Shown here: positions 1-32,938 of the stretch, piece by piece | Layout: every line of letters begins with the position of its first letter | How positions within the stretch are numbered: the stretch's first letter is position 1 | Assembly: GCA_005116965.1 (NCBI GenBank) | Contig: SWDG01000007.1 | Span: 179,822 to 212,759 of the forward strand | Origin: Nitrospira sp. | Lineage (GTDB): Bacteria > Nitrospirota > Nitrospiria > Nitrospirales > Nitrospiraceae | DNA length: 32,938 bases | Direction: 5' to 3' | Made by a program: the position numbers and the translations under genes | Notes under the pieces: model-generated | The model's database searches: none | What the model saw: the letters and a program-made list of their open reading frames with translations, nothing else | What the model was told of the DNA's origin: nothing

Positions 1-81
1 CGCTACACGCTGCGTGACACGCCGATTTTCACCTGCGTTCGCAAGAGTCTCAAAGAAACGCTCGACACGCTCGGCGGTTGA
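1..81 (+). CDS. C-terminal end of an unidentified protein (partial)
   Basis: Frame 1 is open from the first base of the window and ends at TGA 79-81, giving 26 residues that begin RYTLRDTPIFTCVRK and end TLGG. The stop overlaps the TTG at 78-80 that can start the next gene (TTGA), an arrangement typical of translationally coupled genes, so this fragment is probably the end of a real upstream gene in the same operon. Too little is present to name a family. Confidence 0.5.
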   Translation, partial: RYTLRDTPIFTCVRKSLKETLDTLGG

Positions 82-1136
82 CGCCACAGAACTGCATGCT
101 CGAAGGCTTCTGGTACATTGCCGGGGAAAGTGCTGCGGTCAGGGCCGGTCGGCCGTTGGCGTCGGTGCTCTGCAATCAGCCGTTGGTGCTGTTTCGGGAT
201 GGCCAGGGCCGCGTCCATGCGTTAGAAAACCGCTGTCCCCACAAGGGCGTGCCGCTTTCGTCGGCCCGGCAGGAAGGGGATTCCTTGCGCTGCCCTTTTC
301 ACGGGTGGCGCTTCATCTCCTCAGGTGAGTGTGTAGAAGTACCGGCCATCGGCAACGTGCCACATCCATCGTTGACCTCGGCCTGCGTGAAGACCTTTCC
401 AGCCGAGGAACGGGACGGGTGGGTGTGGGTCTATATCGGGAACGACCAATGCCCGAAGCCTTCGACTCCACCACCGTCGTTGCCGGTGCCCGCTGATGGG
501 AGTCCGATGGTCTCCGTACACGAGTCAGCCGAGGCGAACGTCCGGTGGGATTTCGCCGTGGATAGTCTCATGGATCCCGCCCACGTCCCCTTCGTGCACA
601 ACAATTATTTCCGGCGGCGCGAGGCGGCCAAGAGAAAGGAAAAAGTGTTCACGCGGCTGCCGCTGGGGTTTCGCACCATCTCGCAGAATGTCTTGCTGCC
701 GGACACATTTATCTTTCGCGCCTTGTCTCCGAGTCTGGGCTCGGCCACGACCACGGTCGATTTCATCCTGCCCGGCATCCATCTGGAACGATGGGAGATC
801 GGCACACGGTTCGCGTCCGTCATGTTGGTTGTCACACCGCTTACGAATGAACGAAGCCGGTTCGATATCTGCGTCGGGTGGAACTTCTTGCGCGGCCTTC
901 CTGTTGAATGGGCGGTTCGCCGGACGTTACGGACCATTCTGGGCCAGGACCGGGAAGTCCTGGAATTGCAGGAACAGGGATTCGGCCAGAAGGGAAGTAT
1001 GCTCTTGAACTTAGAATCGGACACATTGGCCGTGTGGTACCGGCGGCTGAAGAGATACCGCCTCGATCAATTGGCCGGTGTGCCGGACCCACAACATCCG
1101 GTTCCGGAGAAGACCACGCTCAGCTGGATCACGTGA
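78..1136 (+). CDS. Rieske [2Fe-2S] oxygenase, PaO/vanillate-demethylase-like
   Basis: This is the terminal oxygenase of a Rieske non-haem iron system. The Rieske cluster ligands are visible as C53-x-H55 (ENRCPHKG) and C72-x2-H75 (LRCPFHGW). The mononuclear iron site follows as D162-x3-D166-x2-H169-x4-H174 in DSLMDPAHVPFVH. This layout, with about 350 residues in total, fits the pheophorbide a oxygenase / cell-death-suppressor group, which hydroxylates or demethylates aromatic or ring substrates using electrons from a separate reductase. No reductase gene is visible nearby and the substrate cannot be told. The start is uncertain: TTG 78 overlaps the upstream stop, and ATG 96 (MLEGFWYIAG) begins directly at the conserved Rieske fold; neither has a strong ribosome site. 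The family call is firm, the substrate open. Confidence 0.85.
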   Translation: MTPQNCMLEGFWYIAGESAAVRAGRPLASVLCNQPLVLFRDGQGRVHALENRCPHKGVPLSSARQEGDSLRCPFHGWRFISSGECVEVPAIGNVPHPSLTSACVKTFPAEERDGWVWVYIGNDQCPKPSTPPPSLPVPADGSPMVSVHESAEANVRWDFAVDSLMDPAHVPFVHNNYFRRREAAKRKEKVFTRLPLGFRTISQNVLLPDTFIFRALSPSLGSATTTVDFILPGIHLERWEIGTRFASVMLVVTPLTNERSRFDICVGWNFLRGLPVEWAVRRTLRTILGQDREVLELQEQGFGQKGSMLLNLESDTLAVWYRRLKRYRLDQLAGVPDPQHPVPEKTTLSWIT

Positions 1137-1506
1137 TACCTATGGTCCACTGCAACCGCACATGTTGAAGAGCAAGACGGCGTAGAGGATTCAGCCTTGG
1201 CTAACGCCGAATGTCTCTGATGTCTCGGACCAGTGGAAATAGAACAGTCTGCTTGCCGAAGGGTGAAGCCCGTCTGCCTGTGAGCACACAACTCACCATC
1301 TTGGATGAACTTCAGGGCGGCGATCGGCGCTCCATTGGTGGCTCCAATCAGGTGGTGGAGACCATTGTTCCAACTCGACACTTCAGCGTTTCCCTGGCAT
1401 GCCCCAGTTGCTCGATAGAAACCGTCCAAGGATACAGCGCCGTGATTCGACTTGCTGGGTAAGGCAGGACGATTTTTCCACCCCAGATCGATTAAGATAG
1501 CGCTCT
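1137..1506. other. Intergenic stretch without recognisable gene
   Basis: About 370 bases between the Rieske oxygenase and the CopD-like gene. Short open frames exist on both strands (about 1211-1462 forward and 1067-1429 reverse), but neither has a ribosome site or a protein pattern that I recognise, and they overlap each other. No hairpin followed by a T run was seen. Confidence 0.4.
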
Positions 1507-1983
1507 ATGTATTCCACACTGGTTGTCCTGCATATTCTTGCCGCCATGAGCTGGGTTGGAGGGATGATTTTTCTCTCTCTGGTTTTGGCTCCCTTGGTCA
1601 GGGGGCGGAAAGCTGCGCCGGAATTCATGGCGATGTTTCGATCTGCCGCGCTACGGTTTCGCCCCATCGTCTGGATCGCGATGGCGATCCTCTTGCTCAC
1701 TGGGCCGATATTACTCTCACACCGTGGCCTCAGTGTCTTGGCACCGGCTTCGTGGCCGGGAATCGTGACCATGAAACTGATGTTGGTCGCACTGTTGTTG
1801 TTCCTGACCCTCCTCCATGATCTTGTCTTTGGCCCTCAGGTCAGTCGGGTCAGCGCTATCGCAGAATCTGAGCGAACCACCGGAGAACAGGTCATCTTCA
1901 AATCTGCTCGCTGGTTGCCACGTCTTTCGTTGCTCATCGCGCTGGCCGTAGTCGTTGCGGCGGCGCTGCTGGCACGGTCATAA
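1507..1983 (+). CDS. CopD-like integral membrane protein
   Basis: A 158-residue, very hydrophobic protein with about four membrane helices (roughly residues 5-27, 50-72, 86-108 and 138-156). The N-terminal HILAAMSWVGGMIF, with a His in helix 1 followed by an SWVGG-type turn, is characteristic of the CopD / DUF4149-like family, in which conserved His residues in the membrane bind copper or haem. The protein is the size of the isolated domain, not of full CopD. There is no CopC partner in the window, so a copper role is an inference from the family alone. The gene stands alone; the start is the first ATG of the frame and has no obvious ribosome site. Confidence 0.65.
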   Translation: MYSTLVVLHILAAMSWVGGMIFLSLVLAPLVRGRKAAPEFMAMFRSAALRFRPIVWIAMAILLLTGPILLSHRGLSVLAPASWPGIVTMKLMLVALLLFLTLLHDLVFGPQVSRVSAIAESERTTGEQVIFKSARWLPRLSLLIALAVVVAAALLARS

Positions 1984-2089
1984 CGGAATTTGCAGCGAGC
2001 GATCTAATCGAGCGAGAGTTCTGTGAAGATTGGGAGTGAGAGCGAGGTCCTACGAAGCAGGACAGGCCCCGCTCCTTGTCAATTGAGGA

Positions 2090-2109
2090 CCACGCGTGTC
2101 AAGGCGTGG
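2090..2109. repeat. Short hairpin between convergent genes
   Basis: CCACGC (2090-2095) pairs with GCGTGG (2104-2109) across an 8-base loop. It lies between the ends of the convergent CopD-like and SUMF-domain genes, where a bidirectional terminator would be expected, but there is no T run on either side. A weaker GTCCT/AGGAC hairpin lies about 30 bases before it. Confidence 0.25.
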
Positions 2110-2198
2110 AAATCTATGCGTCATCAGCGTAACAACGTCGCGTGAAGACGTGCACCTCTCCATCGCTCATCCCGTGACATGGATCAAGCTGGCAAGGG

Positions 2199-3473
2199 TT
2201 ATGGAGTTTTTGCACAGCGAAACCCGTAGCCGAACTGCCGACCGGATGGATCCGCATTGAAACGGAACGAAGAACGCAGGAACTCCTGAACATACAGCCA
2301 GTTACCACCCCGCACGACTTTCGACTTACCCGTTGTCGGTCCTTGAGGATTCTTCATCGGGCTCTTTCTGTAATAATCATGGTCATACCAGTCGTTGACC
2401 CATTCCCAGGCATTGCCGGCCATGTCGTAGATCCCGTAGGGGCTCTTGCCCATTTCGAACATACCCACTGGAACCAAAGCCATATGATAAGACCATTCCT
2501 TCTTGCCGAAATTCGCGTGGAGCCTGGTGGGGGTCTCGTTGCCCCAGGGATAGAGGCGGCCATCGGTCCCCCGCGCCGCCTTTTCCCACTCCGCTTCGGT
2601 CGGTAGACGCTTGCCGGCCCATTTACAGTACGTGGCTGCATCCGACCAGCTGACGTTCACGACCGGACGTTTCTGATGGCGAGGTTCGTTCATGAATTCC
2701 CACTCCGGCGGCACTTCTGCGCCTGTCGCCTCCAGATACTTGGCATACTGCCCCACCGTCACGTGGTACTTGTCCATAGAGAAAGCGCCAAGGTAGACGC
2801 GATGCACGGGCTTTTCGTCCGCTTTCAGCGTGCTCCCCATCGTGAATTCCCCTGCCGGCACCAGCGCCATTGGTATGTCACGGGGATTGGTCGGGAACGC
2901 TTCTCCTCCTGACCCATCTGGTTTGAGACTATGCGGCGAGGTGGTCGAACGTCGTCCAGGGAATTTCGCTTGTAACTGTTGATAGACGGCCTGTTGATCA
3001 TTATTGAGGCCTAACTCATGAGCGCCATCCAGGGCCTCTTCCGCTTGCTTCATCTTGTCGGACGGAGTTTGTCCACCGGCAAGCAGACCCTTTGCTTCCT
3101 CCAACAACCGCCACGCGGTCACTTCCTCCAGCGACTGCCACACCTTCATTTTGCTTAACCGTGGCTCCCTCGTTCCCGTGATCCTGGATTTCGCATCCAG
3201 ATGGAGTGCGGTCTCGTAATGCTCTTCCGCGCAGCCCCAGGCTGCTAATCCTCGACAGGCCTCAGCCAGGTTGAAATGAGCCTGCACATGAGACGAATTC
3301 TTGATGAGCCCTGCCTCCAACGTCGCGCGCGCTTCGGCATACTGTTTGTTCTTAAGGAGATTTTCCCCTTTGGCGAAGTCCTGCTCACCAGTCTCGGCCG
3401 CCGGCGCCGCCATGGAGTTGGCGGTCATGTTCAAACATATGACAAAACCCAGCACCCCAAGCGTCTGTCTCAT
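2199..3473 (-). CDS. Exported TPR + SUMF1 (formylglycine-generating-enzyme-like) domain protein
   Basis: A 424-residue protein. Residues 1-22 form a signal peptide (MRQTLGVLGFVICLNMTANS, cleavage near AMA-AP), so it acts outside the cytoplasm. Residues 33-100 read as TPR-like helices (KNKQYAEARATLEAGL, QAHFNLAEACRGL). From about 198 to the end there is a complete SUMF1/FGE-sulfatase fold: PAGEFTMGS, RLPTEAEWEKAARG, LYPWGNE, MAGNAWEWVNDWY, VVRGGNWLY and GFRCA. True formylglycine-generating enzymes carry two Cys in the segment after RGG; here the matching segment is NWLYVQEFLRSSFRF with no Cys, so oxidase activity is unlikely and the domain is probably a structural or ligand-binding (C-type-lectin-like) version. 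It is read divergently from the cytochrome gene. Confidence 0.85.
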   Translation of the reverse strand: MRQTLGVLGFVICLNMTANSMAAPAAETGEQDFAKGENLLKNKQYAEARATLEAGLIKNSSHVQAHFNLAEACRGLAAWGCAEEHYETALHLDAKSRITGTREPRLSKMKVWQSLEEVTAWRLLEEAKGLLAGGQTPSDKMKQAEEALDGAHELGLNNDQQAVYQQLQAKFPGRRSTTSPHSLKPDGSGGEAFPTNPRDIPMALVPAGEFTMGSTLKADEKPVHRVYLGAFSMDKYHVTVGQYAKYLEATGAEVPPEWEFMNEPRHQKRPVVNVSWSDAATYCKWAGKRLPTEAEWEKAARGTDGRLYPWGNETPTRLHANFGKKEWSYHMALVPVGMFEMGKSPYGIYDMAGNAWEWVNDWYDHDYYRKSPMKNPQGPTTGKSKVVRGGNWLYVQEFLRSSFRFNADPSGRQFGYGFRCAKTP

Positions 3474-3604
3474 AAACGCGTTCCTCCCACGTGTGACTGC
3501 CCTACGGCAGTGGGTTTCGCCTCCCGACCGCCGTTGTGAACGCAGCCTTCATAGTTGGAAAGATAACATAACGTGACCTAAGCATAAAGAATCCTCAGCT
3601 AACG

Positions 3605-3621
3605 ACCACACTTTGTGTGGT
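3605..3621. promoter_or_regulatory. Perfect inverted repeat ACCACAC-TTT-GTGTGGT
   Basis: Seven-base arms separated by three bases, about 130 bases upstream of the start of the reverse-strand SUMF-domain gene and 400 bases upstream of the cytochrome gene. It could be an operator for a dimeric regulator or a small RNA hairpin. No T run follows on either strand, which argues against a terminator. Confidence 0.35.
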
Positions 3622-3672
3622 TGATGTATATGAGGCCGCTACAGGGCTTCGGCGAGTATAGGAGTCTCTCCC

Positions 3673-3702
3673 GGTTGGTCTGCAGCATGAAGCGGACCAA
3701 CC
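3673..3702. repeat. Inverted repeat, 8-base arms
   Basis: GGTTGGTC (3673-3680) and GACCAACC (3695-3702) are perfect inverse complements with a 14-base spacer. It lies about 70 bases from the palindrome at 3605-3621 in the same gene-free stretch. Function unknown; a regulator site or an RNA hairpin are both possible. Confidence 0.3.
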
Positions 3703-4024
3703 ACCCTGAGACGGAACACCATGCCGGCTATGACCGTCATACTTCTGTTCCTCGTATCTGGTCTTCCCCCTCCAAACTCAGACTGTCGCTTTCTGGGACA
3801 CAGGTTCAGCGGCTCCTGTCGCAAAGAGCAACTATTCTCGATCGTTGCTCGTATCCTTCTGCAGAACCAGTGAATTTCCAAGGCTGAATAGTAGGTGCTC
3901 TTGACCCACTCTGCGGTTCCTTCCTTGCAGTCTACACGGACTGACTGGTCGAAGAGCTGGCCCATGTGTGTAAAGAGATGATGGGTAGTGCTTTGACAAT
4001 GAAGAGGGAGGCGTAGCAACACAC

Positions 4025-4492
4025 ATGAAATCGCGCTGGTGTATGGTGGTCTTTGTCTTGTGGGTCATAACAATCGCGGTTCTGGGATGGTTCTTCATCA
4101 AGGGTTTGACGGCAAAGGGAAGTGACGGGCGCACGGAAATACTGCTGGCAGCCGCTGAACGCGATCACATCCTTGCGGAAATGCGACACCTTTTGAAAGC
4201 CGTGGACGGCGTCGTCAGGGAACTGGGAGAGCCGAAGCCTGATCTGAAGCAGATGGAAGCAGCGGCCAGGGCCGTCGGAATGCACATGGCTTCGGATACG
4301 GAGCCGGCCATCATGGCCAAGCTGCCGCTGCCGTTCAAGCAGATGGGCATGTCGATCCACAAGGACATGGATGCTCTGGCCGATGCAATTATACAGAATG
4401 AGACACCCCAACAGATTTTACAACGGCTGTCGAGCATGATGGCCCGCTGCACGGCCTGTCATGACATGTACAGATTCAAAGCGAGCGAGTAG
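4025..4492 (+). CDS. Membrane-anchored cytochrome c'/c556-like protein
   Basis: A 155-residue protein with an uncleaved N-terminal anchor (about residues 7-27, VVFVLWVITIAVLGWFFIKG) and a helical periplasmic domain. One haem c site, C142-T-A-C145-H146, sits only ten residues from the C terminus. A single CxxCH at the end of a four-helix bundle is the signature of the cytochrome c' / c556 family, which binds small gases such as NO or transfers single electrons. A Met in the first helix (AEMRHLL, near residue 54) could be the distal ligand by analogy with c556 proteins, but that is inference. The start ATG follows GGAGGCG about ten bases upstream. The gene stands alone. Confidence 0.75.
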   Translation: MKSRWCMVVFVLWVITIAVLGWFFIKGLTAKGSDGRTEILLAAAERDHILAEMRHLLKAVDGVVRELGEPKPDLKQMEAAARAVGMHMASDTEPAIMAKLPLPFKQMGMSIHKDMDALADAIIQNETPQQILQRLSSMMARCTACHDMYRFKASE

Positions 4493-4662
4493 CTGTCAAC
4501 GATGGACAACCAGGAAGAGAGGAGAAGAGCCAAAATTTTGAGAAGGTGACTCTCGATGCAATTGGTATGGGGAAGCGAGAAGTCATTGGGTTAAGGCCCC
4601 TCCCAGCCTGAATCCTTTCCTCAACCGGTGCCTCACATAAGGCGAGAGGAAAGGAGGGTGCT

Positions 4663-4851
4663 ATGAAACTCAATGAACGTTTGCGATTGATTGCTGGTGT
4701 CTTTGTGCTCGCTGCGGTGATCCTGGGCGCGACCATCCACCCCTACTGGAATTATTTCGCTGCCTTTGTGGCGGTGAATCTCATCCAATCGGCCTTTACC
4801 GGCTGGTGTCCGATGATGGCCTTCCTGCGCAAGCTCGGAGTACACGAGTAA
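4663..4851 (+). CDS. DUF2892 inner-membrane protein (YgaP C-terminal-like)
   Basis: A 62-residue protein with two closely packed membrane helices (about residues 8-25 and 28-45) and a conserved end, NLIQSAFTGWCPMMAFLRKLG. That NLxQSxFTGxCP pattern is the hallmark of DUF2892, found alone or fused to rhodanese domains (YgaP) and often next to sulphur or stress genes. Here the domain is alone, with no rhodanese gene nearby. The start is well supported by GGAAAGGAGGG just before ATG. Biochemical role unknown. Confidence 0.8.
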   Translation: MKLNERLRLIAGVFVLAAVILGATIHPYWNYFAAFVAVNLIQSAFTGWCPMMAFLRKLGVHE

Positions 4852-4931
4852 CCAAGACTTGCAAATGGGGTCGTTTCCTCTAAGGTAAGGTCTGTGTCAA
4901 TCCTGGGGTCTCGAAGGATTAGGAGGGTTGC

Positions 4932-5477
4932 ATGACCATTTCTCTTGTTTTGGAGGACGCATTCACGAGCGAACAGGATCTGCGTGACATGATTGCCACG
5001 CGCAAGATCTGCTTCGATCATGATCCCTTCTATGTCAAAGATGGAACGGATCGGATCGTTCAAATTGGGTTTCAGCTCAACCTGTATGCGGCCTTCCAAG
5101 ATGCTAAGCATCTCCCGTCGGGTGACGATTCGGAACTTCACGCATTGATAGGCGATTTGCGCCGTCTCTGCCGTGTGTTCTTTCAGTCGTTGGATCTGCT
5201 CAAGCCCTGTCAGTATCCTGAGCCCCCAATGCATCGGATTATGTATTCCCCGGAGCGCCGGTATCGCGCAGAGGTCAGCCTTCAAGTTCCCATCTTTGAT
5301 CGCGGACACTATGGTGCGAAACCGGATCGTAGTCTTGAGGAGCTGCTTGCGACGGCAGAATGTCTGCTTCGACAGTTGGGGGCCAGGCGTGGGACATGGG
5401 AAGATCAGAGGGGTACGAATGCTCGACCTGAGGATCGGTGTGAAGACCATGCTCGAGCGGCCACGGGTGGACTCTGA
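4932..5477 (+). CDS. Protein of unknown function
   Basis: An open frame of 181 residues with a good ribosome site (TTAGGAGGG before ATG). The protein is soluble, acidic in its first half, with no signal peptide, membrane helix or motif that I recognise. It contains scattered Cys residues without a metal-binding spacing. The last 30 residues are rich in Arg, Gly and Ala and look less constrained. It ends 38 bases before the efflux adaptor gene and may be the first gene of that operon. Confidence 0.55.
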   Translation: MTISLVLEDAFTSEQDLRDMIATRKICFDHDPFYVKDGTDRIVQIGFQLNLYAAFQDAKHLPSGDDSELHALIGDLRRLCRVFFQSLDLLKPCQYPEPPMHRIMYSPERRYRAEVSLQVPIFDRGHYGAKPDRSLEELLATAECLLRQLGARRGTWEDQRGTNARPEDRCEDHARAATGGL

Positions 5478-5515
5478 GTCCAGAGGAAAAGATCGCCCTG
5501 ATAAGGTTCAGACTA

Positions 5516-6571
5516 GTGAAACAGACACTCGTCGCACTGTTGCTGCTGTTGGCTGGTTGTGGGTCCAAGGAGCAGCCGACCACCACGGTGGTGTCGGCTG
5601 CTCCTCAGAAGACCATTCAGGCTGCGGTCGTCGAGGCCAAATCTACCTCGGTGCCAATCCGTGTTGAAGTGACCGGCCAGGTCGCTGCGATCTTCCAGGC
5701 CACCCTCTCCAGTCGTATCCAAGGAACGATCGACAGGCTATTGGTTCGAGAAGGGACGAAGGTCTCCAAGGGGCAACTGTTGATCCAGCTGGACAGCAGA
5801 GACCTCCAGGCAGATTTGGCCCGTGCCAATGCTGAAGTCGACAATGCGAAGGCGCACCTTGACCGGATGAACCAGCTGTATGCCCAAGATGCGGTGTCAA
5901 AACAAGAGATGGAGAATGCGACCCGAGCCTATCGAGTGGCCGAGGCCAATCGCAGAGCGGTGGAGGCTCAACTGAGCTATACGATGGTAAGAGCTCCATT
6001 CGAAGGAGTCATCACAGAGAAGAAAGTGGAGGCGGGGGAATTGGCCTCGCCGGGTCAGCCGCTGCTCAAAATGGAAGATCCTCAGCGACTTCGGCTGGAA
6101 GCCACGGTGGCGGAAGGAGACCTGAAGTCGATTTCTCGGGGGGGCAAGATTCCGGTCGTCATTGATGCCTTGGGAGGCCAAGCCTTGGCCGGCCTCGTCA
6201 GTCAAATTCTGCCTGCCGGCGACCCGCACACGCACACCTTTATGGTCAAGGTTGATTTGCCGAGGACAGTCGGACTGAAGACCGGCATGTTCGGCCGGTT
6301 CCAGCTTGATACAGGCGCAACCCAAACCATGCTCATCCCATCAACAGCCGTCGTCGAGCGGGGTGAACTCACCAGCCTCTTTGTTGTTGGGGAGGATCGG
6401 ATTGCGCGACTCCGGTGGGTCAAAATCGGACGGCGTTTCGAGGAGGATGTGGAGATTCTCTCTGGCGTCAACGTGGGTGAACGAGTGTTGGCGGGCGGAC
6501 ATCAGGGAGTTGATGGAGTCACGGTGGAGATTGTAGAGACGGCGGCCTCACCGACGGCGGGGACACCGTGA
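5516..6571 (+). CDS. RND efflux periplasmic adaptor lipoprotein (membrane fusion protein)
   Basis: This 351-residue protein joins an inner-membrane RND pump to an outer-membrane channel. The N terminus MKQTLVALLLLLAGC is a lipoprotein signal with Cys15 as the lipidated residue. The order of parts is typical: a beta-barrel/lipoyl half (SSRIQGTIDRLLVREGTKV, residues about 64-82), a short alpha-helical hairpin rich in Ala and Gln (about 95-145), the second lipoyl half (VRAPFEGVITEKKVEAGE, about 158-175) and the beta-barrel and membrane-proximal domains (from about 190). The start is GTG 5516, chosen because it gives the complete lipoprotein signal; AAGG lies about ten bases upstream. The RND pump follows 131 bases downstream, beyond a palindromic repeat. 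No outer-membrane partner is adjacent; the one at 22391 belongs to another operon but could serve. Confidence 0.92.
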   Translation: MKQTLVALLLLLAGCGSKEQPTTTVVSAAPQKTIQAAVVEAKSTSVPIRVEVTGQVAAIFQATLSSRIQGTIDRLLVREGTKVSKGQLLIQLDSRDLQADLARANAEVDNAKAHLDRMNQLYAQDAVSKQEMENATRAYRVAEANRRAVEAQLSYTMVRAPFEGVITEKKVEAGELASPGQPLLKMEDPQRLRLEATVAEGDLKSISRGGKIPVVIDALGGQALAGLVSQILPAGDPHTHTFMVKVDLPRTVGLKTGMFGRFQLDTGATQTMLIPSTAVVERGELTSLFVVGEDRIARLRWVKIGRRFEEDVEILSGVNVGERVLAGGHQGVDGVTVEIVETAASPTAGTP

Positions 6572-6594
6572 AGCGTATCGACCAACGGTTTCGA

Positions 6595-6656
6595 GTTTCA
6601 TGTTCCAGGTTTCAAGTGTTTGGTTTCTGCACAACCTGAAACTTGGAACTTGAAAC
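6595..6656. repeat. Imperfect long inverted repeat between efflux genes
   Basis: Arms at 6595-6617 and 6634-6656 match as inverse complements at 20 of 23 positions, with a 16-base spacer. The arms are built from the words GTTTCAAGTTCC / GGAACTTGAAAC, which are also repeated inside each arm. This has the look of a dispersed palindromic element, not a terminator, since no T run follows. It lies between the adaptor and the pump that must be made together, so transcription has to pass through it. Just downstream, 6672-6695 shares words (AACGAGATACGAACGACG) with the insertion inside the pump gene. Confidence 0.7.
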
Positions 6657-6702
6657 TTGGAACGCGGGATCGTGAGAACGAGATACGAACGACGGTTGAC
6701 TA

Positions 6703-9700
6703 ATGACAGACTACCGCCCAGGCCTTTCAGGCCGCATCGCAGCCCTCTTCATCGACAGCAAGCTCACTCCGCTCATCATGTTGGGCGTGTTGTTGCTGGG
6801 CGTATTTGCAGTGGTCGTTACTCCTCGTGAGGAAGAACCGCAGATCGTGGTCCCGATGGCCGATGTCTGGCTGCCGTTTCCCGGCGCATCCGCCAAGGTC
6901 GTCGAAGAGCAACTTACCAAACCGTTTGAGCGCAAGCTCTCCGAGATCAAAGGCGTCGAGTATGTCTACTCGATCTCTCGGCCCGGCGGTGCGCTGATCA
7001 TCGTCCGCTTCTACGTCGGTCAGCCGATGGAACAGAGCCTGGTCGATCTCTACGACAAGTTGATGTCGAATCAAGACCTGTTGCCGCCCGGCGCTGAGCC
7101 TTTTCTTGTCAAGCCCAAGGATGTCAACGACGTGCCGATCGTCACCCTCACGATCTCCAGCGAGCGATACGGAGAATTCGAGCTCCATCGCCTGGCCAAA
7201 CAGGTATTGGAGGAGACCAAGAAGGTGCCCGGTACTTCGGCTGGGTTCATCGTCGGTGGACGGCCTCGCGAACTACGCATCCAGATCGACCCGACCAGAT
7301 TGAAAGCCTATGGACTGACGCCGTTGCAGGTCGCGAACGTGATACGCGGAGAGAATCGGGCGTTGTCGACGGGTCGGTTTGACAGTCGCAACCAAAGTTT
7401 TCTCGTGGAGACCGGCCGCTTCATACGATCGCGTGAAGATCTCGATGCGCTGGTCGTCGGGGTCAGTGAGCAGAGACCTGTGTACCTCCGTCAGGTCGCG
7501 GCGGTGACGGACGGGCCTGCGGAAGCGACGAGTTATGTCTGGTTCGGCCTTGGCGCTTCCAGCGCCCGTGAAACGTCAGACGTGAAACGTGAAGCGGGGC
7601 TCACGAACGACGCTTCACGAGATACGCTCGCCTCGCTGAGCGCGCGAAGCGGGCTTCACGAATTTCCCGCCGTGACGGTTGCCATCGCCAAGCAGGCTGG
7701 CATGAACGCCGTGACGGTTGCCGCGGACGTGATCCGCAAAGTCGAGGACATGAAAGGCGTGACTATTCCATCGGACGTGCGCGTGACGGTCACCCGTGAT
7801 TACGGAGAAACAGCACAAGAGAAGGCGAATGAACTCTTGTGGCATTTGCTCATCGCCGTCGTCGCGGTGGTCGGCTTCCTTGGAGTTGCCTTGGGACCGC
7901 AGCCGGCCCTTGTCGTGTCCATAGCGATCCCCCTCACGCTCGCCTTGACGTTGTTCACCTCAATGATCATCGGTTACACAATCAACCGCGTCACGCTCTT
8001 TGCCCTCATCTTTTCAATCGGTATTCTCGTGGATGACGCGATCGTGGTGGTCGAGAATACCTACCGGCATCTGAAGATGCGTCTCAGGCCCCATGACGAA
8101 GCCTCGATCCATGCCGTCGACGAAGTTGGGAATCCCACGATCCTGGCGACATTTACCGTCATCGCCGCCCTCCTGCCAATGGCGTTCGTGTCCGGGTTAA
8201 TGGGACCCTATATGAGACCGATTCCCGTCAACGCCTCTATCGCCATGTTTTTTTCGTTGTTGGTCGCCTTTGTCGTGATCCCCTGGTTTTGCCGGACTTG
8301 TTACCGTCCAGGAGTCGCGCTATCAGGGATTGACCATGAAGATGACGAGAGCGGACTCACAGCTCGGATCTATCGACGAGTCCTTTCTCCGTTACTGGCC
8401 CATCCGATGCTCGCGTATGCCTTTTTAGGAATTGTTGGACTGTTGCTCGCGGCGTCGACCCTGTTGTTCTACACCCGTCATGTCGTGGTGAAAATGCTCC
8501 CCTTCGACAACAAGAGTGAACTCCAACTGGTGATCGACATGCCGGAAGGGACGACACTTGAAGAGACCGCACAGGTCACGCAGGTGCTAGGACGATACGT
8601 GAAGACGATACCGGAAGTGCGGGATTATCAGGCCTATGTCGGCACGGCGTCGCCTTTTAACTTCAGCGGACTGGTCCGGCACTATTATCTACGGGAGCAA
8701 CCTCATGAGGCCGACATTCAGCTCAATCTGGTCGCGAAACAGGACCGAGCCTCCCAAAGTCATGAGATCGCTCAACGAATTCGCCCACCGGTGCAACAGA
8801 TCGCTCATGAATACGGAGCGAACGTGAAGATTGTCGAAGTGCCGCCGGGGCCGCCTGTGCAATCAGTTCTGGTGGCGGAAGTCTACGGTCCCGATTACGG
8901 CAGGCAACTCGCTGTCGCTCGCGAGATTCGGAGGCTGTTCGAATCCACGCCTGGAGTGGTCGATGTGGATGATTATATTGAGGCTGACCAAGTGAAATAT
9001 GTCTTCACGGTCGATCGGGCGAAAGCGGCCCTCGCCGGTATTCCATCCGAGGACATTGTGAACACGCTGCGTATGGCGCTCCAGGGGGCGAAGGTCGGGC
9101 TGGTCCATATTCCTCAGGAGAAGAGTCCGGTTCACATCGTGCTCCGCCTGCCGCTCGCCGAGCGGACAGGCCTGGAGCATCTGGGCGAGATCGGGCTGCG
9201 GACGAGCACCGGCGGCATGGTCCAATTGTCCGAACTGCTTAAGATAGAACGGACCGTTCAAGACAAGGCGATCTATCACAAGAACCAAAAGCCGGTGGTC
9301 TACGTGGTCGCGGATGTGGGAGGCCCCGGGGCGGAGCAAGCGGAAAGTCCCGTGTACGGTGTTCTCGGAGTGGGAAAAAAACTGGAAGAGTTTCGACCGG
9401 CGGAAGGGTATCAGATCGAGCAGTCCTATGCCTCGCAGCCGTGGTCGGAAGAGAAGATCGCCATGAAGTGGGATGGCGAATGGCACATCACGTATGAAAC
9501 ATTCCGTGACATGGGGATCGCGTTTGCCGTGGCCATGTTGCTGATTTATCTCTTGATCGTCGGGCAGTTCCAATCGTTCATGACTCCGTTGATCATCATG
9601 GCTCCTATCCCGCTCACGCTGATCGGCATTCTGCCAGGCCATTGGCTGACGGGATCGTACTTCACCGCCACGTCCATGATCGGCTTCATCGCGCTCGCCG

Positions 9701-10056
9701 GCATCATCGTGAGAAACTCCATCCTCCTGGTCGATTTCATTCAGCTGCAAGAACGGGCGGGTGTTGCGTTGTCAGAAGCCGTCATCAAGGCGGGCGCGAT
9801 TCGGACGCGTCCCATCGTACTGACTGCGGCGGCATTGATGGTAGGGGCCTTCGTCATCATTCTCGATCCCATCTTCCAAGGGCTGGCTGTCTCGCTGCTC
9901 TTTGGTGTCGGCGCGTCGACATTGCTGACCCTCGTCGTGATTCCGGTGTTGTACTACCATGTGATGGGGAGGCCACGAGGGTTAAGTCCAGAGGGTATTC
10001 ACGCGACGCTGGGAAATGGAGAGATGCCGTCTCTCGCTTCGAACGGTCACGGGTAG
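6703..10056 (+). CDS. RND efflux pump, inner-membrane permease subunit
   Basis: A 1117-residue transporter of the AcrB/HAE or multidrug class, which uses the proton gradient to export hydrophobic compounds through the adaptor. Both halves are present: helix 1 at about residues 20-42, two periplasmic loops, and two groups of membrane helices (about 375-560 and 930-1090). The proton-relay pair D444-D445 is visible in VDDAIVVVEN, and the second-half motif IVRNSILLVDF is at about residues 1002-1012. PFPGASAKVVEEQL and GVEYVYSISRPGG are typical of the first porter domain. About 35 residues (285-319) between SYVWFGLG and FPAVTVAIAK are low in complexity and derive from a DNA repeat. ATG 6703 has no clear ribosome site. 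The substrate is not evident; the heavy-metal (CusA) Met signature was not seen. Confidence 0.93.
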   Translation: MTDYRPGLSGRIAALFIDSKLTPLIMLGVLLLGVFAVVVTPREEEPQIVVPMADVWLPFPGASAKVVEEQLTKPFERKLSEIKGVEYVYSISRPGGALIIVRFYVGQPMEQSLVDLYDKLMSNQDLLPPGAEPFLVKPKDVNDVPIVTLTISSERYGEFELHRLAKQVLEETKKVPGTSAGFIVGGRPRELRIQIDPTRLKAYGLTPLQVANVIRGENRALSTGRFDSRNQSFLVETGRFIRSREDLDALVVGVSEQRPVYLRQVAAVTDGPAEATSYVWFGLGASSARETSDVKREAGLTNDASRDTLASLSARSGLHEFPAVTVAIAKQAGMNAVTVAADVIRKVEDMKGVTIPSDVRVTVTRDYGETAQEKANELLWHLLIAVVAVVGFLGVALGPQPALVVSIAIPLTLALTLFTSMIIGYTINRVTLFALIFSIGILVDDAIVVVENTYRHLKMRLRPHDEASIHAVDEVGNPTILATFTVIAALLPMAFVSGLMGPYMRPIPVNASIAMFFSLLVAFVVIPWFCRTCYRPGVALSGIDHEDDESGLTARIYRRVLSPLLAHPMLAYAFLGIVGLLLAASTLLFYTRHVVVKMLPFDNKSELQLVIDMPEGTTLEETAQVTQVLGRYVKTIPEVRDYQAYVGTASPFNFSGLVRHYYLREQPHEADIQLNLVAKQDRASQSHEIAQRIRPPVQQIAHEYGANVKIVEVPPGPPVQSVLVAEVYGPDYGRQLAVAREIRRLFESTPGVVDVDDYIEADQVKYVFTVDRAKAALAGIPSEDIVNTLRMALQGAKVGLVHIPQEKSPVHIVLRLPLAERTGLEHLGEIGLRTSTGGMVQLSELLKIERTVQDKAIYHKNQKPVVYVVADVGGPGAEQAESPVYGVLGVGKKLEEFRPAEGYQIEQSYASQPWSEEKIAMKWDGEWHITYETFRDMGIAFAVAMLLIYLLIVGQFQSFMTPLIIMAPIPLTLIGILPGHWLTGSYFTATSMIGFIALAGIIVRNSILLVDFIQLQERAGVALSEAVIKAGAIRTRPIVLTAAALMVGAFVIILDPIFQGLAVSLLFGVGASTLLTLVVIPVLYYHVMGRPRGLSPEGIHATLGNGEMPSLASNGHG
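7567..7660. repeat. Repeat-derived insertion inside the RND pump gene
   Basis: CGTGAAACGT occurs twice in direct orientation (7567-7576 and 7581-7590). CGTGAAGCG (7588-7596) is the perfect inverse complement of CGCTTCACG (7611-7619), and GCTTCACG recurs at 7653-7660 where it closes a further small hairpin (GAAGC-GG-GCTTC). The stretch adds whole codons and no stop to the pump reading frame, producing the Ser/Ala/Arg-rich segment at residues about 285-319. Confidence 0.7.
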
Positions 10057-10224
10057 GCCCAGCCTCGTGTAGCGGTTAGAATTTGGAAAGAGGCTGCTGC
10101 GGAGAAGCTAGGGATTGGCCTTGGTTTTGTCAAATACCTTACTAGGAATGAGAGTTGTTTTTCAGGATGAGCGTCCACGCTCTTGCTCGGCCGTGACTCC
10201 AGGCCTAAAATTACAGACTTGCCT

Positions 10225-11787
10225 ATGCCGTCCAAATCCACGAAGAACAGTCCGAGCCGACGAGCTGTGCGTGGGCGAACTAACCCGCGCCCGCACTCTA
10301 GTAAGGTCACGCCGAAGGAAGATCTCTTCGACAAGGCTTTTCGTTTAAGTCCCCACCCGATCGGCATCACGGAACTGAACACCGGGCGCTGTCTCGATAT
10401 CAACGACGCCTGCCTCCAGATCTATGGGTTTCAGCGACACGAGGTGATTGGGAAGACGACGCTGATGTTGGGGATCTGGCCCGATCCTCAAGAGCGAGCC
10501 AAGTTGATCGATCGACTTCGATCGGAAGGTTCGGTCAGAAATGCCGAAGTGTCGATGCAGATGAAGAATAACGACCTGCGTCACTTCCTTATCTCAACCG
10601 ACCTGATCACCATCAACGGAAAGCGATGTCTGCTGACGATCGGCAGCGACATCACCGAACGCAAACAAGCCGAGGGAGCACTGCGCGAGCTCAACGAGCT
10701 GCTCGAACATCGAATCACCGAACGTACGGCGGCGTTATGCACCGTGCAAGCGAGACAGCAGCTCCTGTTGCAATCCACCCCGGTGGTGCTCTATGCGCGC
10801 AGCACCACCGGTGACTTCAGCACGACATTCATCAGCGAGAACGTTGTCGAGCAACTCGGTTATAGCCCGCATGATTTTGTGGAACATTCAGACTTTTGGG
10901 TCACCCGCCTTCATCCCGACGATCGCTCGCAGGTGCTCGCCCATCTCTCAACCGTTCTTGAACAGGAGCGCCGCGTCTATGAATACCGATTCCGTCATCG
11001 GGACGGGAAGTATCGCTGGTTGTACGATGAGGTGCGCATCCTTCACGATCAGGCCGGTGTGCCGGTTGAGCTCATCGGGTTCCAGATCGACGTCACCAGG
11101 CGCAAGCGAGCCGAGGAGGAATTGCATCGGCATCAGACGAAACTGGAGAAACTGACCGCGAAACTGCTCACGGCGCAAGAGCTCGAACGACAACGCATTG
11201 CGCGCGAGCTGCACGACGATATCACGCAACGGCTGGCGAGTCTGGCGCTCGATGCCGGCTCGCTCGAACGATTGTGTACATCCAAGCCGGCCCTGTTGCC
11301 ATACTGTCGGAATGTTCGAGAGGCGGCCGAACGGCTTGCGGATGACGTCCACACCTTCGCCTACCGGCTCCACCCCTCCAGTCTGGAACATCTAGGCCTC
11401 GAAGCGGCGATTCAGGATCATACCCACGAGTTTGCACAGCGCACGGCGCTTGCCGTTCGGTACGTCTCCCGAAACGTGTCGAAAGCGATTCCCATCGAGA
11501 TGGCCACCTGCCTCTATCGTGTGACGCAAGAATCCCTCCAAAATGTGCTGAAGCATGCCGAAGCCTCGATGGTTGTGGTGCGATTGCTTGGGACTTCCAC
11601 AGGAGTCGGGGTCTGTATCCTCGATGATGGGAAAGGATTTGAGGGGAAGGAAGCCCGCAGTCGAGGGCTCGGACTCCTCAGCATGGAAGAGCGGGTTCGT
11701 TTGGCGGAGGGCACGTTCCACATCCGGACGCGCCCAGGTGACGGGACGGAAGTGCATGCATGGGTGCCGCTTCCCGATGTCCGATAG
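10225..11787 (+). CDS. PAS-PAS sensor histidine kinase, NarL/DegS type (HisKA_3)
   Basis: A 520-residue soluble kinase that should phosphorylate the response regulator encoded next. From the ATG at 10225 the order is: a basic N terminus, PAS domain 1 (about 30-150, ending GSDITERKQAE, the usual PAC end), a short coiled linker (about 150-180), PAS domain 2 (about 185-295, with HPDD and YRFRHRDGKYRWLYDE), a HisKA_3 dimerisation helix with the phosphoacceptor H330 in RIARELHDDITQRLA, and a HATPase domain (ESLQNVLKHAEAS, DDGKGFEG, GLGLLSMEERVRL). There is no membrane helix, so it senses an internal signal; no haem or Cys ligand pattern is obvious. TTG 10183 would add 14 residues; I prefer ATG 10225. 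The partner regulator begins about 65 bases after the stop. Confidence 0.9.
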   Translation: MPSKSTKNSPSRRAVRGRTNPRPHSSKVTPKEDLFDKAFRLSPHPIGITELNTGRCLDINDACLQIYGFQRHEVIGKTTLMLGIWPDPQERAKLIDRLRSEGSVRNAEVSMQMKNNDLRHFLISTDLITINGKRCLLTIGSDITERKQAEGALRELNELLEHRITERTAALCTVQARQQLLLQSTPVVLYARSTTGDFSTTFISENVVEQLGYSPHDFVEHSDFWVTRLHPDDRSQVLAHLSTVLEQERRVYEYRFRHRDGKYRWLYDEVRILHDQAGVPVELIGFQIDVTRRKRAEEELHRHQTKLEKLTAKLLTAQELERQRIARELHDDITQRLASLALDAGSLERLCTSKPALLPYCRNVREAAERLADDVHTFAYRLHPSSLEHLGLEAAIQDHTHEFAQRTALAVRYVSRNVSKAIPIEMATCLYRVTQESLQNVLKHAEASMVVVRLLGTSTGVGVCILDDGKGFEGKEARSRGLGLLSMEERVRLAEGTFHIRTRPGDGTEVHAWVPLPDVR

Positions 11788-11798
11788 GAGGTCGCTCC

Positions 11799-11834
11799 AT
11801 GACGCGTGGACTCCGAGCGAGCAACCGATGCTGA
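11799..11834 (+). other. Eleven-codon open frame with a strong ribosome site before the regulator gene
   Basis: AGGAGG at 11786-11791, overlapping the kinase stop, sits seven bases before ATG 11799, the best initiation signal in the area. The frame from this ATG (MTRGLRASNRC) stops at TGA 11832-11834. The response regulator is open in another frame from GTG 11806 and has ATG 11854. Removing one base near 11805 would join the strong start to the regulator frame. It is either a leader peptide or the sign of an indel. Confidence 0.35.
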
Positions 11835-11853
11835 TCCAGATGTGAGCACAACA

Positions 11854-12519
11854 ATGAATGGAGTGACGCCGAGGCCGCGGGTGCTCTTAGCCGACGATCA
11901 CAGCTTGATGCTCGCCGGTCTGCGCCGGCTTGTCGAAGAGACCTGCGAGGTTGTCGGCGCGGTGGAAGACGGCCGGGCACTGGTAGAGGCGGCTCAGCGC
12001 TTGGAGCCCGACCTGATCCTTCTGGATATCAGCATGCCGTTGCTCAACGGTATCGACGCCGCGCGTCAGATCCGGAAGCTCCATCACTCGGCCAAGCTTA
12101 TTTTTCTGACCATGCATACGAGCCCGAGCTATGTGACGGAGGCGTTCCACGTCGGCGCGAGCGGCTACCTCCTGAAGCGGTCGGCGCCCATGGAGCTGCC
12201 GCTGGCGATTGAGGCCGTGCTGAAGGGGCAGCAATATTTGACGCCCTCGATCACCAAGCCGGTGCTTGCGCAGACGATGGAGCGAGAAGAGGCACCGGCG
12301 ATCAAAGGTTCTGTAGTGGAACTCACTCCACGGCAGCGTGAAGTCTTACAGTTGATCGGCGAAGGCAAGGGGACCAAAGCGATCGCCTCTCTGCTCCATG
12401 TGTCCGTGAAAACCATCGAATTTCACAAGACCTGCCTCATGAAGCAACTGAATCTTCACACGACGGGAGAATTGATGCGCTACGCCATCACGCAGGGCCT
12501 CGCGAGTGATCAACTGTAA
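11854..12519 (+). CDS. LuxR/NarL-family response regulator
   Basis: A 221-residue two-domain regulator, the likely partner of the kinase just upstream. The receiver domain starts with RVLLADDHSLM, has the phosphoacceptor D58 in LLDISMP, the Thr of FLTMHTS and the Lys of YLLKRSA. The C-terminal GerE-type helix-turn-helix is complete: LTPRQREVLQLIGEGKGTKA, then VSVKTIEFHKTCLMKQL. It should bind DNA as a dimer when phosphorylated. The start is uncertain. ATG 11854 gives a normal N terminus; the same frame is open back to GTG 11806, and the strong ribosome site at 11786-11791 points to an ATG in another frame. Confidence 0.92.
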   Translation: MNGVTPRPRVLLADDHSLMLAGLRRLVEETCEVVGAVEDGRALVEAAQRLEPDLILLDISMPLLNGIDAARQIRKLHHSAKLIFLTMHTSPSYVTEAFHVGASGYLLKRSAPMELPLAIEAVLKGQQYLTPSITKPVLAQTMEREEAPAIKGSVVELTPRQREVLQLIGEGKGTKAIASLLHVSVKTIEFHKTCLMKQLNLHTTGELMRYAITQGLASDQL

Positions 12520-12542
12520 CCTCTTCCGTAGTCCTATAGACT

Positions 12543-12720
12543 TCGCGATAGAAGATCGTCGACATGGTTGCGCCCAGTAGCTGACGGCGCGGGAACCTTT
12601 CTCTGCCACCACACACACCTCGTTGAGGCTTCGAAAGAGCCGTTCGGCCATCCCATTCTGTCCCGGTGTAAACGGGAGATGAACTCTTAAGTAGCCGATA
12701 GGTTCTCTCCGACTACAGAC
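12543..12720 (-). pseudogene. Relic of an IS3-like transposase (integrase C-terminal part)
   Basis: On the reverse strand, from about 12690 downwards, the translation contains FTPGQNGMAERLFRSLNEV, matching the TPGQNGMAERFxRSLKEE stretch of DDE integrase-type transposases just around the catalytic Glu. The similarity fades after about 25 residues (VVAEKGSRAVSYWAQP) and no start, DDE aspartates or terminal repeats are visible. It is therefore a short leftover of an insertion sequence, not an active element. Confidence 0.6.
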
Positions 12721-12816
12721 CCGGCAAGAATCTCATCGAAAACTAGGTCGCTTACCAGTTCATAAGAAGTCCTATTTGTTCTAGGGTGTCAACTCAAAAC
12801 ACAAGGAGGAGACTCT

Positions 12817-13032
12817 ATGGACACGACAACACTCATTGGTCGAGTCAAGGTCACCTTGGAGCAAGTGGGTACGGACTGTCCGCTGGAAGAAATGATGGAC
12901 CTCTGTCCTGATTTGACGTGGAATCAGATGTTTCTCGCCATCGATGACTTGAGTAGAAGGGGAGAAGTGCAGCTGACGATGGAAGCCGACAGGACATACA
13001 GGGTACAGGTCCGTCGTTCTGAGGCGAGCTAG
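12817..13032 (+). CDS. Small protein, possible winged-helix fold
   Basis: A 71-residue soluble protein with an excellent ribosome site (ACAAGGAGGAGACTCT before ATG). The end, DDLSRRGEVQLTMEADRTYRV, has the shape of the recognition helix plus two-stranded wing of a winged-helix domain, and the earlier LEEMMDLCPDLTWNQMFLAI could supply the preceding helices. This is a pattern-based guess; I do not recognise the family. It lies between the transposase relic and the small Cys-pair protein. Confidence 0.65.
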   Translation: MDTTTLIGRVKVTLEQVGTDCPLEEMMDLCPDLTWNQMFLAIDDLSRRGEVQLTMEADRTYRVQVRRSEAS

Positions 13033-13110
13033 AGCCTGAGTATGTGAGTACAGGAGGAGTTCGCTCATCTACAGGAGTTGTGATAATTCCCAGGGGGAAC
13101 GGAGGTGTCT

Positions 13111-13284
13111 ATGTACATCCAGGTACTTCAGAACACGGAGGAAGAAAGCGGCACAACCATCCTCAACCGTGCATGCGCTCATCAACGTCTTATTGATGAT
13201 ATTTTGACCAGAGGTGGCAAACGCACAGGCAAGGTTCGTTGTCTTGAATGTGGCGCTGAGATCGACGATCCATATCGCGGTTAG
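13111..13284 (+). CDS. Small Cys-pair (zinc-ribbon-like) protein, copy 1
   Basis: A 57-residue protein with GGAGG about nine bases before ATG 13111. The second half has the ordered motif C-A-H-Q-RLIDDILT, then GKRTGKVRCLECGAEIDDPY. The spacing C-x-H ... C-x2-C suggests a single metal site. A clear paralogue lies at 21482-21724, sharing H-x-RLIDD(I/V)LT, GKRTG(K/Q)VRCLECG and DPY. I do not recognise a named family. The conservation of the pattern between two otherwise divergent copies shows it is a real gene. It is followed by the receiver-only regulator 115 bases later. Confidence 0.75.
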   Translation: MYIQVLQNTEEESGTTILNRACAHQRLIDDILTRGGKRTGKVRCLECGAEIDDPYRG

Positions 13285-13399
13285 AGATAACTGACTTGTT
13301 CGAATGAAGCGTTCCTATTCCAATGTCGAATCACCTTCTTCAAGAATAGATTGATGATTCTTCTGAGGAAAGCACCAGATGAACCAATAGGAGTGCCGT

Positions 13400-13864
13400 A
13401 TGTCGATAGGTTCAGTCTCCCATGCGCAGAGTTCCGTCGCTGATCGGACGAAGATAAAATCTATTCGCGTGCTTCTGGTGGACGACCACTTCCTCGTCCG
13501 GCAAGGATTACGGAAGTATCTGAGCCATCATCTCGACATTGAATTGGTGGGTGAGGCTACGGATGGGGAAGAGGCGGTGAAGCTGACAGACCTGCTCAAG
13601 CCTGATGTCGTAGTGATGGACATTCACATGCCGAGAATGAACGGTATCGAAGCGACAGAATCCATCATGCGAAAGCATCCTCACATGCCGGTCATTGGCC
13701 TCTCGTTTTATCTTGGAAATGGGAATCGAGAAGCGTTTTTGGATGCTGGTGCCTGCCTGTTGCTGGAAAAGGGAACGGCGCATAAATATCTGCCCCATGC
13801 GATTTATCAGGTGGTCGGCAAGAGCATCGATGCCAGCTCGCCCGGTCACTGTTCCCTCGCATAG
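13400..13864 (+). CDS. Receiver-only response regulator (NarL-type REC without DNA-binding domain)
   Basis: A 154-residue protein whose residues 22-140 form a complete receiver domain of the NarL type: VLLVDDHFLVRQGL, D74 in VVVMDIHMPRMNGIEA, the Ser of GLSFYL in place of the usual Thr, and the conserved Lys in LLEKGTA. After it there are only about 14 residues and no helix-turn-helix. It may accept phosphate from the kinase at 10225 and act by protein contact or as a phosphate sink, or it may be a regulator that lost its output domain. ATAGGAG lies ahead of ATG 13400. Confidence 0.88.
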   Translation: MSIGSVSHAQSSVADRTKIKSIRVLLVDDHFLVRQGLRKYLSHHLDIELVGEATDGEEAVKLTDLLKPDVVVMDIHMPRMNGIEATESIMRKHPHMPVIGLSFYLGNGNREAFLDAGACLLLEKGTAHKYLPHAIYQVVGKSIDASSPGHCSLA

Positions 13865-13981
13865 CGGAAGAGCCGCCAAAAGGGCACGCACCTTCTCCTC
13901 AAACTCATCAAACCTATCCCCCTGACCTGTCGCTTTCTGCAACAGCGGTAGTTTCACTGCTGGAGCAAGACTCTCCTAAAC

Positions 13982-14233
13982 TCAATCTGTTCCCCGTGTG
14001 GCTAACTTCCTGCAAGTTGTGATCTTTAAATGTGAACTTGCATTGGCTGGGAACCTGCCCTCGCAGCACCAGCTCATCTTGATCTCGATGGCCTTCGCCT
14101 TCTGAGATTTCGAGTGATGTACTCGGAGCCTCCCGTCCTTGAAGTCGGCAGACACCCTCCTCCCATCCGCATCTTCCCGAAGGGAGAAACTGCGCACGAA
14201 GCTTCCGTAGGCGCGTTGGCAATGTGGGCGTGA
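13982..14233 (-). pseudogene. Relic of an Hsp20 small heat-shock protein gene
   Basis: On the reverse strand the frame reads QRAYGSFVRSFSLREDADG followed by RRVSADFKDGRLRVHHSKS and KAKAIEIK. These match, in order, the RAYGSFxRSFxLP strand, the A-x3-n-G-x-L alpha-crystallin signature and the C-terminal I-x-I tail of Hsp20. The frame is stopped at 14234-14236, just before the place where the first part of the alpha-crystallin domain should be, and no N-terminal region is found further out. The gene has therefore lost its 5' half. Confidence 0.7.
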
Positions 14234-14811
14234 TCAGCCGCAGGTCGTTGGAATGCCTGCGCCATATGGCCGGTCTGCTCATCGGCCGGACTGGTGTGGG
14301 GGGGGCGCCAACGCTCGTTGGGTGGTAGTTCGACTGAGATTCGTGTCTCTCATCGTGATCTCCTCACTGAAGTCCTATGCTCTGTCGTCCGCCGACAGAA
14401 CTATGACCGGCTCTCAATGGTCCCCTCCTCTGGATCACTCTCTGAAGGAAGCTGAAAGTTCAGAGGACAGACTGGTCACAATCGCTCAGCTGTGAACATT
14501 TGACCTGGTAGCCGCAGGCCGTTGTTTGCAAAGAGTCAGGCGGCAGATGGGTGCTTCGTCGTGGAGGACGATATTGAGGAGGAAAGTGTGCACGTGCATC
14601 TGTCCTCCTCGTAAACAAAACCTATCTTGCAGACCCCAATATGAAGAAACTGCCTATGAGCAATTGTGACCAGATCGCGGCCGATCCTTTTGCCATACTG
14701 ACTCGTAACGGGAGACTGGGGATGCCTCTGACCCAGACAGTGTGTTTGATCACAATTTGACATGGATGTGGCTGGTAGGCCTAGACACAAATACAAAAAG
14801 GAGAGTTTGCC
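14234..14811. other. Intergenic region with a hairpin and weak promoter-like sequence
   Basis: About 580 bases without a recognisable gene. It includes the inverted repeat at 14576-14610. TTGACA at 14757-14762 could be the -35 box of the gene at 14812, with a poor -10 (TAGACA) about 19 bases later. The long reverse-strand open frame here is antisense to the stress-protein gene and is not convincing. Confidence 0.35.
14576..14610. repeat. Long inverted repeat centred on TGCACGTGCA
   Basis: GAGGAGGA (14576-14583) pairs with TCCTCCTC (14603-14610), and the centre holds the perfect ten-base palindrome TGCACGTGCA (14589-14598). The whole can fold into one hairpin with a small internal mismatch. 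No T run follows, so a terminator is unlikely; it may be a regulator site or an RNA structure. Confidence 0.4.
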
Positions 14812-15354
14812 ATGAGTGAACACAATGCAGTCGTCGCCATTTATAACACCCACACGGAAGCCGAGAGCTCCATTAAAGAGCTCAAGCGAGCGGCCTTCGA
14901 CATCACGAAGCTCTCGATCGTGGGGAAGGATTACCATACCGACGAACATGTGGTGGGCTATTACAACACCGGCGATCGTATGAAGTACTGGGGTACGCTC
15001 GGCGCATTCTGGGGCAGCCTCTGGGGCATGCTGCTGGGCGCGGGGTTCTTTGCCATCCCGGGTATCGGCCCGGTGTTGATCGCTGGGCCTCTCCTTGGGT
15101 GGATGCTCGGCGCGCTCGAAGGAGCGGTGGTGACCGGAGGCATGACGGCGATTGGGGCAGCGCTCTATAGCGTGGGGATCCCTAAAGATAGCGTCATCAA
15201 GTACGAGATGGCGTTGAAATCCAACAAGTTTATCTTGGTGGCCCATGGCATGGCGGACGAGGTGGCGCAGGCTCGAAAGATTCTTCACACGACCCACCCA
15301 CACACACTAGACACACATACGATGGTAGCTGAGGAGGCAGGTGCGGGCGCCTAG
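14812..15354 (+). CDS. YflT/general-stress-17M-like protein with glycine-rich membrane segment
   Basis: A 180-residue protein. Residues 1-50 (AVVAIYNTHTEAESSIKELK, ITKLSIVGKD) match the YflT-type domain found in heat- and general-stress proteins. Residues 60-125 are a glycine-rich hydrophobic stretch with two likely membrane helices (FWGSLWGMLLGAGFF, then GPVLIAGPLLGWMLGALEG), and the C-terminal part (FILVAHGMADEVAQARKIL) reads as a second copy of the small alpha/beta domain. Proteins of this shape are common next to stress regulators, but their molecular role is not known. AAAAAGGAGAG precedes the ATG. The last 20 residues are rich in His and Thr and probably unstructured. Confidence 0.8.
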   Translation: MSEHNAVVAIYNTHTEAESSIKELKRAAFDITKLSIVGKDYHTDEHVVGYYNTGDRMKYWGTLGAFWGSLWGMLLGAGFFAIPGIGPVLIAGPLLGWMLGALEGAVVTGGMTAIGAALYSVGIPKDSVIKYEMALKSNKFILVAHGMADEVAQARKILHTTHPHTLDTHTMVAEEAGAGA

Positions 15355-15771
15355 CAGCTCTGCTGTACTGTGTAAGAGTGACCAGACTGCATCAGTTCAG
15401 GTCCGCGTGCCGGTCCTGAGTCTCCTGAATACCAAGCGCGTCATCATCGACGTCACCTTGGGGTCGAGCACGCATCTCTGGCTCCCTGAGCGAAATGGTC
15501 GATGGACTGGCAACGGAGGATCCCTTCGTAACCCAGACAGGCCCCATTCCGAGAACAGGAAAGGGCCGTGAGCGAAGTTGTCCAGCATTGACCCGGTGAG
15601 GGGCTCGGGCTCAGGCCATGAAAGAAAGGAGGGTGTGTTCATGAGAGGGCTTGTGTGGATGAGGTCCTGATGGCGGTGTATTCCGAGCACGATCGCGATT
15701 AGGCTCGCACACAAGAGGCGATGTGAAACATCCGGAAGTACGTATTCGAACCCAATAACCAAGGAGATGTG
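15355..15771. other. Intergenic region with a strong ribosome site before a nine-codon frame
   Basis: About 415 bases. The only notable item is AAAGGAGGG at 15626-15634 before ATG 15641, which opens MRGLVWMRS and stops at TGA 15668-15670. The signal is as good as those of true genes here, so a small gene may have decayed or been hit by an indel. No other gene is recognised. Confidence 0.35.
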
Positions 15772-15800
15772 ATGACCACAATAAAACCATCATTCTACAA

Positions 15801-16775
15801 GTGGTCGGGGTGGGCGTGGGCCTATTCCTGGCCGTCCCTGGCAGCGTCCTGCCAGCCCATGCCGATGCCCGACTCACGGCGGATGCCAAGGTGGAGCGGA
15901 TCGGACAACCATTGACTGACGAAGAAATGCGCGCCGTCTCGTTTTCCGCTGGTCGAATCCTCAAACATGTGGATCAAGCGATCCGGGCGATCGCAAAGCA
16001 GGATAAAAATACTGCGCTCACGCAAATCGACAAGGGGCTGGCCCTGGCCGGGATCATTGAGCAGTCACTCCCGATGACCACGGTCAAGTCCACGATCAAA
16101 GCGGGAAAACTGCAGTATTCAGATGAGGACAAAATCAAGTTGTTGACGGTACCGATCTATCAGGAGCTGGATACGGTCTCCATTCTAGAGCCGGTGGTCG
16201 CTGCAAAAAAAGCGGCTGCGACAAAAGCCGGCACGGCTGCCAAGGAGGTTCCGGCCAAGGGACACGCCGAAGCGGTGGGGGAGAGCTATATCAGCATTAC
16301 GCTCAATGTGGCGGATGCCAAGGCTTATCTAGAGACAGCGAAAGACGCGCTTGCGAAGGGACACTTCGACGCGGCGTCCAAGGATTTGGCGGCCATTCAG
16401 GAGAAGGTCACCGTCATGTATGCGGGAGAGCGGGGACCCTTGGCTGAGGCTCGAGAAGACCTGGCGCTGGCGAACCTCGATATAGACCAGGGGTATCGCA
16501 AGGAGGCGCAAGTGGCGCTGACCGATGCGTCGGAATCGTTGAGTCGGTATGACAAATCCGGGGGAAAGCATCAGGCGGAGGTGAAGACGATGCAGGCGGA
16601 AATCGCGGCCCTGAGCACGGAGTTAGATAAGTCAAACGAGGGGTCGATGGAAAAGGCTAAGGGGAAGATCATGGGTTGGTGGGATCGCGTGAAGGGTTGG
16701 GAGCATCGGCATTTCTACTTTACGGAAAGTCCCACGAGGGGGTTAGAAAAAGGGGGGCCGTACGTGAACAGGTAG
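15801..16775 (+). CDS. YfdX-family exported protein, apparently frameshifted at its start
   Basis: The 324-residue frame fits the YfdX family: helical, Lys/Ala-rich, periplasmic, with repeated AK-rich helices (about residues 45-125 and 165-290). GTG 15801 gives VGVGVGLFLAVPGSVLPAHA, a signal peptide lacking its charged start. The real start appears to be ATG 15772, which has an ideal AAGGAG just ahead but lies in another frame; adding one A to the AAAA run at 15783-15786 would give MTTIKTIILQ joined to this signal peptide, with cleavage after AHA. Thus either the gene has a one-base deletion or the assembly lost one A. Family members are linked to acid and envelope stress; function is not defined. 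It is read alone. Confidence 0.78.
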   Translation: MVGVGVGLFLAVPGSVLPAHADARLTADAKVERIGQPLTDEEMRAVSFSAGRILKHVDQAIRAIAKQDKNTALTQIDKGLALAGIIEQSLPMTTVKSTIKAGKLQYSDEDKIKLLTVPIYQELDTVSILEPVVAAKKAAATKAGTAAKEVPAKGHAEAVGESYISITLNVADAKAYLETAKDALAKGHFDAASKDLAAIQEKVTVMYAGERGPLAEAREDLALANLDIDQGYRKEAQVALTDASESLSRYDKSGGKHQAEVKTMQAEIAALSTELDKSNEGSMEKAKGKIMGWWDRVKGWEHRHFYFTESPTRGLEKGGPYVNR

Positions 16776-17183
16776 CTCGAAGTTGAATTCACGTGATCTG
16801 GGTAACCGATTGCGACGCTAATGTGTGTGAATGTGTCCGGTCGCTCTATTTCCGACGCAGATAAGGAGCGTGCATCATGCGGTCGTGGACCATGTATAAC
16901 ACACCGAATCGTGATGCACGCTGGCGGCCAACGAGGTCGGTGATCCAGCCCTGTATCTCCGGATAAGGACAGGGTCACTATTGACGCGACAGTCAGGGAC
17001 GAGGGTCTGCCAGACTCCCACTGCGCGAACGGAAGAAGGCCTTGAATCTGGTTGTCTAGAGTTGCCCCGGTGCGCTGGTGGCGGAGTATCCCGGCACCTC
17101 TCTTCGAACGGCCCACGGTCCATCACAGCTCGCGCGCCCCTGTGTCGTCGCCCAACACGTTGAGTCAGCAAAGGATGTCCGTC
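16776..17183. other. Intergenic region before the alcohol dehydrogenase
   Basis: About 400 bases. It contains the small open frame listed at 16877-16966. The frame of the dehydrogenase remains open upstream to 17052, but that extension (MSRVAPVRWW...) has no ribosome site and is not part of the family, so I treat it as non-coding. Confidence 0.35.
16877..16966 (+). CDS. Possible 29-residue small protein
   Basis: ATG 16877 is preceded by AAGGAG at 16863-16868, an eight-base spacing. The frame, MRSWTMYNTPNRDARWRP and so on to TAA 16964-16966, is basic and not hydrophobic. I do not recognise it. The good ribosome site is the only support; it could be a chance match or the relic of a longer gene. 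Confidence 0.2.
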   Translation: MRSWTMYNTPNRDARWRPTRSVIQPCISG

Positions 17184-18224
17184 ATGAACGCACTGGTGTA
17201 CCTCGGTCCGGCGAAACAGGCCCTCGAAGGGCGGCCAAAACCAGAAATCTTGGCGGTCACGGACGCGATCGTCAAGATAACTCGGACGACAATTTGTGGC
17301 ACGGATCTGCACATCCTCAAGGGTGACGTCCCGAGTTGTCATCCAGGACGCATTCTAGGTCATGAGGGCGTGGGCATCGTCGACCAAGTCGGGCCGGCTG
17401 TCACGGTGTTCAAGCCTGGAGACCGCGTCTTGATCTCCTGCATCAGCTCCTGTGGAAACTGCGTGTATTGCCGGAAGCTCATGTACTCGCACTGCACCAC
17501 CGGCGGCTGGATACTCGGCAACAGCATCGATGGCACGCAGGCCGAGTGGGTCCGAATTCCTCACGCCAATTCAAGCCTGTATGGCATTCCAAGTGATGCT
17601 GACGAAGAGGCGATGGTCATGCTCAGCGACATTCTGCCGACCGGCTTCGAATGTGGCGTGCTCAACGGCAGGGTTCAGCCGGGAAGCACGGTGGCGATCG
17701 TCGGGGCAGGGCCGATTGGACTCGCCGCGCTGCTCACGTCCAAGTTCTACTCCCCGGCCGAGATTATCGTGATCGATCTCGACGACAATCGTCTTGAAGT
17801 GGCCACGCGCTTCGGTGCCACGGTGGCCATCAACAGCGCCGACGGGAAGGCGAAGGAGACGGTGATGAAGATGACCGGCGATCGCGGGGTCGACACGGCG
17901 ATCGAGGCCGTGGGCATTCCGACCACCTTCGAGCTGTGCGAGCAAATTATCGCGCCTGGCGGCACTATCGCCAACATCGGGGTGCATGGAATGAAGGTGG
18001 CGCTTCATCTCGAACAGCTCTGGGACCGTAACATGACCATCACCACGCGGTTGGTCGACACCGTCAGCACTCCGATGCTGCTCAACGTTCTGCGGTCTCG
18101 CAAAATCGACCCCAAGCTCCTGATTAGTCATCGGTTCAGGTTTGATCACATTCTCGACGCCTACGAGACCTTCGCACATGCTGCCAGCACGCGAGCGCTC
18201 AAAGTGCTTATCGAGGTGGAGTGA
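17184..18224 (+). CDS. Zinc-dependent alcohol dehydrogenase (MDR family)
   Basis: A 346-residue NAD(P)-dependent medium-chain dehydrogenase. Catalytic zinc ligands are visible as C38 (TICGTDLH) and H60-E61 (GHEGVG). The structural zinc site is complete: C90, C93, C96 and C104 in CGNCVYCRKLMYSHC. The nucleotide-binding turn is GAGPIGLAAL at about residue 174, followed by IVIDLDDNRLEVA, where the acidic residue at the end of the second strand favours NAD. The closest group is the alcohol/sorbitol/formaldehyde dehydrogenases; ADHs of this kind are frequent in stress or low-oxygen gene clusters. ATG 17184 is preferred over ATG 17175 because AAGG lies nine bases ahead. The substrate is not evident. 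Confidence 0.93.
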   Translation: MNALVYLGPAKQALEGRPKPEILAVTDAIVKITRTTICGTDLHILKGDVPSCHPGRILGHEGVGIVDQVGPAVTVFKPGDRVLISCISSCGNCVYCRKLMYSHCTTGGWILGNSIDGTQAEWVRIPHANSSLYGIPSDADEEAMVMLSDILPTGFECGVLNGRVQPGSTVAIVGAGPIGLAALLTSKFYSPAEIIVIDLDDNRLEVATRFGATVAINSADGKAKETVMKMTGDRGVDTAIEAVGIPTTFELCEQIIAPGGTIANIGVHGMKVALHLEQLWDRNMTITTRLVDTVSTPMLLNVLRSRKIDPKLLISHRFRFDHILDAYETFAHAASTRALKVLIEVE

Positions 18225-18565
18225 TATGACCAGTCGAAGGGCGAATCAACGGTGGATGCGAACAGCGCGTAGCTTGGGTTCAATGAACCAGATTGAGGTC
18301 ACGACCATGCTCGATATGAGGCAGGGCCTGAGGAAGCAGCAGCCGACAACACCCTGCGGACGGATCGCTTCGTGCTCACACCGTGTAAGTGATTGGAGTG
18401 CAACTCCCTGCTCGAGAAGACACGTCCACCGACATGATGGGGGGCTAGAGACCCCAACGGTCGGGTATCGCGAATCAGGATATCCTGGCCGTTACGGCGA
18501 GTCTGAGACAGTGAGTTACTGAAAGAGACACATTCAACTCATGCGAGGAACAAGGAGAACAGCCC
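18225..18565. other. Intergenic region after the dehydrogenase
   Basis: About 340 bases. An open frame runs from ATG 18226 to 18522, immediately after the dehydrogenase stop, but its product is Arg/Ser-rich with no pattern that I recognise and it has no clear ribosome site of its own beyond GGTGGAG. I regard it as unproven. Confidence 0.3.
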
Positions 18566-18802
18566 ATGGACAGACCAGTCATTGCCGCCAAGCAACCCGC
18601 AGTCCTCACGTTGGATCCTGGCACCTACCACTGGTGTCAATGCGGACGCTCGAAGACCCAACCATTTTGCGATGGGTCCCATAAAGGAACGGAGTTCACG
18701 CCGGTCGAGTTTTCGTTGGCGGAGCAAAAACACGTCGCGCTCTGTCAGTGCAAGCAGACCCAGACCCCGCCATTCTGCGACGGCACACACAAGACACTCT
18801 GA
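18566..18802 (+). CDS. Tandem CDGSH iron-sulphur domain protein
   Basis: A 78-residue protein made of two CDGSH zinc-finger-type modules, each of which binds one [2Fe-2S] cluster through three Cys and one His. Module 1 is CQCGRSKTQPFCDGSH and module 2 is CQCKQTQTPPFCDGTH, both with all ligands. Two-module forms are common in bacteria (mitoNEET-like, class 7 type) and are thought to take part in redox sensing or cluster transfer. ACAAGGAGAAC is just upstream of the ATG. It stands alone between the dehydrogenase and the ABC ATPase. Confidence 0.93.
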   Translation: MDRPVIAAKQPAVLTLDPGTYHWCQCGRSKTQPFCDGSHKGTEFTPVEFSLAEQKHVALCQCKQTQTPPFCDGTHKTL

Positions 18803-18874
18803 GTTCGTGAACCGGCTCGCGTGAAGGCCACAGATGTGTGCGTCCGATCCGAGTGAGCGGAGAGGAGGCGAAGC

Positions 18875-18925
18875 ATGAGAGCAACACAAGCAGCACGTAT
18901 GGCAGCCGCGTTGATCTGGTGCTAG
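18875..18925 (+). other. Sixteen-codon open frame with a strong ribosome site
   Basis: GGAGAGGAGG at 18860-18868 precedes ATG 18875; the frame reads MRATQAARMAAALIWC and stops at TAG 18923-18925, 37 bases before the ABC ATPase. It could be a leader peptide, the start of a decayed gene or chance. The ATPase itself has no ribosome site this good. Confidence 0.2.
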
Positions 18926-18962
18926 TCGGTGGGAGAGGGGATGACGTGAGGCCTCACAGGAT

Positions 18963-19769
18963 ATGACTCGCGCGCTTGCCATCACAGACGCTGTCGGACA
19001 AGGACCGGTAATCCGTCTGGTGAACGTCGCGAAGTCGTTTGGCGAGCAGGCCGTCTTAAAAGGAGTGAACCTGCAGATCCCACGGGGAAAGGTCACCACG
19101 ATCATTGGCCCCAGCGGAGGAGGAAAGAGCGTTTTGTTGAAACACATGATTGGACTCATCCAGCCCGATCGGGGGCAGGTCCTCGTCGATGACGTCGATA
19201 TCACGCCATTGGGAGGACAGGCGCTCAATGAGGTGCGGAAGAAATTTGCCATGCTCTTCCAGAGCGCGGCACTCTTCGATTCGATGACGGTGTTTGACAA
19301 TGTCGCCTTCCCCTTGCGTGAGAAAATGCAACTCAACGAACCAGAAATCAGCCAGCACGTCACGGACATACTGGCAGCCGTGGAGTTGACCGGAATGGGA
19401 TACAAGTTTCCGGCAGAATTGAGCGGAGGGATGAAAAAGCGGGCAGGCTTGGCGCGGGCGTTGGTGATAAATCCAGCGATCATCCTGTTTGACGAGCCGA
19501 CAACCGGACTGGATCCACTCTTAGCGAGACAGGTCCATACGCTCATTGCAGGAATGCAGCAGCGGTTTGGATTCACCGCAGTGATCGTGAGCCACGATAT
19601 CCCTGGGGTCTTCGGCATTTCCGACTATGTGGCGATGCTCTGGGATGGGGTAATTGAGGAGGTGGCCGCAACCAAGGACTTTCAGCGAACCACCAACGCC
19701 ATCGCCCGCACGTTTCTGAATGCAGCTGCCGGACCAGAAATGGTGCCCGTAGAAACGACCCACGGCTAA
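18963..19769 (+). CDS. MlaF-like ABC ATPase (phospholipid transport type), orphan
   Basis: A 268-residue ATPase with Walker A GPSGGGKS (residue 49 on), Q-loop LFQSAALFDSMTV, signature LSGGMKKRAGLARAL (153 on), Walker B ILFDEPTTGLDP with D177 and E178, and H211 in the H-loop. The GPSGGGKSVLLKHMIGL and LSGGMKKR(A/V)GLARA patterns are typical of MlaF/Ttg2A, the motor for lipid movement between inner and outer membrane. The usual partners (MlaE permease, MlaD) are not next to it; the flanks hold a CDGSH gene and an MscS channel. The partner may be elsewhere on the genome. The start ATG has only a poor ribosome site. Confidence 0.85.
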   Translation: MTRALAITDAVGQGPVIRLVNVAKSFGEQAVLKGVNLQIPRGKVTTIIGPSGGGKSVLLKHMIGLIQPDRGQVLVDDVDITPLGGQALNEVRKKFAMLFQSAALFDSMTVFDNVAFPLREKMQLNEPEISQHVTDILAAVELTGMGYKFPAELSGGMKKRAGLARALVINPAIILFDEPTTGLDPLLARQVHTLIAGMQQRFGFTAVIVSHDIPGVFGISDYVAMLWDGVIEEVAATKDFQRTTNAIARTFLNAAAGPEMVPVETTHG

Positions 19770-20159
19770 ACCGTTCATACTTCAAGAGCCGGTTCCTTAG
19801 ATAACTGCGGAAATGGATCATCTCGATATGACGAACGAAGAGACCCGATGGCGACCGCCACGGAGCGGCGACCTCTGGACGACGGGGCGCCAGTCACAAG
19901 AGATGGTGACAGATGTAGGCGGCAAATTGTGCAGAAGGTCTATGAACGCTCTGCGTAGCGGGGTCGCCGGAAGGGTTCTGTGTGAGATGACTGGCTGGCC
20001 GGAGGACATCGTCATGAACGGATCACCGGAGGCCAACGCGCGGAGGGTCACGCGATCGGGTCATGCTACACACAAGACCGCTAGGGCAGGATCCATGTGC
20101 GAATCTCTTCTTGTGATCACTCAGAGGTCACCAATAGCTTGGGAAAATTGGAATTCGAG
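19770..20159. other. Intergenic region between ABC ATPase and MscS gene
   Basis: About 390 bases. A 116-codon frame runs from ATG 19813 into the MscS start, but the product has no recognisable pattern and the frame has no ribosome site; a second frame from 19848 stops after about 36 codons. A weak AACCG/CGGTT hairpin lies just after the ATPase stop. No firm gene. Confidence 0.3.
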
Positions 20160-21215
20160 ATGAAGCAAGTCCTTGGTGCCGAGCAGATTTGGTTTGTGTT
20201 CGGTGGCGCCTTGCTCGTGGCCGTACTTCTTGGACTCGTCGGACACGCTGTCCTGTTCCGTGTAGCGGAACGGATCGTAAGGAACCCACGCACCACGCTT
20301 CAGGCGTCACTGCTTCGTCACTCGCGAAGCTCTGTTCGCGTCATCCTTTTACTGATGGCGATCCTTTTGGTGCTGCCCGTGGTACCAGTCGAGCCAGACT
20401 ACGTTGAAGCCATCCGACACGTCATCGGGGTTGGGACGATTGCCTCAGTGGTGTGGTTGGCCATTGCGCTTACTCAGGTCTTCGAAGATGTCCTCTCCGC
20501 GAGGCAGGGAACGGAACAGTGGGACGACCATGCCACGAGACAGGTCCAGACCCGTGTCCGCCTGCTTCGCCGAATCGCCCTTGGTCTCGTCGGCGTGGTC
20601 GCGCTGGCGGCGATCTTAATGACCTTCTCCACTGTGCAACATCTGGGTGCGAGTCTGCTCGCGTCAGCCGGCATCATCGGCCTCGTAGCCGGAATTGCGG
20701 CACGGCCGGTTCTTTCGAATCTCATTGCTGGGGTACAGATTGCGCTGACACAACCCATTCGGATCGGCGACGTGGTCGTGGTCGAAGGGGAGTGGGGGAA
20801 AATCGAAGAGATCTACACCACCTATGTGGTGGTAAAGATCTGGGACCTGCGCAGGCTGGTGCTCCCGCTCTCGTATTTTATTGAGCGGCCGTTCCAGAAT
20901 TGGACTCGCCGCACAGACAACCTCCTAGCGACCGTCTTTCTGTATGCGGACTACACCGTACCCGTAGAAGTTGTCCGACAAGAGCTCCACCGTGTGCTGC
21001 TCGCCTCCAACGTGTGGGACGGTACCGTCTGGCGTTTACAAGTCACCAAGATGACAGCCCAAACGGTCGAACTCCGGGCAATGATCAGCGCAACAAATTC
21101 TGACAACGCGTGGGATCTTCAATGCCATGTCCGCGAAAAACTGATTGAGTTTATGCAGACACGCATTCCCGGCAGTCTTCCGAAGGCACGGGAGGTAGTT
21201 CAGGGAACCGTGTAG
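20160..21215 (+). CDS. MscS-family mechanosensitive channel
   Basis: A 351-residue channel with four membrane helices (about residues 10-32, 55-75, 85-110 and 140-165) followed by the pore helix and the cytoplasmic beta domain. The diagnostic block is LASAGIIGLVAGIAARPVLS, then NLIAGVQIALTQPIRIGDVV, VEGEWGKIEEI and LPLSYFIERPFQNWTR. It should open on osmotic downshock or membrane tension. ATG 20160 is used because it starts directly before helix 1; GTG 20097 would add 21 residues without support. The channel is the YkuT/YbdG-like short form. Confidence 0.9.
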   Translation: MKQVLGAEQIWFVFGGALLVAVLLGLVGHAVLFRVAERIVRNPRTTLQASLLRHSRSSVRVILLLMAILLVLPVVPVEPDYVEAIRHVIGVGTIASVVWLAIALTQVFEDVLSARQGTEQWDDHATRQVQTRVRLLRRIALGLVGVVALAAILMTFSTVQHLGASLLASAGIIGLVAGIAARPVLSNLIAGVQIALTQPIRIGDVVVVEGEWGKIEEIYTTYVVVKIWDLRRLVLPLSYFIERPFQNWTRRTDNLLATVFLYADYTVPVEVVRQELHRVLLASNVWDGTVWRLQVTKMTAQTVELRAMISATNSDNAWDLQCHVREKLIEFMQTRIPGSLPKAREVVQGTV

Positions 21216-21481
21216 AGTTTGGAGCAATGGCGAGTTGACATGATGGGGTCAGGGCGTGGGCCAGTTTGAATTCAGCAACGTTCCCGCATGTCTATTGCGC
21301 ACTTGATATTTATAGAGGCTGGGCTCAAGTAAGAGATGTTCACTATTGACCAGTCTTTGTTTGACAAAAATGCGATCATGTCTTCTCAAAATACCCCACT
21401 CTCGAACTGAGAGGTTCCGAGGGCTTGTCTTGGTGTGTATCGGACGAGGGGGATCTCAGGAAATCTGGCCGGAGGAATTCA

Positions 21482-21724
21482 ATGGATAAGTCATTCTTTC
21501 CCTTGGAAGGCGGAGATATGACGGTGCGATATACGGAGGTGCCCATGAAGCCTCACATGGAAACTCAGACACTTGAGTTCTCGGGGGACGCCGCCCCGGC
21601 GACGACCTGCGTGCACGGGCGGCTCATCGATGATGTTCTGACAAAGATGGGGAAGCGGACCGGTCAGGTTCGCTGTCTCGAATGCGGCACGATCTTTACT
21701 GACCCCTACCAGGGAAATAAGTAG
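21482..21724 (+). CDS. Small Cys-pair (zinc-ribbon-like) protein, copy 2
   Basis: An 80-residue protein with CCGGAGGAATTC directly before ATG 21482. Its second half, C-V-H-G-RLIDDVLT, KMGKRTGQVRCLECG and FTDPYQG, is a clear paralogue of the protein at 13111-13284; the first half (MDKSFFPLEGGDMTVRY) is different. The conserved C-x-H and C-x2-C pairs suggest one bound metal. No known family comes to mind. It follows the MscS gene by about 265 bases and is probably transcribed alone. Confidence 0.8.
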   Translation: MDKSFFPLEGGDMTVRYTEVPMKPHMETQTLEFSGDAAPATTCVHGRLIDDVLTKMGKRTGQVRCLECGTIFTDPYQGNK

Positions 21725-22164
21725 TGAGCTGGTTAGGCGAGAACCTGATTGACAACCTTCCATCATGGGCGATCCCAGTGCGAAGTCTAACTGTACACCC
21801 AGTAATCTTTGATGACCCTTCCCTGGGCGTCAAATGATCATCCCCAGGCTGGCGCCTTTTGCGACAAGGGTGTTTCTGGTGCTGTCGCAACTTGCCCCTC
21901 AGCGCCGTCAGCTTCTCTCATGACAGAACGCCTGTAAGTTCTGATTTTTATATGTTCCTCCAGGAGGTTGCCGCGATGCCTTTCTGTGGCAGTCCCTTTG
22001 CAATCTCTCTAAGAGTTCGAAAGTAACAACATGTCGTTCCGATTCGGCATACATCATCGCAGCATTGCGAGGGTATGGCGTCTGCCACCCGCCGGGACGG
22101 TTTTCCTCGTGGGGACGATCAGACGATCACAAGTCTGTGGATGGCCAGGAGTCAAGGAACAACC
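21725..22164. other. Intergenic region with an 8-base-arm inverted repeat
   Basis: About 440 bases without a recognised gene. TTGCGACA (21859-21866) and TGTCGCAA (21883-21890) form a perfect inverted repeat with a 16-base spacer; there is no T run, so it may be an operator or relic end of a mobile element. Confidence 0.35.
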
Positions 22165-22290
22165 TTCCTGAGTTGGAGCTAGTCTACACGATGCCATTGA
22201 AGCCACTAGCGACAGCAACCTCAAATGTGCGGCTGTTGAAAGAGCGTATCGCTACGGCGCAAGCGGCATCGAATACGAACCATGGTCAAT
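22165..22290 (+). pseudogene. Decayed second copy of the outer-membrane-factor 5' region
   Basis: The DNA here is clearly related to the early part of the intact gene that begins at 22391, about 359 bases further on. Aligned words include ACGATGCCATT and GTGCGGCTGTTGAAAGAGCG against GTACGGTTGTTGAGAGAACG. The translation gives NVRLLKERIATAQAASNT, the counterpart of NVRLLRERIAAAQSAANT in the intact gene. A one-base shift, later compensated, separates the two frames in the middle. The rest of the gene is absent. Confidence 0.75.
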
Positions 22291-22345
22291 CTGATACATC
22301 TTGCGGAGTGGTCAATCTGGTATCTGTTGGATTCCCAGCTCAGTG

Positions 22346-22376
22346 AATCCTGAACTCTTCCGGATATTTCAGGATT
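22346..22376. promoter_or_regulatory. Inverted repeat just before the efflux operon
   Basis: AATCCTGAA (22346-22354) and TTCAGGATT (22368-22376) are perfect nine-base inverse complements with a 13-base spacer, ending 14 bases before the first ATG of the outer-membrane-factor gene. The position suits a repressor operator or a hairpin in the leader RNA. Confidence 0.45.
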
Positions 22377-22390
22377 GAGGATCAAATCAG

Positions 22391-23782
22391 ATGACGAGGT
22401 TGGGTCCATGTCGGGTGATTCACATGAGTGCAAGGTCGATCCTCATATCATTTCTCATCATGGTAATCGGGCTTGCCGTCCTTGTTCCGGAGGCGTTGCG
22501 TGCGGCGGAGCAGGAACTGCCTCCACCGGAGTTGCGCCTTAGTCTCCACGATGCCATTCAAGCTGCCATCGACAATAATGTGAACGTACGGTTGTTGAGA
22601 GAACGGATCGCAGCGGCGCAGTCGGCAGCGAACACAAGTTTGGGGGCCTTGTTGCCGAATGTCTCGGGCCATGCGAGCTGGCGCAACCAAACGATCAACC
22701 TCGCCGCATTCGGCCTCCCTCAAGATAGACTCGGGGCTCTTGGACTATCTGGAAGTGTGACACAACCCTTCGATGTCTATGATGCGCGGGCCAGCCTGGT
22801 TCAGAACATCTTCAGCTTGAGTCTCATTCAACGATGGCGTGCGGCGAAGTCGGGCGTGGAGGTGGCAAATCTGGAAGCCGAAGTGACGAAACGTGATGTG
22901 ATGGCCACGGTGGGCTTGTTGTACATGGAGGCGACCAGAGGGGCGGCGGCCGTGAAGGCGCGTCAGGCGGATATGGAGCTTAGTCTGCAACTGCTGAAGT
23001 TGGCTCAAGATCGAAGGAAAGCCGGCGTGGCAACTGGGCTCGATGTCACCCGAGAAGAAGTCCAGCTCGAAAATACCCGCCAACGACTCCTCGTTGCGGA
23101 CAATGACCACGAAAGTGCAAAGCTGAACCTGATTCGGGCGTTGGGGATCGATTTCGATGTGCGATTGACGCTGACCGATGAGCTGGCATTCGTCAAGGTG
23201 GCATCTCAGGCTCCTAGCGACGCACTCTTGGCAGCCCGCGAGAACCGCACCGAACTGAAAGCACAGATCACGCGCCAGAAACTGGCGTCTCTCAGCCTCA
23301 GCTCCGTCGCGAGTGAACGGATCCCCTCGGTGTCCCTGAACGGCGATTATGGGTGGATCGGGCTGAAGCCAGACGAGGCGCTCGCCACACGCTCAATTGG
23401 ACTCATGCTGTCGGTGCCGATTTTCGACGGCGGTCAGAGGGAAGGGCGCATCTCGGAGACCCGCAGCCGTGTGAGACAGGAGTCGATCCGGATGGAGGAT
23501 CTGTCCGATCAGATCACCCTCGAAGTCCGCCATGCGTTGCTCACGCTCGACTCGTCCACCCAACAGGTCTCGGTCGCCGAGAAAGGGATCGAGCTGGCGC
23601 TGAAGGAACTAACCTTCGCACGAGACCGATTCGCCGCCGGCCTGGCCACCAATATCGAGGTGACGAATGCCCAGACATCGGTGGCGCGTGCTCGTGACAA
23701 TCTGATCGAAGCCCTCTTCCGATTCAATGCCTCTCGCATCAACTTGGCTCGGGCGAAAGGAGAGCTGGAGCAGATCTTTTGA
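22391..23782 (+). CDS. TolC-like outer-membrane efflux factor
   Basis: A 463-residue protein that should form the outer-membrane channel of the following ABC efflux system. A signal peptide (SARSILISFLIMVIGLAVLV, cleaved near ALRAAEQ) precedes two homologous halves of the OEP family: LRLSLHDAIQAAIDNNVNVRL at the start of the first, long coiled helices rich in Ala, Glu and Gln, SGSVTQPFDVYDARASLVQN, and DRFAAGLATNIEVTNAQTSV near the end of the second. GAGGA lies about nine bases ahead of ATG 22391; ATG 22424 would give a more typical signal peptide length. The adaptor gene begins 34 bases later. Confidence 0.9.
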   Translation: MTRLGPCRVIHMSARSILISFLIMVIGLAVLVPEALRAAEQELPPPELRLSLHDAIQAAIDNNVNVRLLRERIAAAQSAANTSLGALLPNVSGHASWRNQTINLAAFGLPQDRLGALGLSGSVTQPFDVYDARASLVQNIFSLSLIQRWRAAKSGVEVANLEAEVTKRDVMATVGLLYMEATRGAAAVKARQADMELSLQLLKLAQDRRKAGVATGLDVTREEVQLENTRQRLLVADNDHESAKLNLIRALGIDFDVRLTLTDELAFVKVASQAPSDALLAARENRTELKAQITRQKLASLSLSSVASERIPSVSLNGDYGWIGLKPDEALATRSIGLMLSVPIFDGGQREGRISETRSRVRQESIRMEDLSDQITLEVRHALLTLDSSTQQVSVAEKGIELALKELTFARDRFAAGLATNIEVTNAQTSVARARDNLIEALFRFNASRINLARAKGELEQIF

Positions 23783-23816
23783 GTGGAGTCATGTCCGGAT
23801 CTGTTACCTCCTCACC

Positions 23817-24923
23817 ATGAAAGTATCTCGTACGTATCTCATCACTGCCGTTGTCGTAGCCCTGCTGGCTATTGCCGCGTTCGTTCTGCTTGACCGGTTC
23901 GTCTGGAACCCACGGTTGCCTGAGGGACTCATCCAAGCGAATGGCCGGATCGAAGGCGATCATGTGACCGTTTCCAGTAAGTTTCCTGGACGCATTCGAG
24001 AATTGCTGGTGCGCGAGGGAGCCACGGTGGCTGCGGGCCAGGTGTTGATCCGGCTCGATGACAGTCAGATACAGGCGCGGGCCGATCAGGCCAGACACGC
24101 GGCGAAGGCGCATGAGGCGCAGGTGCAGGCGGCGCACATGACATTAGCCGTCCTCAATCTCGATGTGCCGCTGGCGATTGAACGAGCCGATGCGCAAGTG
24201 GAGAAAGCGAAGGATGTGGTGAGCAAGGCCCTGTCAGTGGAACGAGAGGCGCGCAGCGACGCCCAACGTTTCCGGCATCTTGCGGAGAAAGATGAGGCCT
24301 CGATCCAGCAACGGGATCAAGCCACCATGCGATGGGAAGTCGCTCAGGAAGACATTGCCTCAGCACGGTCTGCACTGATCCAAGCAACCAAAGAACTGGC
24401 CCAGGCGGAACTCGGATGGAAGCGGATTCTCGCGAAAGAGTTGGATGTCAACGCGCTCGAACGGCAGCGCGATCAAGCGGACGCGGTGCTCAACGAGGCT
24501 GAAAGCGTACTCCAAGACTTGACGATCACGGCTCCAACAGGTGGCACGGTGACCACAAGGATGATCGACGTGGGCGAAGTGGTTGCAGCCGGGGCGCCGC
24601 TGCTGGAACTAGTGGACCTCGACCGTCTATACCTCAATGTATACGTGCCGGAAGTACAGATCGGGAAGTTACGACTTGATCTGCCGGCCCGCATCTTTAC
24701 CGATGCTTTCCCGGATCAGCCGTTCGAGGCAACGGTTCGATACATCGCCTCCAAAGCCGAGTTCACCCCAAAAGAAGTGCAGACTCCCGATGAACGGGTG
24801 AAGCTGATCTACGCGGTGAAGCTCTACTTGACTGCGAACCCGGACCATCGCCTGACGCCAGGATTACCGGCTGATGCGATCGTGCGGTGGAAAGAGGATG
24901 TGGCATGGGTGAATCTGAAATGA
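23817..24923 (+). CDS. HlyD/YbhG-type periplasmic adaptor
   Basis: A 368-residue membrane fusion protein with an N-terminal anchor helix (YLITAVVVALLAIAAFVLL, residues about 7-25). It has a first lipoyl half (SSKFPGRIRELLVREGATVA), a long helical hairpin (about 85-225, many Ala, Gln and Glu), the second half (TITAPTGGTVTTRMIDVGEV) and a beta-barrel region (LDRLYLNVYVPEVQIGKL). This is the architecture of YbhG/EmrA-like adaptors that pair with YbhFSR-type ABC exporters, exactly the genes that follow. ATG 23817 was chosen since it begins the anchor helix; the frame is open back into the previous gene. Spacing to the ATPase gene is 22 bases. Confidence 0.9.
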   Translation: MKVSRTYLITAVVVALLAIAAFVLLDRFVWNPRLPEGLIQANGRIEGDHVTVSSKFPGRIRELLVREGATVAAGQVLIRLDDSQIQARADQARHAAKAHEAQVQAAHMTLAVLNLDVPLAIERADAQVEKAKDVVSKALSVEREARSDAQRFRHLAEKDEASIQQRDQATMRWEVAQEDIASARSALIQATKELAQAELGWKRILAKELDVNALERQRDQADAVLNEAESVLQDLTITAPTGGTVTTRMIDVGEVVAAGAPLLELVDLDRLYLNVYVPEVQIGKLRLDLPARIFTDAFPDQPFEATVRYIASKAEFTPKEVQTPDERVKLIYAVKLYLTANPDHRLTPGLPADAIVRWKEDVAWVNLK

Positions 24924-24925
24924 CA

Positions 24926-25020
24926 GGACTGAGCAACGAGGACTGATGACCGAGATGCAACAGCATTACGGGCCTTCTATACATTCATCTTCAACTCAGT
25001 CCTCAGTCCTCAGTCCCCAG
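24926..25020. repeat. CAGTCCT-rich palindromic repeat at the ABC gene start
   Basis: GGACTGAGCAACGAGGACTG just before and at the ATG is roughly the inverse complement of CTCAGTCCTCAGTCCTCAGT at 24996-25015, where the seven-base unit CTCAGTC is repeated in tandem. The right half is translated as the Ser/Gln/Pro-rich start of the ABC protein (SSTQSSVLSPQPS). The element looks like a dispersed repeat that now supplies coding sequence. Confidence 0.6.
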
Positions 25021-26973
25021 CCCTCGGACACGATCGTCAACGTGTCCGGCTTCGTGAAGCGCTACAAGAAGCATATGGCGGTCGACGGAATCGATCTGGA
25101 GATCAGAAAAGGCGAGATCTACGGCCTGATCGGGCCGGACGGAGCCGGCAAGAGCAGCCTGATGAAAGCGATAGCCGGTGTGTTGACCTATGACGAAGGA
25201 ACGGTCGAGGTCTTCGGAACGCTGGTTGATTCGGAACGAGCGGCGGAGCGAGTGAAGGAGCGAATCGGGTTCCTGCCGCAGGGTCTTGGTTTGAATCTCT
25301 ATCCCGATCTCTCCGTCGAGGAAAATATCGATTTCTTCGCCCGCCTTCGATTGGTACCAGAACAGCAATTGACTGAGCGCAAAACCCGTCTGCTGGCCAT
25401 GACGCGGCTCGACAAGTATCGCGACCGGGCGATGAAGAATCTGTCTGGGGGGATGAAACAGAAGCTGGGACTGATATGCACCCTTATCCACGAGCCGGAG
25501 CTGGCGATCCTGGATGAACCGACGACGGGTGTTGATCCTGTGTCGCGCCGAGATTTCTGGGCCATCTTGGCGGAGTTGCTATTGGAGAAGGGCATGACCG
25601 CGCTTGTTTCCACGGCGTACATGGATGAGGCTTCGCGGTTTCATCGGCTGTCGTTTCTGTCGGGCGGCAAGGTGTTGGCATCAGGAACGCCGGCGGAAGT
25701 TCAAATGCTGGCCCCTGGTTCAATGGTGACGTTTGAAGCAACGCCTCAACTGGATGCGATTGCTCGGCTCAAGATTCGGTACAAGCAGGTCGAGGCTCTG
25801 GGTCCCCTCCTTCATGTCTTCACGGATGACACTGATCCGGCTGCTGCGATGCAATCGATCACATCCAGCCTGGGCATTATCAAACCCATGCAACTTCGAG
25901 TCAATGAGCCGGAGCTTGAGGATGTCTTCGTTGCGTTGTTGCTTCGCCAGGGCGAACAGCCGACAGCCATCGAGATGCCTCCCGCCGCACCTGTTACGTC
26001 GAATGGTACGCTAGCGATCGAAGCGAAGGATCTCATCCGAGATTTCGGAACCTTTCGTGCGGTGGACCGCGTCAGCTTTCAGGTCAAACCTGGAGAGATC
26101 TTCGGCCTGCTCGGGGCCAACGGTGCAGGAAAGACGACTGTGATCAAGATGTTGAACGGCATCATGCCGCCAACCGGGGGAGAAGGCTGGGTGGCGGGGG
26201 CGGATATGAAGACTGCGGGCGGTGCCATCAAGGAGCGGATCGGATATATGTCCCAAGCCTTTTCGCTGTATCTGGATCTGACCGTCGTGGAAAACATTCG
26301 TCTGTTTGCCGGGATCTACGGACTGGACGCGAACGCAACGGACCAGCGGCTCAAATGGATCGTGTCGATGGCCGGCCTGAAGGGATACGAGTCGAGCCTC
26401 ACGGGCCGATTGCCGATGGGAGTCCGCCAGCGGTTAGCGCTCGGTTGTGCGCTTGTTCACCAGCCTCGCGTATTGTTTCTCGATGAACCAACTTCCGGCG
26501 TCGATCCGATCGGCCGCCGGCATTTCTGGGACATCCTGTCGAGGCTGGCGCGAGAAGAAGGAGTCGCGATTCTCGTGACTACCCATTATATGAGCGAAGC
26601 TGAACATTGCGACCACCTTGCGCTGATGTATGCAGGCCGGATCGTGGCGGAAGGGTCTCCGGTCGACATGAAGCGCCAGGTTGAGAAAGAAGCCGGACAA
26701 CTCCTCGAAGTGGCGACGGATCAACCGGGGCCGGCTCTGCGTCGGGTGACGCAGGCGGGATTCGTCGGTGCCGCGCTTTTTGGAACGAAACTCCACTTGC
26801 TTTCGCTCGACCCCTCTCAGGATGAAGCGCGGCTTCGCACGGCCCTGTCATCCGACGGCGTGCAAGTCCAAGACGTACTTATCCGTCCCCTCAGCCTCGA
26901 GGACGTGTTCGTGTACCGAGTGCTGGTGGTGGAACGGCAGGAACAAGCGACGGTGAAAGGGGCGGCGGCATGA
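24946..26973 (+). CDS. ABC exporter ATPase with two nucleotide-binding domains (YbhF-type)
   Basis: A 675-residue protein with two ATPase domains. Domain 1: Walker A GPDGAGKSS (63), signature LSGGMKQKLGL (166), Walker B LAILDEPTTGVDP (186), with Ala in place of the H-loop His (STAYMDEA). Domain 2: Walker A GANGAGKTT (390), a degenerate signature LPMGVRQRLAL (489), Walker B VLFLDEPTSGVDP (509) and H547 in TTHYMSEAE. This asymmetric pairing is the pattern of YbhF/RbbA-like exporters of drugs and small molecules. The first 30 residues derive from a DNA repeat and precede the conserved VNVSGFVKRYKK. The stop overlaps the next ATG (ATGA), so it is co-translated with the permeases. Confidence 0.93.
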   Translation: MTEMQQHYGPSIHSSSTQSSVLSPQPSDTIVNVSGFVKRYKKHMAVDGIDLEIRKGEIYGLIGPDGAGKSSLMKAIAGVLTYDEGTVEVFGTLVDSERAAERVKERIGFLPQGLGLNLYPDLSVEENIDFFARLRLVPEQQLTERKTRLLAMTRLDKYRDRAMKNLSGGMKQKLGLICTLIHEPELAILDEPTTGVDPVSRRDFWAILAELLLEKGMTALVSTAYMDEASRFHRLSFLSGGKVLASGTPAEVQMLAPGSMVTFEATPQLDAIARLKIRYKQVEALGPLLHVFTDDTDPAAAMQSITSSLGIIKPMQLRVNEPELEDVFVALLLRQGEQPTAIEMPPAAPVTSNGTLAIEAKDLIRDFGTFRAVDRVSFQVKPGEIFGLLGANGAGKTTVIKMLNGIMPPTGGEGWVAGADMKTAGGAIKERIGYMSQAFSLYLDLTVVENIRLFAGIYGLDANATDQRLKWIVSMAGLKGYESSLTGRLPMGVRQRLALGCALVHQPRVLFLDEPTSGVDPIGRRHFWDILSRLAREEGVAILVTTHYMSEAEHCDHLALMYAGRIVAEGSPVDMKRQVEKEAGQLLEVATDQPGPALRRVTQAGFVGAALFGTKLHLLSLDPSQDEARLRTALSSDGVQVQDVLIRPLSLEDVFVYRVLVVERQEQATVKGAAA

Positions 26974-28124
26974 ATGTTCGTCGTGTCGCAGCCGTGGCCT
27001 TCAAAGAATGGCGCGAGGTGACTCGCGACCGGATATTTCTGCTTCTGGCCTTCTGCATGCCGGCAGTCTGGATGTTTGTGTTCGGCTATGGCCTTGTCCT
27101 AGACGTGGAACACATCTCCTTCGTGGTGGTGGACCGGGATCACAGTTCACTGAGCCGGGACTATCTGTACCGCTTTTACCAGTCGCGGTATTTCAGCTTT
27201 CAAGGAGAACTCGCAGACGAAGGGGAAGCTGATGCCTGGTTGAAAAGCGGGAAAGCCAGAGCTGTGATTATTGTGCCGGAGAAATTCCAGGAGCGTCTCC
27301 TGTCGGGACAGCCGGCCAATATCCAGACTCTCATCGACGGTACATTCCCCCTTCGCGCGGATATTACGAAGGGCTATACCATTGCGATCAACAACGCCTA
27401 CAACGTGGACCTGCTGGCAGATCACCTGGCGCGGACCCGAGGTCTGTCACGCGATGAGGCGCTCCGGCGTACGCGTCCGCTTGGGCTCGAAGTGCGGTAT
27501 CTATACAATGAAGAAGTCCGCAGCACTTGGTCGACTGTGCCCGCGCTCATCATGTTTTCGCTCATGGTATCCTCTCCTCTTTTGACTGCGCTCGGCGTGG
27601 TTCGCGAGAAAGAAACCGGCTCGATCTACAACATCTATAGCGCCACGGTCAGCCGGATGGAGTTTCTGGTCGGTAAGCTCGTCCCATACGTCATGATTTC
27701 CTTGATCAATGTCGTGGTCTTGTGGCTGATGGCTGTTCTCCTGTTTGCCGTGCCGTTTAAGGGCAGCCTGCTGTTGTTTTTTGCGTCGTCTATCCTGTTC
27801 ATACTGACGAGTACCGGGATCGGCCTCACCGTGTCTTTACTGGTGAGTACGCAGCAGGCCGCACTGATCATCACGGTGGTGGTGAGTACGGTCCCCACGA
27901 TCCTCTTCTCCGGGCTGATCGTGCCGGTATCCTCCCTCAGTCAAGCCGCGCAGTTCCAGGCACATCTGTTTCCCGGCATGTACTACACCAACATCGTCAG
28001 AGGAACGTTCCTCAAGAATGTCGGTCCCGCGGTCTTGTGGCCGGATGTTCTGGCTCTCGCCGTCTACGCGGCGGCGCTTGGAGCCATCGGTTATCGGTTG
28101 TTCACCAAGAGACCGAGCGTATGA
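26970..28124 (+). CDS. ABC-2 type permease subunit 1 (YbhS-like)
   Basis: A 384-residue permease with the ABC-2 layout: one N-terminal helix (about 23-45, FLLLAFCMPAVWMFVFGYGL), a large extracytoplasmic domain (about 50-175), and five C-terminal helices (about 185-375). The coupling segment VREKETGSIYNIYSA lies where the family has its conserved RE(R/K)E-x-G motif. The partner permease follows with an overlapping start, so the pair likely forms a heterodimer driven by the double ATPase. Translation starts within the end of the ATPase gene. Confidence 0.92.
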   Translation: MNVRRVAAVAFKEWREVTRDRIFLLLAFCMPAVWMFVFGYGLVLDVEHISFVVVDRDHSSLSRDYLYRFYQSRYFSFQGELADEGEADAWLKSGKARAVIIVPEKFQERLLSGQPANIQTLIDGTFPLRADITKGYTIAINNAYNVDLLADHLARTRGLSRDEALRRTRPLGLEVRYLYNEEVRSTWSTVPALIMFSLMVSSPLLTALGVVREKETGSIYNIYSATVSRMEFLVGKLVPYVMISLINVVVLWLMAVLLFAVPFKGSLLLFFASSILFILTSTGIGLTVSLLVSTQQAALIITVVVSTVPTILFSGLIVPVSSLSQAAQFQAHLFPGMYYTNIVRGTFLKNVGPAVLWPDVLALAVYAAALGAIGYRLFTKRPSV

Positions 28125-29278
28125 GAGTGTCCGATCGCCTCACGGTCTGGTGTCGGCGGATCGCAGTCATGACCCGCAAAGAACTGCTGCAATTGTTCCG
28201 TGATATCCCACTCATGGCATTTCTCATTTATTCGTTTACGTTGTCTGTGTACGTCACCGGAAATGGCATTCAGACGCAATTGAAGAATGCTGGGCTGTTG
28301 GTATCCGATGCCGATCGAAGCGTTTCATCGCGCGAATTGATTTCTCGATTTCATTCCCCATATTTCCGTTTCGACGGCGAATTGGCCCACCCGAACGAAG
28401 GATTTGTGCGGCTGGACCGAGGTGGGTCCATGATGGTGTTGGATATTCCCACCCGCTTTCATGAGGCGTTGGTATCGGGCGAGTCGACCGCGGTGCAATT
28501 GCTTGTCGACACGACAAACTCGCCGCAAGGGCTTTCGGCCGCCGGCTATGCCGCTCGTATCGTGGGACAGTTCAGCCAAGAACTGATCATGACGCGAAAT
28601 GGTCAGACGGGTTCGTCTTCGACGACTGTGCCGATGATCCTGAGCGACCATCGCGTCTGGTTCAATCAAGACCAGAACGAAACATGGTTCGAATCCATCT
28701 CGCACCTGTTGCGGATGATCACGATTTTTGCGGTGTTGCTGCCGGCGGCGGCGTTGGTACGAGAGAAGGAGCGCGGCACGGTGGAGCAACTTCTGGTGTC
28801 GCCGCTGACCCCGGCGCAAATTATGTTACCTAAAGTTGTGGCAATGACATTGGTGATTCTTGGCGCAACAGCGGTGGCCTTGTTTGGAGTCATGCTCCCC
28901 GTATTCGGCGTGCCGATCAGAGGAAGCGTTTCACTGCTGTTCCTCTTGACGGCTCTCTTTATCGTGGCCACAGCGGGGATAGGGGTGTTTGCATCGACCG
29001 TCACGAAAAATCAGGCGCAGGTGGGGATGATGACGTTGCTCGTGGTTGCCCCCATGCTGTTACTGTCCGGGATTTTCACGCCGCTGGAGACGATGCCCGC
29101 CTGGGTGCGCTATCTGATGGCACTGTCCCCGCTTCGATATTTCATCGAAATCGCGACGGGCATTCTGTTGAAAGGCATAGGGCTCGAGATGTTATGGAGT
29201 CAGGCCCTGTCGATGCTGGCGTTGGGTGTATCGCTGTTCGGCTTCGGCATGTGGCGGTTTCGGAGGCAGTTTCGATGA
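28121..29278 (+). CDS. ABC-2 type permease subunit 2 (YbhR-like)
   Basis: A 385-residue homologue of subunit 1 with the same order: basic start (VSDRLTVWCRRIAVMTRKEL), N-terminal helix (about 30-48), a periplasmic domain (about 55-190) and five helices to the end. The family motif is seen in VREKERGTVEQLLVSPLTP and the terminal SPLRYFIEIATGILLKGIG is strongly conserved in YbhR-type subunits. ATG 28121 overlaps the stop of subunit 1; ATG 29275 of the next gene overlaps its own stop. The frame is open further up, but that extension would lie inside the preceding gene and lacks family support. Confidence 0.92.
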   Translation: MRVSDRLTVWCRRIAVMTRKELLQLFRDIPLMAFLIYSFTLSVYVTGNGIQTQLKNAGLLVSDADRSVSSRELISRFHSPYFRFDGELAHPNEGFVRLDRGGSMMVLDIPTRFHEALVSGESTAVQLLVDTTNSPQGLSAAGYAARIVGQFSQELIMTRNGQTGSSSTTVPMILSDHRVWFNQDQNETWFESISHLLRMITIFAVLLPAAALVREKERGTVEQLLVSPLTPAQIMLPKVVAMTLVILGATAVALFGVMLPVFGVPIRGSVSLLFLLTALFIVATAGIGVFASTVTKNQAQVGMMTLLVVAPMLLLSGIFTPLETMPAWVRYLMALSPLRYFIEIATGILLKGIGLEMLWSQALSMLALGVSLFGFGMWRFRRQFR

Positions 29279-29706
29279 AGACCCATCAAATCATGAAAGC
29301 CGCCGTGATCTATTTCGCGCTCGTGTTCGCTACCGCGTTCGTACTAGGAACCATTCGCGTTCTCTGGCTCGTTCCGATTGTCGGGACGAGGACAGCTGAA
29401 TTGGTTGAGATGCCGCTTATGCTGGCAGTTGTCATAATTGCGGCACGGTGGGTAGTTCGGCATTTCGAGGAAGCGATGGGCTCCCTGACTCCCTGGCTCG
29501 GCGTAGGAGGCACGGCGCTGGTTCTGGCTCTTCTGTTTGATTTCACGGTTGTCCTCTGGATTCGTGGTTTGTCGATTTCCCAATATGTGGAAGCATTCGA
29601 TCCCGTGGCGGGAACGGCCTACTTCGTAATGCTGGGAGTCTTTGCCCTCATGCCCCTGCTCGCGGCAAGGAAAGAATCCTCCAACGTCATGGAGGGCGTT
29701 CGTTGA
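29275..29706 (+). CDS. Four-helix membrane protein of unknown function
   Basis: A 143-residue protein with four hydrophobic segments (about residues 9-32, 44-60, 75-97 and 111-131). ATG 29275 overlaps the stop of permease 2 (ATGA), and its own stop overlaps TTG of the nitroreductase gene, so it is part of the operon. I do not recognise the family. Position suggests a role with the exporter or as partner of the nitroreductase, which is inference from context only. Confidence 0.7.
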   Translation: MKTHQIMKAAVIYFALVFATAFVLGTIRVLWLVPIVGTRTAELVEMPLMLAVVIIAARWVVRHFEEAMGSLTPWLGVGGTALVLALLFDFTVVLWIRGLSISQYVEAFDPVAGTAYFVMLGVFALMPLLAARKESSNVMEGVR

Positions 29707-30725
29707 ACATCAATGCGTACGAAGTGGCGGTACAGCAAACCGGGCGTCACACAGAAGGATCGCTCGCAAGGGTACATACGCTGCAACGAGAACTCGTTCG
29801 CTACGCCACGCTGGCCGCCTCCAGTCACAATACGCAGCCTTGGAAATTTCAGCTTGAGCCCAATAGAATCGTGATTCTTCCGGACCTGTCACGACGCTGC
29901 CCCGCAGTCGACTCCGATGATCACCACCTCTATGCAAGCCTGGGTTGTGCAGCAGAAAATTTATTATTGGCCGCACAAGCCGCTGGGTTGAAGGGCCACT
30001 ATTCCTACGGTGCGTCAGCATCGAGTGTGCATGTAGACTTCGAGGAGGGACCCACCTTTCAGTCCGCTCTGTTCGAGGCCATTCCGAGGCGCCAGTGTAG
30101 TCGGGCCGAGTATGACGGAATCTCATTCACCGGCGAGCCGCTTCGTCTGCTTGAGGTAGCCGGGCGGGGCGACGAAGTCTCGGTCATGCTTCTCACGGAG
30201 GGGAGACAGAAGGAGCAGGTGGCGGAGTATGTTGCAGAAGGCAACAGAGTGCAATTCGGCGATCCCGCGTGGGCTAAGGAGCTGAAAACGTGGATCCGCT
30301 TTAACGCTTGGGACGCCATGCGCACCGGTGACGGCCTGTACGGCCCCGTGATGGGCAGCCCGGACGTGCCTCGATGGCTCGAATCGCTGTTCATCCGCCT
30401 CGCGTTTTCCGCAAAGCGACAGAATCAGAAGGATATCGGACACATTCGGAATTCGTCCGCCGTTGCGGTCTTCTTCTCCGAGGCCGACGACAAGCCACAT
30501 TGGATCGAGGCGGGGCGATGCTACGAGCGCTTGGCTCTCCAAGCCGCTGCGTTGGATCTGCGCACGGCTTTCATCAACCAGCCGGTGGAAGTGCCCGAGC
30601 TCCGGCCGCAGTTTGCCGATTTCCTCGGAATCGGTCATCGTCGGCCGGATCTCATCGTCCGGATCGGTCGTGGCCCTGAGATGCCGAAATCACTGCGGCG
30701 GTCGATTGACAGCGTGATCGTGTGA
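29703..30725 (+). CDS. Acg-family nitroreductase-like flavoprotein
   Basis: A 340-residue protein with the FMN-binding nitroreductase fold of the Acg group (like the mycobacterial Rv2032/Rv3131 proteins). The signature SSHNTQPWKF is at residues about 40-49; the two halves of the fold follow, with PRRQCSRAEYDG and a late VAVFFSEADDKPHWIEAGRC, ERLALQAAALDLRTAFINQP. Acg proteins are double-length and often lack ordinary nitroreductase activity; they may store flavin under dormancy. The start is TTG 29703, which overlaps the previous stop (TTGA) and gives the complete domain. It ends the operon of the ABC exporter; the next gene is about 90 bases away at least. Confidence 0.88.
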   Translation: MNINAYEVAVQQTGRHTEGSLARVHTLQRELVRYATLAASSHNTQPWKFQLEPNRIVILPDLSRRCPAVDSDDHHLYASLGCAAENLLLAAQAAGLKGHYSYGASASSVHVDFEEGPTFQSALFEAIPRRQCSRAEYDGISFTGEPLRLLEVAGRGDEVSVMLLTEGRQKEQVAEYVAEGNRVQFGDPAWAKELKTWIRFNAWDAMRTGDGLYGPVMGSPDVPRWLESLFIRLAFSAKRQNQKDIGHIRNSSAVAVFFSEADDKPHWIEAGRCYERLALQAAALDLRTAFINQPVEVPELRPQFADFLGIGHRRPDLIVRIGRGPEMPKSLRRSIDSVIV

Positions 30726-30817
30726 CAGGTGTGGTCTCTGCGTGCGGTGAGTGAGAACGACGGAGAGAGGGGGACAGATGCTTCGATTCAGCGTAGGGAG
30801 GCTAGACCCTTTCAGAG

Positions 30818-31009
30818 ATGGACGATGGTCCTATGGAAGACTCACACGCTGTGGCTGCGTCAGCTCACTTTATCGATGATTTAGCTGTTGAAAATAGCGC
30901 CTGCAAGAGCTTCATTGAGATTCATGACGATCTCTGCATGATGAATGCATATCGTGATGATCTTGCCTTGGGGGTCCAGGAGAAATGGGACAAGACGGCG
31001 TTCAACTAG
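30818..31009 (+). CDS. Small acidic protein of unknown function
   Basis: A 63-residue frame from ATG 30818 (or ATG 30833) to TAG 31007-31009. The product is acidic, rich in Asp and Ala (HFIDDLAVENSACK, MMNAYRDDLALGVQ), with no membrane helix or motif that I know. GGGAG lies rather far ahead (17 bases). It ends 32 bases before the trehalose synthase and could be a small gene of that operon or a chance frame. Confidence 0.35.
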   Translation: MDDGPMEDSHAVAASAHFIDDLAVENSACKSFIEIHDDLCMMNAYRDDLALGVQEKWDKTAFN

Positions 31010-31041
31010 CACCATATGGCTGGGAATAGGAGAAGATCCAG

Positions 31042-32319
31042 ATGCTGGAAGAGAAGACGATGTTGCCAAAAGTGGGGATAGGTCGGCGCTGCGGGGCGAT
31101 TCAAGCGAACGTCGATCGCTATCGCGCGCTGATGAGCGATGAGCTGTACGAAGAACTTCTCGCACTCGGGAAAGAGCTTGCGGGGGTCAAGATCTGTCAC
31201 TTGAACTCGACGGCAGCCGGTGGCGGTGTGGCGGAACTATTGGCGCGCTATGTGCCCATGCTGCAGGCACTCGGCATTCAAGCCGACTGGCGGCTGATTC
31301 ACGGTGAGCCTGAATTCTTTGCCATCACCAAGTCGTTTCACAATGCCCTGCAGGGGGGGCATTACGATCTGCGGAAGCCCGAGCAGGAACTCTACCTCCG
31401 CGTGAATGAGCGCAGCGCGAAGGCGCTGGGGAACGACTATGACGTCTATATCGTGCATGATCCGCAACCGGCGGCGATTCGGCACTTTACCGGGCCGCGC
31501 AACGCCAAGTGGATCTGGCGCTGTCATATCGACAGTTCAGCTCCGGACAAGGATGTCAGCCTGTTCCTGCGACCACTGATCGAAGAGTACGATGCGGTCG
31601 TCTTTACGATGGCGGAATTCCTGTTGCCTGGTCTGGCTGCGAAGCATGTGGCCATTATCGCGCCGGCCATCGATCCCCTGGCCACAAAGAACATGGAGTT
31701 GTCGGAGGACTTGTGCCGGCGCGTGATGGCCGATTCCGGCGTGGATCCGACGAGGCCGGTACTTCTACAGGTATCGAGATTCGACCCCTGGAAAGATCCC
31801 TTGGGGGTGGTGCGAGCGTATCGCCTCGTCAAAGAGGAAATCCCCGCCGTTCAATTGGTCCTGATCGGTGCGATGGCGGGCGATGATCCGGAAGGGTGGG
31901 AGATCCTGGACCGCGTTGAAGAACAGGCCGCGAATGATCCAGATCTCTTTGTCTTTACCAACCTCTCAGGAGTTGGAAGCATGGAGGTCAACGCCTTTCA
32001 GCGTGGCTGTGATGTGGTCATCCAAAAGTCGTTGCGGGAGGGGTTTGGGCTGGTCGTGTCCGAAGCCCTCTGGAAAGAAAAGCCGGTAGTGGCGGGAAAC
32101 GCCGGAGGCATTCCGATGCAGTTTCCTGAGCCCTATCACAAAAACCTAGTGGACAGCGTGGAAGGCTGTGCGGAGCGGGTCCTCGACCTGCTCAAGCGGC
32201 CGGGCGACCGGGGAGAATTTGGTCGGGCTGGGCGCGAGCATGTGCGGAAGCACTTTCTGCTACCGCGGCTGGTGCGTGACGAGCTGCGACTGATCAAGCA
32301 CGTGGTGCAGACCTCATGA
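31042..32319 (+). CDS. treT: Trehalose synthase TreT (GT4 glycosyltransferase)
   Basis: A 425-residue enzyme that forms trehalose from a nucleotide-glucose donor (ADP- or UDP-glucose) and glucose, reversibly (trehalose glycosyltransferring synthase). It has the GT-B fold. The N-terminal half has [18 protein letters not shown] (about 51-68), VHDPQPAA and WRCHIDSS; the C-terminal half has [17 protein letters not shown] (about 243-259), [18 protein letters not shown] (332 on, containing the E-x7-E nucleotide-sugar site) and AGGIPMQ. All are characteristic of TreT. AATAGGAGAAG precedes ATG 31042. The stop overlaps the start of the phosphorylase gene (ATGA), which links trehalose metabolism to glucan breakdown. 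Trehalose would act as a compatible solute or reserve. Confidence 0.92.
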
Positions 32320-32938
32320 CCGACCAGCCCGAGAGCGTGCTGGTTGCCTATTTCTCGATGGAGATCGGCTTGGAATCCGGCATGCCGACCTATGCGGGAG
32401 GGCTCGGCGTGCTCGCCGGCGACACGATTCGCTCCGCTGCGGATCTCGAGGTGCCGATGGTGGCGGTGTCGTTGATCCACCGGCGCGGATACTTTTTCCA
32501 GCGGCTGGATGCGCAAGGTCATCAACGTGAGGAAGCCGTCGCCTGGCCGATCAATGATTTTGCGGAGCTGATCGACGAGCAAGCCACAGTCGATATCGAA
32601 GGTCGCACGGTTCATGTCAGGGCCTGGAGATACTGCGTCACCGGCGAGTCCGGCCATGTTGTTCCGGTGTATCTGCTCGACACCGATGTGAGCGAGAACC
32701 AGCCGTGGGACCGAACACTGACAGATGTGCTTTACGGAGGCGACGACCACTATCGCTTCTGTCAGGAAATGGTGCTGGGGGTTGGAGGGCTTCGACTCTT
32801 GCGGGCTCTGGGATATCAAGACATCCGCCGATTTCACATGAATGAAGGGCACGCCGCGTTGCTCGTCCTTGCGCTTGGCGAGGAGAAGCTGGCCGCGCAG
32901 AACCAGCCGCCTTCGATTTCAAACGAGCTGATCGAAAC
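32316..32938 (+). CDS. glgP: Alpha-glucan (glycogen) phosphorylase, N-terminal part, runs off the window
   Basis: The frame is open from ATG 32316 to the end of the window (207 codons). It starts with the family's opening block [20 protein letters not shown], then [20 protein letters not shown] and [11 protein letters not shown], and later the conserved [14 protein letters not shown] (H174, N176-H179). This is the short type of GT35 phosphorylase found in many bacteria and archaea, which releases glucose 1-phosphate from glycogen or maltodextrins using pyridoxal phosphate. The catalytic and PLP-Lys parts lie outside the window. The ATG overlaps the TreT stop (ATGA), so the two are co-translated; glucose 1-phosphate from this enzyme can be activated to feed TreT. 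Confidence 0.93.

Follow-up and report, generated by a model that had tools for sequence, protein, structure and literature searches.

A stretch of Nitrospira sp. DNA of 32,938 nucleotides (the window) carries two members of a family of small Cys/His proteins, a real family of a familiar kind that is undescribed in the libraries searched; its core is under purifying selection, and its genes recur beside a two-component pair and a gene for a small predicted winged-helix protein. We give about even odds (roughly 0.5) to the reading that this protein, probably a zinc ribbon, is a lineage-specific accessory regulator of transcription within a stress-related two-component module. The main interest lies in the recurring pair of ribbon and winged-helix genes, whose products, each below 90 residues, are encoded by small genes without a model in the libraries searched. 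Nitrospira are major nitrite oxidizers, and some oxidize ammonia too; to our knowledge, little is known of their stress regulation. A family found by profile in 34 of the 40 sampled genomes of the genus, and tied to a two-component pair as well as to another small putative regulator that is likewise undescribed, offers a concrete handle on this regulation.

The two copies and their family

Copy 1 is encoded on the plus strand at 13111–13284 (57 aa; ATG at 13111, stop codon at 13282–13284), with a GGAGGTG ribosome site at 13101–13107, 3 nt 5' of the ATG. Copy 2 lies on the same strand within an open reading frame of 80 codons (21482–21724), and its main product is probably the 59-aa protein encoded by 21545–21724. 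We favor this start because its ribosome site (GGAGGTG, 21535–21541), the 3-nt spacing to ATG 21545 and the 21-codon interval up to the first Cys all equal those of copy 1; family members repeatedly start 21 codons ahead of this Cys. A longer form from ATG 21482 is possible, as the candidate N-terminal extension (21482–21544) has its own start with GGAGG at 21471–21475; about a dozen members, among them copy 2, have an ATG with a GGAGG-like site that precedes the Cys by 42 codons, and the segment between the two ATGs has a pN/pS of 0.59, calculated from few data. The earlier reading made from the sequence alone (the sequence-only reading) was thus right about the strong ribosome sites of both copies and about the 80-codon frame, but the homologous product is probably the shorter one.

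The motifs that this reading had described as common to the two proteins, C-x-H-x-RLIDD-[IV]-LT, GKRTG-[KQ]-VRCLECG and DPY, are exact. When the copies were aligned, 30 of 57 residues were identical (25 of 36 in the core and 5 of 21 in the tail), and copy 2 used as a query retrieved copy 1 from its own genome with an E value of 4e-15. Because the core is moreover conserved in dozens of genomes, the likeness is not due to chance, and the proposed duplicated family is borne out. That the first halves differ was likewise correctly noted, and the difference reflects a fast-evolving tail together with a probably over-long start assumed for copy 2. Over 19 pairs of related copies, pN/pS was 0.20 in the core and 0.64 in the tail of 21 residues. 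Among 42 diverse members, C22, H24, R26, G40, C44 and C47 never changed, and the alignment revealed no further conserved Cys or His column. The fixed Cys and His positions are therefore four, all invariant across the family (Cys22, His24, Cys44 and Cys47 in copy 1), and the conservation of C-x-H-x19-C-x2-C is, at the level of sequence, the signature of a folded core.

Profile searches of Pfam, NCBIfam, PHROGs and PADLOC gave no family match above cut-off, in agreement with the earlier failure to recognize a described family, and literature searches found no report on this one. The weak matches among the 42 members were recurrently to zinc ribbons at E values of 0.001–0.1, namely Zn_ribbon_4 (24 members), Zn_ribbon_5 (21), the MJ0042 ribbon (17) and the zinc-binding TFIIB ribbon (8). 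The gathering cut-offs of Zn_ribbon_4, Zn_ribbon_5 and Zn_Ribbon_TF were not reached, the best member having an E value of 0.001 and copy 1 scoring 13.4 bits against the Zn_ribbon_4 cut-off of 30.3. Since the ribosomal and TFIIB ribbon matches all stay below cut-off, no characterized family of the sort that would remove the novelty came up. A match of copy 2 to HutD (E 0.0014; 19.2 versus 25 bits) was obtained with the over-long start and is dismissed as chance.

An AlphaFold2 model of the ribbon protein (pLDDT 64 overall, about 83 in the core) has a disordered segment at residues 1–16 and three predicted strands at 28–32, 38–44 and 50–52. Foldseek and VIA-align searches with this model gave no significant fold match, which carries little weight for so small a domain. 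As the sequence pattern, present in all 42 members as two knuckles with four Cys/His ligands, agrees with the predicted strands and the weak profile matches, the family is probably a zinc beta-ribbon, and we infer that it probably holds one zinc ion. It resembles the zinc beta-ribbon superfamily (Zn_ribbon_4/5, PF08271 and NCBIfam MJ0042) in its second knuckle, C-x2-C-G, in size and in its predicted three-stranded core, whereas its first knuckle is C-x-H in place of the superfamily's C-x2-C.

Outside the genus, the profile detected the family in 21 genomes from other genera of Nitrospiraceae and in 4 genomes from other families of the same order; two borderline cases came from other parts of the phylum. 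When peptide patterns, taken from copy 1 only, were scanned against 84,980 species, 35 Nitrospira or Nitrospirae loci and two chance matches were recovered; an Oxalobacter match (L067) lacks the C-x-H and was rejected. As far as tested, the family is lineage-bound and almost confined to Nitrospiraceae, and the doubt about function that a lack of homologues would have raised does not arise, as they are present in dozens of genomes. Each genome carries from none to five copies. Counterparts of copy 1 are 93–96% identical in six genomes, and copy 2 has counterparts of its own, one in genome G011 (82%) and another at locus L037, so that the two copies are old paralogues. Frameshifted or decayed copies were seen at L105, L092, L115:12450–12776 and L134, which suggests that duplication and loss are frequent.

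Two-component genes, a predicted winged-helix partner and the MscS channel

The plus-strand gene order around copy 1 is a PAS histidine kinase of the HisKA_3 type (10183–11787), a LuxR/NarL-type response regulator (11806–12519), the predicted winged-helix protein (12817–13032), the ribbon protein and a receiver-only response regulator (13400–13864). The kinase clusters with L082:4349–6313 (PAS, HisKA_3 and HATPase_c); the LuxR/NarL-type regulator has a GerE domain (G000:C7:192143–192307), and its representative L111:6104–6748 combines Response_reg with GerE. The receiver-only gene, 3' of copy 1 as described earlier, matches PF00072 only, and about ten further loci have a gene resembling it in the vicinity of the family. 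A response regulator was present within 1.5 kb upstream of 29 of 67 ribbon genes, compared with 0–4 of about 50 in the outer bins, and in 27 of 63 cases a PAS kinase gene lay between −1.5 and −4 kb, with outer bins near zero; the 3.7-Mb genome of the window contains only 16 GerE domains. Other loci have Hsp20, DUF2934, PepSY, CBS and flavodoxin proteins as neighbors, together with clusters named by reading sequences as acetate kinase, phosphoketolase and USP-like; in other genera the neighbors are DUF2238, CBS, SufBD, Hsp20 and flavodoxin genes.

The survey of copies and neighbors proposed in the sequence-only reading revealed that the commonest neighbor is one it had not mentioned. The 71-aa winged-helix gene directly 5' of copy 1 represents the family's most conserved neighbor. 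In a search of the genomes, 35 of 68 ribbon genes (29 genomes) had it on their own strand no more than 500 nt upstream, and in most pairs the gap is 77–193 nt. Its family members have 70–90 aa and the signature C-P-x-L-T-W-N-Q-x-F-x2-[IV]-D-x-L-S-R, and no Pfam family covers the 71-aa protein. The AlphaFold2 model (pLDDT 88) comprises helices at 3–17, 23–29 and 35–47 and strands at 51–55 and 61–65, i.e., three helices with a beta wing, and it aligns with MarR, Zur and Z-alpha domains with Z scores of about 10. The 71-aa protein is hence a predicted DNA-binding protein. Its modeled fold is like that of MarR/Zur-type and Z-alpha proteins at 8–20% sequence identity; it differs from them in being a single bare domain without dimerization helices or effector domain. 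The winged-helix family was found in Nitrospiraceae only, plus a few sister-family genomes when a single sequence was the query. By this genomic evidence, the ribbon protein would act where a two-component system delivers its output, next to a predicted DNA-binding fold.

Roughly one member in two, copy 2 among them, has no winged-helix neighbor, and the neighbors in other genera differ, so the ribbon protein must in places be independent of this partner. No fusion of the two was seen among the loci examined, and neither a sigma-70-like promoter nor a terminator was found on the plus strand from 12480 to 13687. A dyad upstream of the winged-helix gene, present at 8 of 37 loci, was rejected as an operator, because in close relatives it extends into the region of the ribosome site. 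In the winged-helix family, the recognition helix is preceded by a Cys that hardly ever varies, and Nitrospiraceae genomes each carry 2–10 copies; in the genome of the window, another copy (C6:121820) likewise lies just behind a LuxR-type domain (C6:121316–121483). In Nitrospira sp. RSF12, the winged-helix gene at L037:3656–3919 has one in-frame stop, and the ribbon gene that follows is undamaged.

An MscS-type channel gene (20097–21215, PF00924) precedes copy 2, and here too the gene order had been given correctly; the functional link drawn from it is not supported, as the association is not conserved. At the other loci examined, no MscS gene lies beside a ribbon member, and at L037 of the close relative RSF12 the window segments 9154–13958 and 21225–21763 are nearly joined, with copy 2 about 1 kb from copy 1 and directly behind the receiver-only regulator. 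Missing at this site is a 7.3-kb block of stress-type genes (window 13958–21225) encoding YflT, YfdX, a zinc dehydrogenase, CDGSH, an ABC ATPase and MscS. Because the channel gene is absent there and beside other members, it gives no hint of function, and the L037 arrangement puts copy 2 in the same island as copy 1. The regulator context behind the idea of a stress-linked adaptor or regulator is supported.

Possible roles of the ribbon protein

In the mechanism we favor, the PAS kinase and the LuxR-type regulator would sense stress and raise transcription of an operon from which, as we infer, the winged-helix and ribbon proteins are produced together. The ribbon protein would consist of a disordered tail followed by a three-stranded beta core, in which C-x-H and C-x2-C hold one zinc ion, and this zinc core would be its contact surface, either for a partner (the winged-helix protein, the response regulator or RNA polymerase) or for nucleic acid. 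Such contact might tune, in one direction or the other, the output for nearby stress genes. In a stricter version, the winged helix and the ribbon would be the two subunits of a single transcription factor, dividing between them the winged-helix plus zinc-ribbon arrangement; such a factor, two-component-controlled and specific to Nitrospiraceae, is speculative, and we regard it as unlikely.

A minority possibility is that the protein acts on other proteins rather than in transcription, serving under stress as a chaperone, as a redox sensor or as an adaptor. Its Cys and His residues would hold zinc while reduced, and oxidation would free the zinc and expose the disordered tail, which would then bind clients or a protease; a modeled tail adjoining a small putative metal core and the Hsp20, flavodoxin, CBS and CDGSH genes among the neighbors are consistent with this scheme. 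Ruc of Mycobacterium tuberculosis is a zinc-binding protein with a disordered region. This protein (Rv0991c) is reported to be a redox-regulated chaperone that acts likewise (PMC7448276); it shares small size and a stress link with the ribbon protein, a likeness by description only. The tail is, however, poorly conserved (pN/pS 0.64), and the commonest neighbor encodes a predicted DNA-binding fold rather than a chaperone.

For copy 2 by itself, we considered that it may be a degenerating duplicate without function. The winged-helix gene is missing upstream, related copies at L092 and L134 look decayed, and DNA identity to the L037 counterpart is 73%, compared with 91–92% in the flanks. Yet the frame is open, the four ligands are complete, the ribosome site is strong, and the core differs from that of L119 by 14.5 synonymous changes in 27 sites versus 8.5 non-synonymous changes in 87, which makes degeneration rather improbable.

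It is more doubtful still that the protein binds ribosomes or RNA, lowering translation or protecting ribosomes under stress. This role is suggested by an Arg/Lys-rich core (KRTGKVR) and by weak S27e matches in 7 of 42 members (best E 0.005), and S27e fragments were all that the PDB profile search returned (eS27, E 0.1). These matches lie far under the cut-offs (13.1 bits for copy 2 against 70) and are confined to the second C-x2-C knuckle, where a K-V-R-C-x2-C-G-x3-x2-P segment aligns with eS27 and the remainder is uncovered; moreover, copy number and presence vary, with some genomes of the genus lacking the ribbon. Least probable is an antitoxin-like protein, anti-activator or mobile-element accessory gene spreading with its winged-helix partner, as the variable copy number, paralogues, decayed copies and putative small two-gene operon would allow. 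As far as tested, the family is restricted to a single lineage; no toxin-like partner was seen, PADLOC offered no match, and tblastn against viral contigs and plasmids found no relatives.

Two minor observations concern gene arrangement. Downstream of copy 2, window positions 22167–22337 hold a decayed fragment that resembles the beginning of the TolC-type gene immediately after it (22391–23782; tblastn E 3e-7). At L148–L155, which belong to a different genus, genes for DUF2238 membrane proteins lie between two distinct ribbon copies 2–4 kb apart, joined in several of these loci by SufBD and ABC genes.
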